DNA of 64,000 nucleotides from contig CANNCA010000005.1 in the NCBI GenBank assembly GCA_947503005.1, positions 124,001-188,000 on the forward strand, written 5' to 3'. This stretch comes from an uncultured Flavobacteriaceae bacterium (GTDB lineage: Bacteria > Bacteroidota > Bacteroidia > Flavobacteriales > Flavobacteriaceae). The notes under the pieces were generated by a model. It was not told where the DNA came from and did no database searches. It saw only the letters and a list, made by a program, of their open reading frames with translations. The position numbers and the translations under genes were made by a program. Shown here one piece after another: positions 1 to 64,000 of the stretch (position 1 is its first letter; the number at the start of each line of letters is the position of its first letter).

Positions 1-317
1 TCGTTACATTTTATTGGTGGTTGATCAAATGGAATTAAACTCAGACTTAAGAAAAGAGGTGTATTTTCAGGCAAGCCTAATGGCGGGGTGTAGAAATTGT
101 CGATTCCAATCGGTTGACTATCCAACACCTCCGTGCCACCTGGAGTAGTTCCTATGGAAAGTACATAACCATTTATTCCTTGAACTGCTGGCCAGGTAAT
201 CGTGGCATCAACAGGGATATCAAGGCTGCCATTGGTAGGATAACTGATGGTAGGGCATGTCTGGGCCATGGAAAATAACCACGATAATTGAAGTGCTATG
301 AAGATTAGTCCTCTCAT
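1..317 (-). CDS. T9SS-type repeat protein, N-terminal part (cut by window edge)
   Basis: This is the first 105 codons of a gene whose 3' end lies outside the window. From the ATG at 317 the product begins with a signal peptide ending in SMAQ, followed by the start of the same fibronectin-like repeat seen in the three genes upstream: TCPTISYPTNGSLDIPVDA, then a GYVLSIGTTPGGTEV core and PPLGLPENTPLF. An in-frame ATG at 350 would add 11 residues, but the signal peptide fits the start at 317. It sits 10-43 bases downstream of the stop of the 485-residue gene, so it is probably the last visible member of a tandem paralogue operon. By analogy it should end in a type B sorting domain, which cannot be seen here. 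Confidence 0.8.
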   Translation of the reverse strand, partial: MRGLIFIALQLSWLFSMAQTCPTISYPTNGSLDIPVDATITWPAVQGINGYVLSIGTTPGGTEVLDSQPIGIDNFYTPPLGLPENTPLFLSLSLIPFDQPPIKCN

Positions 318-360
318 ACTTTGATGAAGACTTCTGGGTCTATTATCCATGAATAACTTG

Positions 361-1818
361 CTATCGTTTGAGCGTAAAATGCCCATATATTTCTTGCTGA
401 CCGAATGAGATCGCTTTGAACCAATAATCAGTAGCGGGAAGCGGTTGTCCATTAAAGCTTCCATCCCATCCTATTCGCTTAGGGTCAATTTGTGCCAAAA
501 AATTTCCATAGCGGTCATAGATACGGATTAGTTCGATACTAGCTTCGATATCAGGCGGTGGCGAGAATTGCCAAAAATCATGTATACCATCGCCATTTGG
601 GGTAAAAAATCGCGGGAAATCTTTGGAAGAAAGCTGACGTTCCACTACTCGGCTCACTAGTCCACAACCATTTTTTTCACGTACATGTACAGTATGCTCC
701 CCGATGGGTACATTGATAAAGATGTTGCTATCTTGAAAAAGACCATTTTCATCATCCAAAGCGAATTCATAATTTCCAGGTCCACTTACCGTAGTAACAA
801 TAACGAGTCCATCAGCTTCTCTAGAGACATCAATCTTATCAATGACCGCAGGTCCTGAAGGAACCACAGTAAATTCTTTGACATTTGCACATTCTATAGT
901 ATTTCCAAGGAAAGCTGCATTATTATAGGCCTCATAACGATAGCGACCCAAAGCTTGTAGGTCTACTTCTCGTGTTTCCGAAATTAGCGTTTCGGTTCCA
1001 TCATTATTTAACTTGAACCACCTAAAACCTTGAGCTGTGTCATCGCTAAGTACCAATTTCGAATTTTCACCTTCACAAAAACCAATTTCGTCCGGAAAGT
1101 TAGTTTCTGGCTTCAATGAATAAACAGTACCCGTTGCCGGATTTGGAACAGCATCGCAGTCGAATGTAGGGATTCCGGTGATGAACGACTCTTCTTGGCA
1201 TAGCGAGGCATCACCATTTTCATTATAAGGAGTGATCCGTACAAAATACTCTTGGTCCAATGGAAAATCAGTAGGAGACTTGTAATTAAGTACATTGCCC
1301 ACATCCAGATTGTTCACAACATCTGTGGCACCAGAGGAAGTGCCGATACTTATTCGATAACCTGTTGCTGTAGGGGCATAATTCCATGTTATGGGTCTGT
1401 TGACATTAGCCTGTGTAGCATTGTTAAGTGGATATGCCAAGGTTGTACAACCCGGCGGGGTGTTTACTCTTATAGTAGTAAATTCTTCAATTGGGCATGT
1501 TTGAACCGGTTGACCAAGTACAAAAAGTCGAATAGTAACGTAGATTTTTGTATTCTCTGGTAAGCCAACTTCGGGCACATAGAAGTTTTTTGTTCCAGAA
1601 GATCTGCGATTAATAATTTCTCCACCACCAGGTGTGGTACCTAAAGAAACAACATAACCAAAAATATTATCGACTTGTGGCCATCTTATGTCCGTATCAA
1701 CCGGTACATCTACCGCACCGTTAGTCGGGGTCGATATTCTGGGGCATTGTTGCCCGTGCGAAACGAATTCACATAGTAAAACCAAAACCAGAATTAATTT
1801 ACAACGCATTGATTTCAT
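361..1818 (-). CDS. T9SS type B sorting domain protein with two fibronectin-like repeats
   Basis: A 485-residue secreted or surface-anchored protein. After a signal peptide (residues 1-23, ending HGQ) come two repeats of about 100 residues (roughly 24-118 and 123-217). Each opens with a Cys and a PxNGAxxVPV-like stretch, has a GYxxSxGTT/SxG core, and ends with a second Cys before ESF or EEF. A Cys-containing Ig-like segment (about 220-320) and one SprB-like unit (about 325-390, ending in KNGCG) follow. The C-terminal 85 residues are a typical type B (CHU_C/gliding-motility-type) sorting domain with TPNGDGIHDFW, YDRYGNF, GWDGSFNG and GHFTLKR. Its ATG follows directly on the TAA of the upstream paralogue, which suggests translational coupling. 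The ligand is unknown. Confidence 0.88.
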   Translation of the reverse strand: MKSMRCKLILVLVLLCEFVSHGQQCPRISTPTNGAVDVPVDTDIRWPQVDNIFGYVVSLGTTPGGGEIINRRSSGTKNFYVPEVGLPENTKIYVTIRLFVLGQPVQTCPIEEFTTIRVNTPPGCTTLAYPLNNATQANVNRPITWNYAPTATGYRISIGTSSGATDVVNNLDVGNVLNYKSPTDFPLDQEYFVRITPYNENGDASLCQEESFITGIPTFDCDAVPNPATGTVYSLKPETNFPDEIGFCEGENSKLVLSDDTAQGFRWFKLNNDGTETLISETREVDLQALGRYRYEAYNNAAFLGNTIECANVKEFTVVPSGPAVIDKIDVSREADGLVIVTTVSGPGNYEFALDDENGLFQDSNIFINVPIGEHTVHVREKNGCGLVSRVVERQLSSKDFPRFFTPNGDGIHDFWQFSPPPDIEASIELIRIYDRYGNFLAQIDPKRIGWDGSFNGQPLPATDYWFKAISFGQQEIYGHFTLKR

Positions 1819-3564
1819 TTAACGTTTGAGCGCAAAATGCCCTTTAATTTTTTTCTGGGTTGTCAATGAAATGGCAGTAAACCAATAGTCTGATGATGGC
1901 ATTGGCCTGCCATTAATGTTGCCGTCCCAACCGACTGCGAGCGGGTCAATTTGTTTAATAAAGTTTCCATACCGATCGAAAATATGTATAGCTCCAACAT
2001 TGATTTCCCCTGTTTCCACTGGTGGGATGAACTGCCAAAAATCATTAATACCATCCCCGTTGGGGGAGAAAAAATTTGGAAAACCTTCCAAAGTCAAATC
2101 TTGAACTATGCTTTCCTCTGCTATTCCACAACCATTTTTATCCCGAACATATACGGTATACGAACCTGAGGTAAGACCTGTAAATTCATTACTATCTTGA
2201 TAGGGCCCATCAATATTATCCAATGCGAACTCGTAATCACCGGTACCGGTTACTTGAGCCGAAATCTGAAAACTTCCATTTAGACCGCTTGTATATAATG
2301 CCGTAATCGTTGCTATTTCAGACGCAACCACAGTAAATTCCTTACTATTTATGCACTCAATGGTATTGCCCGATTGGGAAACGGTATTGTACACTTCATA
2401 GCGATAAAGCCCTGGTTCAACTAGACCTATCTCGGCTGCGCTTGAGATTAAGGTCTCATTACCATTGTTGTCTACCTTGAACCAGCGATATCCCTCGGCA
2501 GTACCGGTTGCCGAAACGGTGTAGGGTATTTCATTTTCACAGAAGGATATTTCATCGGGAAAATTGATTTCAGGGGCCAGATCCACAAGCTCACCTGTTA
2601 TCGCATCTAAATAGGGGCCACATCCCAATACGGTTGAAAATGATTCTTGAACACAGCCAATAGCTTCACCTGCATCATTGAAAGGAATGATGGTAATAAA
2701 GAAGTTTCGGTTGGGATCAAAATCCAGAACCAATGTACTGTTTGTTGTAAAAGTAACATTATCAAGTACTTCACTGGTGTTGGGAGACAAGCCTATGGTA
2801 ACACGATAACCATCTGCGTCGGATACACTGACCCACTCCAAACGTGGTGTTAATGGAACATTTATGGATCCATTCAATGGATTGAGAAGTTGTGTGCAAC
2901 TTGGCAAACTCGCCATAGAACCGGTGGTGAAGCTAAATAGTGGACAATTGCTAGGAGCGGAACCATTGGAATTATAGGGAATAATACGAATGTAAATGGG
3001 CGTATTGAAAGGAAAATCAGTCGCCGGGTTATAGGCGAGTACGTTGCCTACATCAAAATCATTAAGTAATTCAATACCACCAGGAGTTGTGCCTATGGTA
3101 ATACGATAGCCAGTGGCTGTGGGTATATAATCCCATGTTATGTTACTTGAAACATTTACATTATTTGCGCCATCGGCCGGTGAATTTATTACGGCGCACG
3201 AAGGTGGAGTTGTAACATTTACGGTTTCAAAAGAGCCAACGTTACATACAATATCGGGGTCTGGGGTGTTAAAGAAAAAAATCGTCAACCTCACGTAAAC
3301 GGTAACCCCTTCTGGAAGCCCCAATGGCGGTTTAAAGGAAGTGGCATTACCAAGGTTTTGTTCGTTTATGATATCGGTGCCACCGAGAGTTGTTCCAACT
3401 GAAATACGATAACCCGGGGCATTCACATCATTCCAAGTGATAGTCGCATCTACGGGTACATTAACAGCGCCATCTAGGGGTCCGGTCAAAGTAGGGCAGG
3501 TAACCTGGGCATATACGAAGCCTGCGCAGATAAATGCGATAACAAATAGCAGTTTTTTTTGCAT
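1819..3564 (-). CDS. T9SS type B sorting domain protein with three fibronectin-like repeats
   Basis: Close paralogue of the neighbouring genes, 581 residues from the ATG at 3564. A start at 3582 would add six residues (MFDSFQ) in front of the signal peptide MQKKLLFVIAFICAGFVYAQ. Three repeats of about 100 residues follow, each with a leading Cys, a GAxNVPV/NVNV motif, a GYRI/VTxGTTPGG core and a closing Cys plus SFxT. The Ig-like segment contains EGYRWFKVDNNG, the SprB-like unit contains GDYEFALDN and ends KNGCG, and the type B sorting domain contains SPNGDGINDFW, FDRYGNF, GWDGNING and GHFALKR. It should therefore be exported by Sec, then across the outer membrane by the T9SS. The middle repeat count (three against two in the next gene) is the main difference between the paralogues. 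Confidence 0.88.
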   Translation of the reverse strand: MQKKLLFVIAFICAGFVYAQVTCPTLTGPLDGAVNVPVDATITWNDVNAPGYRISVGTTLGGTDIINEQNLGNATSFKPPLGLPEGVTVYVRLTIFFFNTPDPDIVCNVGSFETVNVTTPPSCAVINSPADGANNVNVSSNITWDYIPTATGYRITIGTTPGGIELLNDFDVGNVLAYNPATDFPFNTPIYIRIIPYNSNGSAPSNCPLFSFTTGSMASLPSCTQLLNPLNGSINVPLTPRLEWVSVSDADGYRVTIGLSPNTSEVLDNVTFTTNSTLVLDFDPNRNFFITIIPFNDAGEAIGCVQESFSTVLGCGPYLDAITGELVDLAPEINFPDEISFCENEIPYTVSATGTAEGYRWFKVDNNGNETLISSAAEIGLVEPGLYRYEVYNTVSQSGNTIECINSKEFTVVASEIATITALYTSGLNGSFQISAQVTGTGDYEFALDNIDGPYQDSNEFTGLTSGSYTVYVRDKNGCGIAEESIVQDLTLEGFPNFFSPNGDGINDFWQFIPPVETGEINVGAIHIFDRYGNFIKQIDPLAVGWDGNINGRPMPSSDYWFTAISLTTQKKIKGHFALKR

Positions 3565-3599
3565 TTGAAAAGAATCAAACATTACAATATACTTAAAGT

Positions 3600-5333
3600 C
3601 TATCTTTTTAATGAAAAATGGCCGTTAAATTCTTTCTCATTGTCGACCAACACCTCAAACCAGTATTCTGAGGAAGGTAGCGGTCTGCCGTTCACGGTTC
3701 CGTCCCACCCTTGAGAATCAATTTCTATTTGAAGTAGAAAAACACCATAGCGATCGAAAATTGAAATTGGGCCTGCTTGAGTTTTCTTGTTACCAATACG
3801 CTCTCTTAATTTCCAGAAATCGTTTATTCCATCACCATTTGGAGTAAAGAATTTTGGAAAATCTTCAATTTCGATATTTTCCTGAACGATTCTCTCCGAA
3901 ATTCCACATCCGTCGGTGTCCCTTACAAAAACTGTATAGGACCCGAGTGGTATGTCTTCAAAGACATTGCTACTTTGAAAAGGTCCTTCGGCATTATTTA
4001 GACTATATTCAAAAGTACCAGTACCCTCTACTTCAACCGTAATTTTGAGGTAACCTGATATTTCAGTAGCAGTTGCTTTTGTAATATTGGGCCCTTCGTC
4101 TAAAAACACTGTAAATTCACTTGTTGTTGTACATTCTATTGTTTTTTCGAATAGAACCGCCCTATTGTATAGTTCGTATAAATACAGTCCGGGTTCATAA
4201 AGTTCTACTACTTCATTTTCGGAAATTAAATCGGTTGCGCCATTAGAACCGATTTTATACCATCGGTACCCGTCCGCTCTATCGGTTGCCTTTAAAATAT
4301 TTGGTAATTGATTGTTGCATAGGGAAATTTGATCTTGAAGCGTAGCAATGGGATTTAGAATAACGATTTCACCTGTTAGGTCGTCGGTAAAAGGCCCACA
4401 GTCAACAACTGTTGTAAACGACTCACTGGTACACCCTAGGGCCTCACCAGCATCGTTATAGGGTAAAATGGTAACATAGTACTTGTGGGTGGATTCTAAT
4501 TCGATGGTATCGGTGTTGGTATCTTCAACAAAGGCAGTATAAAATACGTCAATTGGAAAAGGAGAAATACTAACTGATACTTTGTAGCCACTGGCACCTT
4601 CAACGGGCACCCATTCCAACTCAATTGTTTTAGGAATCTCAATGGCTCCATCTAATGGGTAAGTAAGGCGAGTGCATCCTAGGCTACTACTTACAGTTCG
4701 TACCGTAAAACTCTCTTCACTGCAAGAGGGAGCAGCCCCATTCTCATTGTAGGGAATGATTTTTACATAAATTATGGCATTCACAGGTAAATCGGACGGT
4801 GGGTCGTAGAAAAGAGAATTACCCACATTATAGTCTTCAACAATATTGCTTCCACCTGGTGTCGTACCTAGTGTAACTCTATATCCTGTTGCAAATGGTG
4901 CATAATTCCAAACAATATTGACTTCTTCCCTTACGAAAATAGCATTGTGTAAAGGGTCTCGAAGCATGGTACAGGAAGGTGGTGCAAGTACATCCTCGGT
5001 AACAAAACTACCTATCTCACAATCGAAGCCCCCTAAATCAGTACCAATAACCCTTAAAGAAACATATATTCGTGTTTTTTCGGGTAAACCTTTGGGAGGG
5101 GTGAAATTTGCAAATGTGCCAGAGGTTTTTTGGTCGATAATATCCGTGCCTCCAGGGGTAGTGCCAAGCGATATTAAGTAAATCGATTGTCCAGATAGTT
5201 TTTCCCAGCTAATATCCGTTGTAACGGAAACGTTTTCTTCGTCATTTACCGGACCAATAAGTTGTGGACAGACTTGGGCTTGACAAAGGCTAAAACCTAC
5301 AAGAAAAATAATATGTACCAATATCTTATTCAC
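3600..5333 (-). CDS. T9SS type B sorting domain protein with three fibronectin-like repeats
   Basis: A 577-residue member of the tandem family. It has a signal peptide (residues 1-19, ending CQAQ) and three fibronectin-like repeats, of which the first two keep the GTTPGG core (SLGTTPGGTDI and TLGTTPGGSNI) while the third has a diverged KVSVSISPFP. These are followed by a Cys-bearing Ig-like segment with DGYRWYKIGSNG, a SprB-like unit (GTFEYSLNNAEGPF, ending TDGCG) and a type B sorting domain (TPNGDGINDFW, FDRYGVF, GWDGTVNG, GHFSLKR). It lies 18 bases downstream of the 902-residue gene and 35 bases upstream of the next paralogue's start, consistent with one transcript. No enzymatic motif is visible, so an adhesive or structural surface role is inferred. 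Confidence 0.88.
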   Translation of the reverse strand: MNKILVHIIFLVGFSLCQAQVCPQLIGPVNDEENVSVTTDISWEKLSGQSIYLISLGTTPGGTDIIDQKTSGTFANFTPPKGLPEKTRIYVSLRVIGTDLGGFDCEIGSFVTEDVLAPPSCTMLRDPLHNAIFVREEVNIVWNYAPFATGYRVTLGTTPGGSNIVEDYNVGNSLFYDPPSDLPVNAIIYVKIIPYNENGAAPSCSEESFTVRTVSSSLGCTRLTYPLDGAIEIPKTIELEWVPVEGASGYKVSVSISPFPIDVFYTAFVEDTNTDTIELESTHKYYVTILPYNDAGEALGCTSESFTTVVDCGPFTDDLTGEIVILNPIATLQDQISLCNNQLPNILKATDRADGYRWYKIGSNGATDLISENEVVELYEPGLYLYELYNRAVLFEKTIECTTTSEFTVFLDEGPNITKATATEISGYLKITVEVEGTGTFEYSLNNAEGPFQSSNVFEDIPLGSYTVFVRDTDGCGISERIVQENIEIEDFPKFFTPNGDGINDFWKLRERIGNKKTQAGPISIFDRYGVFLLQIEIDSQGWDGTVNGRPLPSSEYWFEVLVDNEKEFNGHFSLKR

Positions 5334-5351
5334 CGCAATATATAATGTGAT

Positions 5352-8060
5352 TTATCGCTTCAGAGAAAAATGTCCCTTAAACTCTTTTCCATTTTCAAAG
5401 GCTACTTTAAACCAGTAATCAGATGCGGGTAAACGCTTTCCTTGAAATGTACCATCCCAGCCTGAATCATTTGAGTTTAATTGCACCATTAATTTTCCTA
5501 ACTTGTTGAAGATCGAGATTCGGGCCGTCGATCTATTTTTATCAAAACCAATTAATTGCCAATGGTCGTTAAAACCATCCCCGTTGGGCGTAAAAAATTT
5601 TGGAAAACCAATTACCGCGACTTCCTCTTCTGAAATTCCACAGCCCCTTCTGTCCCTTACGAAAACGGTAATAAATCCGGCATCAACGTTATTAAAAGTA
5701 TTGTTGTCTTGATAGTCCAATCCATTTAAGGAATACTCGTAATCGCCATCACCAGAGACCAATAACTCAATGGTGTTGTTATTTGAGCCATCCTCAATTT
5801 TTATTTCTTGAAATACTGCTTTATTTGAAGGAATGATTACAAAATCTCTACTAGATGTACAGGTAATCAGTTGTCCATCTTCTCTGTAAACCGTACCTAC
5901 TTCAATACTATACGTGCCTCCTTGGGTAATTTCAAGATTCGAGGTGTCTCCGATTTTTTGTATTTGACTTTCATCCAGCTTGTACCATGCATAATAATCA
6001 AAACCAGATGGACCTTCAAGTTCCAATGCCTCGCCATCAGTGCAAGTTTCATACGAGTCGGCAAATTCAAACACCGGTAAGGCATTCACTACTAAGTTTA
6101 TTTTTTCTACACCGAGACATTGATTACCATTTTCCAATCGTACATATATAGTTGTATTTCCCGAAATATATTCTCCAATAAGGGGACTTTCTTCAATTAC
6201 CAAATCATCAAGATTGGAATAAAAAGTAACATCAATACCTTCATATCCATTTCGTGATATCTTCTCAAGGTCGAAGGTGCTTTCTAAAACCGTATCATCA
6301 GCAACTTCATCACAGGCCATAATGGGGCTTGATGCACTAAGGGTTACCGTTGTGGGATGAACCTCCAAATCAATTTCTCCAAAATAAGCGCACCCTAAGT
6401 CGGTAGTTGCCCGATAAAAAATGGTTTGGTTAAAAGGGAGGGTGTTTCTATAGTTATTACTATTGGAAATGGCATTGTCATTATCCCTATCGTCTTCACT
6501 TTCATAAAAAGTAATTTCTGTATCAATAGCTGTAATGACTTGATTAAGATTAAAAGTGGTTATTCCGTCTGAATTTAAGGTGCTATCGATATCACACTGT
6601 GCTAATAGAAGATTTGTATTTTCGGGTAGTGGTGAAACAGCAACCAATGCCTCCCCTACGAGTGGGCACTCCAATGGATTTGCAGGAGTAATTGTAACCA
6701 AATATCTGCCAGAATCGACAAACGAGGTTTCGGGAAGTTCAAATACATTTCCTGAATTGGGGAGGGGCGAACCGTCCTTCTCCCAGGTATAAATTGCCCC
6801 GGGGATATTTTCTGCCTCAAGTTTAAAACCTTCGCCGACGCAGAGTGTAAGTGTGCTAGAACTGTTTCCATTGTCGTCAGTTATCAAATCTGTTCTATTT
6901 AAAAATGATTGAACAAAGGGGGGGAGTCCTTGCATTCCGTTTTTTGTTCCTAATGAAATAGCATTGTGTTTGTATCCGGCAGCTAACCCTTGCTCGTTGG
7001 GCCTGTTAATAACGCCCAAAAATGGTGTTCCTTCAGAAAAACTTTTTGCAATAGTTCTATAGATCTTCCCATTTTCGCCCAGTTGAAGTGCCCCGCGAAA
7101 AATAGTTTGTTCATCTAAAATCACTTGGGAAGCTGAAATATTAGAGGCTTCCAAGTCGAATTGAAGCAAGGTCGAGGAATGCCCTGTTTCTTCCCGTGAA
7201 TCTTTTGAGGCGTGTACATACAAGAAGCGTCCATTTGGGGAAAATTCCACTCCATAGGCCGCTTTATTAGTACCTGTTATTGAAATGCGTTTTTGGTTGG
7301 AAACGACACCTGTATCCAAATCAAAATCATAAAGGAATAGCCCCTTTTCCATATTGGCACTTGCAATTTGGGTTCCGTCCGATGAAATTTTCAAATAGCC
7401 TCTTTGTTCATTGAAGGACAGATCTTCAAAGGTGGATTTTATGGCTGCAGTCGCCACACCCGAAGTATTTATTTCAAATGCATGATAGGTATTAAAGCCA
7501 CTTTTTTTCCCATCGACCGATGCAAACGTTAGCAACCATATGGATTGATCAGTACAGCTTTTTACCACAGCGGCTAATTTTTCTGAACTATGGTCCAAAA
7601 GGGGAATGTTCTTTTCCAAAACCGCCCCTTTTCCATTATTACGTGAAAGGTCGACTATAGAATAGTTTAAACCATTGTCGGTTTCAATTTGAGATAATGA
7701 AGTGTCCACGGTAAAAATGTAAAAAACATCTGGGTTGTCAGGTTGTGGTACAATAATGGCTGACTGGGTACTTGACGGATCTCCATAAAGGTCTGTTCCA
7801 TTTTCCATAATTTGATGGTCCTGGTTGAAGACGGTGATGCCATCAGTATAAAACAGAAGATTTCCAGCGGAATCGGAAATGGTCGCGCAGCCTTCCGCGG
7901 TATCCAATTGGCCATCATTGACAGCGTTTACGGTACCGTCATTATTAAAGGAAATACCCGCACCATTACCAAAATACCAATTCGAGGTTTCTCCCTGCCC
8001 AAATAATAAGGTAGGGAAAGCCAAACACAATAGTAGAATAATTGCGGCTTTCTTGATCAT
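5352..8060 (-). CDS. T9SS type B sorting domain protein with beta-propeller-like N-terminus
   Basis: A 902-residue exported protein with a signal peptide ending LLFGQ. Residues about 25-385 form a propeller-like region with recurring motifs such as NWYFGNGAGISF, GNLLFYTDG, ISSDGTQIA and FSPNGRFLYV, a layout common in Flavobacteriia surface proteins. An Ig-like stretch (about 395-470, LCVGEGFKLEAE ... DSGRYLVTI) is followed by several short modules of hyaline/SprB type with paired Cys. The last SprB-like unit (GDYEYSLNGLDY ... RRGCG) runs into a type B sorting domain (TPNGDGFNDHW, FNKLGKL, GWDGTFQGK, GHFSLKR). The gene is 25 bases downstream of the ABC permease gene. It shares only the C-terminal modules with the repeat proteins behind it. 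Confidence 0.87.
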   Translation of the reverse strand: MIKKAAIILLLCLAFPTLLFGQGETSNWYFGNGAGISFNNDGTVNAVNDGQLDTAEGCATISDSAGNLLFYTDGITVFNQDHQIMENGTDLYGDPSSTQSAIIVPQPDNPDVFYIFTVDTSLSQIETDNGLNYSIVDLSRNNGKGAVLEKNIPLLDHSSEKLAAVVKSCTDQSIWLLTFASVDGKKSGFNTYHAFEINTSGVATAAIKSTFEDLSFNEQRGYLKISSDGTQIASANMEKGLFLYDFDLDTGVVSNQKRISITGTNKAAYGVEFSPNGRFLYVHASKDSREETGHSSTLLQFDLEASNISASQVILDEQTIFRGALQLGENGKIYRTIAKSFSEGTPFLGVINRPNEQGLAAGYKHNAISLGTKNGMQGLPPFVQSFLNRTDLITDDNGNSSSTLTLCVGEGFKLEAENIPGAIYTWEKDGSPLPNSGNVFELPETSFVDSGRYLVTITPANPLECPLVGEALVAVSPLPENTNLLLAQCDIDSTLNSDGITTFNLNQVITAIDTEITFYESEDDRDNDNAISNSNNYRNTLPFNQTIFYRATTDLGCAYFGEIDLEVHPTTVTLSASSPIMACDEVADDTVLESTFDLEKISRNGYEGIDVTFYSNLDDLVIEESPLIGEYISGNTTIYVRLENGNQCLGVEKINLVVNALPVFEFADSYETCTDGEALELEGPSGFDYYAWYKLDESQIQKIGDTSNLEITQGGTYSIEVGTVYREDGQLITCTSSRDFVIIPSNKAVFQEIKIEDGSNNNTIELLVSGDGDYEYSLNGLDYQDNNTFNNVDAGFITVFVRDRRGCGISEEEVAVIGFPKFFTPNGDGFNDHWQLIGFDKNRSTARISIFNKLGKLMVQLNSNDSGWDGTFQGKRLPASDYWFKVAFENGKEFKGHFSLKR

Positions 8061-8085
8061 AGCGTATTCTCAACGCTACAAGATA

Positions 8086-8919
8086 CTATAAATCTCTCTT
8101 TTTCAACAGGGTATAAGACAAATAGATGAAAATCGCTGTCCAACAGAGTACGATTAGAATTTCGTACCAGTGTACGGCATAATCAAAATTCAGGTCCTCG
8201 CCGATTTGATTACCAAGATTCTTAACGGCAGAAAGTCTTGTAAAGGGTTCATCAACAAGATTCTGCATAGATTCTAAAGGAAGGAAATTTTTGATTTTCT
8301 GTGCGGTTTCCCAGCTAGTGAACTTCCAACCAATTAGCCCAAACAATAGTTGTTCTATAATTAACCACAATATCAAAAAGCCAAGGGCAAATGCCGACCT
8401 TTTTACGAAAATGCCCAAGAACAAGCAGAATGAAAAGAACCCAAGTAGTTTTACAAAATAACCAAGAATGAATTCGAGATCGGAAAATATAATACTCATT
8501 TCGTCAAATGAAGAATATGCCAGCCCCAGGGCTAGGGAAATTACAAAAAGAAATACCGTAGAGATGGCCGCGAAGGCTAAAACCGTTAGAAACTTGGAAT
8601 AGATGAATTCCCATTTGCTCAAGCCGTCGATTAGGTTCTGTTTTATCGTCTTATTGCTATACTCATTCGCCATCATAGAAACGATGACCACGGCCAAGAA
8701 CAATTTAAAAAATGCGGCTATAAATGCATTGAAGTGCCATATGTAGGGAAAATCAAAGATGCCTAATTCGGCTAGATGAAATTTGATTGGACCAATATCA
8801 AATTTAATGGCAGCGACTAACGAAATAAAGGTCAGTAGTACAAAATAGGATATTATTAGTATTCTACTCGCCCTATTGTTCCATAGTTTGATAAATTCTA
8901 TTTGTAGCAGTCGTATCAT
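8086..8919 (-). CDS. ABC-2 type transporter permease
   Basis: A 277-residue integral membrane protein with about six hydrophobic segments. The first (residues about 18-38) follows the cytoplasmic RLLQIEFIKLWNNRASR motif typical of ABC-2 permeases, and a MANEYSNKTIKQNLIDGLSKWEF segment is the usual coupling-helix region of the family. It pairs with the ATPase gene 12 bases upstream, so the two form one exporter. The substrate cannot be read from the sequence. Genes of this type accompany antibiotic resistance, lipid or peptide export, and here the pair leads an apparent operon of T9SS-exported proteins. Confidence 0.85.
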   Translation of the reverse strand: MIRLLQIEFIKLWNNRASRILIISYFVLLTFISLVAAIKFDIGPIKFHLAELGIFDFPYIWHFNAFIAAFFKLFLAVVIVSMMANEYSNKTIKQNLIDGLSKWEFIYSKFLTVLAFAAISTVFLFVISLALGLAYSSFDEMSIIFSDLEFILGYFVKLLGFFSFCLFLGIFVKRSAFALGFLILWLIIEQLLFGLIGWKFTSWETAQKIKNFLPLESMQNLVDEPFTRLSAVKNLGNQIGEDLNFDYAVHWYEILIVLCWTAIFIYLSYTLLKKRDL

Positions 8920-8931
8920 GAGTTGGTTCGA

Positions 8932-9834
8932 TTAGTTTGATTGGTTTTTGGTCAAGGTCAAGAATTGCTCTTCTAAACTTTCTTTCCTTTTGACAAGATG
9001 TGCTAGAACGATACCTTTTTCAAATAAGGATTTATTAAATTCTTCAGCGCTGATATCTTCTTTCAAAAAGGCGGTGATTAGCCCGTCTTCGGTTCTGATT
9101 TCACCAAAACTTGCATTGTTTTCTAGGTAAGTGGTCAATTCTTGGGCTTGGGTTGTTTTTAGTTCGAAGAATCCATGAGTCGCCAACATATCTTCAACAC
9201 GGCCTGAATAGAGTTTTTCTCCCTTTCTAAGAATGACTACATGACTACAGACTTTTTCAACTTCGTCCAATAAATGGGAAGCCAAAAGTATGGTAGTACC
9301 TTGCGAGGCGATTTTTTTTATGATTTGGCGAATTTGATGAATACCTTGGGGGTCAAGACCGTTGGTAGGTTCATCCAAAATTAATATTTCAGGGTCGTTC
9401 AGCAGGGCAGAAGCAATAGCCAAGCGTTGTTTCATCCCCAAGGAATAAGTTTTAAACTTGCTGTTTTTTCGTTCGAGCAAGCCCACTAGGTCCAATTTTT
9501 CTTCGATTTTGTCAGTAGAAACATCTTTGATTTTACAAACCAATTTTAAATTCTGAACGGCCGTCATGTAAGGGTAAAAATTGGGTCGTTCAATAATCGC
9601 CCCAACCTTTTTAAGTGCATCGTGCGTTGAGGTATTACCATCGAACCAAGAAAAACCGCCTTGAGTTTTGTTTACTACATTAAGGACGATGCCCAAAGTT
9701 GTGGATTTTCCACTACCATTAGGCCCCAGAATTCCGTAAACATTTCCTTTTTCAATGGTGAAAGAAAGGTCTTTGACCGCAGTCAAATACCCAAACTTTT
9801 TGGTCAGATTACTGACGGTCAGGATTTTTTCCAA
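8932..9834 (-). CDS. ABC transporter ATP-binding protein
   Basis: A 300-residue ATPase of the BcrA/CcmA-like class. It carries a Walker A (GPNGSGKST, residues about 38-46), Q-loop region, the ABC signature YSLGMKQR (about 130-137), Walker B with ILILDEPTNGLDP (about 151-163) and the H-loop LLASHLLDEV. The C-terminal 85 residues form the variable regulatory extension usual in drug- or bacitracin-type exporters. It should energise the permease encoded directly downstream. A perfect 9-bp dyad lies 34-56 bases upstream of its start and could be an operator. It is the first gene of the minus-strand run that continues to position 1. Confidence 0.9.
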   Translation of the reverse strand: MEKILTVSNLTKKFGYLTAVKDLSFTIEKGNVYGILGPNGSGKSTTLGIVLNVVNKTQGGFSWFDGNTSTHDALKKVGAIIERPNFYPYMTAVQNLKLVCKIKDVSTDKIEEKLDLVGLLERKNSKFKTYSLGMKQRLAIASALLNDPEILILDEPTNGLDPQGIHQIRQIIKKIASQGTTILLASHLLDEVEKVCSHVVILRKGEKLYSGRVEDMLATHGFFELKTTQAQELTTYLENNASFGEIRTEDGLITAFLKEDISAEEFNKSLFEKGIVLAHLVKRKESLEEQFLTLTKNQSN

Positions 9835-9867
9835 AATGGGAGGTTTTTGATGATTGATGAAAATACA

Positions 9868-9890
9868 AAATAGACATGACTTGTCTATTT
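9868..9890. promoter_or_regulatory. Perfect 9-bp dyad upstream of the ABC exporter operon
   Basis: AAATAGACA and TGTCTATTT are exact inverted repeats separated by 5 bases, centred about 45 bases upstream of the ATPase start codon (9834). No run of T follows on the minus strand, so it is a better candidate for a regulator binding site overlapping the promoter than for a terminator. No regulator gene is adjacent. Confidence 0.4.
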
Positions 9891-9954
9891 AATACATCTG
9901 ACGACAAGCATCAACTTTTGTTACAAAAATTTAAAAAAAATAGTCAATAAGAGT

Positions 9955-9980
9955 GCCATAGTTTGCATTTAGACTACGGC
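9955..9980. other. Imperfect hairpin in the 9,835-10,042 gap
   Basis: GCCATAGT and ACTACGGC pair at seven of eight positions around a 10-base loop. It lies between the adhesin's terminator-like hairpin and the ABC operon. Its function is unknown. It might be a second 3'-end structure of the adhesin transcript. Confidence 0.3.
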
Positions 9981-9998
9981 ATTAGGTTGGAATCAAAT

Positions 9999-10027
9999 AA
10001 CCTCCAATAATCATTGGAGGTTTTTCT
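9999..10027 (-). terminator. Hairpin terminator after the giant adhesin gene
   Basis: AACCTCCAAT and ATTGGAGGTT form a perfect 10-bp stem with a 4-base loop, starting 20 bases beyond the adhesin stop codon. On the minus strand it is preceded by five A and followed by a short TTATTT, so it could work in either direction. It separates the adhesin transcript from the ABC exporter operon. Confidence 0.6.
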
Positions 10028-10042
10028 AAAGTGTTAAAAAGA

Positions 10043-13000
10043 TTATCGATACAATGTGAAATTACCAACGAATTCGCGGTCGTCATCTTCACCGTTTAAT
10101 TGAATTACATACCAGTAATCGCCAGTTGGCAACTCTGCTTCTTGGTAAAGCCCATTCCAGCCTTCTTCGGTATCTTGAATACGATATACTTCTCGTCCGT
10201 AGCGGTCATATATTTTAATGAAGATATCTGGGAATTGCTGAATGTTTCTCGGAATCCAGAAATCATTCAATCCGTCACCGTCAGGCGTGAAGAAATTCGG
10301 TATTTCAATATCAATGAATTCCATTTCAATTGTTGCTATCGATTCACAACCATTTTCATCCACAACCCTAACGGTATATGTGTCGGTTCTTCTGATATAG
10401 AAGGTGTTGTCATCCCCATTGTTTTGGTCATCGAAATAGTATGTGTATCCTTCTTTGCCACCTGTCGCGGTCGCTGTGATTTCATTTAAATCAAGCTGTT
10501 CAAGTGATAGCTCAAGGGGTTCAAAACCTTCCACTTCGAAATTAATCGTGTTCGGGCAACCGTTTGCATGTATGATATAAATGAAGTGGTCACCTGAAGA
10601 TAAGTTTTCGAAATTGGGCTCCAATACCAAGTCGTTCGAATCGGTTGAATCGAGTGCGTAAAGCACATCTGATGAAACGTCTGGGTCTTCGAAAACAATA
10701 TCAATACGATTTGTTGGTGTATCACCAGAACATTCATAGATGACTTCAACCGTGCCATTTAAATTAGCACCAGACTCTACTCGAATAAGATCATCGACCA
10801 AGCAGCCATTGGCATCTCTGACGTATACGAAATAGTCCCCGCCAGAAAGATTTTCTATGGTCAATCTGCCCTCGACAAAATCGGCATCACTATCTGAGTT
10901 TATTGCCGTACTGTACGGAGGTGTGCCACCTTGAGGGACCACCGTTATTGTACCGTCTTCATCTCCAGCACAAATCTCGGGAGTTGCAGAAAGCGTTATT
11001 AATAGTTGATCAGGTTCGGTAATTGTAAACTCGACTAATTCGATGCATCCATTGGCATCTTGAACAATTACCTGATAATCCCCAACAGGTAAATCGTCAA
11101 AACTATTGTCATCAACGAATTTATCGAGGTTAGGAGAAATTGCGAATTGATAAGGGGCAGTCCCAAATTGTACATCAAATTCAACACGGCCATCCTCTTC
11201 GCCATAACAACTGATATTGGTGATTTCCGGAATTACAACCAATTCTTCTGGTTCGATTATGTTGATTTCTATAGATGTCTCTCTACAGTCACCACTTTCT
11301 ACATGTACATAATAATTCCCTTCCGGTAAATCAGCAAAAGTACCTGACGCTTGATTTGGTCTCACCTGATTCGTAAGGGCAGCATCAGAGAATAGGCTGT
11401 ATCGGTAGTTGCCAAGCCCTCCATCAGCAACCCAATCAATTACGGCCGTTGATTCTCCGTTACAATTAATGGTTGGGGTAATACTTGCATCAACGGGTTG
11501 AAGGGTCAAGTCTTCTAATGGATTTATGGTGATTTCATTAGTCGGGAATCTTGCATCACAGTTTAAGTTATCTTGAATGAAATACTGGTACGTACCAGCG
11601 GTTACATTCTGGAATACGTGGGTGTTAGGCCCATTGAGTCCGTTCATTGCATTGAAGTTAATGCCGTCAACGCTCCATGTGTAAGGCCCTGTGCCACCTG
11701 TTGCGGTTAGCTCGAGTTCAGCGTTAACCAAACAACTTAATGGTTGTGTCATGGTAAGTATGCCAATGACTTCAATAGGGTTCAAGATTTCTATCGCAAT
11801 TGCGTCTTCAAACGTACAGCCCATATCATCTTCAACCAATATCGTATAGAAACCAGCATCTTGGTCATCAAAAGTCGGCGTCGTTTGAGATACGGTACTA
11901 CTCAACAAAATAGTTTTAGATGCATCGCTGTACTTGTTTAAGATGAATTTATAACCTGGAGTTACATTTCTTGGCGCCATATCAAAATTAAATTGAACCT
12001 GAGCATCGGAATCTCCTTCACAATTCAACATTGTTGCCGAAGTATTTCCTAAAATTGGATCTGGCAATAATATTTCGAAAGCATTCAGGAAGGTCTGTGT
12101 ACATGTTAAGTTATCGGTCACTTCGATACTGTATATACCTGAATTTAAACCTTGGAAAAGATGAGAGCTCACTTGACTGGCCATCGGGTAAACCGTGCCG
12201 GTCGATGTATTGGTTATTGTAATATCGAATGGTAATTCTCCCCCAAGAGGTCTAACAAGAGCAGTACCTTGATCATCAGTACATCCTGCATGAATGACTT
12301 CAACAACATCAAGGGTAATTGGATCAATTGGGGTAGCTATGGTAAATGCCCTGATTTGGGTACATTGCGGGAAACCGTTTTGAATTATTTCAACCAAATA
12401 ACTTCCTGCTGGAATATTAATAGTACCTGTTTGACCCAAGGGAACATTATTGTCATTGTATTCTAAAACATCATCGGCAGTATTAATTGGTGTACCTTGG
12501 GTGTCATAAATATTCAGCGTGAAATTTCCGGCATAGGTGACATCGGTGATATTAAATCTGACACTTCCATTATCTCCATGACAAATGACATCGGCCAATA
12601 CTTCAGGGGTCACATCAAAAGTATTTGGTTCTTCAACGGTATGCTCTACAATTAGTTTACAGCCTGTATTTATGTTTTTGACTTCGAAAGTATAGTTGTC
12701 TGGTTGTAAATCGGTAAAGGTATGGGATGTTTGAAAAGCGCCACTAGGTAGCATTCTATATTCATAATTTGTCGGGGTATAGGCGCTAATATCAATATGG
12801 ATGTCTTCACCGATATAATCACAACTTATAGGGGCGTCAACCACCACTGTTGCCGAATTTAGTTGGTCATAAACAGGAACCGATACGGTTACTTGACCCG
12901 AACAGCCTTTGTTATCAAATACTCTGACAATAACATCACCACCATTATAATCAGTAAAGACGTAGTTAGGTGAAGTACTATTTTGAATGGCACCGCTTGT

Positions 13001-16000
13001 GACTTCTTCGAATTCGAAAGTGTTGTATACATTTGTTCCACCATTAATACTACCAGTGTCGATTGATATTGTGGCATTGTTAGGATTATTGTCACTCGAA
13101 CACTGAAATTGTACTACTGTTGGTAAATCAAATATAATTTCATTTGGTTCATCAACGATAATAGTACTTCTGGTAGTTTCACAACCATTTGGCCCACTGG
13201 CGACTACTTCATAAGTGTCGGGAGGTAGGTTTTCGTAAGTGGATGTCGCTGCTACAAAATTACCATTATTAGGGGTTAGCGTGTATGTAAGCGGATTATT
13301 ACCGTTGTTTATTTGAGTCAATACAATGGTTCCATCATTATTACCGAAACAGCTTACGTTTGTTGGGTTCGCGGTAAAATCCGGTACAGTCGGTGTTAGA
13401 ATCTCAATTGGGAATTCGCGGGGACATTCGGGATTACTAGTTATGTCATACACGAAAACCCTGTACGAATCTGTTGTATTTATAAGTTCTGTTACCGAAG
13501 TACCTACCAGAGCTTGTCTTGCAACCTCTGATGCATTTGAAGAGTCCAGAATTTCGTATTCGTAATTTCCTGATCCGGCAGATACTTCTATTCGTATTTC
13601 GGCTTCCTGCCCAACACCACAACCTAGATCTCTTGATAAGGTCGCTGTTGCTTGTATACTTGGTTCAACAGTAAAAGCCTGGGAAACGGTACATCCATTA
13701 GTATCTTTTAAGACTGCAGTATAATTTCCTTCGGCCACACTTGTAAAGACTCCGCTGTTACTAACAAATGACGAACCACCATCTATTGAGTAGAGGAAAG
13801 AAGTGTTTCCAGGAAGTATGGTTACTGTAGTTGAGGTACCACAATTATCTATGTTCAAACTTGTTATTACAGGATTTGGTGACAAGGTCAACGTTTCGAA
13901 GCCTAAATTGGCGGAACATCCAAATTGGTCAGTAATGGTCACATGGTAGTCACCAGCTGGGGAATTTGGAGTTATTTCAACAGGGTTGTCCGTTGTGCCA
14001 GTTATAGTTGCAAAAGGAGCAGGTCCGGTTACGGTATATGTAAAAGTTCCACCACCACCTTGAATGTTTTCAATCGCGATTATACCAGGTTGCTCACAAG
14101 TTATTTGCTGTAACGTATTTAGATTTGCTGTGATGGCATCCAATTCTTCTAAAATCAGGTTTTCGCTTGCACTTGTACATTGAACAGTTCCTCCGGCATC
14201 TACCTGAGTTACCACAATATAATATTCGTTGGCAGCTAGGTTAGGAATGTTGATAGTACCGGAATATGGAATGTTTCCTCCACTATTCGTTATTGGATTA
14301 TCATTGATGTCATATAAAATCCAGCTCATTTGAGGTTCTGTTGAACCATCGGAGTCAGTTATGTTATATGTGATTTCTCCATCATTTGCACCATTACAAG
14401 AAGGCTCATAAGTTGATGTGATTTCCATCGGATTGGTCACCACATTGTTTACATTTACGCTACTTTGTCGAACGCAACCAGGTGCCGGCGTTGAAGAATC
14501 ACGCACATAAAAAGAATATGTTCTTCCAGGAATTAAGCCGGGAAATGTATGCGTTACGCCAGCGGCAAAAGGCCCGATCCATCCGTTTTCGGGGGCAATT
14601 GGGTCAAAATTCGCAGGGTCGTCCGTGTAAGTGTACAAATATGGAGCGGTTCCATTTTGTCCGCGGACTGTAACTTGTAACTCATTGCAATTAACAATAA
14701 TTGGTAGAATGGTAATATCCAAGTCATCCAAAGGATATGGAATGATAAATGGAGGCAAATCTGTTTGGCAAATTGTATTGTTGGATCCGTCAACTGTTCT
14801 CATTGAAGGATTTACGGTATCACCAGATAAATACCCAGTTAGTTGGTCGGAAGTGCCGGGTGTGCTATTATCACCAACCCATGTTGTGCCTCCATCGGCG
14901 CTGAACTGAATTGTTCCCACCGTTGTTGGGTATGCGCTGAAAGCAAATCCGAAATCATTGACATCGCCGGTACAGTTTGCAGGTGTAATACCAGTTATCG
15001 TCGCTGCCAACTCGTCAGGCTCGGTAATCGTACGTGATTCTGTTATCGAACAACCATAAACGTCGGTAAGAATAATATTATAGTTACCTGCTATTAAATT
15101 GAAATAGGTTCTTGACGTACTTATGACCGCGGTTTGGGTTTCATCGGCAGTACCATGGTCTATATCTACCAATTCATATGTAAAGGGTGCGACACCTGAG
15201 GTGATGTTTACGGCAATACTTCCCGGATCTCCAAAACAAACTGCATTCGTAGGTATCGCATCAAAAGCTAAAGCCGGTGCTGTACCCACTGTAACGGTTC
15301 TTTGGAACTCGCATCTAGGGGAAATTCCCCCATTGTCGCGAACATAAACATTATAATCGTCTGTTGTCAAACTAGTAACGGTGAAAGTATTCGAAGCACC
15401 AAAATCAGTATGATTGACAGTATTACTTGTACTTACAAAAGCATATACATAATTTCCATCTCCGCCACTGGCATTTACCGTAATACTGCCATCAGCGCAG
15501 GTGCTAACATCAACTACATCTACTGCAGCTGTTAGCGTCGGTGCAATGACGATGGTCTCAACAGCAGAAACGCATCCGTACGCGTCACTTACTTCAATAT
15601 CGTAACTTCCTTCAGAAAGACCTGTGAAAGTAAAAGTCGTTGCGTTGGATGGCGTAGGTGATTCCCAAGCAAGTCCATCTCTTCGGAATAAATAATCGCC
15701 ATTGCCTGTATTCACTGTGACTGTAATCGTGCCGTTGTTTGTTCCATCATAACATGTAGTGCTGACATCAAAATCAATATCTTCATAACGATTTATGGTT
15801 ACTGGCGTAGTTGATAAGACCTCGCAATTTTTGTCGTCTCGAACACGAATCAAATAACTCCCATCCGGTACATTGGTAAATGTACCGTTGGTTTGAAAAG
15901 GTCTAATCTCCGTACCTGAGGTATCTTCCAAACGATACTCATATCCGGGCGCTCCACCAGTTGCCGATGCTTCTAGTGTTCCGCCCGTATTAAAGCAGGT

Positions 16001-19000
16001 ATATTCTGCAGTTTGAGACAGGGCTGGAATGATAACAGACGGATCTGTAAGTGTAAAGGTAAAATCAGTTGTACATGATGTTGGTGTTGATACCGGAAGA
16101 CTTTCTATTTGGATAGTATGTGTGCCAGCACTAAATGGGGTAGCGGTTGTCACTTCGGAGACCATTGAGGTCGTCCAATTGGTACCATCACTAGAATATT
16201 GGAATCCTGTTGCAGGAAAGTTCAATACTTCAAATCGTACAGAACCATCTGTTCCTGAGGGACAACTAGGGTCTGTGGTAGCCAATATGTTAGCAGAAAA
16301 CTCTTTGTTATCTTCAACAACCACTTGAATATCCGCAGTTTTGCTACATGTTTCAGGTATTTGGCTAGCCTGAATGTCATCTAAGATCAAGTCATTACCA
16401 TCGTTGCTATTCACGTTAGACCTGAAAACAATATCGATATCGGTATACGCACCTGGGTCAAATGTTATGGTGCGTTCGTGCCAATCAAGATCATGGTTGT
16501 TTTTCGGAATCTCATTAGTAACTTCACTATAGATTAATGTTCCAGAACTATCTAGAATTTCCACTAAAACTTCAGGATTGTTTCCGGTTCCCGTAATGTT
16601 TTTAAGGTTGTATGCCCAAAAACTTAATGTGATTTCACGATTTGGTAACACTTCAATATTTTGTTTTGTCCACAAAACAGAATTGAGTACCTCACTTCCA
16701 GTGTCCGAGAATGTACTTATATCAATTGCTAAGAACCTACCGTCAGTTAGACCTGTATGGTCTTGAGGACTGGTCAAAGAAGGAATTGGATTTGTTACTA
16801 AATTGGTCACTGTATATTCGCCATTCACTAAAATACCTGCAGGTCCCCGGTTACAGCTTACAGTAGAACCATCTTGAGGTTCATAGCAGTATGCCGGTCC
16901 TATTTCTGCAATTTGTGTCGAAAATCCCGTACCAAAGTTCTCAAAGAACAGTGTGCTCTGATTTGCAGCTAGGGTAGTTGAATATTCAATATTAATAGTT
17001 TGAGTACCACTAACAACACTAGTAAATACATTATTGTCAGCTGGTATGTTGGCTGTACCATTTAAATCATGGGTGTAGGTAAAGTCGGCTGTATTCGATG
17101 GGGTCACGGTAATTGTTCCAACTCCGTCGCAATCATAGGTCACATTATTGGCAAAAGTGGGTTCGGTTGCACTACTTGGCACAGTTAATTCCATATCATA
17201 GGTACAACCTAGCGCATCTTGAACTGTAAACTGATGGTTTCCTGGCAAAAGATTTGCGGTATCAAGGCTACTGAAAGTACCGCCGTTAAAACTGTATTGA
17301 TAAGGGGCTTGACCACCACTTGGGTTCATTATTTTGACCAAGGCGCCGGCAGGATTACAAGAAGCATCCTCAATAATCGCAGCAGAGGCCAATAACCTAA
17401 ATGGTTGAACGATTTCATAATCGAAATTTTCTACACAACCCATTCCGGTGTTTCCACTGGAGTCCATTACGGTAATTGTGTATATCCCTGCGGATAAGTT
17501 GGCAAAGGTATTGGGTGATTGGTAATTGGTTCCACCATCCAAGCTATATTGATATGGAGCGGTTCCTCCGGTAACCGTAACTGTCATGGTCGCTGTTGAA
17601 GAATCGGAACATATAATATCGGAATTAGATGCTGAAATAGACATGGTACCTAAATCATCCACACGCACTGACGGAGAAAGTCCGTAACATCCGTTACCAT
17701 CTTTTACGATAAAGACATAATCGCCATCTCGGTTCGGGTTACCTGTATCTCCGAACAAAAATGTTGTTTCGGTTTGATATGCTGAATCTGGCACTGAGGT
17801 TTCATCGGCATGTTGAAGTACACCATCAATACTATAGATGGCCATTTCGTACTCAGGACTAGGAAGTCCGCCGGCAGGTGTCACATTTACTACTCCTGGG
17901 GTACATGTAATATTTTCAGAGGTTACGGCACCCAAAGTAAGTTCGGGTATTTCTGCTACAGTAATGTTTCGTGATATTGAACAGCCGTCTTGTGTGCTTG
18001 TAACAACTATGTAGTCCTCAGGAATTAAATTTGAAAACGTATGGGTATTATCGTTAACAGCAGTTTGATTACCTGCGGGAGATCCAAGGCCACCGTTACT
18101 TCCGTCATCTACAAATAGTTCATATGTATAATTGGGTCTTGCATTAAATGCTGCAACGGATATTGTGCCCAAGTCATTACAATCCGCAGGTGAACTGTCA
18201 ACTGAAACATCGAATAGCTGCTCTTGGATACCGATATCTTCAGTTTCGAAAATACAAGCCCCAACAATCGGCGTATTGTCAGCTGGGTTCAATTGAGTCA
18301 TTTGAACCTTGTAGGTGCCGCTTACCGCAATTTCAAAATTAGGCCCATTATTTGATGAAAATGGTACGACGATATTGTTGTCATTGGCATTTATCAATTG
18401 AAAACCATAACCTGCTCCAACACCCGTAATGCGAATGTTACCGTCAGTATCACAAAGTATGTCCGTAGGTGGAGTAACTGTGAAATTCAGTTCGTTTTGA
18501 AATACATTAAAGTAAAATCTACTAGAACAACCGTTGGCGTAGGTGACCGATAACCGATATTTACCAGCAGTGTCGACATTGTAATTATTACCTGTTTCAA
18601 CTTGATTCCAGGTACAGCTAAGATTTCTTGTTAAGCAACCATCAGGTCCGGCTGTGCAACTCGCTTCATCTAGTCTTTCCCAGAATAATCCACCTGAGGC
18701 ATCCGTAATGTTCATTTGTATAAGAGCACTATCCGTAGCGCCGCATAAAAAGATATCTACGAACTGGGTAGTACCATCATTGCAATCCAATCTAATTTCA
18801 CCTTGAATGTCATTATCGGGGTCAACATCACTATTGACCTGATTAAAATAGTCGACAATTGGGTTTGTTTGCGTGGTACCAAACCTTTCTACTTCAATAA
18901 CCTCCACTAGATCAGGACAGCTACCATTGGATGATTTTTCAACAATATAGGTGCCTATCGCTGTTATATAATAGGTGCTTGGATCACTGTCAGGGTCATC

Positions 19001-22000
19001 ATTCAGTTGCGTATCTCCACCATCTACTTGTCCGTTACCATTAGTGTCCAAATACCATTGGTAAGTCGTGAAACCTTGACCGGCTCTTAAAACTGCATCA
19101 TCACCACAGAGCATTTCAGTTCTAGGTATGTTACAACCTGCAAGCGCGTCGAAGACAGAGTTCGATGCTACTTCGGGAGTCCTAGGACATCCACTTATAG
19201 AATTGGAACCATTTTCATCGGTAAAAGTTGAAGTGTTCAGAACACCCTGATACGTTACGAAGGCCCTGTTTTCCAATTGAGACGAACAGGCGTCTACAAA
19301 GTTTGAACAGCTAGAGTCTATTGTAAATTCTATTTCTATAACATATAGGGGATCTCCGACTTCTACTAAATTATTTGGAATTGCAAAGTCGATAGTGCCG
19401 GCAACAAGGTCTGTAGTAACGGTAACGCTTGGATTTGGAACAATGATGTCATCTATCGTAATATTGCCTGGTAGTATATCTCGAATTGTAAAGTTGGTGG
19501 CATCGTCATCGCCGGTGTTTTGAAAATTCAACACATATTTATAAGATTGTCCGAGATTAAGCTGTTGCCCATTGACATCAGTACCGCTCAGATCTTGAGT
19601 GGTATTTCCTAAGAAAATTTCGGGGGCCAAAATTCGTATATAGGATGCCGCATTTACCGTTCCATCGTTGGCATCTACTACAGGTACTCCAGTTCCATAT
19701 TCACCGCCATCTCCACCATCGGCATTTTCATCCTTATTGAATTCATTGGCGTCGCTACATCCATCTCCGTCACTATCAAGATCAAGTTGGTCAGAAAGTC
19801 CGTCACCATCAGTATCGCAACCAGCAGTCAAAAGAACGCCCTGCATATTAGTTGGTCCAACAACATTTTGGCCAACAGAGATGGCGTTTGCTCCACCACC
19901 GTTCCATGAGAATGCATTTGCTGGGGTAGTTAGGATCATGGGTTCTAAGGGACCGTTTGAGGTGCGCGAACCAAAAAGAATGAACTGACCTGATTGGTCT
20001 ACGACTACCCTGATTAATGGGGTGCCGTGCGAACCTGTTAGGGTGTAGATCTGTGGATTTCCACTTTCGCCATATCCAGTTCCATCCAAAAATCTTGCGA
20101 AATTTCCGGGTGCATTCTGAAACTGAATTTCGCCTGCTAAATCGTTGCCATTAATCTGAAGATTAAATGAATTGTCCAAACTGAAAATATCTAGAATGAG
20201 ATAGTTTTCAACGCTTATTAAATCACTGTTATGAGTCTCTCCACTACTAATGTTGAAAGCAAGACCACTACATTCTTCAGCGTCGTAAATACCGTCATTA
20301 TCGTCATCTAGGTCAATTACATCAATGACTCCATCATTGTCATAATCATTGTGAACAATAATGTTGGCCGAAGGACTATCTTCTGTTAAGTTGATATCGA
20401 CTTGATCTTGCGTATGTGTAGCAGTATTTGTAAGGTTCAAAAATGGTAAAGTGTCAATTTCGTCGGCTTGAACCTCTAGTTGCAATTCTGCAATATCGCC
20501 ACCGCCCAAAGTACCTATGTTCCATATGTTTCCACTCCAACTTCCGGTAATCGTAAAGGCATTCACCAAAGATAGTCCAGCAGGAATGTTATCTGTTATT
20601 TGTAGATTGGTCAAGGGGCCTACACCCCAGTTTTGTACTCTGATGGTGAAAGTGGCAGTTTCACCTTCCATAATTTCCGGCTTATCTACTGTCTTAACAA
20701 TATGGATGTCAGGGTCGCAATAAAGGCCCAGAATAGGATTACTATCATAGGTACATGGACCCTTCGTACCTCTTAAAAAGTACTCTCCAGCTCCATTTGG
20801 TGCATAACTTGGACTATTGGCCCCAGGTATAATAGCACCATCTCTATACCATTGAAAAGCATCAAAATTACTGTTTGTAGCCTCATAAATTTCAGAACCT
20901 ACAAAACAACCAGTGCCGCCTCTGATTTCTAACGAAACTTCAGGTACAGTGTCAAATCCTGAAAAATAACCGGCAACACCACGAGCCCCATTATATCCGA
21001 AGAATCCAACGGCCATAGGTCCTGTAGATTGTACGCTAACGTCGCCATTGAGATTTGGGATGAAAAATGTTTTCCAGTCAGTTGATCCCGTAACAGGGTT
21101 CGATGCAGGTAGAGTAACAGGTCCATTGCCATCGGTGACTATTATGTTCGCGTCTGGCGTATTTACCGCGGCAATTATGGTCAAACCACCAGTGACCGCA
21201 GTGCCTGCCATATTTCTGATATCAGGAATATTGTCCATTACGTCAGGGAGCAAACAGTTAACCGGAGCCACGAAATTTAGACCTTGTGTGTAGGGTGTAG
21301 TCGCGCCGGCCATACATTGGTAGGCGTAGACATCTTTTGAAGTTTGCACGAACATATTCGCACCAACGGTGTTTGAAGAATACATGGTGCTTGGTACTTC
21401 AAAATAGTCTCCATTATTAATTGTGGCTATTGGGGTTGCGGAACCGTTGATAAAAATTTGAGTATTGTCGGCCGTTGCAATTAGAAGCGGAAATTCGGTC
21501 CATCCATTGGTATTTCCGTTTCCTCGTACAAAAACATATTCTTTTCCCAGTCTATTTTCAGGCACGGGTTGGTCGATTCCAGCATCACGATTGCTTGCCC
21601 CCACTTGTCGACCGAAGTTCATAGAGCCGTTGCTAATCACAATATCTTTATCAGAAACAATAGAAGCTCCGATCCAACCATCTTCATGGGCTTGTGTGGG
21701 TGCGTTGCCGATGTAGGTTTCATATACGAATGATTCATTAGCGTCAAGGGTAATTTGATGCGTATTTGCAGTTATACCTGCAATATTATTGCCTACTCTA
21801 AATTGACACCCTGGATCGTAGCCAAATAGATTAATGGTGGTGTTATCCTCGGTAGCCATGATTCCAAGTGTATTTGATTTTGAGGGATGTGCGCCCCTAT
21901 TGGGTACACCGCCCCACTTGAATTTTGTACCCAATGCCTGCCTACCTTTCGAAGTCAATGAAGCAGACTGTGCATTACTACTTCCCCGGTAATTCACATA

Positions 22001-22351
22001 AAACCGATTGCCGCTGGGTGATTCGAATCTTAGGCCGCTATTGTTTAGTACAATGCCAGTATTGGCATTGTTGACCAAAATGATATTATTGTCACCATTT
22101 GACATTGCAAAGACCTCTGGGTTGACATTTGAAATGGTATACGAATCTATGGGAGTATTGTTCGTGCCTCGATAAACGTTTACTGTAAATGGAGTAGGTT
22201 CTGGAGTTGATAAATAAACCGCTTGCTGTCGGATACCAGCATTATTTTGCCCTTGCTTTAAAGGCGGTAAATAATGAAGGTCACTCAATTGTGCTTTCGC
22301 AGAAATTGCAAATACAATTAGCAAGCAAAAAAATAGTACTTTACGTATCAT
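10043..22351 (-). CDS. Giant SprB-like T9SS type B surface adhesin
   Basis: A 4,102-residue modular protein. In order it has a signal peptide (1-20, ISAKAQ); an IgGFc-binding-protein-like head (about 21-470); an Ig-like unit; a DUF11 domain (about 550-650, IVKTVDKPEIMEGETATF); a thrombospondin-3-like Ca-binding stretch (about 670-693, DYDNDGVIDVIDLDDDNDG); a second such stretch (about 840-880); a second DUF11 (about 910-1015); then about 28 SprB-type modules of 80-110 residues (about 1287-4010), typically opening with xCxGxxDGxI and holding GGxxPYxY and a DxxGC end. A jelly-roll/MAM-like segment (about 1795-2000) interrupts the array. The end is a type B sorting domain (TPDGDGLNDFW, YDRYGREV, GWNGLYQ, LPTGDYWY, GNFTLYR). 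In gliding flavobacteria such proteins are mobile adhesins; the ligand here is unknown. It appears monocistronic. Confidence 0.92.
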   Translation of the reverse strand: MIRKVLFFCLLIVFAISAKAQLSDLHYLPPLKQGQNNAGIRQQAVYLSTPEPTPFTVNVYRGTNNTPIDSYTISNVNPEVFAMSNGDNNIILVNNANTGIVLNNSGLRFESPSGNRFYVNYRGSSNAQSASLTSKGRQALGTKFKWGGVPNRGAHPSKSNTLGIMATEDNTTINLFGYDPGCQFRVGNNIAGITANTHQITLDANESFVYETYIGNAPTQAHEDGWIGASIVSDKDIVISNGSMNFGRQVGASNRDAGIDQPVPENRLGKEYVFVRGNGNTNGWTEFPLLIATADNTQIFINGSATPIATINNGDYFEVPSTMYSSNTVGANMFVQTSKDVYAYQCMAGATTPYTQGLNFVAPVNCLLPDVMDNIPDIRNMAGTAVTGGLTIIAAVNTPDANIIVTDGNGPVTLPASNPVTGSTDWKTFFIPNLNGDVSVQSTGPMAVGFFGYNGARGVAGYFSGFDTVPEVSLEIRGGTGCFVGSEIYEATNSNFDAFQWYRDGAIIPGANSPSYAPNGAGEYFLRGTKGPCTYDSNPILGLYCDPDIHIVKTVDKPEIMEGETATFTIRVQNWGVGPLTNLQITDNIPAGLSLVNAFTITGSWSGNIWNIGTLGGGDIAELQLEVQADEIDTLPFLNLTNTATHTQDQVDINLTEDSPSANIIVHNDYDNDGVIDVIDLDDDNDGIYDAEECSGLAFNISSGETHNSDLISVENYLILDIFSLDNSFNLQINGNDLAGEIQFQNAPGNFARFLDGTGYGESGNPQIYTLTGSHGTPLIRVVVDQSGQFILFGSRTSNGPLEPMILTTPANAFSWNGGGANAISVGQNVVGPTNMQGVLLTAGCDTDGDGLSDQLDLDSDGDGCSDANEFNKDENADGGDGGEYGTGVPVVDANDGTVNAASYIRILAPEIFLGNTTQDLSGTDVNGQQLNLGQSYKYVLNFQNTGDDDATNFTIRDILPGNITIDDIIVPNPSVTVTTDLVAGTIDFAIPNNLVEVGDPLYVIEIEFTIDSSCSNFVDACSSQLENRAFVTYQGVLNTSTFTDENGSNSISGCPRTPEVASNSVFDALAGCNIPRTEMLCGDDAVLRAGQGFTTYQWYLDTNGNGQVDGGDTQLNDDPDSDPSTYYITAIGTYIVEKSSNGSCPDLVEVIEVERFGTTQTNPIVDYFNQVNSDVDPDNDIQGEIRLDCNDGTTQFVDIFLCGATDSALIQMNITDASGGLFWERLDEASCTAGPDGCLTRNLSCTWNQVETGNNYNVDTAGKYRLSVTYANGCSSRFYFNVFQNELNFTVTPPTDILCDTDGNIRITGVGAGYGFQLINANDNNIVVPFSSNNGPNFEIAVSGTYKVQMTQLNPADNTPIVGACIFETEDIGIQEQLFDVSVDSSPADCNDLGTISVAAFNARPNYTYELFVDDGSNGGLGSPAGNQTAVNDNTHTFSNLIPEDYIVVTSTQDGCSISRNITVAEIPELTLGAVTSENITCTPGVVNVTPAGGLPSPEYEMAIYSIDGVLQHADETSVPDSAYQTETTFLFGDTGNPNRDGDYVFIVKDGNGCYGLSPSVRVDDLGTMSISASNSDIICSDSSTATMTVTVTGGTAPYQYSLDGGTNYQSPNTFANLSAGIYTITVMDSSGNTGMGCVENFDYEIVQPFRLLASAAIIEDASCNPAGALVKIMNPSGGQAPYQYSFNGGTFSSLDTANLLPGNHQFTVQDALGCTYDMELTVPSSATEPTFANNVTYDCDGVGTITVTPSNTADFTYTHDLNGTANIPADNNVFTSVVSGTQTINIEYSTTLAANQSTLFFENFGTGFSTQIAEIGPAYCYEPQDGSTVSCNRGPAGILVNGEYTVTNLVTNPIPSLTSPQDHTGLTDGRFLAIDISTFSDTGSEVLNSVLWTKQNIEVLPNREITLSFWAYNLKNITGTGNNPEVLVEILDSSGTLIYSEVTNEIPKNNHDLDWHERTITFDPGAYTDIDIVFRSNVNSNDGNDLILDDIQASQIPETCSKTADIQVVVEDNKEFSANILATTDPSCPSGTDGSVRFEVLNFPATGFQYSSDGTNWTTSMVSEVTTATPFSAGTHTIQIESLPVSTPTSCTTDFTFTLTDPSVIIPALSQTAEYTCFNTGGTLEASATGGAPGYEYRLEDTSGTEIRPFQTNGTFTNVPDGSYLIRVRDDKNCEVLSTTPVTINRYEDIDFDVSTTCYDGTNNGTITVTVNTGNGDYLFRRDGLAWESPTPSNATTFTFTGLSEGSYDIEVSDAYGCVSAVETIVIAPTLTAAVDVVDVSTCADGSITVNASGGDGNYVYAFVSTSNTVNHTDFGASNTFTVTSLTTDDYNVYVRDNGGISPRCEFQRTVTVGTAPALAFDAIPTNAVCFGDPGSIAVNITSGVAPFTYELVDIDHGTADETQTAVISTSRTYFNLIAGNYNIILTDVYGCSITESRTITEPDELAATITGITPANCTGDVNDFGFAFSAYPTTVGTIQFSADGGTTWVGDNSTPGTSDQLTGYLSGDTVNPSMRTVDGSNNTICQTDLPPFIIPYPLDDLDITILPIIVNCNELQVTVRGQNGTAPYLYTYTDDPANFDPIAPENGWIGPFAAGVTHTFPGLIPGRTYSFYVRDSSTPAPGCVRQSSVNVNNVVTNPMEITSTYEPSCNGANDGEITYNITDSDGSTEPQMSWILYDINDNPITNSGGNIPYSGTINIPNLAANEYYIVVTQVDAGGTVQCTSASENLILEELDAITANLNTLQQITCEQPGIIAIENIQGGGGTFTYTVTGPAPFATITGTTDNPVEITPNSPAGDYHVTITDQFGCSANLGFETLTLSPNPVITSLNIDNCGTSTTVTILPGNTSFLYSIDGGSSFVSNSGVFTSVAEGNYTAVLKDTNGCTVSQAFTVEPSIQATATLSRDLGCGVGQEAEIRIEVSAGSGNYEYEILDSSNASEVARQALVGTSVTELINTTDSYRVFVYDITSNPECPREFPIEILTPTVPDFTANPTNVSCFGNNDGTIVLTQINNGNNPLTYTLTPNNGNFVAATSTYENLPPDTYEVVASGPNGCETTRSTIIVDEPNEIIFDLPTVVQFQCSSDNNPNNATISIDTGSINGGTNVYNTFEFEEVTSGAIQNSTSPNYVFTDYNGGDVIVRVFDNKGCSGQVTVSVPVYDQLNSATVVVDAPISCDYIGEDIHIDISAYTPTNYEYRMLPSGAFQTSHTFTDLQPDNYTFEVKNINTGCKLIVEHTVEEPNTFDVTPEVLADVICHGDNGSVRFNITDVTYAGNFTLNIYDTQGTPINTADDVLEYNDNNVPLGQTGTINIPAGSYLVEIIQNGFPQCTQIRAFTIATPIDPITLDVVEVIHAGCTDDQGTALVRPLGGELPFDITITNTSTGTVYPMASQVSSHLFQGLNSGIYSIEVTDNLTCTQTFLNAFEILLPDPILGNTSATMLNCEGDSDAQVQFNFDMAPRNVTPGYKFILNKYSDASKTILLSSTVSQTTPTFDDQDAGFYTILVEDDMGCTFEDAIAIEILNPIEVIGILTMTQPLSCLVNAELELTATGGTGPYTWSVDGINFNAMNGLNGPNTHVFQNVTAGTYQYFIQDNLNCDARFPTNEITINPLEDLTLQPVDASITPTINCNGESTAVIDWVADGGLGNYRYSLFSDAALTNQVRPNQASGTFADLPEGNYYVHVESGDCRETSIEINIIEPEELVVIPEITNISCYGEEDGRVEFDVQFGTAPYQFAISPNLDKFVDDNSFDDLPVGDYQVIVQDANGCIELVEFTITEPDQLLITLSATPEICAGDEDGTITVVPQGGTPPYSTAINSDSDADFVEGRLTIENLSGGDYFVYVRDANGCLVDDLIRVESGANLNGTVEVIYECSGDTPTNRIDIVFEDPDVSSDVLYALDSTDSNDLVLEPNFENLSSGDHFIYIIHANGCPNTINFEVEGFEPLELSLEQLDLNEITATATGGKEGYTYYFDDQNNGDDNTFYIRRTDTYTVRVVDENGCESIATIEMEFIDIEIPNFFTPDGDGLNDFWIPRNIQQFPDIFIKIYDRYGREVYRIQDTEEGWNGLYQEAELPTGDYWYVIQLNGEDDDREFVGNFTLYR

Positions 22352-22608
22352 TATAGGTCACTTTGTTTGGGATGGACAAATTTTGCCCAACCTCAAAAAA
22401 AGTTCAATCTTGGTAAGTACACAATAATATGTTGTAAAACCCCTGTAGCTTGTTGGAAACTCTAAGTATTACGTAAATTAGCAGCTGAATTCGCTTTAAA
22501 ATAGGGGTTTGTAGGAAGTAGTACGGCCTATAAAAAACTACTTTAAACGACAAAAACTGCAAAAGTCATGGTGATTTTTTGTGGTTCAATGATATTAGAT
22601 GATCAAAT
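22352..22608. promoter_or_regulatory. Divergent intergenic region with two inverted repeats
   Basis: This 257-base gap separates the adhesin gene (leftward) from the gene of unknown function (rightward), so both promoters should lie here, but I see no convincing TAnnTTTG box for either. Two dyads are visible. AAACCCCT (22437-22444) pairs with AGGGGTTT (22503-22510), and AAGTAGT (22516-22522) pairs with ACTACTT (22537-22543) over 14 bases. Either could be operator or leader RNA structure. There is no tRNA-like or long hairpin RNA. Confidence 0.35.
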
Positions 22609-23694
22609 ATGTCTGAAGAGAAATTAATGTCGAAGAAGAAACCTGCATATCCTGTAGGCAAGCGGTTGGATGCTTATTTGGACCATTATAATCGCAAGAT
22701 TGAGATTCCAATTTTTTATGAAGATCTTTTGCGTTTCGCGGGATCAGTTGTGGTTTATGATTCAAATGATGAGGATACTTTATGGGTTAGGGTGTATTAC
22801 TCTGACTCTGAACGTACGGAAATCGACTTGAGTCTTAAAAAAGTATACTCAATTCTTCATTCCGATGGCAGTAATCATATCATTGAATACCTGAATATCG
22901 ATGCAGTAGATTACTGTACTTTCGGAAATTCAAAGCCTTTTCGTATCAAAGTGAGAAATATATTGAATGATAACTTCACCTATTTTTACGTAAAAAAGAC
23001 CGATGCCTCACGTGTATATGGTTTGGAGTTAGAGCATATGCTTTCACCCTACAACCTGAATTTTTTAGTCTACAGGGATACGCTTATCGAAGAGCATATT
23101 GCGGGCATACCTGGTGATGTTTTTATCAAAGAGTTTCTTCCAAAATGTACCGAGTCGGAAAAGGCCCAATTGGCTAAAGAATTCGTCAAGTTCAATGAAC
23201 GCTGCATGATTCGGTTATTAGGAGATATGCGTTCGTACAACTATGTGATTGTTCCTACTCATGATTTTGATCATGTGGTGTATAAGATAAGGGCCATAGA
23301 TTTCGATCAACAGTGTTTTGAAGGAAAACTAAAAGTGTATCGTCCGCAGTTCTTTAAAGAGAATTACCTTATGGTCGAGTTAGTACGTGCCAAACTACAG
23401 AAAACGTCTGTAGACCAATATAAAATTGAAGAACGCTCTATTGTTGCCAAAAGAATTATTAGTTCTGAAGATCGTATTGAAGAATTGGTCGATATCTGCA
23501 GAGAGGATAATATCTCGCTAGAAGAGAATATTATTGCCTTGCGGGACCACATCTACGAACTGACATTGGACATGAATTTCAAAAAATGCAAGACTATGGG
23601 CGAAGTGTTGACACTAGGCTTGGATTTTGTCAAGAGAAACTATGAAAATGTAAGTATGAAACAGATCATAGAGCAAAAGATTAAATTGCCTTAA
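22609..23694 (+). CDS. Conserved protein of unknown function
   Basis: I do not recognise a named family with certainty. The product has 361 residues, or 355 if the in-frame ATG at 22627 is used. It has no signal peptide or membrane segment and so should be cytoplasmic. Visible features include a central GIPGDVFIKEFLP, then NYVIVPTHDFDHVVYKIRAIDFDQ at about 223-246, whose R-x-x-DFDQ arrangement resembles the metal-binding part of some kinase-like folds. That resemblance is weak and may be chance. The C-terminal 90 residues look helical and charged. It converges with the NdpA-like gene, with stop codons 9 bases apart, and has its own promoter region shared with the adhesin gene. The function is unknown. 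Confidence 0.6.
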   Translation: MSEEKLMSKKKPAYPVGKRLDAYLDHYNRKIEIPIFYEDLLRFAGSVVVYDSNDEDTLWVRVYYSDSERTEIDLSLKKVYSILHSDGSNHIIEYLNIDAVDYCTFGNSKPFRIKVRNILNDNFTYFYVKKTDASRVYGLELEHMLSPYNLNFLVYRDTLIEEHIAGIPGDVFIKEFLPKCTESEKAQLAKEFVKFNERCMIRLLGDMRSYNYVIVPTHDFDHVVYKIRAIDFDQQCFEGKLKVYRPQFFKENYLMVELVRAKLQKTSVDQYKIEERSIVAKRIISSEDRIEELVDICREDNISLEENIIALRDHIYELTLDMNFKKCKTMGEVLTLGLDFVKRNYENVSMKQIIEQKIKLP

Positions 23695-23703
23695 GTTAAA
23701 ACC

Positions 23704-24762
23704 CTAGCTTTTTTGCTCCTTGTTGAAATATACAAGATAATAATACATTTGACGCTCTTCGTCCCATCCCTTTTCTACAAATTTTTCTGCCGATTCAGGA
23801 TTGATGAAATCCAACTTGATTTGGATATTGGTATCCAAATTGATAACGTTTTTTATTTTTCTTCGGGCATCTGAAACCGCTTTATTTGCAATATCGAAGG
23901 TGGAGACATCTTCGATGCTATACTTTGGACCTTTCTCAACCTTGTAATGTTTGAATTCTGGTATTAATTCGGGGTTTTCCATAACCTCCGTTAAAAAATT
24001 GCTCTCTTCGAACTCATCGTTTTTGGCAAAATGGTTTACCGCCCTATTCATGAACAGCACCTCTTGTTGTTTGTCTTCGGCAGGCAATACGACGTCTTTA
24101 GCGAAGTTTTGACAAAATTTCAAGTAGTTTTTTGTATAGAAATTTTCATCGGCCAAGGCATCTACGCCTAGAAAATTCTCTAACCAATATTTGGCGTCAT
24201 AACGGTTGCTATCAACGGAAAGTACTTTGTAACCTTCTTCTTTGTTTACATTGAAAATGAGACAGCCTTTATCCAGTTTATTGATGTTGATGCCTTGTTG
24301 AATGATAATATCAAGGTTGCTCCCTTTTTCCGCGAACTGCAGAAAATCATGTTTGAGCTCGCTTTTGAAAATTCCTACTGCATCTACTTTAGTATTGTCA
24401 AGAACTAATCCGGTGAGATAGGTGACATATACTTCCCCGCTTTTAATATGTGGATGATTTGATTGTTCAAAAAGGTGTGTTGCAATTTTCTTTGAGTTTA
24501 AATGTGCGGAAGAAGGGTCCGCAAATAACTGGCTAACTATTTGGTACAATTCATTGAATTCTACATCAACTTCGTTGGAAAGTTTAAAATAATTTTCTTC
24601 CTTTTCTCGAAAAGGTTTGAAGAAATACTCTTTCAGAATACCTGTAGTTTCATCATTTAATTGTGTCGGCTCTTCCGATAAAAAGGCTCCTTCACCCTTG
24701 TTTTTGTTTCCTATCCTGTGAATGGAAATGCTTTCGATTTGCGTTGAATAAAGGTTGATCAT
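23704..24762 (-). CDS. NdpA/YejK-like nucleoid-associated protein
   Basis: A 352-residue soluble protein that matches the 37-kDa nucleoid-associated protein family in length and pattern: an N-terminal IxxIxIHRIGNK segment, LFxDPSSAHLNSKKIA, a central GSNLDIIIQQGININKLDKGC, and a C-terminal KIDxEDVSTFD-like region (YSIEDVSTFDIANKA). In enterobacteria YejK binds the nucleoid; in Bacteroidota the family is widespread but poorly studied. It lies 83 bases downstream of the pRiA4b ORF-3-like gene on the same strand. The assignment to family is good; the exact role is inference. Confidence 0.72.
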   Translation of the reverse strand: MINLYSTQIESISIHRIGNKNKGEGAFLSEEPTQLNDETTGILKEYFFKPFREKEENYFKLSNEVDVEFNELYQIVSQLFADPSSAHLNSKKIATHLFEQSNHPHIKSGEVYVTYLTGLVLDNTKVDAVGIFKSELKHDFLQFAEKGSNLDIIIQQGININKLDKGCLIFNVNKEEGYKVLSVDSNRYDAKYWLENFLGVDALADENFYTKNYLKFCQNFAKDVVLPAEDKQQEVLFMNRAVNHFAKNDEFEESNFLTEVMENPELIPEFKHYKVEKGPKYSIEDVSTFDIANKAVSDARRKIKNVINLDTNIQIKLDFINPESAEKFVEKGWDEERQMYYYLVYFNKEQKS

Positions 24763-24845
24763 TGAATAATTAGTTTTTTGACAGGTTCAAGTTCAAGAAA
24801 AAAAGCCATGAGTTATGAGTGCGGAGTTTCGATTTTTTACTGATC

Positions 24846-25343
24846 TCAATTCCAATTTTCATCAAAATCAAGATCCTCGTAATTTTCAAGGCCGTCTTCA
24901 TCAAAATTGAAAGTGGTTTCCGATTTGAAATTCTTTTTGGGAGGCGTTTCAGGAAGTTCTCCAAAACTGAACAATAGATTGGGGTAGGTCACCCCTGATT
25001 CATGTTCGACAATATCCGCAAGTTCTACGAAAAACGTCCACATACTTAAGAAATCGTATACATAGATAAGTTTTGGCGTTTTCTCCGTCATCACATCCTC
25101 AAGAAAAGTTTCGTTCATCAGTTTTACATCTGAACCGTTTTCACTCATATCAAAAAGGGCAATTTCCTCATCTTGGACCCATTCGTCGTCACAAGTATAA
25201 AAAGAGGCCATTTCGTTACCCAAAAACCCGAAAGACTGGGCAATCGCATTGTGGAATTCTTCCATTGAATTGCTAGCGTCAATCTCGATATCCCGAAAGA
25301 TATCTTCTTGTGCATCTAAAATGATCCGAATTTTGTAAATCAT
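24846..25343 (-). CDS. pRiA4b ORF-3-like protein
   Basis: A 165-residue acidic protein beginning MIYKIRIILDAQEDIFRDIE, with F/Y-rich FGFLGNEMASFYTCDDEW and the late VYDFLSMWTFFVELADI motif, which corresponds to the YxYDFGDxWxHxI core of the PRiA4_ORF3 fold (also annotated as IS1096 passenger TnpR family). Here the usual GD/H residues are replaced (LSMWTFFVEL), as is common in Bacteroidota members. The C-terminus is a low-complexity Asp/Glu/Asn tail. Despite the plasmid and IS names, nothing mobile is next to it. Its biochemical function is unknown. Confidence 0.7.
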   Translation of the reverse strand: MIYKIRIILDAQEDIFRDIEIDASNSMEEFHNAIAQSFGFLGNEMASFYTCDDEWVQDEEIALFDMSENGSDVKLMNETFLEDVMTEKTPKLIYVYDFLSMWTFFVELADIVEHESGVTYPNLLFSFGELPETPPKKNFKSETTFNFDEDGLENYEDLDFDENWN

Positions 25344-25369
25344 TACTATTTTTTTGCGGGAGGGTAAAG

Positions 25370-26410
25370 TTACAAAGTTTTGTGACTTATTTTAGATTTA
25401 TATCCTTCCAAGACCAAATAGAATTGAACACCGAATAGGAGGGAAGCCAAAACCAGATGTATCGGTTGTGTTGCGAAAGGAAAATCAAGATAATACATCG
25501 CCATTCCGGAAATTACTTCGAACAAAATAAGTAATAAGACCCAATTGATTTTAGAATAGCCAGAACCGATTTTATAAATTCGATATGCAATGAACAAATT
25601 CAACAAAGTCACCAAAATCGAAAAAGAACGATGAATGTAAAATTGAATGTTCGGGTCTTGTAACCAAAGACCCTTTTCGCTTTCACCGACCAAATCAATT
25701 TTAGTATCCACAAATTCCCGTACTTGTGTACCCAAGACAACCTGTATCAAAGTGAATGCCAATGCAATTACAAAGAGATTAAGAGTAAGTTTATCGTATT
25801 TGAAAATACTCTTTTTGTCGCTGCAAATAGCAATGAGATAAAGCAGCATCGCTACGATTAGCAGTGCCATAACCATGTGTATGGTTATTTTGAACGGGTT
25901 TAGGACCGAGTAGACCACTGTAGCACCCAACCAAGCTTGAAAACCCATGGCGATTACCACCACCCATGAAAGAATCGTGATTTTTTTACGCTCTTTCCAA
26001 TACCGTATCGAAAGTAAAGCTAATACCAGTGTAGCCAAGCCAGCCAAAGCACCTAGTAAACGATTTATGAATTCAATCCATGTATGCCAAGGATTGAAAA
26101 TAGCATATTTGTGTTTGGTATACGGTTCCCAATTTTGAGGTTCAAAGTTCGACGGGGTCGTAAAGTCTTTGATTGCAACTTGCAATGCTTCATTGATAAT
26201 TACCACCTGTCCTTTTTTATAGTCTTTTTCAGGCTGCCATTCTAACTGAGAGGCTTCTGTAGGAGGAATGTAATACCCAAAACATTTTGGCCAATCTGGG
26301 CAGCCCATGCCACTGCCGGTCATTCGCACGACTGCCCCGGCAACGATGACCAAATACACCAAGGTCAAAGCTGTTTTTGCTGTTTTACGGAAGTTTTTCT
26401 CGGTACCCAT
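25370..26410 (-). CDS. ctaA: Heme A synthase, COX15/CtaA family
   Basis: Converts heme O to heme A for cytochrome c oxidase, in the inner membrane. The 346-residue protein (start at 26410) has about eight transmembrane segments, the conserved GAxVRMTGSGMGCPDWPKC start, and an EFINR motif of the family's ExxxR type. Four candidate heme-ligand His are seen in NPWHTWIEF, ITIHMVMAL, FYIHRSFS and TQPIHLVLA. The extra loop (about residues 45-100) between helices 1 and 2 is typical of Bacteroidota enzymes. The reading frame opens at 26449, but a TAATTTTG box at 26435-26428 lies inside that extension, so I prefer the ATG at 26410. Confidence 0.9.
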   Translation of the reverse strand: MGTEKNFRKTAKTALTLVYLVIVAGAVVRMTGSGMGCPDWPKCFGYYIPPTEASQLEWQPEKDYKKGQVVIINEALQVAIKDFTTPSNFEPQNWEPYTKHKYAIFNPWHTWIEFINRLLGALAGLATLVLALLSIRYWKERKKITILSWVVVIAMGFQAWLGATVVYSVLNPFKITIHMVMALLIVAMLLYLIAICSDKKSIFKYDKLTLNLFVIALAFTLIQVVLGTQVREFVDTKIDLVGESEKGLWLQDPNIQFYIHRSFSILVTLLNLFIAYRIYKIGSGYSKINWVLLLILFEVISGMAMYYLDFPFATQPIHLVLASLLFGVQFYLVLEGYKSKISHKTL

Positions 26411-26427
26411 TCCAAATAATTTCGTTG

Positions 26428-26435
26428 CAAAATTA
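26428..26435 (-). promoter_or_regulatory. Bacteroidota-type -7 box for ctaA
   Basis: TAATTTTG on the minus strand matches the TAnnTTTG consensus fully, 18 bases upstream of the ATG at 26410. No clear TTTG -33 element is seen at the expected distance. Confidence 0.45.
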
Positions 26436-26479
26436 CCATACTTTACCAAGATAGTAAGCCTAGAATGTCAAAGATTTTA

Positions 26480-26512
26480 ATAAAAAAAGACCGTTCAATA
26501 AGAACGGTCTTT
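26480..26512 (-). terminator. Rho-independent terminator after the OmpA-family gene
   Basis: On the minus strand, an 11-bp perfect stem AAAGACCGTTC / GAACGGTCTTT with a 5-base loop is followed by a run of T (TTTTTTTATT when the stem end is included). It starts 23 bases after the stop codon and separates this gene from ctaA. Confidence 0.88.
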
Positions 26513-26534
26513 GAGTTGGTTGTTTAAATCATTT

Positions 26535-28475
26535 CTATTCCACAACAATAAATTCAGACCTTCTGTTTTCTTGGTGTTTCTCATCAGGACAGCTTTCTCG
26601 AGTACTGCATTCATTGGTTAGTTTGGTCTTGCCAAAACCTTCTCCCGAGATTCTAGAGGTATCAATACCATTCGCAACCAAATATGCAACTGTGTTTTCA
26701 GCTCTTTTTTGAGAAAGTTTCATGTTGTATAATTTACCGGCTTTTACGTCAGTATGCGATTGTACCTGAACCTTCATGTCAGGAAAGGCCTTCATGTATT
26801 CCAACACTTTTAATATGGTAACGGAGGCATCAGGGCGAATTTCTGCTTTATCCAAATCAAAATAGACCGGTTCTAAATTTAGGTATTTAACCAAATCAGA
26901 ACCTACTGTTGCCCTTTTGATAGTTTTTTCAAGTTTCAGTTCAATACCCTCGGTGTCATTGGCGCGAACAACCGCGAACATTTTATCAACGTCATTGTAG
27001 TCTTCTTTTGAGGCTATAATCTTATAATCAACATCTCTACAATCTCCATCCAAAGTGAACGTTCCATCATCTCCCGAATTAGTTTCAGCCACGATTTCAT
27101 CGGTGCTATTGAATATTGTGATTTTAGCTCCAGCAAGTGGTTCATTGGTTTCCTTGTCTTTTACAATACCATCAACAACGGTACTGCAAGTAAGGTCGAT
27201 TTCCTTATTTTCAATCAGAGAATAGATATCATCACTACCTTGCCCCCCATCACGGTTTGATGCAAAGAAGCCTTTTTTGGTTTCTTCATTGATTATAAAG
27301 GAGAAGTCATCTTGTGTGCCGTTAACGGGTTTTCCCACATTCACAATGTTCAGATTGCCCATGTCCTCTATTGCGGTGGCAAAAACATCAAGACCTCCAA
27401 GACCGGGATGCCCATCCGAAGCGAAATACAACACATTTTTAGTGGTAACATACGGGAAAGTTTCTCTTGCTTCTGTGTTAATGACATTACCCAAATTGAC
27501 TGGTGCTCCGATACTTCCGTCGCTGTTGAGGTTTACGACAAAAATGTCCGAGTTGCCAACAGAACCCGGCATATCCGAAGCAAAGTATAACTTGCCCTCG
27601 TCCGGACTCAGCGTTGGATGCGCACAGGAGTAGTCATCACTATTAAAAGGAAGTTCCGTAATATAACTCCATATGTCATTTTCAACTTTTGCACGATATA
27701 TTTTTAATCGACTTACACCCTCATCATCCCTTGAAAAATTACCATTTTTAGAATTGTTACGTGTAAAGTAAACCGTTGCCCCGTCTTTAGTGAATACTGC
27801 AGAGGACTCGTGGGTTTTTTTGTTTGCACTTCTGTCAAGTCTTACGGCATTTGCGAAATCATCGGAAACCGGGCTTGCACTGTACAAATTCAAAAATGGT
27901 TGGTTGTTCCATTCATGAATGTAACGTGCTAAATTGCCACTATCCCTTGCCGTGGAGAAAACCAATTGTTCCCCCTTATACGCTGGAGCGAAATCGGAGG
28001 CAGTAGAATTGATACCCAAATTTTTGATCTCATATCTATTGGATTGTTTTTCTATTTTTTCCAAATAATTAGAATTATCGGCGATTTTAGTAGCACGTAC
28101 GTCACCACCTTTTGCCGCTCTGAATTTTTCCATCCAAATGTCCGCAGCTTGGTATTCTTGTGTACTCTTTAAAGATTGTGCGTATTTGTACATGTAATCG
28201 GGATTAACATCCGCTCCACCATCCCTAAAGAGTTTACTGTACCATGTTGCCGCCTCACTATATTTTGCGTTTTGATAGTTGGCATCACCGAGATTTTCGT
28301 AAATCTGTTTTGCGGTATACCCTTTTTCGACCAAAGTTTCATATTTCTCGATTGCCGGGGCATATGCCAAGTCTTCAAATGCCTCTTTAGCTTTTTCCGT
28401 TTGTTTTTCTTGCGCTGAAATGAGCAAGCTGGTCAACAATAGACCGAAAACTAAGTAATTGGTTTTATTTTTCAT
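26535..28475 (-). CDS. OmpA-family protein with TPR, PD40 and carboxypeptidase-regulatory-like domains
   Basis: A 646-residue periplasmic/outer-membrane protein, similar in layout to the OmpA partners encoded beside PorP/SprF genes in T9SS/gliding loci. After a signal peptide (MKNKTNYLVFGLLLTSLLIS) come TPR-like repeats (about 25-130), PD40/TolB-type propeller repeats (about 165-450, for example HPTLSPDEGKLYFASDMPG), a carboxypeptidase-regulatory-like beta-sandwich (about 465-540) and a C-terminal OmpA peptidoglycan-binding domain (about 540-646: YFDLDKAEIRPDA, QSHTDVKAGKLYNMKLSQKRA, GFGKTKL). The open frame runs on to 28619, but that extension lies in a decayed sprF gene, so I place the start at 28475, 10 bases after the pseudogene's stop. 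A perfect terminator follows the gene. Confidence 0.9.
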   Translation of the reverse strand: MKNKTNYLVFGLLLTSLLISAQEKQTEKAKEAFEDLAYAPAIEKYETLVEKGYTAKQIYENLGDANYQNAKYSEAATWYSKLFRDGGADVNPDYMYKYAQSLKSTQEYQAADIWMEKFRAAKGGDVRATKIADNSNYLEKIEKQSNRYEIKNLGINSTASDFAPAYKGEQLVFSTARDSGNLARYIHEWNNQPFLNLYSASPVSDDFANAVRLDRSANKKTHESSAVFTKDGATVYFTRNNSKNGNFSRDDEGVSRLKIYRAKVENDIWSYITELPFNSDDYSCAHPTLSPDEGKLYFASDMPGSVGNSDIFVVNLNSDGSIGAPVNLGNVINTEARETFPYVTTKNVLYFASDGHPGLGGLDVFATAIEDMGNLNIVNVGKPVNGTQDDFSFIINEETKKGFFASNRDGGQGSDDIYSLIENKEIDLTCSTVVDGIVKDKETNEPLAGAKITIFNSTDEIVAETNSGDDGTFTLDGDCRDVDYKIIASKEDYNDVDKMFAVVRANDTEGIELKLEKTIKRATVGSDLVKYLNLEPVYFDLDKAEIRPDASVTILKVLEYMKAFPDMKVQVQSHTDVKAGKLYNMKLSQKRAENTVAYLVANGIDTSRISGEGFGKTKLTNECSTRESCPDEKHQENRRSEFIVVE

Positions 28476-28485
28476 GATCAGTGTT

Positions 28486-28830
28486 TTAAAAGTACCTAGG
28501 CGCAATTCTGTATTTATATCTGGTACGGAATCCGTTACGCAGCAATACCTCGAATGGACCATCATTGAAAACGGCATTACCCAACTCAGTTGTTTTTCAT
28601 AGGCAAGCCCCAACATCAATTGGGCGCCAATTTGAAAAGCAACTAAAGCCCTTAATGCCCCAACTTATTGGTATACGGCACTTAAGGTAGATTTTTCATT
28701 TAGCATAAAGTTAGCTGAAAAATCCAATTATAGCGGTACTCCGCGTAAAGCTTTTAACAAAGCTACCGGTTTGAATTTCAAATTGGTTTTAAAACAAATA
28801 CGTAACCTGTACATACTAACAATTTCTACA
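28486..28830 (-). pseudogene. Decayed C-terminal fragment of a PorP/SprF-family gene
   Basis: Reading the minus strand across frames recovers the family's C-terminal half: TGYVF, NLKFKPVALLKALRGVPL, then LDFSANFMLNE, AFQIGAQLMLGLAYEK, TTELGNAVFNDGPFEVLLR and a closing YKYRIAPRYF before TAA (28488-28486). Damage includes in-frame TAA at 28730-28728 (likely from CAA, as family members have PLQLDF) and at 28667-28665, a one-base loss in the A-run near 28595 and at least one more frameshift near 28785. The N-terminal two-thirds are missing: the cca gene's stop is at 28897. Intact PorP/SprF proteins are outer-membrane beta-barrels paired with the kind of OmpA protein encoded next door. Confidence 0.85.
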
Positions 28831-28896
28831 AAAATTGAAATTCGTTATTTTAAGGCTCTTCATCTGGTCAAAAGATACCGTAAAATATAGAGGTAG

Positions 28897-30324
28897 CTAT
28901 TTCCGTATTTTTAAACCAAGTTCCTTTCCCTTATCGAACATAATGAGTTTGGCGGCCTCATACTCATTGGGAATTTCTCCTTCCAAAATAGCTTCTTTAA
29001 TGGCCTCTTTAATAATGCCAATTTCCTTCGAGGGTTTAATGTTGAAAGTTTTCATGATTTCTTCACCTGAAACAGGAGGTTGAAAGTTACGAACATGATC
29101 GCGCTCTTCGACCTCTCTTATTTTTTGACGAACAATTTTAAAGTTGTTTTTATACTTCTTTTGTTTCTTCGGGTTTTTTGTAGTGATGTCGGCTTCACAT
29201 AAGGTCATCAAATCTTCGATATGGTCGCCCGCGTCAAAAACCAAGCGACGTACCGCTGAATCCGTAGTGAAATCTTCAGAAATAATAATGGGCCTTGAAC
29301 TCATGCGTACCATTTTTTGAACGAACTTCATTTTATCGTTCAAGGGCATGCGCAAACGCTTGAAAAGTTTGTAGACCATTTTTGAGCCCACAAATTCATG
29401 ACCGTGAAAGGTCCACCCTAGTTTTTTGTCGAACTTCTTAGTGGGGGCTTTTCCAATATCATGTAAAAGGGCCGCCCATCGCAGCCAGAGGTCATCCGTG
29501 GTTTCACAAATATTATCTACAACCTCTAGAGTGTGCCAAAAGTTGTCTTTGTGGCGTTGGCCTTCGATTTCTTCAATGCCCTGAAGTGCAACCAGCTCTG
29601 GAAGTATGAAAGGTAAAAGCCCAGTTTTATGCAGTAGCGCAAAACCAATGGAGGGTTGAATACTCTCAATTATTTTGTGAAGCTCATCTACAATGCGTTC
29701 TTTTGAGATAATCTTAATGCGCTCTTTGTTCTTCGTAATTGCTTGAAGTGATTCTTGATCTATAGTAAACTCCAATTGCGTGGCAAACCTGATAGCCCGC
29801 ATCATACGCAATGGATCATCAGAATATGTAATACTTGGTTCAAGGGGTGTTCGTATGATTTTAGCCTTCAAATCAGCGACTCCATCAAAAGGGTCGAGAA
29901 TATTTCCGTAATCAGATTTGTTCAGGGAGATGGCCAAAGCGTTGATTGTAAAATCCCTTCGTTTTTGGTCATCCTCCAAAGTGCCATCTTCCACTACTGG
30001 TTTTCGGCTATCACGATGATAACTTTCTTTACGGGCACCTACAAATTCAAGCTCGATAGTTTCATTTTTTATCATGGCCGTGCCAAAGTTCTTAAAAACT
30101 GAAACCTTGGGTTTTCCCTTTAGTTTCGAGGCTACTTTTTTTGCCAATGCGATTCCACTGCCAACAGTAACAATATCAATATCTTTCGGAGTTCCCCTAT
30201 CTAGAAGATAGTCTCTAACAAATCCCCCTATGACATAGCAATCAAACCCAAGTTCTTCAGCGGCTTGAGCTACTACTTCGAATATCGGATTGACAAGTGC
30301 TTGTTTGTGGTTCAAAGGGTTCAA
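28897..30324 (-). CDS. cca: CCA tRNA nucleotidyltransferase / poly(A) polymerase family with HD domain
   Basis: A 475-residue class II nucleotidyltransferase that adds or repairs the tRNA 3' CCA end, or acts as a related polymerase. Motifs: [12 protein letters not shown] (about 34-45) and the catalytic DIDIV (about 49-53), [10 protein letters not shown] (about 122), [12 protein letters not shown] (about 168-179), and an HD domain with LLHDIGKAP and HGHEF (about 270-310). The C-terminus has a conserved NYEAAKLI-like segment. The reading frame begins with TTG at 30324, preceded in frame by TAA, and no in-frame ATG exists before the GGFVRD motif, so a TTG start is required. Bacteroidota members are usually annotated as HD-domain CCA enzymes. 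Confidence 0.88.
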
Positions 30325-30390
30325 ATTTTAATATTCAAAGTACTAGAAAATGAGGTTCTACGTTAATTCTCAATTCTTGGTCCGTAGCAA

Positions 30391-30951
30391 CTATTCTCGA
30401 ATCACTTTTACAGTACCATCATTGCTAAGTTTGATTATAGCAGAAGGACTTCCATTACGTACATCTCGATGCAAATCTACCACATAGTCAACTCCCTTTA
30501 AAATAGCGTTGCTGATTTCATGAAAGTTTTTAGGAGTGGGTTCTCCAGAAATATTTGCCGATGTGGAAACCAAAGGTTTTTTGAATTTATTGATTAGGTA
30601 TTGACAAAACTTGTCCGAAGCTACCCTGACGGCCAAAGTATTGTCTTTCGCGATAAGGTTTTTTGCTATTCCGATAGGTTCGTCAAAGATAATGGTAGTG
30701 GGTTTGGTCGATAAATCCATTATGTCGAAGGCAAGATCCGGCACCTTTGCAATATGACGCTCTAGCATGGCGTCATTTGCCACCATACAAATCAATGCTT
30801 TACTATCATCACGCTGTTTTAAATCATATACTCTTTGTACCGCGTGTTCATTGGTAGCATCGCAGCCTATGCCCCAAACCGTATCTGTAGGATACAGAAT
30901 AAGACCGCCTTTGGAAAGAACTTCAATTGCATTATTTATTTCTTCCGTCAT
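30391..30951 (-). CDS. tsaC: L-threonylcarbamoyladenylate synthase (TsaC/YrdC family)
   Basis: Makes threonylcarbamoyl-AMP from threonine, bicarbonate and ATP, the first step of the t6A37 tRNA modification, in the cytoplasm. The 186-residue length fits the short single-domain TsaC form (no Sua5 C-terminal domain). Seen motifs are LILYPTDTVWGIGCDA near the N-terminus, the KQRDDSKALICMV KxR-type segment, TIIFDEP, AVRVASDKFCQYLI and STSANISGEPTP. It lies 66 bases upstream of cca on the same strand, so the two tRNA-processing genes may be co-transcribed. Confidence 0.9.
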   Translation of the reverse strand: MTEEINNAIEVLSKGGLILYPTDTVWGIGCDATNEHAVQRVYDLKQRDDSKALICMVANDAMLERHIAKVPDLAFDIMDLSTKPTTIIFDEPIGIAKNLIAKDNTLAVRVASDKFCQYLINKFKKPLVSTSANISGEPTPKNFHEISNAILKGVDYVVDLHRDVRNGSPSAIIKLSNDGTVKVIRE

Positions 30952-31015
30952 GATATTCGAGTGCTGCTGTTACGATTTGTAAAAATAACGTAAATCACAA
31001 GAAATCATGGAATTC

Positions 31016-31951
31016 TCAATCTTGGATTACTTGTTTTTGTTTCAAAGATTTTCCCATCGGAAGGCCAATCAATATACGGTGGAATAGCTTAAAATATTTA
31101 GGTTTTATGAGGGAGGTCAAACCATAGCGCAGAATGAAGACCAACCTCAAGAATTGATACTCAATATAACCACGATTTTTTCTAATTACATAGAACATGG
31201 ATGTCTTCAATTCCGTTTTTATAGCAATCGGCATTTTGGTCTTATTGATACTTTGGCCTTGGTAGTGGATGTAAGTCGCAGATGGGTTATAGTAGGTTTC
31301 TCGTCCCATTTTCTTTAGTCGATAACAAATATCACACTCTTCAAAGTAGAGAAAAATATTGGTATCAAAGCCACCAACGGAATTGAAATCATCCGCCCTG
31401 AAAAACATGAAACTACCGTTAACATAATCTACTGAAATAGGCTCCGAATATTCTTTTCTCCGATTAGGTTTTCCATAAAGGATTTCAACGAATTTTTTTC
31501 CAAAAACTTCCCTTGCGAAAGATGTGAAATAGTCAAAGCTCAATTGTTTCTCCCCATGTTCATTAATAATTTGAGGACCACAAACCGCTGCATCTTTCGT
31601 TTTTTCCATGAAATCAAAACATGTTTTTATGGGGTTGTTGTACACCAGGGTGTCATTGTTCAGAAACAAATAATACTCAGCGCAGGCAAATTGTATACCG
31701 TGCATATTGCCGCCACCAAAGCCGGTGTTGAAACGACTTCGATGTAATGTGACATTTTGTTTTCCGAAGCCACTGATTGCGGTTTGCAAGGTTTCATAAT
31801 CCTCTTTTTGCGAAGCATTATCAACAACTATGATTTGATAGGAAGTTTCATTCGAGGTATGTTTTAAAACTGAATCGATACATTTAATCGTAAACTCTGA
31901 TGAGTTGTAATTAATGATGATGATGGCGATATCCCAAGTTGGTTTTGTCAT
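31016..31951 (-). CDS. Glycosyltransferase family 2 (rhamnosyltransferase-like)
   Basis: A 311-residue GT2 enzyme with the GT-A fold: IIIINYNSSEFTIKCIDSV at the start, VVDNASQKED (nucleotide-binding Asp), FGGGNMHGIQFA, FLNNDTLV as the metal-binding DxD equivalent, and later FMFFRADDFNSVGGFD and YFEECDICYRLKKMGRETYY, the WbbL/rhamnosyltransferase pattern. No membrane span apart from a hydrophobic patch near residue 275. Its start codon overlaps the stop of the upstream GT9 gene by 4 bases (ATGA), so they are translationally coupled. A role in lipopolysaccharide or other surface glycan assembly is inferred from its neighbours. Confidence 0.88.
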   Translation of the reverse strand: MTKPTWDIAIIIINYNSSEFTIKCIDSVLKHTSNETSYQIIVVDNASQKEDYETLQTAISGFGKQNVTLHRSRFNTGFGGGNMHGIQFACAEYYLFLNNDTLVYNNPIKTCFDFMEKTKDAAVCGPQIINEHGEKQLSFDYFTSFAREVFGKKFVEILYGKPNRRKEYSEPISVDYVNGSFMFFRADDFNSVGGFDTNIFLYFEECDICYRLKKMGRETYYNPSATYIHYQGQSINKTKMPIAIKTELKTSMFYVIRKNRGYIEYQFLRLVFILRYGLTSLIKPKYFKLFHRILIGLPMGKSLKQKQVIQD

Positions 31952-33048
31952 TTTCTCTGTGAAACTTCTTTTTGAAAATTAAAGTTTTTAGCTAGAAAAT
32001 TGGAAAGTGATTCTCTGAATAAGTTGGGTTCAAAAGATGCATATAGCTCATCGATCTTTCTTTTGATTTCTTTTTTGTTCAAATCACTAAATAGTTCTGG
32101 TTTGTAATCTTTTAAGTGAATGCCAACATGTTCTTGCGAATTTTCATTGTGCCATGCTCCTCTTAGTATGAATGGACTAAAAACACAGAAGGTAGAAATA
32201 TCGAGTGCTTTCGCCATATTCACTGCTCCACCTTCATTACCAATCAAAGCATCACATTGTGCTAAAATTGCTAAAAAACTCCGAAGTGATTTCGCATAAA
32301 AATCTATGGCTATACGCTCTTTAGTCTCTTTTTTACACTTTTCGTAAATGGCCAGTACCTCTCTTTTTTGATTGGGTATATAATTAAATAAAAGTTTAGC
32401 ATCCGTTGAGGAACAAATAACATCTAAAACTTTGGCCATATATTCGGCAGGGTAGGTTTTTAGAGGACTACTACCCAAAATACCAATCATGATTAATTTT
32501 TGACCTTTATTGGTTTTTAGCTTACCAACTTCGGTTTGGGCCTTTTTGATTTCTCGCTCGGAGAGGTAGATTTTCGGATAGGTTGAAAATCCATTGGTTT
32601 CACCAAGAATGGGATTTAAAAGCTGTAGCCTGTTTTGAATTGCCAAAGGTATTTGCCCGTTCGGATTAAGATTCTCTTCTACTGTATTTGTGTAAATCCA
32701 TTTCGTATACCACTTTGGATGGGAAATCTTGAATTCAGCTTTTGAAAAAAGGGAAATCAAATTACTTTCGATTTTACCATAAGCGTCGATTACCGCATGG
32801 TAATTTTCTTTTTGAATCGACTTCAAAAATTTGAAAAATTCAGATTTGCTAGACCGATATTTTTCCTCAAAAACAATGACCTTATCTATATATGGATTGT
32901 TCTCCAAAACGCCCAACGTATTCTTATTCGCTACAAAATGCACAATACTTCCAGAGTATGCAGATTTCAAATTTTCACAGATAATTGTACTGGCCAGCAC
33001 GTCACCTATCATTTTTTGCTGAATAACCAGAAATTTCATCTCGTCCAT
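31948..33048 (-). CDS. Glycosyltransferase family 9 (heptosyltransferase-like)
   Basis: A 366-residue GT9 protein (GT-B fold) that by family transfers heptose or a similar sugar from an ADP-linked donor to the lipopolysaccharide core. Visible are FLVIQQKMIGDVLASTIICENLK at the N-terminus, with the family's GD catalytic Asp, a middle LIMIGILGSSPLKTYPAEYM (donor-site start), and CDALIGNEGGAVNMAKALD, the acceptor-independent GPMHLA-type region seen in this family. An alternative start is the in-frame ATG three codons later. It heads a two-gene operon with the GT2 behind it. Confidence 0.85.
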   Translation of the reverse strand: MDEMKFLVIQQKMIGDVLASTIICENLKSAYSGSIVHFVANKNTLGVLENNPYIDKVIVFEEKYRSSKSEFFKFLKSIQKENYHAVIDAYGKIESNLISLFSKAEFKISHPKWYTKWIYTNTVEENLNPNGQIPLAIQNRLQLLNPILGETNGFSTYPKIYLSEREIKKAQTEVGKLKTNKGQKLIMIGILGSSPLKTYPAEYMAKVLDVICSSTDAKLLFNYIPNQKREVLAIYEKCKKETKERIAIDFYAKSLRSFLAILAQCDALIGNEGGAVNMAKALDISTFCVFSPFILRGAWHNENSQEHVGIHLKDYKPELFSDLNKKEIKRKIDELYASFEPNLFRESLSNFLAKNFNFQKEVSQRK

Positions 33049-33073
33049 AAGTAAATATACTATTTCTCTTTGC

Positions 33074-33081
33074 CAAAACTA
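33074..33081 (-). promoter_or_regulatory. Bacteroidota-type -7 box for the GT9 gene
   Basis: TAGTTTTG on the minus strand, 26 bases upstream of the GT9 start at 33048, is an exact TAnnTTTG match. A TTTG lies 16 bases further upstream, closer than the usual spacing for a -33 element. Confidence 0.4.
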
Positions 33082-33164
33082 ATGCTACTTGCAATCTCAA
33101 AATAGTATCCATAATATATTATTTTAAATTTTCGATATTTAGAACACGATAAAGAGCAAACTTT

Positions 33165-33195
33165 ATTGAAGATGAAATGCAAAAAACTACATTTG
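33165..33195 (+). promoter_or_regulatory. Bacteroidota-type promoter for the GT2 gene at 33223
   Basis: ATTG (33165-33168) and TACATTTG (33188-33195) are separated by 19 bases, matching the -33/-7 pattern of Bacteroidota sigma factors. Transcription would start near 33201 and give a leader of about 20 bases. Confidence 0.6.
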
Positions 33196-33222
33196 TAAAA
33201 ATACCGAATCAATATACTTTTC

Positions 33223-34038
33223 ATGAACACTGTAAGCGTAATCGTAAGTACCTATAAAAAACCAGATTGGTTGCAAAAAGTGCTTTGGGGATTCGATTGC
33301 CAAACCTACAAAGACTTTGAGGTGGTTATTGCTGACGATGGTTCTGGACAAGAAACCAAGGATTTGATTGCGACTATGCGCGAAGAAGTTACGTATGATA
33401 TCAAGCATGTTTGGCAAGAAGATGACGGATTTCAAAAATGTAAAATTCTCAACAAGGCTATTACCGCATGTACTTCTGAGTACATTATTATGACCGATGG
33501 TGATTGTATACCTAGAGAAGATTTTGTGCAAGTACATTATTTAAACAAGGAAGCTGGCCATTTTATTTCTGGCGGATACTATATGCTTCCTATGAATATT
33601 TCGAACGCAATTACCAAAGAAGACATTCTAAATCAAAATTGCTTTGATATCAACTGGTTGCGAAAAAAGGGAATTCCGAAGACATTCAAGAATAATAAAT
33701 TGACCGCTTCGGGTTTTCTATCAAAGCTCTTCAATACGTTCACACCTACTAATGCCAGTTGGAACGGGCACAACTCATCCGGATGGAAAGTCGATATCCT
33801 AAATGTAAACGGATTTGATGAGAGAATGCAATATGGAGGCGAGGATCGTGAGTTTGGAGAGCGCTTGTCAAACTTCGGAATAAAATCAAAGCAACTGCGG
33901 TATAGTGCAGTTTGTATTCATTTAGACCATGAACGAAGCTATCGTACGCCTGAGGCAATTGCCAAAAATATGGTGATTCGTAAAGAAGTCAGGCAGAACA
34001 AAAGTGTCTGGACCTATCACGGCATTGTCAAACAATAA
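33223..34038 (+). CDS. Glycosyltransferase family 2 with galactosyltransferase-like C-terminus
   Basis: A 271-residue GT2 enzyme. The N-terminal half has VSVIVSTYKKPDWLQKVL, VVIADDGSG (nucleotide-binding Asp) and YIIMTDGDCIPREDF with the metal-binding DxD. The C-terminal part has WNGHNSSGWKVDILNVNGFD and GGEDREFGERL, the Glyco_transf_7C pattern of chondroitin/galactosyltransferase-like enzymes. It is the only rightward gene inside a leftward glycan cluster and has its own recognisable promoter. Its last 22 bases overlap the 3' end of the opposing WaaE-like gene. Acceptor and donor are unknown; surface polysaccharide or core assembly is inferred. Confidence 0.87.
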   Translation: MNTVSVIVSTYKKPDWLQKVLWGFDCQTYKDFEVVIADDGSGQETKDLIATMREEVTYDIKHVWQEDDGFQKCKILNKAITACTSEYIIMTDGDCIPREDFVQVHYLNKEAGHFISGGYYMLPMNISNAITKEDILNQNCFDINWLRKKGIPKTFKNNKLTASGFLSKLFNTFTPTNASWNGHNSSGWKVDILNVNGFDERMQYGGEDREFGERLSNFGIKSKQLRYSAVCIHLDHERSYRTPEAIAKNMVIRKEVRQNKSVWTYHGIVKQ

Positions 34039-34811
34039 GCCATTTCATTTTTCTTTTCAAGCCTTTTCAGTTCACGGTAGCGCTCTAAATCACTCAGGGC
34101 GTTCAAGTAGCAGATGGTTATTCCTTTTCGACCGTCAAAAATACCTAGGCGCAAGAAATAATGGTTAAAAAATTTCCATAAAGGCTTTAAGACAAGGGAC
34201 AAATAATTGAATTTTTTCTCGGTAAAGAAATCTTCTTTTGCCTTTAATCTTCCGTACTTCTGCATTTTCGATTTATAGTCCTCGTAATTCTTGTAGCAAT
34301 AATGGATTAATTTTTCCTTGAAAATTCCAGAAGCTCCGTTGACTTCCAAAGTTTCGTGAACAATTTTTCGGTCAGAGAACTTTGCTTTACTCTTTCTGAA
34401 AAGACGATAATTTTTATCAGTTTGCCAACCGCTATAGCGAAGTACTTCATTGGCGAACATGAACTTTCTGTAAAACCAAAATGCAGAAAATTCGGTTTTA
34501 TTATTCACAACGGTAGAGATTTCCGTTTTTAGTTCTTCCGAAATTACCTCATCAGCATCCAAAAACAGTACCCAATCATGGGTAGCTTGTTGTAGGGCAA
34601 ATGACTTTTGTGAAGTGAAGTTGGCAAAAGGATGTTGTATAACCTTAACTTTCGGATGGGCGAGCAAGTACTCATAGGTACCATCGGTGCTGAAAGAATC
34701 AACAACGATGATTTCATCAGCAAACTCAACGGATTTGATGCATTTTTCAATGTATCCCATCTCGTTATAGGCAATGACCAATGCCGAAATTTTTGCTTTG
34801 GGGTTATTCAT
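34017..34811 (-). CDS. Glycosyltransferase family 2, WaaE/KdtX-like
   Basis: A 264-residue GT2 enzyme resembling the WaaE/KdtX group that adds glucose to the heptose of lipopolysaccharide core. It has ISALVIAYNEMGYIEKCIKS, the nucleotide-binding IIVVDSFSTDGT, VLFLDADE as metal-binding DxD, and RLFRKSKAKF plus KIVHETLEV typical of the group. It is highly similar along its length to the next gene upstream (34968-35774), a tandem duplication. It has its own promoter-like elements and its 3' end overlaps the convergent GT2 gene by 22 bases. The exact sugar is not readable. Confidence 0.87.
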   Translation of the reverse strand: MNNPKAKISALVIAYNEMGYIEKCIKSVEFADEIIVVDSFSTDGTYEYLLAHPKVKVIQHPFANFTSQKSFALQQATHDWVLFLDADEVISEELKTEISTVVNNKTEFSAFWFYRKFMFANEVLRYSGWQTDKNYRLFRKSKAKFSDRKIVHETLEVNGASGIFKEKLIHYCYKNYEDYKSKMQKYGRLKAKEDFFTEKKFNYLSLVLKPLWKFFNHYFLRLGIFDGRKGITICYLNALSDLERYRELKRLEKKNEMAYCLTMP

Positions 34812-34840
34812 AACAATTACCTAAAGGTAGTAGGGTAGTG

Positions 34841-34873
34841 CAAAGCTATGACTAAAATGGGGAAATGGGCAAT
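34841..34873 (-). promoter_or_regulatory. Bacteroidota-type promoter for the WaaE-like gene at 34811
   Basis: On the minus strand ATTG (around 34873-34870) and TAGCTTTG (34848-34841) are separated by 21 bases, a full match to the -33/-7 pattern, giving a leader of about 25 bases to the ATG at 34811. This implies the two tandem paralogues need not be co-transcribed. Confidence 0.6.
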
Positions 34874-34967
34874 GAGATGGAAAAAAATTCCCACAAATTA
34901 AACAGCTGACAATATATAGCACACTTTCTTGAGATTTTCTAAAAAGGCGGCAATTTCTGTTATCGAA

Positions 34968-35774
34968 TTAATTGCTTTGCTGTGGGGCTGTGTTGAGGCT
35001 TGGCACTTTTTGTTCTTGTTGCAATCTTCTCAATTCAAGATATCTTTCCCAATCGCCAAGTGCATTTAGATAGCAAACTTTGATACCTTTCAGTCCATCA
35101 AGTACGCCCAAACGAACGATATAATTGTATAAGAACCTATAAGTGGGTTTAATAATGAGAAGGCCTAAACTGAATCGTTTTTTGTTTAGTATCGCTTCTT
35201 TGGCCTTAAGACGACCATAGCAAAGCATTTTACCTTTATAATTGTCGAAATTACGATAGCAAAAATGGGTTAATTTTTCCTTCAGAATTCCTGAAGTTCC
35301 GTCTACAACTAAAGTTTCATGCACAATTCGTTTTTCCGAAAACTTTACTTTACTTTTTCTGAATAGCCTATAATTTTTATCGGTTTGCCAGCCGCTGAAA
35401 CGTAGCCTTTTTTCTTGGAACATGAATTTTCTTCGAAACCAATAGGCAACATGGGTCTTTGGTCCGTTGACGGTATCAATGATTTCGTTTTGTAGGTTTG
35501 CTGTAACTACCTCATCGGCGTCAACAAAAATCACCCAATCATTGGAGGCCTGCTGAAGTGTGAAGGCCTTTTGAGCCGTATAGTTTTTAAATGGATGTTG
35601 AATTACCCTTACCTTTGGGTGCGCCAAAAGATACTCATAAGTACCATCTGTACTATAAGAGTCTACAACGATAATTTCATCTGCGAATTCAACGGATTTA
35701 ATACAGTTTTCGATATACCCTATTTCGTTATAAGTGATAACGAGTGCTGATATTTTTTGCTTTTGAAGCACCAT
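34968..35774 (-). CDS. Glycosyltransferase family 2, WaaE/KdtX-like (tandem paralogue)
   Basis: A 268-residue paralogue of the gene at 34017-34811. Shared stretches include CIKSVEFADEIIVVDS, STDGTYEYLLAHPKV, GWQTDKNYRLFRKSK and the KGI...CYLNAL region. The GT-A motifs are intact (VVDSYSTDGT, VIFVDADEVV), so both copies should be active. The C-terminus is extended by a Gln/Ser-rich tail (QQEQKVPSLNTAPQQSN). A distinct acceptor or linkage position in the same surface glycan is the simplest reason to keep both copies; this is inference. Confidence 0.87.
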   Translation of the reverse strand: MVLQKQKISALVITYNEIGYIENCIKSVEFADEIIVVDSYSTDGTYEYLLAHPKVRVIQHPFKNYTAQKAFTLQQASNDWVIFVDADEVVTANLQNEIIDTVNGPKTHVAYWFRRKFMFQEKRLRFSGWQTDKNYRLFRKSKVKFSEKRIVHETLVVDGTSGILKEKLTHFCYRNFDNYKGKMLCYGRLKAKEAILNKKRFSLGLLIIKPTYRFLYNYIVRLGVLDGLKGIKVCYLNALGDWERYLELRRLQQEQKVPSLNTAPQQSN

Positions 35775-35872
35775 AAATACTAATCTGTAGGTTACTTGTC
35801 ATAGCGTGGTCTTCTTTACTAACTGTCAAAAGAGCAAAAAATTATATTTCGGGGTCGAAATTTCCTTCAATT

Positions 35873-36688
35873 TTAAACCGCTACGTCATATTCACGCAAT
35901 GCATCGTTTAGAGAGGTCTTTTTGTTGGTACTTTCTTTTCGGGTACCAATGATGAGCGCACAAGGCACTTGAAAATCCCCAGCGGGGAAGGTCTTGGTGT
36001 AACTCCCTGGTATAACAACTGAGCGGGCAGGAACCCTACCTTTGGTTTCAATAGGTTCATTTCCAGTAACATCGATAATTTTAGTAGAAGCCGTTAGTAC
36101 AACATTGGCCCCTAAAACGGCTTCTTTTTCAACCCGAACACCTTCAACAACAATACAGCGAGAACCAATAAAGGTGTTATCTTCAATAATGACCGGGGCC
36201 GCTTGTAAGGGTTCCAGAACCCCTCCGATACCAACGCCTCCGCTCAAGTGTACGTTTTTGCCAATTTGTGCGCAACTACCTACAGTTGCCCAGGTGTCGA
36301 CCATGGTACCTTCATCCACATAGGCCCCTATATTGACATAACTTGGCATTAAAATAGTTCCTTTTGAAATATAAGCACCGTGACGGGCAACCGCATGGGG
36401 TACTACTCTAATACCTTTTTCAGCATACCCCCTTTTTAAAGGAATTTTATCGTGGTATTCAAATATGCCTACTTCCAAAGTTTCCATCTTTTGAATGGGA
36501 AAGTAAAGCACTACTCCTTTTTTGACCCATTCATTGATTTGCCAGCCGTTCTCAGACGGTTCGGCACAACGCAGTTCACCAGTATCCAATAAATCGATAA
36601 TTTTCCTGATGGCATCTTGGGTTTTGTTTTCTTTGAGAAGTTCGCGGTTTTCCCAGGCATTTTCTATAATAGTCCGTAGTTCGTTCAT
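35873..36688 (-). CDS. dapD: 2,3,4,5-tetrahydropyridine-2,6-dicarboxylate N-succinyltransferase
   Basis: Catalyses the succinylation step of the succinylase branch of lysine and diaminopimelate biosynthesis in the cytoplasm. The 271-residue length is normal. An N-terminal helical domain (ENAWENRELL, TGELRCAEP) precedes a left-handed beta-helix of hexapeptide repeats (about 100-230) with the family motifs MPSYVNIGAYVDEGTMVD, GSCAQIGKNVHLSGGVGIGGVLEP, IEDNTFIGSR and the C-terminal VPCALIIGTR. It is divergent from ruvX; a TATATTTG box lies upstream. Confidence 0.95.
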   Translation of the reverse strand: MNELRTIIENAWENRELLKENKTQDAIRKIIDLLDTGELRCAEPSENGWQINEWVKKGVVLYFPIQKMETLEVGIFEYHDKIPLKRGYAEKGIRVVPHAVARHGAYISKGTILMPSYVNIGAYVDEGTMVDTWATVGSCAQIGKNVHLSGGVGIGGVLEPLQAAPVIIEDNTFIGSRCIVVEGVRVEKEAVLGANVVLTASTKIIDVTGNEPIETKGRVPARSVVIPGSYTKTFPAGDFQVPCALIIGTRKESTNKKTSLNDALREYDVAV

Positions 36689-36708
36689 CTTATTTTCCTA
36701 AATTTTGA

Positions 36709-36716
36709 CAAATATA
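36709..36716 (-). promoter_or_regulatory. Bacteroidota-type -7 box for dapD
   Basis: TATATTTG on the minus strand, 21 bases upstream of the dapD ATG at 36688, matches TAnnTTTG exactly. I see no clear -33 element. Confidence 0.45.
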
Positions 36717-36769
36717 AGCGGAGCATTATGAATTGCCTGCTTAATTTTAAAGGTGTAACAAATTATGGC

Positions 36770-36777
36770 TATTTTTG
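36770..36777 (+). promoter_or_regulatory. Bacteroidota-type -7 box for ruvX
   Basis: TATTTTTG matches TAnnTTTG and would give a transcript start near 36783. It lies inside the longer reading frame that opens at 36728, so it argues for the downstream TTG start at 36791. Confidence 0.45.
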
Positions 36778-36790
36778 CAAAAAAATTGAT

Positions 36791-37201
36791 TTGGGACGTG
36801 TTGTTGCATTGGATTATGGAAAAAAGAGAACGGGAATCGCTGTTACAGATCCTTTGCAGCTTATCGCCTCTGGCCTAACCACCGTACCCACAAATGAATT
36901 ACTTGGTTTTTTGAAACAATACTTAGAAAATGAGGAGGTGGTACGTTTCGTGGTGGGTGAACCTAAGCAAATGAATAATACACCATCAGAGTCAGAAATG
37001 TTCATTGCGCCTTTTTTAAGTCGGTTAAAAAAAACATTTCCTAATGTGCCCATTGAAAGGCAAGATGAACGATTTACCTCAAAAATGGCATTCCAATCTA
37101 TGATTGACGGTGGGCTTAAAAAAAAGCAAAGAAGAAATAAAGCTTTAATAGATGAAATAAGCGCCACAATCATATTGCAGGCGTATTTAAATAGACAGTA
37201 A
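36791..37201 (+). CDS. ruvX: Putative pre-16S rRNA nuclease / Holliday junction resolvase (YqgF family)
   Basis: RNase H-fold nuclease of the YqgF/RuvX family, thought to process the 5' end of 16S rRNA. Starting with the TTG at 36791 the protein has 136 residues, the usual size, and begins with GRVVALDYGKKRTGIAVTDP holding the first catalytic Asp. VVGEPKQMN, ERQDERFTS (Glu/Asp) and the C-terminal KALIDEISATIILQAYL with the last acidic residue follow. An in-frame ATG at 36728 would add 21 residues unlike family N-termini and lies upstream of the probable -7 box. The gene is one base upstream of def, so they are surely co-transcribed. Confidence 0.88.
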   Translation: MGRVVALDYGKKRTGIAVTDPLQLIASGLTTVPTNELLGFLKQYLENEEVVRFVVGEPKQMNNTPSESEMFIAPFLSRLKKTFPNVPIERQDERFTSKMAFQSMIDGGLKKKQRRNKALIDEISATIILQAYLNRQ

Positions 37202-37202
37202 A

Positions 37203-37793
37203 ATGACATTACCCATTGTAGCATATGGAGACCCGGTTTTGCGAAAAGTAGGAAAGGAAATCGATGCTGAATATCCTAACTTAAAAGAGTTGATATCAAA
37301 TATGTGGGAGACCATGTACAAGGCGAGCGGCGTTGGCCTTGCCGCACCTCAAGTTGGTTTGCCTATTCGACTTTTTTTAGTGGATACCACTCCTTTTGCA
37401 GATGACGAAGATCTTTCTCTTGAAGAACAAAAAGCGCTCGATGGCTTTAAAAAAGTATTTATAAATGCACAATTTGAGGAAGAAATTGGGCAAGAATGGG
37501 CCTTTAACGAAGGTTGTTTGAGCATACCCGATATTCGAGAAGATGTCAAACGCAAAGACACGATTACCATTACCTACCTAGATGAGAATTTCAAGAAAAA
37601 GACAGAGACTTATAATGGATTATTGGCCCGTGTAATCCAGCATGAATATGATCATATAGAAGGTGTTTTGTTTACCGATAAATTGTCGCCCTTAAAAAAA
37701 CGTCTTTTGAAAGGTCGATTGGCGAACATATCAAAGGGAAAAATAGATGTTGACTATCGTATGCGATTTCCTGAAATGAAAAAAGGGCGTTAA
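37203..37793 (+). CDS. def: Peptide deformylase
   Basis: Removes the formyl group from the N-terminal Met of nascent proteins; a metalloenzyme acting at the ribosome. The 196-residue product has all three catalytic motifs: GVGLAAPQVG (about residues 44-53), EGCLSIP with the metal-ligand Cys, and HEYDH with both His ligands and the catalytic Glu. The C-terminal LKKRLLKGRLANI segment is typical of Bacteroidota enzymes. It follows ruvX with a single-base gap and precedes the DUF5606 gene. Confidence 0.95.
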   Translation: MTLPIVAYGDPVLRKVGKEIDAEYPNLKELISNMWETMYKASGVGLAAPQVGLPIRLFLVDTTPFADDEDLSLEEQKALDGFKKVFINAQFEEEIGQEWAFNEGCLSIPDIREDVKRKDTITITYLDENFKKKTETYNGLLARVIQHEYDHIEGVLFTDKLSPLKKRLLKGRLANISKGKIDVDYRMRFPEMKKGR

Positions 37794-37851
37794 ATAGCAG
37801 TAGCATTTAAACTAAAAGTTCCATATTTGCCGCTTAGAATTTTGAAAACAG

Positions 37852-38274
37852 ATGAGTTTAGATAAAATTTTATCCATAGGAGGAAAGCCCGGATTGTTCA
37901 AATTGATCACACAAACTAGAAGTGGATTCGTTGCCGAGTCACTTCTTGATGGAAAAAAAATAACGGTAGGGCTGCGAAGTAATGTTAGCATACTATCTGA
38001 AATAGCCATCTATACTTTAGAAGAAGAGCTGCCCTTGCGCGAAGTTTTTCAAAAAATACAGGTGAAGGAAAAAGGTGGAAAAACGTCTATTTCGCATAAA
38101 TCAGAGAAAATACAATTAGAAGAATATTTCTTCGAGGTCTTACCCAACTATGATGAAGATCGCGTTTACGCCAGTGATATTAAGAAAGTAATTCAGTGGT
38201 ACAATCTTCTTCATGAACACGGAATTGTAGATTTCTCATCTGACGATGAAACTGCATCTTCTGAACAAGAGTAA
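37852..38274 (+). CDS. DUF5606 domain protein
   Basis: A 140-residue soluble protein starting MSLDKILSIGGKPGLFKLI, followed by TRSGFVAESLLDGKKI and ISILSEIAIYTLE-like strands, and ending in VIQWYNLLHEHGIVDFS plus an acidic tail. This matches the Bacteroidota family DUF5606, which is commonly encoded beside def. The function is not known. A CATATTTG element at 37822-37829 (7 of 8 matches to the -7 consensus) could give it an extra promoter within the ruvX-def unit. Confidence 0.8.
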   Translation: MSLDKILSIGGKPGLFKLITQTRSGFVAESLLDGKKITVGLRSNVSILSEIAIYTLEEELPLREVFQKIQVKEKGGKTSISHKSEKIQLEEYFFEVLPNYDEDRVYASDIKKVIQWYNLLHEHGIVDFSSDDETASSEQE

Positions 38275-38296
38275 GAAATGATTGTTAAAATCTTAC

Positions 38297-38321
38297 CCTC
38301 AGCCCTATTGAGGCTTTTTTT
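38297..38321 (+). terminator. Probable rho-independent terminator after the DUF5606 gene
   Basis: CCTCA and TGAGG form a short stem around a 7-base loop, followed closely by CT and seven T. The stem is only 5 bp, so the call rests mainly on the T-run and the position 22 bases after the stop codon. Confidence 0.55.
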
Positions 38322-38378
38322 ATGCCGTATGCGTAAAACATTGGTTATATTTAGAAGCTAATTACAAACCAAATTTTA

Positions 38379-41300
38379 ATGCATTACCCAATTTTTCGAA
38401 GGCTAGCCCTATGCTTTGCCTTGTTAATCGTCAATTCGATTTTTTCCCAAAAAGAAAAAGACTCCACTAAAAAAGCAACTGAAGAACTTCCCTTAGAACC
38501 AGAAAGAAAGTTATCCTTTACAACAAAAATGGGTACTTGGATATCCTTAGATGTTAGCCCTGATGGGGAAACCATAGTTTTTGACTTAATGGGTGATCTT
38601 TATTCCATACCCATTTCCGGAGGTAGGGCAACTGCACTTACTACGGGTATTCAGTACGATGTGCACCCAAGATTTAGTCCCGATGGCAAGTCGCTTGTAT
38701 TTATTTCTGATAAAAGTGGATCCGATAATATTTGGACAGTCGATTTAACTACAAAAAAAAGCAAACAGATTACCAAAGATAAAAAGCATAATTTCTTTTC
38801 GGCGGAATGGACACCTGATGGAGAGTACATCGTGGGGGTAAAAGGACGTCGAAATATCAAACCCCATATTTATCATAAAGATGGTGGTTCTGGAAGCCAG
38901 CTGGTAAGTGAGCCTAAGGATATGAAGCTAATAGATCCGGCATTCAGCCCAGATGGAAAGATGCTATATTTCTCCCAAAGAAAAAACGCATGGAATTATA
39001 ACGCTCAACTGCCCCAATATCAAATTGGTACTTATGATATGGAGGATGGTGATATGGCTGTAGTAACCTCTCGTTATGGCTCGGCATTTACCCCGACCTT
39101 GTCAAATGATGGAAATTGGATGGTCTACGGAACCCGTTTTGAAGAAGAAACCGGATTGGTGTTACGAAACCTCAAATCGGGAAAAGAGCGCTGGTTGGCA
39201 TATCCTGTTCAGCGTGACGAGCAGGAGTCCATAGCTCCGTTAGGTGTTTTACCTGCAATGTCTTTTACTCCTGATAGCAAAAACCTAATTGTTTCTTACG
39301 GGGGTAAAATATATTCTATTTCCGTTCAATTCAATCTTGCCAGTGAGATTAAGTTTACCGCCGACGTGAAGCTTGAATTAGGTCCGCAATTGGAATTCAA
39401 GTATCCTATTAAAGATACCAAAGAAGCATTCGTGACACAGATTCGAGATGCCAAACCTTCCCCTGATGGCTCTAAATTGGCATATACTGCCCTCAATCGA
39501 TTATATGTAATGGATCTGCCTAATGGCACTCCAAGACGATTGACTGAAAATGATTTTACCGAAGCACAACCAGCGTGGTCGCCAGATGGTAAGTATGTAG
39601 TTTTTACCACATGGAAAAAAGGCGGAGGTCACCTCTATAAGATAAATGTAGATGGTAGACCTAGGGTCTCGCAGCTAACCCAAGAACCGGGAATTTATAC
39701 CAATCCCGCATGGTCCTATCAAAGTGATCGAATCGCTTTTCATCGCGGCACAGCACAAACCTATGATGACGCTATCGGGCCTTCTTCAAGAGGGGCTCAG
39801 GAAGATCTGGTTTGGGTCTCTACGGATGGAGGCCCTGTTAAGCTGATTGATAAATCAAAAGGGAGGCAAATGCCCCATTTCACCAAATTCGATAATCGTG
39901 TTTATTTAAGTAGCAATGAAAAAGGGCTGCTCTCCGTTCGGTGGGATGGAACCGATGAGAAGGTACATTTAAAGCTTACGGGTATTGAGACTTTTGGTTC
40001 TCAAGATGTTTTTGGCAAAGATCATGATGGTGACTTACATACGGCCTTGCCCACTGCAGTAGAAGGTTGGCGAGATATCAAAAAGGCATCAAAACCCACT
40101 GAAATTCATATTTCACCAGATGGAAAAACGGCGCTGGCGTTAATCAATAACGATCTCTTCACCGTAACGATTCCAAGGTATGGTAAAACACCTGAAATCT
40201 CGTTGGCCAAAGTAGACAATGCAGCGTTTCCTGCCTTGAAGTTGACAGTTTTGGGTGGAGAATTTCCCGTATGGTCGTCGGATAGCAAGAAAGTTCATTG
40301 GTCATTGGGTGCCAGTCATTTCAGATATAATTTAATAGACGGTAGAGCTTTTAAGGATAGTTTAGATGCCGCCAAAAAGAAAGAAAAGGAGTTAAAAGCA
40401 AAAGAAAAGAAAACCGATACCACCGATGTAGAAAAGAAAGAGGAAAAGGATAATAAGGAACCGAAATTCTTAGCAGAGGAGTTCAAAATAAAAGTTTCTT
40501 ACACAAAAGATATCCCTCAAGGAACAGTTCTTCTAAAAGGTGGTCGTATTATTACGATGAAGGGAGGCGAGGTCATTGAAAACGGAGATATCCTCATAAC
40601 CAACAATCGGATTTCTTCAATCGGAACTTCGGGTAGTTTGATTGTTCCTGAAAATGCAACAGTAATCGATATCGCCGGAAAGACCGTTACACCAGGTTTT
40701 ATTGACACCCATGCCCACATGTGGCCGAATTGGGGTGTGCATAAAAATCAAGTATGGATTTATTCCGCGAACCTGGCTTATGGAGTGACGACCACAAGAG
40801 ACCCACAGACGGCTACAACAGATGTGCTGACCTATGCAGACATGGTAGAGGCGGGAATGCTTCATGGTCCTAGGGTATACAGTACGGGACCTGGAGTTGG
40901 TTTTTGGAAATATCAAATAGAGAGCTTGGATCACGCCAAAGATGTTTTGAAGCAGTACAGTGAGTACTATAATACAAAAAGTATCAAAATGTATTTGGTG
41001 GGTAATCGCCAGCAACGGCAATGGGTAATTATGGCAGCCAAAGAATTAAAATTGATGCCGACCACCGAAGGAGGATTGGACTTTAAACTGAACATGACGC
41101 AGTTGCTGGATGGTTATCCCGGGCATGAACATTCGTTACCGATTTATCCAATCTATAACGACGTGGTTAAGACTATTGCAGATTCCAAAATGGCCGTTAC
41201 GCCAACACTTTTAGTTTCTTATGGAGGTCCTTGGGCAGAGAATTATTACTATTCAAGAGAAAATGTATGGGGAGATAAAAAACTCCAATATTTTACTCCT

Positions 41301-41777
41301 TATCAAGAATTGGCACAGAAATCAAGAAGAAGACCTGGCTGGTTTATGGATGAAGAACATGTGTTCAAAAAACATGCGGAGTTTATGAAAGATTTGGTGG
41401 AAGCAGGTGGACTAGCAGGTGTGGGCAGCCATGGCCAGTTACAAGGCCTTGGTTTTCACTGGGAGCTTTGGTCCGTTGCCAGCGGCGGAATGAAAAATTC
41501 AGATGCCCTTAAAGTAGCAACCATTTTAGGAGCTAAAGCCCTAGGTTTGGATGGAGACTTGGGCAGTTTAGAAAAAGGGAAGTTGGCAGATATTTTGATT
41601 ATGGATGAAAATCCGTTAGAGAATATTCGCAATACCAATACGCTCACCCATGTCATCAAGAATGGAAAGGTGTACGATGCCAATACCTTAAATGAGATAT
41701 GGCCAGAGGTGAAAAAAGCGGAGACCTTCAATTGGCAGACCAAGAAACCTAATAACTTACCGGGAATCAAGAAATAA
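38379..41777 (+). CDS. Exported TolB-like propeller / amidohydrolase fusion
   Basis: A 1,132-residue exported protein (signal peptide ending NSIFSQ). Residues about 45-650 carry TolB/PD40 propeller repeats of the kind SPDGETIVFD, FSPDGKSLVFISD, WTPDGEYIVG and WSPDGKYVVFT. A Lys/Glu-rich linker (about 662-700) joins this to a C-terminal imidazolonepropionase-like amidohydrolase (about 710-1110). Metal-site motifs include GFIDTHAHMW (HxH), a downstream GHEHSLPIYP and GVGSHGQLQGLGFHWE. Such fusions are frequent in Bacteroidota and are annotated as amidohydrolases; the substrate (peptide-like or cyclic amide) is unknown. It stands alone between a terminator and a REP-like inverted repeat. Confidence 0.85.
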   Translation: MHYPIFRRLALCFALLIVNSIFSQKEKDSTKKATEELPLEPERKLSFTTKMGTWISLDVSPDGETIVFDLMGDLYSIPISGGRATALTTGIQYDVHPRFSPDGKSLVFISDKSGSDNIWTVDLTTKKSKQITKDKKHNFFSAEWTPDGEYIVGVKGRRNIKPHIYHKDGGSGSQLVSEPKDMKLIDPAFSPDGKMLYFSQRKNAWNYNAQLPQYQIGTYDMEDGDMAVVTSRYGSAFTPTLSNDGNWMVYGTRFEEETGLVLRNLKSGKERWLAYPVQRDEQESIAPLGVLPAMSFTPDSKNLIVSYGGKIYSISVQFNLASEIKFTADVKLELGPQLEFKYPIKDTKEAFVTQIRDAKPSPDGSKLAYTALNRLYVMDLPNGTPRRLTENDFTEAQPAWSPDGKYVVFTTWKKGGGHLYKINVDGRPRVSQLTQEPGIYTNPAWSYQSDRIAFHRGTAQTYDDAIGPSSRGAQEDLVWVSTDGGPVKLIDKSKGRQMPHFTKFDNRVYLSSNEKGLLSVRWDGTDEKVHLKLTGIETFGSQDVFGKDHDGDLHTALPTAVEGWRDIKKASKPTEIHISPDGKTALALINNDLFTVTIPRYGKTPEISLAKVDNAAFPALKLTVLGGEFPVWSSDSKKVHWSLGASHFRYNLIDGRAFKDSLDAAKKKEKELKAKEKKTDTTDVEKKEEKDNKEPKFLAEEFKIKVSYTKDIPQGTVLLKGGRIITMKGGEVIENGDILITNNRISSIGTSGSLIVPENATVIDIAGKTVTPGFIDTHAHMWPNWGVHKNQVWIYSANLAYGVTTTRDPQTATTDVLTYADMVEAGMLHGPRVYSTGPGVGFWKYQIESLDHAKDVLKQYSEYYNTKSIKMYLVGNRQQRQWVIMAAKELKLMPTTEGGLDFKLNMTQLLDGYPGHEHSLPIYPIYNDVVKTIADSKMAVTPTLLVSYGGPWAENYYYSRENVWGDKKLQYFTPYQELAQKSRRRPGWFMDEEHVFKKHAEFMKDLVEAGGLAGVGSHGQLQGLGFHWELWSVASGGMKNSDALKVATILGAKALGLDGDLGSLEKGKLADILIMDENPLENIRNTNTLTHVIKNGKVYDANTLNEIWPEVKKAETFNWQTKKPNNLPGIKK

Positions 41778-41870
41778 CGTCATTGCGAGCGAAGCGAAGC
41801 AATCTGTTGAAATAATTTCTGTCCTTGATTCAACAGATTGATTCGTCGCTAAAACGGTCCTCGTAATGAC
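41778..41870. repeat. REP-like long imperfect inverted repeat
   Basis: Starting immediately after the amidohydrolase stop codon, CGTCATTGCGAG...GAAGCAATCTGTTGAA is mirrored by TTCAACAGATTGATTC...CCTCGTAATGAC. The inner stem AATCTGTTGAA / TTCAACAGATT (41801-41811 / 41829-41839) is perfect; the outer arms are imperfect. Elements starting CGTCATTGCGAG are known dispersed repeats in many bacterial genomes, including Bacteroidota. Lying between two convergent genes, it may also act as a bidirectional transcription terminator. Confidence 0.75.
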
Positions 41871-41878
41871 TTTTTATT

Positions 41879-43342
41879 TTAAACCTTCCAGCCTTCTCTA
41901 TACGTTCTACCAACAAACTGATTGGCTTCCTCAAGATTGGTGATTCTTGTGTTCTCACCGTCCCATAACAATTTTTTACGGGCAAAGAATTCCATTTTGC
42001 CTTCTGAATTTTCACGACGAAGCATATAACTTCGAATAGCTAGATTGCCCATTAAAACAGTTTCGGTCATTGGCCCAGCATAATCAAATGATGAGGTCAA
42101 TCCTAAGTGTTCTTCGCTTCCAAAACCTGCTTTACAGGCGTCTACCCATTTGCGTTGATGCCCATATTCGGGCTCGTCCATTTCTTCTACTTCTGGTCCA
42201 AAATCAGTTGTTCCATCGTTTAAATATAATTTTGGCATTAATGGAGAACTGTCGTTGATATTGGTTGAGATAATCCCTTTCTCACCAATGATCAATACGC
42301 CGTTCGCGCTATCCTTTCCTCCGATATCGCTATTTGCAGGAATGATATCCGGGTGTGACGGACGTATACCGCCATCACTCCATGTCAATTCAATGGGGGT
42401 CTTTGTTTTTTCAGTTGCATCAAAATGCAAAGTAATAAAGGAGGAAGCTGGGCAACCTTCTGGGTGATAATCGGCTGTCCACATTTGGGAATAGACAGAA
42501 CCTACACTGCATTCGGCATCGGTAGGATATTTTAATCCAAGAGTTCTGAAGGGGATGTCGATAAGGTGGCATCCAACATCACCTAAAGCTCCAGTTCCAT
42601 AATCCCACCAACCACGCCAGTTGAACGGATGCAGGTTGGGGGTAAATGGTTTTGCCTCGTTGGGTCCAAGCCATAAATCCCAGTACAAATCTTTTGGTTT
42701 AAGGCTTGCATCAGGTTCGGGCATTTTACCTCCTTGTGGCCATACCGGTCTGTTCGTCCAAACTTGTACTTTTGAAACTGCGCCAATGGCATCGTTATCT
42801 ATCCATTTTTGTACCATGTTCAAAAGGGGATTGGAACCGCCTTGATTTCCCATTTGGGTAACTATTTTTTTCTCACGTGCCATTTCCGTTAAAATTCGAG
42901 CTTCACGAATGTTATGCGTCATCGGTTTTTGTACGTAGACATGAATTCCACGCTCCATGGCATAGGCGGCAGCTGGTCCGTGTATGTGATCTGGTGTTGA
43001 AATAGTCACAGCGTCTAGTCTTTCTTTATCCAGCATTTTGCGGTAATCATTGTACAGCTTTGCTTTTGGAAAGTTTTCAACAGAACGTTTTGCAGAACCT
43101 GAAAAATCAACATCGCAGAGCGCCCTCACTTTTTCCCGACCGTTTACAGAAGCATTTTTGATATCACTTGATCCTTTTCCTCCGGCTCCAATGGCGGCGA
43201 GGTTCAAACGATCACTTGGTGCTAAATAGCCTACCCCTCCCAAAACGTGCCTGGGAACGATAAAGATAGAAGAAGCAATAGCTCCTTTTTTGATAAAAGA
43301 TCTTCTTGAGGTATTTTGTTTTGTAGATTTTTTCTTCTTCAT
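41879..43342 (-). CDS. Tat-exported Gfo/Idh/MocA family oxidoreductase
   Basis: A 487-residue NAD(P)-dependent oxidoreductase with a twin-arginine signal (RRSFIKKGAIASSIFIVP), so it is probably exported folded with its cofactor. The Rossmann part has LNLAAIGAGGKGSSDI (GxGxxG type), LCDVD, ISTPDHIHGPAA and YVQKPMTHNIREAR, where QKP replaces the textbook EKP. The C-terminal GFO/IDH sandwich contains GWWDYGTGALGDVGCHLIDIP. This subfamily, abundant in marine Bacteroidota, includes GH109-like and sugar dehydrogenase or epimerase enzymes. The substrate is unknown. Downstream is the REP-like repeat. Confidence 0.88.
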   Translation of the reverse strand: MKKKKSTKQNTSRRSFIKKGAIASSIFIVPRHVLGGVGYLAPSDRLNLAAIGAGGKGSSDIKNASVNGREKVRALCDVDFSGSAKRSVENFPKAKLYNDYRKMLDKERLDAVTISTPDHIHGPAAAYAMERGIHVYVQKPMTHNIREARILTEMAREKKIVTQMGNQGGSNPLLNMVQKWIDNDAIGAVSKVQVWTNRPVWPQGGKMPEPDASLKPKDLYWDLWLGPNEAKPFTPNLHPFNWRGWWDYGTGALGDVGCHLIDIPFRTLGLKYPTDAECSVGSVYSQMWTADYHPEGCPASSFITLHFDATEKTKTPIELTWSDGGIRPSHPDIIPANSDIGGKDSANGVLIIGEKGIISTNINDSSPLMPKLYLNDGTTDFGPEVEEMDEPEYGHQRKWVDACKAGFGSEEHLGLTSSFDYAGPMTETVLMGNLAIRSYMLRRENSEGKMEFFARKKLLWDGENTRITNLEEANQFVGRTYREGWKV

Positions 43343-43411
43343 GCCTGATTGACTTTAGGTGGTTCGAGTGACCTTTAAATGTACTGAAAATGATGGATAT
43401 TTATTTTCTGG

Positions 43412-44911
43412 TTAATTTGAGGTGTCCAATATAAATTTCGACACATCTTTTTTGAATTTTACAAGCGATGGTTGATGCGTATACATCATGTGACCAGCTT
43501 CATAATATTCCATGATGATATTATCCTTGATTTCTTTTTTGAGTCCTAAATGGTTTATGGAATATTCAACACCATAAAAAACAGTTGCGATATCATAAAT
43601 ACCATTTAATATTAAAACCTTCATATTAGGGTCTCGTGAAAGAGCTTCCGCCATATCAATGCCTGTATTGATGGCGGCCTGGGTTCCCCAACGAAGGTTG
43701 CCCTCATGTTTCCAATCCCATTTAAAACCTTCTCGACGACCAGCTGTAATGGAATAGGTAGTTTCTTTATTGACTTTGAGATTACCATAGAAATAATCTA
43801 AAAACCCAGCGATATAGGCCGGAGAAATGGCTGAACTCTGAGGGTCATGACTACCATCTTGCGAAAGCATATCTTGATTGATTCCGGTAAAGCGAGAATC
43901 TAATCGGCCTACGAGTTCACCTTCATCCCGAAGCAATTCAGCAAAGAACTCACTGGCCGTTACTCTTAAATCAGCTTTCATCCAATAATCAGTAGCTGTA
44001 CCGGTGTAGTTGGCCAACTTTTCCGCTACCGCTTTTTTATCGGCATTCGAAAGTTGGTCACCTTTGTAAAGCGCGGGTACATATTCATCTTCTGTAAAAC
44101 TTCGTACATCATCTAAAAAAGCATAGACATCCTCAGGTTTGTTCTGCACCTTATCATGATACCAGGCTGTCGCAGCATAAGTAGGAAAATGGGAAATGTA
44201 GGGCATATCGTCCCCAGGAGGAAAAATCAAAGTACGCAAGTCAAAAACAGCTGATACCATGATGACACCGTTCATAGCGATACCTTGGTTCAATAACTTG
44301 TTCATTAAACCTGCGTTTCTAAAAGTTCCATAGCTTTCTCCCAATAAATATTTTGGGCTGTTCATACGGTTGTTGGCAATTAAAAATTGGGTGATAAATA
44401 ACGATAGACTACGAATATCTTGGTCAACGCCCCAAAAGTCTTTGAACTTGGCTTTTCCAATAGGAATGCTCAAACCAGTTCCAACGGGATCTATCATGAC
44501 CAAATCGGCCACATCAAGGAGTGAATAGTTATTGTTCACCAATTTATAGGGAGCAGCGGGTGTTGAAACCGGATCATTGACTACAATCCGTTTTGGCCCC
44601 AGAACGCCCATATGGAGCCAAAAAGATGATGAACCGGGGCCTCCGTTAAAGGCAAAAACAATAGGTCTCTTGTTATTTCTAATCTTTGAATCTTTTCTAT
44701 AGTAGGTGTGACCCATTAGCGCAATAGGCTCATTGTTCTCATCACGTACTTGAAAGGTGCCCGCCTTTGCCGTCAGATAGATGGACTTGCCATCGATATT
44801 TACACTTTGCATGGTAGTGGCAACTTCAGCCTTAGGAATGGTATCATTTGGGTTTTGAGTGTAGCCTTGGCATACCATTATCAATGCAAAACTTAGTACA
44901 AGTGTTCTCAT
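43412..44911 (-). CDS. S10 family serine carboxypeptidase-like protein
   Basis: A 499-residue secreted protein (signal peptide ending GYTQ) of peptidase family S10, alpha/beta-hydrolase fold. Visible are the oxyanion-hole region FNGGPGSSSFWLHMG (about residue 88), the nucleophile motif LLGESYGTFR (about 188-197), the Asp region ILNGIYDIATVF (about 435) and the catalytic His in YEAGHMMYTHQ (about 474). All three catalytic residues are in place, so C-terminal peptidase activity outside the cytoplasm is likely. It lies 21 bases downstream of the duplicated gene of unknown function and probably shares its transcript. Confidence 0.9.
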   Translation of the reverse strand: MRTLVLSFALIMVCQGYTQNPNDTIPKAEVATTMQSVNIDGKSIYLTAKAGTFQVRDENNEPIALMGHTYYRKDSKIRNNKRPIVFAFNGGPGSSSFWLHMGVLGPKRIVVNDPVSTPAAPYKLVNNNYSLLDVADLVMIDPVGTGLSIPIGKAKFKDFWGVDQDIRSLSLFITQFLIANNRMNSPKYLLGESYGTFRNAGLMNKLLNQGIAMNGVIMVSAVFDLRTLIFPPGDDMPYISHFPTYAATAWYHDKVQNKPEDVYAFLDDVRSFTEDEYVPALYKGDQLSNADKKAVAEKLANYTGTATDYWMKADLRVTASEFFAELLRDEGELVGRLDSRFTGINQDMLSQDGSHDPQSSAISPAYIAGFLDYFYGNLKVNKETTYSITAGRREGFKWDWKHEGNLRWGTQAAINTGIDMAEALSRDPNMKVLILNGIYDIATVFYGVEYSINHLGLKKEIKDNIIMEYYEAGHMMYTHQPSLVKFKKDVSKFILDTSN

Positions 44912-44932
44912 AGTTGTTGGTTTTTCATTTAT

Positions 44933-46234
44933 TTATTTTCGCTGTGCCTTAATAAATACATCGATGTTGTCTGGTCTTCCGTTTATAAAATTAAGGGCTG
45001 TCAGTCCGTCTTGAGTTTGGTCGATAACTGCTGGAATGGAATTCGTGGTCAAGAACCATCCTGGAGGCAAAATAACGACATTTCGATTTCTTCCAAAACT
45101 ACGGTCCCAAACCAATTCATCTTCATGAAGAACATAGCGATTGGGGTCGGTATAGGTTTCGGTAATTCGTAAACGTTTCGATTCGCCCTCCTTCAACGGA
45201 TCGTACCAAATTGCAATAACTTCGGATTCGTCGGTAATTGGGCCGCCGATATCAATTCCTTTTTCGGTGATTTCCGCACCTTTAAGTGTTTCGACCTTAA
45301 GTGCTTCGCCCGTATCTAATAAAATGGCGGAAGGGTCGGAGGCTTTACTACCGGCACGTACGATATTGAGGTAACGATCCATGCCAGTTCGTGTTTCGGT
45401 ATAGTCGTGGTAGAGTTTAAAAGAATGTGTTTCAGGCTGTTGTAAAAAGTAAACGATTTCCCTGTTTTGAAAGGCGCGCTCGTCAAATTCCCAACCCAAA
45501 CGAACATTAGATTTGTTGCGTCCGCTTCCGGAATTATCAAACTTATAATTGTTCTCAGAAGGGTTTTTTATAGAGGTATTTTCCGGAAGCGGTTTTGCTC
45601 TTATTTCTAAAGGAACAGCTTGTGGACCATCGTTCATAAAACTCAATTTTACATGCCCTTCGGAAGTTAATTGTACCTGTGAAGGATAATTGCAATGTGT
45701 TACTTCGTAACCCGCGGGTAGTATGATGCTATTTCGTTTGATTCCCAAACTTCTGGAGAAAACAATATTTCCGTTTTCTTCGAAATAACTATTAGTATCC
45801 GAATAGGTTTTATCGATTCTTATTCTCGATTCACCATTTGAGGGTACGGGACGCGCCAATTGAATTTGTAAATATTCCCCATCGTCATCGGCGTTACCGT
45901 GACCGTTCTCTTTCGCTGTTTTTCCATCAACAATTTTCCAATTAAGAGTTTCCCCCGAGAACGCATCCCACACAGAATGTACTTTATGTTCGCTACCTTT
46001 TCGCAAGGTATTCCAGTAGTATGTGGTGGCTGCAGTGGTTGCACTTACATCATAAATAATTCGGAAGTTACCCTTGCTGGGCTCTAATAGTTGATATCGA
46101 GTGTAGGAATCAGATTGGGTCTGTTGTCCACTTGAACTAAATGCGATTAGAAAGAGAGTGATGACCGTAAAAAAATAGTTCAGGGATGTTCTTGAACCTT
46201 CAAAACTGTTGCGGTTGGTTGGCGTTGTATCCAT
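44933..46234 (-). CDS. Exported two-lobed protein of unknown function
   Basis: A 433-residue protein I cannot name. A hydrophobic segment at about residues 18-37 acts as signal peptide or anchor, with a long polar N-region. The mature part is an internal duplication. Residues about 45-215 and 248-432 align: RIRIDKTYSDTNSYF with RLRITETYTDPNRYV, IVFSRSLGIKRNSIILPAGYE with LVWDRSFGRNRNVVILPPGWF, and VKLSFMNDGPQAVPLEIRAKP with TALNFINGRPDNIDVFIKAQR. Both lobes look beta-rich, and no catalytic motif is obvious. It lies directly upstream of the S10 peptidase gene (gap 21 bases), which suggests a joint periplasmic or extracellular role. Confidence 0.75.
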   Translation of the reverse strand: MDTTPTNRNSFEGSRTSLNYFFTVITLFLIAFSSSGQQTQSDSYTRYQLLEPSKGNFRIIYDVSATTAATTYYWNTLRKGSEHKVHSVWDAFSGETLNWKIVDGKTAKENGHGNADDDGEYLQIQLARPVPSNGESRIRIDKTYSDTNSYFEENGNIVFSRSLGIKRNSIILPAGYEVTHCNYPSQVQLTSEGHVKLSFMNDGPQAVPLEIRAKPLPENTSIKNPSENNYKFDNSGSGRNKSNVRLGWEFDERAFQNREIVYFLQQPETHSFKLYHDYTETRTGMDRYLNIVRAGSKASDPSAILLDTGEALKVETLKGAEITEKGIDIGGPITDESEVIAIWYDPLKEGESKRLRITETYTDPNRYVLHEDELVWDRSFGRNRNVVILPPGWFLTTNSIPAVIDQTQDGLTALNFINGRPDNIDVFIKAQRK

Positions 46235-46284
46235 TTGTTAAATATAGCGAACAAATCAATACATTGTAAGTGACTGAATTTCCT

Positions 46285-46313
46285 AAAAAAGCTTTCTTAC
46301 CCCTAGGTAAGAG
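46285..46313 (-). terminator. Probable terminator after the NTF2-like gene
   Basis: On the minus strand GCTCTTACC pairs with GGTAAG-AA-AGC around a TAGG loop (perfect 6-bp core CTTACC/GGTAAG), followed by six T. It begins about 20 bases after the NTF2-like gene's stop and ends upstream of the 433-residue gene. Confidence 0.6.
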
Positions 46314-46332
46314 CATTATTTTTTAAATGCAA

Positions 46333-46710
46333 TCAATACATCGTATTTGAATTTTTTGAAGTAGGTGGAATTTGTTGCATGGCATCCCAATGTTCCACGA
46401 TTTTGCCCGAATCATCAAACCGAAAAAAATCCATCGTCACATATTCATCATTATCAGGCCATTGCTGATGTGTATGTAGTGCTACCAAGTTACCCTCGGC
46501 TATGGCACGGACAAATTTTATGGATTTATTAGGATATACAGCGGCCATTTGTTCAAAGTAAGCTATAAAGGTCACTTTTCCATCACCTACTAAGGGGTTG
46601 TGTTGGATATACAAATCACCCACATAAAGTTCAACAGCTTTTCTAGGATTACCATCGTATGCCATTTGATAGAATTCAATGGCGTTTATTTTATTTTTTT
46701 CCAAGTTCAT
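46333..46710 (-). CDS. SnoaL/NTF2-like fold protein
   Basis: A 125-residue soluble protein of the SnoaL-like polyketide cyclase / NTF2 superfamily: FYQMAYDGNPRKAVELYVGDLYIQHNP at the N-terminus, GKVTFIAYFEQMAAVYPN in the middle, then alternating strands with VALHTHQQWP, YVTMDFFRFDDSGKIVEHWD at the end. The conserved QHNP, HxHxxWP and EHWD signature is usual for small YesE/SnoaL-like proteins. The ATG at 46710 fits family N-termini better than 46734. It may be an enzyme or a binding protein; no partner gene points to a substrate. Confidence 0.82.
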   Translation of the reverse strand: MNLEKNKINAIEFYQMAYDGNPRKAVELYVGDLYIQHNPLVGDGKVTFIAYFEQMAAVYPNKSIKFVRAIAEGNLVALHTHQQWPDNDEYVTMDFFRFDDSGKIVEHWDAMQQIPPTSKNSNTMY

Positions 46711-46794
46711 ATATCTAGTTTTACCAGATGGCATTAAAAATATTAATGCATCTAACTGTACCGTGACTTCTACGATACTGCGTCCTCTAGGTGT

Positions 46795-47229
46795 TCATTC
46801 CCCATAAATATCAAATTCAGCTGCGGTGGATTTCATTAAATGTGCATCTGCAAAATCACTGTCCGACATTTTTGATAACTTCTTCAGGTATAGATCAAAT
46901 TGGCCATTTTTAAAGATGGTAAGCATTTTTCCTCCCTTTGCACATCTTGCCGCATGCCACACATTAGGAGGGACGGTTACGGTATCACCAGGCTTAGCCG
47001 TAATCGTTTCATCGTCAAATAGTAATTCTACTTCTCCTTCAAGTATGTAAAAAACCTCCGTCATTATTTTGTGGTGATGTCTTGGTAAATAAAATCCGGG
47101 TTTTAAGGCATCTTCAACAAAACAAAGTTCACCATTGGTTTTGTGTGAAGAAAGTTTGATGAAGCAATGGTCTTGCGAATAGTTATAGTTTTCACCTTCT
47201 CCGTTACGTATGATCTCTTTTTCTTTCAT
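46795..47229 (-). CDS. Cupin domain protein
   Basis: A 144-residue single-domain cupin. The first cupin motif is visible as PGFYLPRHHHKIMTEVFYILEGEVELL, with clustered His and the Glu metal ligand, and the second as PGDTVTVPPNVWHAAR with the last His. Such proteins bind a metal and act as isomerases, dioxygenases or sugar-binding sensors. It has no signal peptide. It sits 51 bases downstream of the GH20 gene and could be the last member of that hydrolase run. The specific function is unknown. Confidence 0.85.
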   Translation of the reverse strand: MKEKEIIRNGEGENYNYSQDHCFIKLSSHKTNGELCFVEDALKPGFYLPRHHHKIMTEVFYILEGEVELLFDDETITAKPGDTVTVPPNVWHAARCAKGGKMLTIFKNGQFDLYLKKLSKMSDSDFADAHLMKSTAAEFDIYGE

Positions 47230-47280
47230 TTCTGATGGTTAAAAATTCTAAAAAAAATGTACGTTATTTAATCTAGGTTC

Positions 47281-48897
47281 TCAATCCTTCTCAATCTCTT
47301 TATAAGAATATTTGCTCTTCTTCCAATCGATCAAAGGTGAAGGATAGTACTTTACGTTCATACGATCTAGGAAAGGCGCCTGATTGGCCAAACGTACTTT
47401 ATAATTTTCCCAATCCCGGTTTTCGGGTGTTGACCAACTTAATTCGGAGTAGCCGATGGCACGAGGGAATGCCAGATATTCCAGTTCCCCAATATCACTA
47501 ATTGTTTCAGACCATAATGGTGCTTCAATACCTAAAATGTTTTCCAAAGGAATACCTTCATAACTTTCCGGGGTCCAAACATAGGCCGTATCTGTAGGAA
47601 TGTAGGCTGCCCAGTGCAGCCCGTGTTTCGAAAGTGTATCGTACTGCATGTCGAGGTAGGCTTTTTTGGCGGGCGACATAATGATTTTCATACCCTTGGC
47701 AACGGCATCCAACGCATTTTTTTTGCTCGACCAGAACTGTGATATCGATGTCGAATCGATATCGGCCTGTGCTATTTCATCCCAACCGATCATTCGTTTG
47801 CCGTGTTTTTGTACTATTTTTTCAAGACGCTCGACAAAATAGATATAATCTTTCTTTTTGGTCACATGGCTTTCATCGCCGCCAATGTGAAAATAAGGAC
47901 CGGGAGTAATGGCGGCAATTTCACCTACCACATCGTCTAAAAAGGAATACAGCGTATCTTTTCTTGTGGCGAAAGTGCTTTTGCCTACTTGAGTGCCTTC
48001 ATAGAGTTCAGGTTTGATACCATTACCGTTAAAAATGGGGTAGGAGACCGAAGCCGCATTTGTATGGCCGGGCATATCCACTTCAGGTACGATCAAAATA
48101 TGTCTTTCTGCCGCATAGGCGACAAGGTCTTTGTATTCGTCTTGGGTATAAAACCCGCCAGCTTCCCCACCAACTTCGGTACTTCCGCCTACCTCGGTTA
48201 ACAAGGGCCATGACTTGATTTCAATACGCCAGCCCTGATCATCGGTTAAGTGTAGGTGTAATACATTGTATTTATAATACGCGAGTAGGTCGATATATTT
48301 TTTGACATCTTCCACGCTGAAAAAATGACGGGCAACATCTAACATCGAACCACGATATTCGAATTGAGGACTGTCAATAATTTTCCCTGTCGGGATGGTC
48401 CAGATAGGATGTGCCGCTAGACTATCGCTACTGGTTTCGGGAATCAGTTGTCGAATGGTCTGTATACCTCGAAACGCTCCTTCAGCCGTATTCGAGTTCA
48501 AAATGACCGAATCTTTGGTGATGTACAACTGATAGGCCTCAGGTGCATTCAGTTCTAAACTATCGGACTGATTGATATAAATTACGGTCTCCATATCAGG
48601 GATCTCGGCCACATTGACCTGTACGTCCAAATCGGTTTTACTTTTTATTTTTTCGGCTAAAAAAGTTCCTACTTCTTCAAAGCCCGAAGTTTTGGAAGTG
48701 TAAATCGCCGTAAATTGATCTAGGGCGAAACCACCATTGGTCGGAATTGTTTTCAAAGGTTTAGGGATTAAATTTTCTTCCGATAAATTGGTAGTAGGAA
48801 AGTTGATAACGCGTTTCTTTTTTTCTTCGGTGCAAGCGCTAAAAGCCATTATTGTTAGCAATACGAGTAGACTTTTAGTTAAAATAGAATTTTTCAT
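47281..48897 (-). CDS. Beta-N-acetylhexosaminidase (GH20) lipoprotein
   Basis: Hydrolyses terminal beta-linked N-acetylglucosamine or N-acetylgalactosamine, for example from chitin oligomers, glycoproteins or peptidoglycan fragments. The 538-residue protein has a lipoprotein signal with lipobox MAFSAC, a GH20b-type N-terminal domain (about 35-165) and a catalytic TIM barrel (about 170-510) with HLHLTDDQGWRIEI, VPEVDMPGHTNAA, YFHIGGDESHV (catalytic Asp-Glu near residue 336) and the C-terminal ENILGIEAPLWSE Trp/Glu motif. All key elements are present. It is encoded in a minus-strand run after the SGNH and alpha/beta hydrolases. Confidence 0.93.
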   Translation of the reverse strand: MKNSILTKSLLVLLTIMAFSACTEEKKKRVINFPTTNLSEENLIPKPLKTIPTNGGFALDQFTAIYTSKTSGFEEVGTFLAEKIKSKTDLDVQVNVAEIPDMETVIYINQSDSLELNAPEAYQLYITKDSVILNSNTAEGAFRGIQTIRQLIPETSSDSLAAHPIWTIPTGKIIDSPQFEYRGSMLDVARHFFSVEDVKKYIDLLAYYKYNVLHLHLTDDQGWRIEIKSWPLLTEVGGSTEVGGEAGGFYTQDEYKDLVAYAAERHILIVPEVDMPGHTNAASVSYPIFNGNGIKPELYEGTQVGKSTFATRKDTLYSFLDDVVGEIAAITPGPYFHIGGDESHVTKKKDYIYFVERLEKIVQKHGKRMIGWDEIAQADIDSTSISQFWSSKKNALDAVAKGMKIIMSPAKKAYLDMQYDTLSKHGLHWAAYIPTDTAYVWTPESYEGIPLENILGIEAPLWSETISDIGELEYLAFPRAIGYSELSWSTPENRDWENYKVRLANQAPFLDRMNVKYYPSPLIDWKKSKYSYKEIEKD

Positions 48898-48951
48898 TTC
48901 TTTGTTTATAGATGAATTGTTGATTCGATAATTTGTTGAAGCTCATGTAAA

Positions 48952-49596
48952 CTACCTAACGTAATGTTTTAAAGCCTCAAACCAAATTTGGTAGCCTTTG
49001 GCGTTCATATGCAACCCGTCTTCGATAAAGATATCTTCTATTACTTTTTTACGATCGAGCATAGGTTTCCAAACATCGGCATAGTTCATTTGAACGTCTC
49101 TTCGGCTCAGTCTTCTGAATTTACGGTTCAAGCGTTTATAGTGCCGTTTTAGTTTCCAACGTGCGATACTGGGTTTTGCCGCAATAAGTACGATTTCAGT
49201 TGTAGCGTTCTGCGCTCTTATTTTTGAGATAATGGCAGTAATATCATTAATAATTTCTTTGGATGTCTTACCGGCTGAAATATCATTGTCACCTTCATAG
49301 ATAAACACTTTTTTGGGCCTGAACCGTAAAACCAATTCTTCACAATACCCAAGCAGATCACTGGCTTGAGAACCTCCGAAACCTGAGTTCACGATTTGAT
49401 GTTCCGGAAAACGTTCTTGCAGATCATGCCAAATGCGGATACTCGAACTACCTGTAAAGACAATGGTTTCTTTGGAAGCGTCCCATAGCGTGTCGTACTT
49501 TTTTTGAATAGCTTCCACTTCTTCCGCAAACCGTGCGATATCCTGCGCAACCGCAAATGTGGTCACGAAGGATAGTACGAATAGTAATTTTTTCAT
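48952..49596 (-). CDS. Secreted SGNH/GDSL hydrolase
   Basis: A 214-residue exported esterase-like protein with signal peptide MKKLLFVLSFVTTFAVAQ. SGNH blocks are visible: block I as VFTGSSSIRIW (Ser), block II NSGFGGSQASDLL (Gly), block III YEGDNDIS (Asn) and block V EDGLHMNAKGY (Asp and His). This arrangement fits lipases, carbohydrate acetylesterases and related hydrolases. Given the neighbouring GH20 and alpha/beta hydrolase genes, deacetylation of a glycan is a reasonable guess, but the acyl substrate is not shown by the sequence. Confidence 0.88.
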   Translation of the reverse strand: MKKLLFVLSFVTTFAVAQDIARFAEEVEAIQKKYDTLWDASKETIVFTGSSSIRIWHDLQERFPEHQIVNSGFGGSQASDLLGYCEELVLRFRPKKVFIYEGDNDISAGKTSKEIINDITAIISKIRAQNATTEIVLIAAKPSIARWKLKRHYKRLNRKFRRLSRRDVQMNYADVWKPMLDRKKVIEDIFIEDGLHMNAKGYQIWFEALKHYVR

Positions 49597-49616
49597 TGGA
49601 TTTGTACTTCTATGTA

Positions 49617-50498
49617 TTACTCTGATACCAACGGAGATGTGATTCCTTCAGCAACCGACCATTCATAGAAACGGGCGATCCAATCGTCAGATGGTAAGTT
49701 TTGTTTTTTCATTCCGTAGCCATGACCTCCTTTTGCATACATGTGAAGACCAACTATTTTTCCACTTTTATGCCATGAGGAATACAACTCAACGCTGCCT
49801 GCTGCTAAGCCAAGAGGATCATCACTAGAGCAGACAATCAACATCGGCGGAGCATCTGTAGGAACTTCTTGTACAGGGTAAGCTGATGTCCACGGATATA
49901 CTGGTACAATAAAATTGGGTCTGTTCGCTTTATTATAATTATAAACTACGCCCATGGTAACCGCACCTCCTGCTGAGAATCCCATAAAACCTATTTTATT
50001 AGGGTCTACCTTATAATTCGCGGCATTTTTGCGTACATAGGCAATGGCAGAAAGTCCGTCCGCTATGGAATAGGGCATGACCGGCGCCACTCGCTCTAAG
50101 ATTTTAGCAGGATCATTCGCGCCCTCGTCCGATATTTCTTTGACACCATCTTCTCCAGTGGGTACCAATCTATATTTTAGTACAAAAACGGTAATGCCTT
50201 TATTATTGAGCCATTTCGCAACTTCAGTACCCTCGCTTGTAATACTGAGCGCATACAATCCACCGCCAGGAGCGACAACAACTGCAGTACCATTTGCATT
50301 TTCAGGTTTGAAAACTTCCATGGTTGGTACCGAGACATTGGTCACCACATCATTTTGCCAAATCTCAGAGAAATAGGCTTTTTCATCACCTTCCCATGAA
50401 ACGTTTTCCGCTTTTTCATGAGGTACCTCGATTATTTCCTGTGCAACGGCAAGATGTGTCATACACATTGTTACAAATAGAATAGAATACTTTTTCAT
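49617..50498 (-). CDS. Secreted alpha/beta hydrolase (xylan-esterase-like)
   Basis: A 293-residue exported hydrolase starting at the ATG at 50498 (signal peptide MKKYSILFVTMCMTHLAVAQ); the reading frame extends to 50600 but reaches into the MIP gene and lacks a signal. The HGG-like oxyanion motif is replaced by VVAPGGGLYALS. The nucleophile lies in MGFSAGGAVTMG, the Asp in VCSSDDPLGL, and the His in KGGHGYG. This is the BD-FAE/dienelactone-hydrolase-like pattern of carbohydrate esterases, common in polysaccharide-degrading Bacteroidota. It lies 17 bases downstream of the MIP channel gene and 20 upstream of the SGNH gene. Confidence 0.87.
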   Translation of the reverse strand: MKKYSILFVTMCMTHLAVAQEIIEVPHEKAENVSWEGDEKAYFSEIWQNDVVTNVSVPTMEVFKPENANGTAVVVAPGGGLYALSITSEGTEVAKWLNNKGITVFVLKYRLVPTGEDGVKEISDEGANDPAKILERVAPVMPYSIADGLSAIAYVRKNAANYKVDPNKIGFMGFSAGGAVTMGVVYNYNKANRPNFIVPVYPWTSAYPVQEVPTDAPPMLIVCSSDDPLGLAAGSVELYSSWHKSGKIVGLHMYAKGGHGYGMKKQNLPSDDWIARFYEWSVAEGITSPLVSE

Positions 50499-50515
50499 TT
50501 TAAATGATTGTTGAA

Positions 50516-51241
50516 TTAATTTCCTAATAATATAAAAACGCCTGCGGCCATCAATGCTCCTAAAATTGGCCCGGCAATTGGCACCCATGAATAACTCCAA
50601 TCGCTATTACCCTTGCCTTTTATAGGTAAAAGGGCATGCATAAGACGTGGTCCAAAATCACGTGCGGGATTGATGGCATAACCTGTTGCGCCACCTAGAC
50701 CAAAACCGATACCAATCACTAATAAAGCAACGGGCAGCGCATCTAGTGATCCTAGTTTAATAGTCTCCTCACCAAAAGAACCGCCGGCAATAAAGAACAC
50801 CCCAAAGACCAACACAAAAGTACCTATGGCTTCAGAAACTAAATTCCAAAAAGGACTTCTTACAGCAGGTCCGGTAGAGAAAGTAGCCAGTATCGCACTT
50901 TGATCTTCAGTATGGTCATATTGCTTTTTATAACTAAGCCATACCAGCAAGTTGCCCATCATGGCACCAAGTACTTGCGATATGATATATCCCGGGGCCA
51001 ACCCCCACTCAAATTTTCCAACAGTGGCCAAACCAATGGTAACAGCCGGGTTTAGGTGCGCTCCGCTTGTATCGGCACTTATGAAAACCCCAGTAAATAC
51101 GGCTATACCCCATGCTATTGAGATGCCTACCCAACCCAAATCTGAGCCTTTGGTATCTTTCAGTACAAGGTTGGCCACAACTCCGTTTCCAATTAGGATG
51201 AGCATGGCGGTACCAATAAATTCAAAAATGTATGTGGTCAT
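50516..51241 (-). CDS. MIP family channel (aquaglyceroporin, GlpF-like)
   Basis: A 241-residue inner-membrane channel with six transmembrane segments and two half-helices carrying the NPA boxes: GAHLNPAVT (about residue 62) and YAINPARDFGPR (about 190). The NPARD with Asp after Arg is the GlpF-type signature, pointing to glycerol or another small neutral solute rather than water alone. No glycerol kinase is adjacent. Instead it opens a run with two secreted esterases and a hexosaminidase, which is unusual. The stop lies 17 bases upstream of the esterase start. Confidence 0.9.
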   Translation of the reverse strand: MTTYIFEFIGTAMLILIGNGVVANLVLKDTKGSDLGWVGISIAWGIAVFTGVFISADTSGAHLNPAVTIGLATVGKFEWGLAPGYIISQVLGAMMGNLLVWLSYKKQYDHTEDQSAILATFSTGPAVRSPFWNLVSEAIGTFVLVFGVFFIAGGSFGEETIKLGSLDALPVALLVIGIGFGLGGATGYAINPARDFGPRLMHALLPIKGKGNSDWSYSWVPIAGPILGALMAAGVFILLGN

Positions 51242-51308
51242 ATTGTCGGTTATTTTACGGGATAAAAGATAGAAAAATTATATTGACATAGTAATACCAA
51301 TATATTAA

Positions 51309-52544
51309 TTAATCGGTGATTGACTGATAAATTAATTGACGCATTATTTTCGGATAATAGTTATTGTACGGCTGCATCTGAGTCATTAAGATGGCGATCA
51401 GTTCTTCTTTTGGGTCTATGAAAAAGTAAGTGCAATAGGCACTGCTCCAGTAAAATTGCCCAAGAGATCCTAGACTTTTGCTGGTCGCCAAGTCTGTGGT
51501 GACCCCGAAGCCTATACCAAATCCTTGTCCCGGTGCTTGATACAGGTCACCTACCTGATTCATTGTCATAATTTCCAATGTTTTTGGACTCAGATATTGT
51601 TTGCCTTTCCACTCACCATCGTTCAAGAGCATTTGACAAAAAATCATATAGTCGGCTACTGTTGAAAACAATCCATGCGTTCCGCCGAAGACGGTATTGT
51701 CTTCCACAGGCAATTGTTGTTCTGAGTTGACCATTATACCTTGATCATTATAATTATGAACGGGCACCCATCTTTTTTGATTTTCTTTGGCGATATTATA
51801 TCCAGTATCCTTCATGCCAAGTGGATCAAATAAACGTTCTTGCAAAAATTCGGCAGTGGTCATGCTTGAAAATTTTTCAATTAACAAGGATAATACATCC
51901 GGTGATGCACTATAATACCACTGCTCGCCAGGCTGACCTACGAGTGGTAGTCGAACCAATGTATTTACCCGACTTTCAATATCTTTTTGAGGTTCGTAGT
52001 ACAAAGCTTTTGCAATATCATTTTCAAGTTTGTTATCTCCAAGGCCATGAGAAAAACCCGCAGTATGCGAAAGAAGTTGATGAATCGTAACTTGCGATTT
52101 GATATCTTCTGTTTCTCCTTCAACGCCCTGAGAAACATCTGTGGCAACCTTTAGATTCATAAACTGTGGAATATATTTTGAAACGGGATCGGTGAGTTGA
52201 AAATATCCCTCCTCATACAGCATCATAAAGGCAACCGTGACAATAGGTTTTGTCATAGACATAATATGGAAGATACCATCTTCTTCCATGGCTGATTTTT
52301 CATCAAGACTTTTATACCCATAAGTTGCTTTATGCACCACTTGATTTTTACGGACAATAAGTGAAACTGCACCCGGTATTTTGCCAAATTTAATTTGTCG
52401 TTGCAGAAAAGTATCATAACGCTCAAGTCTGTCTTTAGATATGCCGGAAAAGACATCATAATTCTCAACTTTTTGTTGTGCATGTACACTTAAAGAAACG
52501 AATGTGAATAAGAAGATTATTATTAAGGCGATTTTAGTTTTCAT
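51309..52544 (-). CDS. Beta-lactamase-family serine hydrolase
   Basis: A 411-residue exported hydrolase (signal peptide ending SVHAQ; start at 52544, since 52574 adds a polar stretch before the signal). Class C beta-lactamase/esterase fold with the nucleophile motif SMTKP (SxxK, about residue 105), a Tyr motif YYSASPD in place of YxN, and late GGTHGLFST. A typical HQLLSHTAGF is present. Family members are mostly esterases, D-aminopeptidases or peptidoglycan-active enzymes rather than true beta-lactamases; I would not infer resistance. It precedes the MIP gene on the same strand with a 67-base gap. Confidence 0.87.
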   Translation of the reverse strand: MKTKIALIIIFLFTFVSLSVHAQQKVENYDVFSGISKDRLERYDTFLQRQIKFGKIPGAVSLIVRKNQVVHKATYGYKSLDEKSAMEEDGIFHIMSMTKPIVTVAFMMLYEEGYFQLTDPVSKYIPQFMNLKVATDVSQGVEGETEDIKSQVTIHQLLSHTAGFSHGLGDNKLENDIAKALYYEPQKDIESRVNTLVRLPLVGQPGEQWYYSASPDVLSLLIEKFSSMTTAEFLQERLFDPLGMKDTGYNIAKENQKRWVPVHNYNDQGIMVNSEQQLPVEDNTVFGGTHGLFSTVADYMIFCQMLLNDGEWKGKQYLSPKTLEIMTMNQVGDLYQAPGQGFGIGFGVTTDLATSKSLGSLGQFYWSSAYCTYFFIDPKEELIAILMTQMQPYNNYYPKIMRQLIYQSITD

Positions 52545-52790
52545 TTCGGAAGAGTTATTTGTGGTTAGTTTCAAGGCTATGTAATAGAACTATTTATTCT
52601 CAAGCGTACTGGGCCTGCAAATAGCTGGGCGCTTCCAAGATACTGTTTTTATATTTTTGACAGTTAAAAAGCTAAAAATATCACTAAATTCTTATTGGGT
52701 TGTTTCGAAATTGCTGAAGAAATTTATAACTTACCTCTGGAACATTAAAACACAGGATTTGGAAATCCATATAACCCTTAAAATAGTATT

Positions 52791-53123
52791 ATGAGTGATT
52801 TAGCAGACAAATTAGCAGCATTGAAGTCGACAGCAGTAAGCCAATTGAACGAATGTGGTGTATCCAATATCGACCATGATAAATTAGACGGTTACGTTAA
52901 TAGCTTGAAGTCGATGGTAAACAATAAAGATGCGACCTTGGTATCAGGTTCTGATGAATCTGAATTGGAAACCGTTAGAAGAAATTTCGTTGAGAAGAAA
53001 TTAGGTGTTTCTGACAAAGACAAAGCAATGACTGCAATAAATTCTGCTGCAAACAAAATGTCAAGTATACGTATGAAAAGCAGACCGGCATTCTATTACT
53101 TGGTTCAGCAAGAATTAAGCTAG
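52791..53123 (+). CDS. DUF2853 family protein
   Basis: A 110-residue small cytoplasmic helical protein. The second half shows the DUF2853 pattern: ATLVSGSDESELETVRRNFVEKKLG and RPAFYYLVQQEL at the end. The function is unknown. The gene is free-standing, with a 216-base leader region upstream (containing a small GGATTT/AAATCC hairpin at 52755-52768) and a strong terminator directly behind it, the layout of an abundantly expressed monocistronic gene; high expression is inference only. Confidence 0.8.
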   Translation: MSDLADKLAALKSTAVSQLNECGVSNIDHDKLDGYVNSLKSMVNNKDATLVSGSDESELETVRRNFVEKKLGVSDKDKAMTAINSAANKMSSIRMKSRPAFYYLVQQELS

Positions 53124-53146
53124 TCGTAAAATTTATTTTTTTGATT

Positions 53147-53172
53147 AAAAGCGATCTTCGGGTCGCTTTTTT
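53147..53172 (+). terminator. Rho-independent terminator with TTCG tetraloop
   Basis: AAAAGCGATC / GGTCGCTTTT forms a 10-bp stem (one T-G wobble) closed by the very stable C(TTCG)G tetraloop and followed by a T-run, 24 bases after the DUF2853 stop. Confidence 0.92.
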
Positions 53173-53231
53173 CTTGGTAAAAGTATTTCAAAAATAATAG
53201 TACATTTAGGCTGTTCTAATTGACCAGACCC

Positions 53232-55445
53232 ATGTATATAACCACCAGGCTTGCCTTGTTTTTTTTCGTTTTAGGGCTGCCCTATGCTGCTAATGCACAA
53301 AATGTACCTACCGTAAACACGAGTGAAAGGCCAACGGCTAATGCCGTGGCAATAGAAGTGCTCCCCACCATGGATGGAGAGGTTTTGAATGATCCTGTTT
53401 GGAAGGAGATCGAACCCTTTGGCAATTTGATTCAGGCGCAACCCAACTTTGGGCGACCGGCCACTGAGAAAACCGAGATTCGTATCGCCTACACCAAAGA
53501 AACATTTTACCTATCGGTAGTATGTTATGATTCGCGACCAGAAGCATTGGTGGTTTCCGATGCGCGCCGTGACGCCGACCTTGACAATACCGATGCTTTT
53601 CTGTTTATTTTGGACACCTATAAAGACGGACAAAATGGATTTGTCTTCGGAACCAATTCCCTGGCAGTAGAGTACGACGCTCAAGTGGATAACGAAGGGC
53701 AGGGTAATTTCAACGCCAATCGGCAACAAGGTGGAACCATTGGCGGATTCAATCTGAACTGGGATGCAGCTTTTGAAGTAAAGACCCAAGTAGGCGATTT
53801 TGGATGGAGTGCTGAGTTTGCCATTCCCGTACGTACCTTGCGTTTTCAAGCGGGCAAGGATTGGGGTATCAATTTCAGGAGAAATATTAGAAAAAGTAAT
53901 GAGATCGTGTACTGGGCCCCGATGCCCGTAGGGCTTGATTTAAAACGTTTATCACTGGCAGGCACGCTAACGGGGCTTGATTTGCCAAGCCCGGGAAACC
54001 TTAAACTGATTCCCTATGTTTTGGGTCGAATGGATAAAGATTTCACTGCCACCGACCCCAAAAATACCTTTGATGCTGAAATCGGCGGAGATATCAAGTT
54101 CAGTGTCACACCTAGTTTGACGCTTGATCTCACCTACAATACCGATTTTGCACAGGTCGAGGTAGATGACCAACAAGTTAACCTAGATAGATTTAATCTA
54201 TTCTTCCCAGAAAAAAGACCTTTCTTTCTAGAAAATGCTGGGCTCTTTAGTGTAGGAAGTCCTGGGGAAGTTGACTTGTTTTTTAGCCGCCGAATTGGTA
54301 TTGGAGACAACGGAAATATTGTACCGATTATAGGTGGAGCGCGCTTGTCGGGTAAATTGAATAGAACAAATGTTGGGCTGTTAAGTATGTGGACGGAAGA
54401 TGTAAGCGACAAGGGTATTGAGGAAAATAATTTCACCGTTGCTAGAGTAAATCATGAATTCAAAGGCCGCACGGCACTAGGTGCGGTATTTGTTAATCGG
54501 GAAGGCTTGCAATCGGACAACAATTACAACCGTACTTTCGCGTTGGACGGAAAACTGGGCTTAGGAAGAAAAGCCCGAATGTCTGGTTTTTACGCTAAAA
54601 CCAAAGATCCGAATGATACCATCAATGCGCATTCCTTTAAATTTCAAACTGATTATAATTGGAACAATTGGGAGCTACGTGCGGCCTATACCGAAGTCGG
54701 GGAAGGGTTCAATCCGGAAGTTGGTTTCTTGTTGCGATCCGCATTTCGAAAGCCAGAGGGCTTGGTGCTGTATCATTTACGGCCTAAAAACCCAGATGCA
54801 AAAATATTGGAATACAGGCCCCATATTTCATATCGTGGCTACTGGAATTTCGATGGATTTCAAGAAACAGGCTTTTTACACGTGGATAATCATTTCGAAT
54901 GGAAAAGCGGCAACGAATTGCATACAGGGGTAAATTTCACGACCGAAGGGGTAGTAGAGGCGTTTGATATATCAAGAAGAGGAACTGTGATGGTGAATCC
55001 CGGGGTGTATAAGCATGCGGAATCTCAAATTGTATTTTTCACGAACCAAAGTAACCCTTGGTCCGTGAATATACGTTCTGTTATCGGTGGGTCTTTTGGT
55101 GGTACGCGTTATCAAGAGAGTATTACGGGCAGGTATCGTGCAGGCGATAAGTTCAATGCCGATGTAACGTTTCTTTACAACAATTTTCAACTGCCCAATG
55201 GTGATTTCACCGCCAACATCTTGAGCACTAGACTATCATACGCTTTCAAACCTAATATCTACCTACAAGGCCTTATACAGCATAATACCACTGACAAGTT
55301 ATGGGCGGCGAACGTCCGTTTCGGATGGTTACAACAAGCCAATACGGGTCTTTTCGTGGTGTGGAATTACAATTTGCAAGACGGCGACCCGTTGAACAAC
55401 AGTTTTATTATCAAGTATACGCGGATATTTGATTTGGTGAAATAG
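53232..55445 (+). CDS. DUF5916 outer-membrane protein with CBM9-like N-terminus
   Basis: A 737-residue exported protein (signal peptide ending AANAQ). Residues about 40-230 form a carbohydrate-binding-module-9-like domain (MDGEVLNDPVWKEIEPFGN, EIRIAYTKETFYLSVVCYDS, GWSAEFAIPVRTLRF). The rest is a beta-strand-rich barrel typical of DUF5916, with the conserved NTDFAQVEVDDQQVNLDRFNLFFPEKRPFFLE stretch seen in family members, here split as NTDFAQVEVDD and FFPEKRPFFLENAG. The frame opens with TTG at 53220, but the ATG at 53232 directly precedes the signal. Family function is unknown; outer-membrane localisation with sugar or metabolite binding is inferred. Confidence 0.88.
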   Translation: MYITTRLALFFFVLGLPYAANAQNVPTVNTSERPTANAVAIEVLPTMDGEVLNDPVWKEIEPFGNLIQAQPNFGRPATEKTEIRIAYTKETFYLSVVCYDSRPEALVVSDARRDADLDNTDAFLFILDTYKDGQNGFVFGTNSLAVEYDAQVDNEGQGNFNANRQQGGTIGGFNLNWDAAFEVKTQVGDFGWSAEFAIPVRTLRFQAGKDWGINFRRNIRKSNEIVYWAPMPVGLDLKRLSLAGTLTGLDLPSPGNLKLIPYVLGRMDKDFTATDPKNTFDAEIGGDIKFSVTPSLTLDLTYNTDFAQVEVDDQQVNLDRFNLFFPEKRPFFLENAGLFSVGSPGEVDLFFSRRIGIGDNGNIVPIIGGARLSGKLNRTNVGLLSMWTEDVSDKGIEENNFTVARVNHEFKGRTALGAVFVNREGLQSDNNYNRTFALDGKLGLGRKARMSGFYAKTKDPNDTINAHSFKFQTDYNWNNWELRAAYTEVGEGFNPEVGFLLRSAFRKPEGLVLYHLRPKNPDAKILEYRPHISYRGYWNFDGFQETGFLHVDNHFEWKSGNELHTGVNFTTEGVVEAFDISRRGTVMVNPGVYKHAESQIVFFTNQSNPWSVNIRSVIGGSFGGTRYQESITGRYRAGDKFNADVTFLYNNFQLPNGDFTANILSTRLSYAFKPNIYLQGLIQHNTTDKLWAANVRFGWLQQANTGLFVVWNYNLQDGDPLNNSFIIKYTRIFDLVK

Positions 55446-55451
55446 GAGGAT

Positions 55452-56021
55452 ATGGAGAAACGAACTATTGTATTTCTTTTATGGATTGCTTTAGGATTTG
55501 CTTGTGCTAGAGAATCGAAGTCCGAAACCCTTTTCCAAGAAAACGTAAGTAATTGGATTATGGAAGGTGATGCCGAATGGCGTTTTGAAAATGATGAATT
55601 GATCGGAAGTCTTTCAGAAGGGGCCGGGTTCGTAATGACAAAAACCGCTTATGATGATTTTGAGTTGGAATTGGAGTTTCATCCCGACAGCACTATAAAT
55701 TCAGGAATTTTTATTCGATGCACCAACAGAGAACTCTCTTTCGAAGATTGCTACGAAATCAACATTTGGGATTTACATCCGAAACAAGAAAACCGAACAG
55801 GAGCCGTAGTTTCAAGATTTTCACCCTTAGAAAAAGTGGAAACCTTGAATAAGTGGAATACCTATAAAATCAAAAACCAGAAAGACCACCTACAAGCTTG
55901 GATCAATGGTATATTGGTTATCGATTTGACAGATCAAGATTTAATGAGCGGCCCAATTGCGCTTCAGGCTGCTGAAAAAGGGGAGGTCAGGTTTCGGAAT
56001 GTGAGAGTCAAGAATTTGTAA
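55452..56021 (+). CDS. DUF1080 (3-keto-disaccharide hydrolase-like) lipoprotein
   Basis: A 189-residue lipoprotein (lipobox LGFAC) with a concanavalin-like DUF1080 domain: LFQENVSNWIMEGDAEWRFEN, FELELEFHPDSTINSGIFIR, CYEINIWDLHP, WNTYKIKNQKDHLQAWINGI and IALQAAEKGEVRFRNVRVK, all at the expected spacing. Some DUF1080 proteins have been shown to hydrolyse 3-keto-glycosides. The gene is 6 bases after the DUF5916 gene, with an AGGAGG sequence (55444-55449) overlapping that gene's TAG stop and 2 bases before the ATG. Confidence 0.85.
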   Translation: MEKRTIVFLLWIALGFACARESKSETLFQENVSNWIMEGDAEWRFENDELIGSLSEGAGFVMTKTAYDDFELELEFHPDSTINSGIFIRCTNRELSFEDCYEINIWDLHPKQENRTGAVVSRFSPLEKVETLNKWNTYKIKNQKDHLQAWINGILVIDLTDQDLMSGPIALQAAEKGEVRFRNVRVKNL

Positions 56022-56056
56022 AATCGATATTAGTGGCCTTTAAATCTTTCGAATTT

Positions 56057-56497
56057 CTAGTCCGTTATTGAACTGAATATAAAGCTCAAAATTTCCCAAA
56101 CGAGTTCTGCTACTAGGTCGAATAAAATGTTGGAACCCCAAAACCTATTACTACTCTTTTTCTGACTTTTAGTCGCACGTCTTTCTCCTTTTGTGTTTCC
56201 TTTCCTTGCGGTATTACGTACGCTATTTTCCCAGAATTCTTTTTTGTTTTTATATATATGGTCTTTTGTCGGTTCTTTTTGTAAGACCTGTACATGATAT
56301 AATTGATCGTACCTTTTTCTTTTTAAGGGATTTCCTAGAACTTGAAATGCTTCATTTAGTTCGATGAACCTCTCATGGGCATCTGCAGTTTTATTGACGT
56401 CAGGGTGCAGCTTAAGAGCAAGTTTTCGAAAAACCCGCTTTATGGTAATCATACTATCAGCAGGTTCAACACCCAAGATTTTATAGTAATCTTTCAA
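56057..56497 (-). CDS. J-domain protein
   Basis: A 146-residue DnaJ-like co-chaperone. Residues 1-65 form the J domain with the HPD motif (KLALKLHPDVNKTADAHERF) and FQVLGNPLKRKRYDQLYH. The middle is Lys/Arg-rich and the last 20 residues (FDLVAELVWEILSFIFSSI) are hydrophobic enough for a membrane-associating tail. It lacks the G/F, zinc-finger and substrate-binding domains, so it is a type III J protein that would recruit DnaK to a specific site. Its stop faces the DUF1080 gene's stop across 35 bases, in which I see nothing. Confidence 0.88.
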   Translation of the reverse strand: MKDYYKILGVEPADSMITIKRVFRKLALKLHPDVNKTADAHERFIELNEAFQVLGNPLKRKRYDQLYHVQVLQKEPTKDHIYKNKKEFWENSVRNTARKGNTKGERRATKSQKKSSNRFWGSNILFDLVAELVWEILSFIFSSITD

Positions 56498-56512
56498 CTT
56501 GTCCTCACTTAC

Positions 56513-56971
56513 TTAAACTCCAAACTGGGTCAAATGGTGATCCAAATGTTTTGAGAAAAGGGTATTCCATTGTTTATCCGTCAACTTACCAAAAGCGGGA
56601 TTGTTGAGTCCGTTGAAATGGGCGGCCCCTAGTTCTTGAGTTTTATGCAAGTATTCGATGAGTCTTTTCTTTTCGACGTCAAAGTCTTTAGGTTCGGTCA
56701 TTTTAAATATGGGAGAAGTTGGTGTGTTCTTTTTATAAGGTTTATCGCCTAATACCGTGTTTTTGGCAAAAATTTTTACCATGAATCGGGCAAACGCATT
56801 GGGTTTAGGGTGTTTGTCGGTGTATGGAATTTCATAGGCTACATTGCAATGTGCCATCATTTGTGCTACATCCATTTTGCCCCATAAACGTTGGGTTTCA
56901 GGAGTCAACTTGTTGATTCGATCAATAGTTTCTTGGGTTTCTTTTGGGTCGAACAGATTTCGTATGGTCAT
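56513..56971 (-). CDS. DUF1569 family protein
   Basis: A 152-residue protein from the ATG at 56971 (the frame opens at 57025, but family N-termini fit MTIRNLFD). It has LTPETQRLWGKMDVAQMMAHCNVAYE and a C-terminal NPAFGKLTDKQWNTLFSKHLDHHLTQFG, the DUF1569 signature that resembles DinB-like four-helix proteins, with metal-binding-type His in MAHC and KHLDHH. Biochemical role unknown. It lies 15 bases upstream of the J-domain gene on the same strand, so they are probably co-transcribed. Confidence 0.83.
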   Translation of the reverse strand: MTIRNLFDPKETQETIDRINKLTPETQRLWGKMDVAQMMAHCNVAYEIPYTDKHPKPNAFARFMVKIFAKNTVLGDKPYKKNTPTSPIFKMTEPKDFDVEKKRLIEYLHKTQELGAAHFNGLNNPAFGKLTDKQWNTLFSKHLDHHLTQFGV

Positions 56972-57063
56972 GATGTCGTTGTTTATTGATTGCCTACAAG
57001 ATATTGAATTTTCAAATATCGACAATCACCTTAGATATCATAATGACGGTTGAATCCTGTTTT

Positions 57064-58026
57064 TTACGACAAAGAGAGTATCACATTTCCGGTTTTTTGA
57101 CCTGAAGCTACATAGGTATAGGCTTCCGCAACTTTTTCTAGAGGATAGGTGGTATCGATTACAGGTTTGAATTCTCTACTGTCAAGTAATTTAGCCATAA
57201 ATAGGATGCTTCGTTTACAGCTATGGGGAAGCGGAAAAATGACTCTTTTACCCCCTCTGAACCACGTAATCAATGGCAAATAAAGGTTTTGGGCATTAGG
57301 CCCCAATTCTGAAGAAATGTAAACCCCTTTGGGAAGCAATAAATGTTTGCATTTAGGGAACGAGCTTTTGCCTACGGCATCAAAAACAAACCGATATTTC
57401 TCGGTATCCTTTGTAAAATCTTCTTTTAAATAATCATAGGTCCTGTCGGCACCCAGTGATTTGATAAGCTCCATATTTTTCGTATTTCCGACCGCGGTTA
57501 CAACCGCGCCAAAATGTTTAAGTAATGGTACTGCCGCGGATCCGATAGCTCCTGTCGCACCATTTACAAGAACTTTGTCGCCCTCTTTCAAGTCGACCTT
57601 ATCAATAAAATTGTAGGCATAATGGGCGCCCTCGGCACTCGCTGCAGCTTCCTCATATGTTATTCCATCCGGAATTATGGTCAGAGCCTTATCCTCCCTA
57701 ATGGTCATACATTGCGCTTGAGATTGCAATCCTTCGTCATGAAATCCGAAGACGCGATCTCCGGCTTTGAATGCTTTTACATTTTTACCGATTGCTTCGA
57801 TTTGCCCTGCAAAATCTGTTCCGGGCACAAGGTCCTTTGGTTTGGTGAGTCCCACAAAAGCCCGTATGATGTATGGTTTTCCGCTAAGTATTCCACAATC
57901 TGTTCTGTTGATAGTAGTTGCATGAACCCGTATTAATACCTCGTCATCATTGGGGATTGGCTTTGCTATGGACTTTACCTCCAAGACATCTGGTGTACCG
58001 TATTTAGTTCTTGTAACTGCTTTCAT
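57064..58026 (-). CDS. Zinc-independent MDR oxidoreductase (quinone-oxidoreductase-like)
   Basis: A 320-residue medium-chain dehydrogenase/reductase. It has the N-terminal GroES-like fold (ATTINRTDCGIL, LVPGTDFAGQIEAIG) and the NADPH-binding VLVNGATGAIGSAAVPLLKHFGAVVTAVG. The zinc-ligand Cys cluster of alcohol dehydrogenases is absent, placing it with quinone oxidoreductases. It likely reduces quinones or enones in the cytoplasm. A TAACTTTG box (58047-58040) stands 13 bases before the start. A Crp/Fnr-type regulator is encoded immediately upstream on the same strand. Confidence 0.88.
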   Translation of the reverse strand: MKAVTRTKYGTPDVLEVKSIAKPIPNDDEVLIRVHATTINRTDCGILSGKPYIIRAFVGLTKPKDLVPGTDFAGQIEAIGKNVKAFKAGDRVFGFHDEGLQSQAQCMTIREDKALTIIPDGITYEEAAASAEGAHYAYNFIDKVDLKEGDKVLVNGATGAIGSAAVPLLKHFGAVVTAVGNTKNMELIKSLGADRTYDYLKEDFTKDTEKYRFVFDAVGKSSFPKCKHLLLPKGVYISSELGPNAQNLYLPLITWFRGGKRVIFPLPHSCKRSILFMAKLLDSREFKPVIDTTYPLEKVAEAYTYVASGQKTGNVILSLS

Positions 58027-58039
58027 ATTTAATAAAACG

Positions 58040-58047
58040 CAAAGTTA
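58040..58047 (-). promoter_or_regulatory. Bacteroidota-type -7 box for the MDR gene
   Basis: TAACTTTG on the minus strand matches TAnnTTTG exactly, 13 bases upstream of the ATG at 58026. The expected -33 region has no clear TTTG, which could indicate activator dependence; the neighbouring Crp/Fnr gene is a natural suspect but that is inference. Confidence 0.4.
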
Positions 58048-58123
58048 TACTTACTACTATTAGTGAATCATTGACTTTTGTTAAGAAATGAGCCGACTAA
58101 GCTTTACCTACTTCGCATTCCTT

Positions 58124-58753
58124 TTATTTCAAAAAAATACGTTTTCGAATTCTACTTAACGACTCCGGGGTGACACCTAAGTAACTTGCCAATTGATATT
58201 GGGGTACCCGATTCAATAGTTCAGGTCTGTATTTAAGAAGATTTAGATAACGTTCTTCGGCATTGGTAGTGATATAAGTCGCCAGCATTTCTTGATAGTT
58301 TACCAACTCTTTTTGCAACGAGTTGCGGCTCAGGGCTTCAAGTATCGGAAATCGATTGTACATCTCCTTTTTATTTTCAAGTGTCATGATTGATAAGCTG
58401 GTATATTCGACACAAGAGAGATAATATTTGGATGGAATCTTCTCAGAAGTGCTATTTGGTGAAAAAATCGAATCGCCCTCAGTATAGAAGAAAGTGGTTT
58501 TCTCCTCGCCATCAACAAGATAATACTGTCGCACGCATCCAGAAATTATGGAATAACTTTTAGCGCAAACTTCTCCCTCCTTTAAAATGTGATCTCCTTT
58601 TTTATAGGACTTAATGGAAATAAGCTTTAGCGCCTCATTTATTTCTTCCTCGCTAAAAGATGCCAAGTCTGAGAAACATTTTTTTATTTCCTTTTTTATG
58701 GAATCAGTTCTTAAAAGTTCTTTTGATTCATTCATTATAGATGTGTTGGTCAA
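58124..58753 (-). CDS. Crp/Fnr-family transcriptional regulator
   Basis: A 209-residue regulator with an N-terminal cyclic-nucleotide-binding-like beta-barrel (GDHILKEGEVCAKSYSIISGCVRQYY, GDSIFSPNS) and a C-terminal winged-helix HTH (VPQYQLASYLGVTPESLSRIRKRI). It lacks the Cys set of an oxygen-sensing Fnr and the full cAMP-contact set of Crp, like the many Bacteroidota one-component regulators of this type. An in-frame ATG at 58735 is an alternative start. Its gene lies 97 bases upstream of the MDR gene and 17 downstream of the SMP-30 gene. Confidence 0.88.
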   Translation of the reverse strand: MTNTSIMNESKELLRTDSIKKEIKKCFSDLASFSEEEINEALKLISIKSYKKGDHILKEGEVCAKSYSIISGCVRQYYLVDGEEKTTFFYTEGDSIFSPNSTSEKIPSKYYLSCVEYTSLSIMTLENKKEMYNRFPILEALSRNSLQKELVNYQEMLATYITTNAEERYLNLLKYRPELLNRVPQYQLASYLGVTPESLSRIRKRIFLK

Positions 58754-58770
58754 ATGAAATCAATGTTGTC

Positions 58771-59658
58771 TTAGCGAATTCCATTTACGGCCATTTCCAA
58801 GGTATATACAGAATCCATAGCGGTGATGAATAGGATATTTTGATTTGGCCCACCAAAAGTGACGTTTGCGGTCCATTTTTCTGGAACGGCTATGTGTTCT
58901 ATTTGAGTTCCGTTTTTGTCAAAAACGGTTACACCATCTCCGGTTAAGTATACATTGCCTTGATTATCCAGGGTCATTCCATCAGAACCCATGTCAGCGA
59001 ATAGTTTTCGATTTGATAGGTTTCCGTTAGCCTCAATGGTAAATGAATATGTTTTTTTTGCCCCATTATCCGCGATATACAGTGTTTGTCCATCAGCTGA
59101 TCCAATAATGCCATTGGGTTGTTCGTAACCACCTTCGGCGACAATACTTACCTCACCGATACTGGGCGTGACATAATAGACACGACGCTCTTCGATACGA
59201 TTTTCCGTAGGCTCCCACCAAGGTCTGTCGTAAAGCGGATCGGTAAAATAAATTCCGCCTTTTGGATCTACCCAAAGATCGTTTGGCCCGCCCAAAAGTT
59301 TATCCTCGAAATCACTGACCAAAACCGTTGCATTTTTTTCCATGTCAATGCGCCACAATTCATTTTTTTCATCGGCGCAGGAAAGTAAATTGCCATCATG
59401 GTCAAAATAGAGTCCGTTAGAACGTCCGCTGGGTTTCATCCAATCGGAGACGGAATTTGTACTGGCATCCCATTTTACGATTCGATTATTGGGTTGGTCG
59501 GTGAAAAAAACATCACCATTTTTATCCACTGCGGGACCTTCGGTAAACTTATACTCATCGGCAACCAGTGTTAGTTCTGCGCCTTCAGCAATGATGTTTT
59601 GCGATGCACAGGAAGCAGTAAGTAAAAATGTAGCTATTTGTAAAATAGAATTTTTCAT
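58771..59658 (-). CDS. SMP-30/gluconolactonase-like lipoprotein
   Basis: A 295-residue exported protein with lipobox LLTASC (start at 59658; the frame extends to 59682). The six-bladed propeller of the SMP-30/gluconolactonase family shows FTEGPAVDKNGDVFFTD (metal-ligand Glu), RSNGLYFDHDGNLLSC, GGPNDLWVDPKGGIYFTDP (Asn ligand), NGIIGSADGQTLYIADN and the final Asp in GSDGMTLDNQGNVYLTG. The Glu-Asn-Asn-Asp metal set looks complete, so lactonase activity is plausible. It heads toward a downstream Crp/Fnr gene and follows the D-aminoacylase-like gene by 39 bases. Confidence 0.88.
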   Translation of the reverse strand: MKNSILQIATFLLTASCASQNIIAEGAELTLVADEYKFTEGPAVDKNGDVFFTDQPNNRIVKWDASTNSVSDWMKPSGRSNGLYFDHDGNLLSCADEKNELWRIDMEKNATVLVSDFEDKLLGGPNDLWVDPKGGIYFTDPLYDRPWWEPTENRIEERRVYYVTPSIGEVSIVAEGGYEQPNGIIGSADGQTLYIADNGAKKTYSFTIEANGNLSNRKLFADMGSDGMTLDNQGNVYLTGDGVTVFDKNGTQIEHIAVPEKWTANVTFGGPNQNILFITAMDSVYTLEMAVNGIR

Positions 59659-59697
59659 TGAATTAGTTTTTTGAAAAGTCAATGTACGAATTGAAAT

Positions 59698-61347
59698 TTA
59701 ATTTTTCCATCCAGGCCCTTTGACAAACCTGCCTGAAGAGGTTCCCGTATGTTCTCCATCTTTTAGCACGTGCCCCCCGTTCACAAATACATGCCGCATC
59801 CCGGTGGCATATTGATGTGGTTTTTCGAAAGTGGCATTGTCTTTAATTTCTGAAGCATCAAAGACCACTACATCGGCAAAATAGCCTGTTTTTAAAGCAC
59901 CTCGTTTTTTCAACTTCAAATTGGTTGCGGGTAGTGAGGTCAGTTTAAAGATTGCTTCTTCTAGCGGAATAACTTTTTCCTCTCGAACGAAATGTCCCAA
60001 TAGTCTGGCGAATGAACCGTAAGCACGAGGATGTGTGCTTTGTTCCAAAAACACGCCTTCATTCGTATAGGATCCCGCATCGGAACAGATGCTCATGTAA
60101 GGCAATTTCAATTTCTTTTTGATGTTCTCATCGGACATCGAGAAGTAAACGACTTGAATTCTGCTATTATCTTCATAAATTAGATCAACCAAAGTTTCAT
60201 TGGCAGATTTGTTTCTTTCGTTCGCTACTTCGGCAAGGGTTTTCCCGATGTACTTGCGCATTTCTTTATTCCGAAAACCGACTAAAAGTATTTTTTCCGG
60301 CGGAACGTGAAAATCGATTTCGTCCATCATTTGTTTTCGCTTTGCGGGACTCTCGATGAGTTTCATTGTTGAAGAATGCCCACCTTCTTTAGCCCAGGCA
60401 GGAAGTACAACATTCAGTCCTGTTGAACTTGCATTGTACATGTACATGTCCGTTGTGATTTCAAGTCCTTTTTTTCTCGCATTTTCTACGAGTGTAATGG
60501 CACTGTCCAATAAATGCCAATTTGCATTTCCGGAAGCTTTGAAATGATAAATTTCTGCGGGAATTTTCGCTTCTTCCGATATGGTTATTAATTCTTTAAC
60601 GGCCTCCAATAATTTGCCTTCTTCATCGCGAATATGAGAAATGTACATTCCGTCGTATTGGGCAACTACTTTTGCCAATTCAATGATTTCATCGGTCTCG
60701 GCATGGCCGCTGGGTACGTATATGAGTGAGGTGGATAATCCTACGGCACCCTCTTCCATACCTTGACGGAGCAGCGATTTCATTTGTTCTAGTTCTTCTT
60801 CCGTAGGAGGTCTTTTTTCGATGCCGATAACATGTTCCCGCAAGGTGGCATTACCAACAAAGGAGGCCACGTTGGTAGAGATGCCTTTGTTCTCTAAATG
60901 ATTTAGATATTCTCCAAGGCTGCTCCACGGAATGTCATATTTGATATCGCCTTGGTTTTCTTTCATTTCCATTTTCATCCTGTCGCTCAGCGGACCCATC
61001 GAAGAACCTTCGCCTAGAACTTCTAAAGTTACCCCCTGACGGATATCTCCCTGAGAACGCCCATCTTCTAGCAATGATACATTTGCCCAGCTCAACATAT
61101 TAATAAAACCTGGGGCTATGGAGAGTCCCGTGGCATCGATTTCCCCTTTGCCAATTGCATTTTCAATAGTACCTACCGCGGCAATCGTATCTGAATTGAT
61201 GGCAATGTCTCCCGTATAGGCCGGTTTTCCCGACCCGTCTAAAATCAGTCCATTCTTAATTAGAATGTCATACTGTATTTTTTCAGGTTCGCATGAAGCC
61301 AATAAAATGACACTCATTACTAAGGAGAGGAATCGAGATTTTTTCAT
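59698..61347 (-). CDS. N-acyl-D-amino-acid deacylase-like amidohydrolase lipoprotein with altered metal site
   Basis: A 549-residue lipoprotein (lipobox ILLASC) of the amidohydrolase superfamily, D-aminoacylase branch: ILIKNGLILDGSGKPAYTGDI at the N-terminus, SxSLIYVPSG (GLSTSLIYVPSGHAET), YISHIRDEEGK, EIYHFKASG, SICSDAGSY and the C-terminal GRFVKGPGW. The His residues in YISHIR and YHFKA and the Asp in SDAG are kept. However, where D-aminoacylases have PGFIDxHxH the sequence reads PGFINMLSWANV, and their metal-ligand GNCG reads GEGS. The metal centre must therefore differ, so the activity could be changed or lost. Confidence 0.85.
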   Translation of the reverse strand: MKKSRFLSLVMSVILLASCEPEKIQYDILIKNGLILDGSGKPAYTGDIAINSDTIAAVGTIENAIGKGEIDATGLSIAPGFINMLSWANVSLLEDGRSQGDIRQGVTLEVLGEGSSMGPLSDRMKMEMKENQGDIKYDIPWSSLGEYLNHLENKGISTNVASFVGNATLREHVIGIEKRPPTEEELEQMKSLLRQGMEEGAVGLSTSLIYVPSGHAETDEIIELAKVVAQYDGMYISHIRDEEGKLLEAVKELITISEEAKIPAEIYHFKASGNANWHLLDSAITLVENARKKGLEITTDMYMYNASSTGLNVVLPAWAKEGGHSSTMKLIESPAKRKQMMDEIDFHVPPEKILLVGFRNKEMRKYIGKTLAEVANERNKSANETLVDLIYEDNSRIQVVYFSMSDENIKKKLKLPYMSICSDAGSYTNEGVFLEQSTHPRAYGSFARLLGHFVREEKVIPLEEAIFKLTSLPATNLKLKKRGALKTGYFADVVVFDASEIKDNATFEKPHQYATGMRHVFVNGGHVLKDGEHTGTSSGRFVKGPGWKN

Positions 61348-61383
61348 AATGCGATATTTATGATTAGTTGTTGTCGAACAGCG

Positions 61384-62217
61384 CTACAAGGCAGCCAAAA
61401 ATTCCATATTATGCTTCATACTTTCCAGAGGAGTGCTTGCATATTCTTCTTGTTCGATGAAAATATGTTGTACACCAGATGCTTCCTGATTTTGCATCAT
61501 GGTTTTTATGTCAAGTCCGCCCTTTCCGAATTCGGTGCTTTCTTTTTTTGTCATGTCCATATCCTTCAAATGCCAAAGTGGAAAACGACCAGGATACTTC
61601 TCGAAATAGTCTAAAGGATTTTTACCTCCAACAATGACCCAACCGAGATCTAATTCCATATGGACTAATTCTGGGTTGGTATTGTCCATCAGCACATCAT
61701 AAAGCACTTCACCATTATCCGACTCAAATTCGTATTCGTGGTTGTGATAACCAAATTTCAGTCCCAGTTTTTTACAATCTTCACCTGCTTTATTGAAGGC
61801 TTCCGCCACCTTCTTATAATTATCCACGGTTTGACCTTTGCTGGGCATAGAAGAACATATCAGATAAGGTTGACCGGAGGCTACGGCCTCTTCCATGGTT
61901 TTTTGAAAATTATCGTCTAAGGCAACATGACCACTTTTCAAACTCATACCAAGATCCTTACAGGCTTTCTTCATGTCTACTGGTGAAAGTCCGTAGTAAT
62001 GTCCTTTTGTGCTTCGTGCGGATTCGATTTCCTTAATACCGATGGATGCAATTTGCTTCAACGTACCCAAGGCATCCTTCGCCATTTCGTCACGGAATGA
62101 ATACAATTGTACCCCGAATTTCTGTGTGCTGGCTGAAGCAAATCCGCAGGAAGGAAGGATTAAAGTTCCTGCCGTTAAAAGCCCCGCTTGCTTGATAAAA
62201 TCTCTTCTGTTTGTCAT
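61384..62217 (-). CDS. Tat-type exported sugar phosphate isomerase/epimerase-like TIM barrel
   Basis: A 277-residue protein with an RRDFIKQAG twin-arginine-type signal and a lipobox-like LILPSC. The AP-endonuclease-2/xylose-isomerase-like TIM barrel shows KEIES, GYHNHEYEF (metal His), ELDLGWVIVGG, WHLKDMD and FIEQEEY with metal-ligand Glu/His/Asp positions retained. Despite the family name such exported members probably act on free sugars or related compounds, not phosphates. It lies between the D-aminoacylase-like and DUF3500 genes, all on the minus strand with gaps of 22-36 bases. Confidence 0.87.
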   Translation of the reverse strand: MTNRRDFIKQAGLLTAGTLILPSCGFASASTQKFGVQLYSFRDEMAKDALGTLKQIASIGIKEIESARSTKGHYYGLSPVDMKKACKDLGMSLKSGHVALDDNFQKTMEEAVASGQPYLICSSMPSKGQTVDNYKKVAEAFNKAGEDCKKLGLKFGYHNHEYEFESDNGEVLYDVLMDNTNPELVHMELDLGWVIVGGKNPLDYFEKYPGRFPLWHLKDMDMTKKESTEFGKGGLDIKTMMQNQEASGVQHIFIEQEEYASTPLESMKHNMEFLAAL

Positions 62218-62239
62218 TCTTTACTTTTATGAAATTGGT

Positions 62240-63262
62240 TTAATGATCTTCTTCATAATGTTTTTTCAAGGTATCCTCCCCATAATCATTGGTAGGATCT
62301 CGTACTACAGTATGTACATGGTTGGCATTGGTTTGGGTATTGTCGTATTCAATCAATAACACAGGACCTTGAATGCACCAATAATTGGGAACACCCGGTT
62401 CCAGACTTCCTGCCCATGAAAAGGATAGGTTTTCCAAGCCAGCTTTTTCAATTTTATCTCGATATCCCACCGAAAAATCTTTCTCATAATTATTTAGGTA
62501 CAGATTGATCAGTTTGATAAGCTGTTTTTGCTGATCCGATGTCAAATCATTGTAGAATATTCCTTTTTGCTCAAAACCTTCCACTTTTCGCTGCGTCGTT
62601 GTAATGATTTCTATGGGCGCTATATCGGCAAACTTAGCTTTTTCCAATTGTACGGGTGAAAGCGAATTAACTAATTCAAAGCTTAAGGTTGTTTCTTTTT
62701 TCAGGACTTCTTTTTCTTTGTGCCCTCTAATTTTAATGACTCCGGGGTTTGTTCCAAAAAAAGTTGGTGTAGAAGAGGTTATGGCCTTGTCAGCAGCGGT
62801 GAAATTCAATGAAAGATGATGTCCTTCGAAACGCCAGCCCCAAGGTGCATCACTGGAAGGATCTCCGAAAATTGAAAAGTGATAGTTCAAAGGATCTCGT
62901 CTTGGTCTTCCATCAGGCATTTTATCATCGTCTTCATTTTCAATAACTCGAAGTATTTTTTCTAGTGATTGAATCTCCTTCGCTTTTCGGTAGCCTTCTC
63001 CGCTTAACGAAGCTTTGAGCAAATCGATTGCGGCGACTTTTTGTGCTTCATTGAAATCATGAAATCGCGGGCCTTTTCTAGTCAGCGGCACGTAGTTCAT
63101 GTTAAAACGTTCTTCATCATCCAACGAAAAAACAGTTTGTTCTTTGAGTTCATCCGTAAGAGTTGCTAAAAATACTTGTGCTTTTTCTGTGAGGTTTTGG
63201 CCATTGCTTTCTATTGAAAAGAACAGGCAACAACATAGAATGACCAGTAATTTATTTTTCAT
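62240..63262 (-). CDS. DUF3500 exported protein
   Basis: A 340-residue exported protein (signal peptide ending SNGQ) of the DUF3500 family. Characteristic segments are DPLNYHFSIFGDPSSDAPWGWRFEGHH, seen here as YHFSIFGDP and WGWRFEGHHLSLNF, and the C-terminal PNYWCIQGPVLLIEYDNTQ, NHVHTVVRD and a His/Glu/Asp-rich tail. The conserved EGHH and NHVH suggest a metal site, but no activity is established for the family as far as I know. It is flanked by the isomerase-like and TolB-like genes in an apparent operon. Confidence 0.88.
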   Translation of the reverse strand: MKNKLLVILCCCLFFSIESNGQNLTEKAQVFLATLTDELKEQTVFSLDDEERFNMNYVPLTRKGPRFHDFNEAQKVAAIDLLKASLSGEGYRKAKEIQSLEKILRVIENEDDDKMPDGRPRRDPLNYHFSIFGDPSSDAPWGWRFEGHHLSLNFTAADKAITSSTPTFFGTNPGVIKIRGHKEKEVLKKETTLSFELVNSLSPVQLEKAKFADIAPIEIITTTQRKVEGFEQKGIFYNDLTSDQQKQLIKLINLYLNNYEKDFSVGYRDKIEKAGLENLSFSWAGSLEPGVPNYWCIQGPVLLIEYDNTQTNANHVHTVVRDPTNDYGEDTLKKHYEEDH

Positions 63263-63291
63263 GGGTTGGTTTTAAATTGGCGTTTTAGAAA

Positions 63292-64000
63292 CTAATTTTT
63301 CAGCTGATAACTTACAAAGGCTACCTTCTCACTATCAGGTGACCATGAAGGTACATTAATGGTGCCCTGACCGCCAAATAGTTTTGCCATCATTCTTACT
63401 TCACGCGTTTCTAGATGCATCAAACGAAGTTGTACATTCTTGTTTGGCGGATGTTTGTCTGCTGGAACATCAGTGCCGAACGAGATATAAACAATCCATT
63501 TTCCGTCAGGGGAAGGGTGTGCGAACCAATCGTTAAGTGCATCGGTAGTGATTTGTTCTTGGTTACTACCATCGGCATTCATCCGCCAAATTTGCATGGA
63601 TCCCGTTCGCACTGAATTGAAGTAAATGTATTTACCATCGGGGGAATAATCAGGACCATCATCCAATCCTTCCGTGCTAGTCAATCGAAGTTCTTCACCA
63701 CCCTGGACCGGAATCGTATAAATGTCATAATTGCCATTTCGCTCTGCGCAATATGCTAAGGTTTTTCCATCGGGTGACCAGCCATGCCAGTAAGACGGCC
63801 CTAAAGGAGTGATTTTTTTTGGAATGCCACCTGATATGGGCAAAGTGTAGATCAATGACTTTCCGCTTTCGGTCTGGTCACTGATGACCAATTGAGTTCC
63901 ATCTGGCGATATACCATGGTCGTTATTAATACGTTTTGCAAAATCGGTGGGAATCAGGTCAGGTTTGCCCCCTTTTTCAGGAATTTTGTAGAGTAAACCA
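63292..64000 (-). CDS. TolB-like PD40 propeller protein, C-terminal part (cut by window edge)
   Basis: An open frame continuing past the window end; about 235 C-terminal residues are visible. It carries regular PD40/TolB blades: [63 protein letters not shown] and [13 protein letters not shown]. The N-terminus and any signal or catalytic domain lie beyond 64000. Such proteins are usually periplasmic. Its stop is 29 bases upstream of the DUF3500 start, so the two are likely co-transcribed. Confidence 0.85.

Follow-up and report, generated by a model that had tools for sequence, protein, structure and literature searches.

A decayed porP remnant beside a retained PorE-like OmpA gene in an uncultured Flavobacteriaceae bacterium

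The porP locus and its deletion

The window, a stretch of 64,000 nucleotides (G000:C5:124001-188000), comes from the 4.58-Mb genome of a marine bacterium in the same genus as Maribacter algarum. Its minus strand carries, in this order, SUA5, a CCA tRNA nucleotidyltransferase gene, a porP remnant, an OmpA/PD40 gene, a terminator and a COX15-like gene, SUA5 and COX15 being the names that we assume for the two outer genes. The features of the locus are as follows:

28897 to 30324, minus strand: CCA tRNA nucleotidyltransferase gene, left flank marker of the conserved order
28811 to 28896, minus strand: segment of 86 nt from the CCA-transferase stop to recognisable porP, with the deletion junction
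28486 to 28810, minus strand: porP/sprF remnant, the last ~109 codons and the stop codon, with two in-frame TAA and two net frameshifts; 5′ two-thirds absent
26535 to 28475, minus strand: PorE-like gene, 646 aa, with OmpA, CarboxypepD_reg and PD40 domains and a weak TPR match
26486 to 26512, minus strand: intrinsic-terminator-like hairpin 3′ of the OmpA gene, 11 pairs followed by a T-rich tail
25370 to 26449, minus strand: COX15-like gene, right flank marker of the conserved order

The window also encodes five proteins with type B T9SS sorting domains, at 361-8060 and 10043-22351, one of them of 4,102 aa. ABC permease and ABC ATPase genes (8086-9834) separate the type B cluster from the 4,102-aa gene, in an order conserved in several relatives. 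Two adjacent similar genes in the ORF list, at 34017-34811 and 34968-35774, which we take to be glycosyltransferase-like, apparently represent a tandem duplication.

A preliminary description of this DNA had read the C-terminal part of a PorP/SprF protein across three frames, ending in YKYRIAPRYF and broken by two TAA codons and frameshifts, and we arrive at the same reading. When aligned at the nucleotide level with intact orthologues, the remnant spans 109 codons and the stop (28810-28486), has its in-frame TAA codons at 28730-28728 and 28667-28665, and contains one net 1-nt loss near the 5′ end. The frameshift in an A-run is also there, although its size differs from the one-base deletion proposed earlier: in the alignment the gap is 4 nt net, which amounts to a frame shift of −1. 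The PF11751 (PorP_SprF) model matches 28584-28814 on the minus strand (G000:C5:152584-152814) with 37.2 bits (E 4.9e-9 for the genome), above the curated cut-off of 22.3 bits, over model positions 186-257 of 273 and with 2 TAA inside; the other 13 PF11751 matches in the genome are all stop-free. The remnant has no full-length open frame with signal peptide and barrel. Its read-through can be aligned along its full 109 residues to PorPs of relatives and to paralogues, with E values down to 6e-42 in a small local database and 50-63% identity among the 45 matches listed of 71. Furthermore, the suggested tblastn comparison, made without the read-through, finds porP/SprF similarity at the remnant in two pieces with 50 and 53% identity. 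In the PorP tree, the remnant is nested in the clade of syntenic PorPs (support 99/98), on 33% of columns only and as a long branch whose placement the tool calls unsure; the tree lacks the G000_C8 PorP (script filter), to which the remnant is 52% identical, versus 58-63% to the syntenic PorPs. Orthology with the syntenic porP of the relatives follows from synteny and tree, the tree alone being weak. Together, because the read-through aligns over all 109 residues, tblastn matches without it and the place is syntenic, the remnant is the real decayed 3′ part of a porP/sprF gene, beyond chance.

An extension of the remnant 5′ of 28810 was considered and dropped, as shuffled sequences equalled the alignment score of 28811-28896 against porP. 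Of 500 shuffles each, the score was reached by 77 (L039), 160 (L040), 434 (L063), 156 (L060) and 269 (L048). The segment thus has no significant similarity to porP in the five relatives tested, and the recognisable remnant ends at about 28810, in line with the earlier view that the 5′ part is gone. Similarity of the same segment to the intergenic DNA between the CCA and type B genes is at most weak in the four relatives tested, the score being reached by 19 (L039), 156 (L040), 67 (L060) and 472 (L063) of 500 shuffles each.

Six relatives have both the CCA gene and the OmpA gene, and all six have the order CCA, type B, porP, ompA. Taken as L039, L040, L048, L060, L061 and L063, their CCA-to-OmpA space measures 5,904, 5,318, 9,124, 6,791, 6,092 and 4,951 nt, the type B protein at the locus has 1,540, 1,345, 2,531, 1,826, 1,566 and 1,234 aa, and the porP is open with 309, 309, 311, 325, 309 and 309 aa. 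The two checks proposed earlier, for an intact gene in sister species and for a missing type B gene upstream, therefore both come out positive: the relatives have an open porP of 309-325 aa at the syntenic place and a type B gene before it, which is absent here. Because only 421 nt remain in the window versus 4,951-9,124 nt in the six relatives, a net loss of 4.5-8.7 kb evidently eliminated the type B gene together with the first two-thirds of porP, presumably in a single step. The stops and frameshifts look like decay that set in later than the deletion, an order that we infer.

In M. algarum, the type B protein of the locus has a TSP3 repeat match and a CHU_C sorting domain (CTD). The rest of the genome yielded no orthologue of the missing type B gene, in a search in which only the CTD is informative, low-complexity repeats giving many partial matches; the best own-genome CTD match is 54% identical over 137 residues (56% over the last 90), whereas the CTDs encoded at this locus in relatives, including the tandem copies, share 61-76% identity with that of M. 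algarum. The deletion is known from one genome. A DNA search with window positions 28960-28486 against 397 family genomes, two candidates per genome being scored, gave no junction-spanning match outside the own genome; M. algarum (G001), which has an intact porP, is absent from the matches listed. This is a labile locus: in L062, two full type B-porP-ompA units follow each other in tandem, and L048 carries another type B gene and porP ahead of COX15 but lacks a further OmpA match at that place.

Decay of porP and constraint on the OmpA gene

The OmpA partner is intact, as had been described, with an open frame of 646 aa, and the reported terminator does follow it, as the 11-pair stem and T-rich tail listed above (26512-26486). 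Its OmpA, CarboxypepD_reg and PD40 domains score above the Pfam cut-offs, and TPR is weak (20.5 versus 32.7 bits). The model for PorE proper, NF052230, gives 301 bits against a cut-off of 600, and the genome's best match to it, C1:113444, is also below the cut-off with 356 bits. The best NCBIfam match is the CHU_0125 family, NF053607, with 414 bits over residues 12-646 against a cut-off of 620. The first 30 residues contain no cysteine, and thus no lipoprotein signal peptide. We call the protein PorE-like on its domains and partial score, both NCBIfam models being under their cut-offs. A motif that we take to be peptidoglycan-binding is kept and is common to the seven relatives, and the best PDB match is 6top, presumably the C-terminal domain of Porphyromonas gingivalis PorE.

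To compare constraint, positions invariant among seven other taxa of an eight-taxon alignment were scored at first and second codon positions. In the remnant, 22/164 such positions have changed, versus 19/1,013 pooled over the seven relatives (Fisher p 9e-10), a loss of constraint relative to the orthologues; in the OmpA gene, the counts are 24/656 versus 185/4,609 (p 0.75), the p values being rough since the pooled counts of the relatives overlap. Changes at conserved positions are thus in seven-fold excess in the remnant, whereas the OmpA gene has no excess. The share of the window branch in tree length (fixed tree, positions 1+2) is 0.38 for the remnant, 0.07 for OmpA and 4 to 22% for six flanking genes. 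The mean p-distance at positions 1+2 from window to relatives, divided by that among relatives, is 1.93 for the remnant, 1.01 for OmpA and 0.85-1.20 for seven flanking genes. Together, these counts show a porP stub that decays without constraint and an OmpA gene that is open and just as constrained as in the relatives. The loss had earlier been called recent. The loss stands, and its recency holds only relatively: because 13% of otherwise invariant first and second positions have changed, it is, on this count, well beyond strain-level recency. Third codon positions are saturated and give no date.

The OmpA gene could also be on its way out, having lost its function with porP and simply being unbroken yet. 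This would fit the fact that the genes form a unit in relatives and that PorE of P. gingivalis becomes truncated or unstable in the absence of PorP (PMC9143113). Degenerate 3′-end fragments of porP with one TAA each likewise occur at 8598-8801 in L069, which is M. algarum, and at 2083-2346 in L070, without an adjacent OmpA match. The gene, however, keeps 646 codons without stop or frameshift and has no excess of changes at conserved positions. Joint release with porP predicts ~76 extra OmpA changes at conserved positions, where 24 in all are seen, and ~12 frameshifts at the density of the remnant, where 0 are seen. Indeed, under simulated neutral change, OmpA genes stayed stop-free in 10/300 cases at 5% per site and in 0/300 at 10, 13 and 20%. 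Only a very late release of OmpA would agree with these numbers, and we consider this course of events unlikely.

A little less credible still is that the stub of porP was retained because it serves OmpA as a leader, RNA or promoter region. The distance from porP stop to OmpA start is 10 nt here, like the 10-12 nt in the six relatives, as a kept stub would have it. Decay is nevertheless even along the stub, with 5/42, 8/46, 3/36 and 6/40 positions changed by quarter, the last quarter included. Furthermore, TTG-N17-23-TANNTTTG, which we take to be the F. johnsoniae-type promoter consensus, has no match with at most 1 mismatch upstream of OmpA (0.7 expected by chance). No terminator-like hairpin was found on the minus strand between the CCA gene and OmpA, nor a terminator-like site between the CCA and type B genes in L040. 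Transcription of the OmpA gene probably comes about by read-through from the CCA-transferase gene, which runs in the same direction.

Type of the lost unit

PorP/SprF proteins carry type B substrates and keep them in place; PorE binds peptidoglycan and ties some PorP/type B complexes to the wall (PMC9143113, PMC12618676). The complex of PorE, PorP and type B protein has been described as a chain that leads from the cell wall to the surface (PMC9143113). Units with a PorE-like gene have been proposed to be static and wall-anchored and units without one to be mobile (PMC12618676, PMC9143113), and SprF, which moves its adhesin, carries a Cys-x-Cys tail (PMC12635249). The lost genes had initially been assigned to a gliding module, an assignment that finds no support: the intact orthologues of the remnant end in PRFF and lack the Cys-x-Cys tail. 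In the genome itself, two of the eight PorPs looked at, of 13 intact in all, have the Cys pair. The PRFF ends of the orthologues, against Cys-x-Cys in SprF, and the proposed static nature of units with a PorE-like gene make the lost unit most likely a static rather than a gliding adhesin.

As far as the available portions of these papers describe them, several known systems resemble parts of the locus. P. gingivalis PorE-PorP-PG1035 likewise combines a type B CTD protein, a PorP barrel and PorE, whose TPR, beta-propeller, CarboxypepD-like and OmpA domains recur in the OmpA protein here (PMC9143113). Unlike in that system, the type B gene is gone, porP is broken and the PorE-like gene stays; P. 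gingivalis PorE is moreover a lipoprotein (PMC9143113), whereas the signal region here is without cysteine. Operons of the Fjoh_3952-Fjoh_3951-Fjoh_3950 type in F. johnsoniae, with their genes in the order type B, SprF-like, PorE-like, match the intact relatives and are proposed to form a static wall-anchored complex; they are intact, unlike the locus in the window (PMC12618676). The orphans described in F. johnsoniae are type B substrates and one SprF-like protein, in contrast to the PorE-like orphan here (PMC12618676). C. hutchinsonii CHU_0125, called a putative lipoprotein in the title of PMC5891637, gives its name to the family that is the best NCBIfam match of the OmpA protein, at 414 bits and below the family cut-off of 620. 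Deletion of CHU_0125 harms outer-membrane integrity, the mutant releasing vesicles and being sensitive to harmful compounds (PMC5891637), so such a relative can have a general envelope role.

The OmpA protein might instead now serve the window's own orphan type B cluster (361-8060, together with the 4,102-aa protein of 10043-22351), which shares its neighbourhood; the remnant is the sole porP match that the genome search with PF11751 gives for the window. The cluster's CTDs are, however, of another class, 21-27% identical to the lost type in the four of five compared, and that of the 4,102-aa protein is 73% identical to one beside a Cys-x-Cys-tailed PorP, which points to an SprF-like carrier and makes such service improbable. 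The idea that the broken porP frame is an assembly or sequencing artefact draws on two contig ends of this assembly (C8 and C13) that lie in or adjoin type B genes, a sign that these repeats are hard to assemble, but it is already largely refuted and very improbable, since sequencing errors do not yield 13% substitution at otherwise invariant positions along a whole fragment, the contig runs through the locus, and the own-genome PorPs compared (8 of 13) are not close to the fragment (best 52% identity).

The orphaned PorE-like gene and its possible partners

To see how often such a gene stands without porP, we surveyed 14 genomes of the genus, which contain 51 OmpA matches (E up to 1e-80). Twelve of the 51 form a longer PorE class (727-882 aa in open frames, with identity of 39-41% that starts at about residue 23), and a PorP match within 2.5 kb upstream accompanies 1/12 of these among the PorP matches listed. 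The other 39 comprise 4 at contig ends, 34 with an upstream PorP, and the window. All 34 other assessable cases (34/34) have a near full-length stop-free PorP match within 1.2 kb upstream, as judged from those listed of the 153 matches in the PorP search. One of the 34, G003:C316:1701-3569 (L028), is a PorE-like gene with one TAA beside an open porP, which may be the converse case or reflect a sequencing error. The family sample comprised 149 genomes, 126 of them with an OmpA match, and the check covered 30 loci, the window's among them; in 29/29 others, one of them in the same genus, OmpA has directly upstream an open porP that ends in PRFF and measures 309-334 aa (counted from the first Met), and these porP matches, obtained with queries of true length, are stop-free. 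L087 has a second PorP match downstream of its OmpA gene.

Among the open-licence papers searched, no title or opening of an abstract tells of a PorE-like gene outliving its porP. The gene loss itself is of an ordinary kind, and the uncommon feature is that a PorE-like gene is retained, fully constrained, without the carrier gene that is normally its neighbour. Surprise at this is limited, since the longer PorE class in the same genomes is mostly without adjacent porP (11/12, among the PorP matches listed), which means that a PorE-like gene need not have a porP next to it on the map.

Together, these observations argue for the following history. The locus once held, like that of relatives today, a three-gene surface-anchoring unit consisting of a type B T9SS substrate, a PorP-like carrier and a PorE-like OmpA protein. 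After a net loss of 4.5-8.7 kb, which cost it the type B gene and all but the last third of porP, the porP stub decayed without constraint, and the PorE-like gene, next in line, stayed open and constrained. The OmpA protein most likely still acts as a tether from the outer membrane to peptidoglycan, either with another PorP from elsewhere or alone. We give this reading as a whole, a lost unit with a decayed porP and a retained, orphaned PorE-like wall tether that is re-partnered or acts alone, a probability of about 0.82.

Of the two possible roles, the instability of PorE without PorP in P. gingivalis would argue against a stand-alone one unless another PorP substitutes, and thus favours re-partnering (PMC9143113). 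Two PorPs are candidates only for a new partner: that at the start of C5 (L075), beside which no PorE-like gene was found, and that of the C8 unit, the closest to the remnant among the own-genome PorPs compared (8 of 13; 52%). That OmpA proteins of this PorE-like class are not bound to a single cognate PorP, and are shared between carriers or have an envelope-tethering role of their own, is somewhat more probable than its opposite. If true, the species would be a natural knock-out that separates a shared-partner role from an own envelope-tethering role, and the retention of the PorE-like gene makes partner swapping versus acting alone testable.
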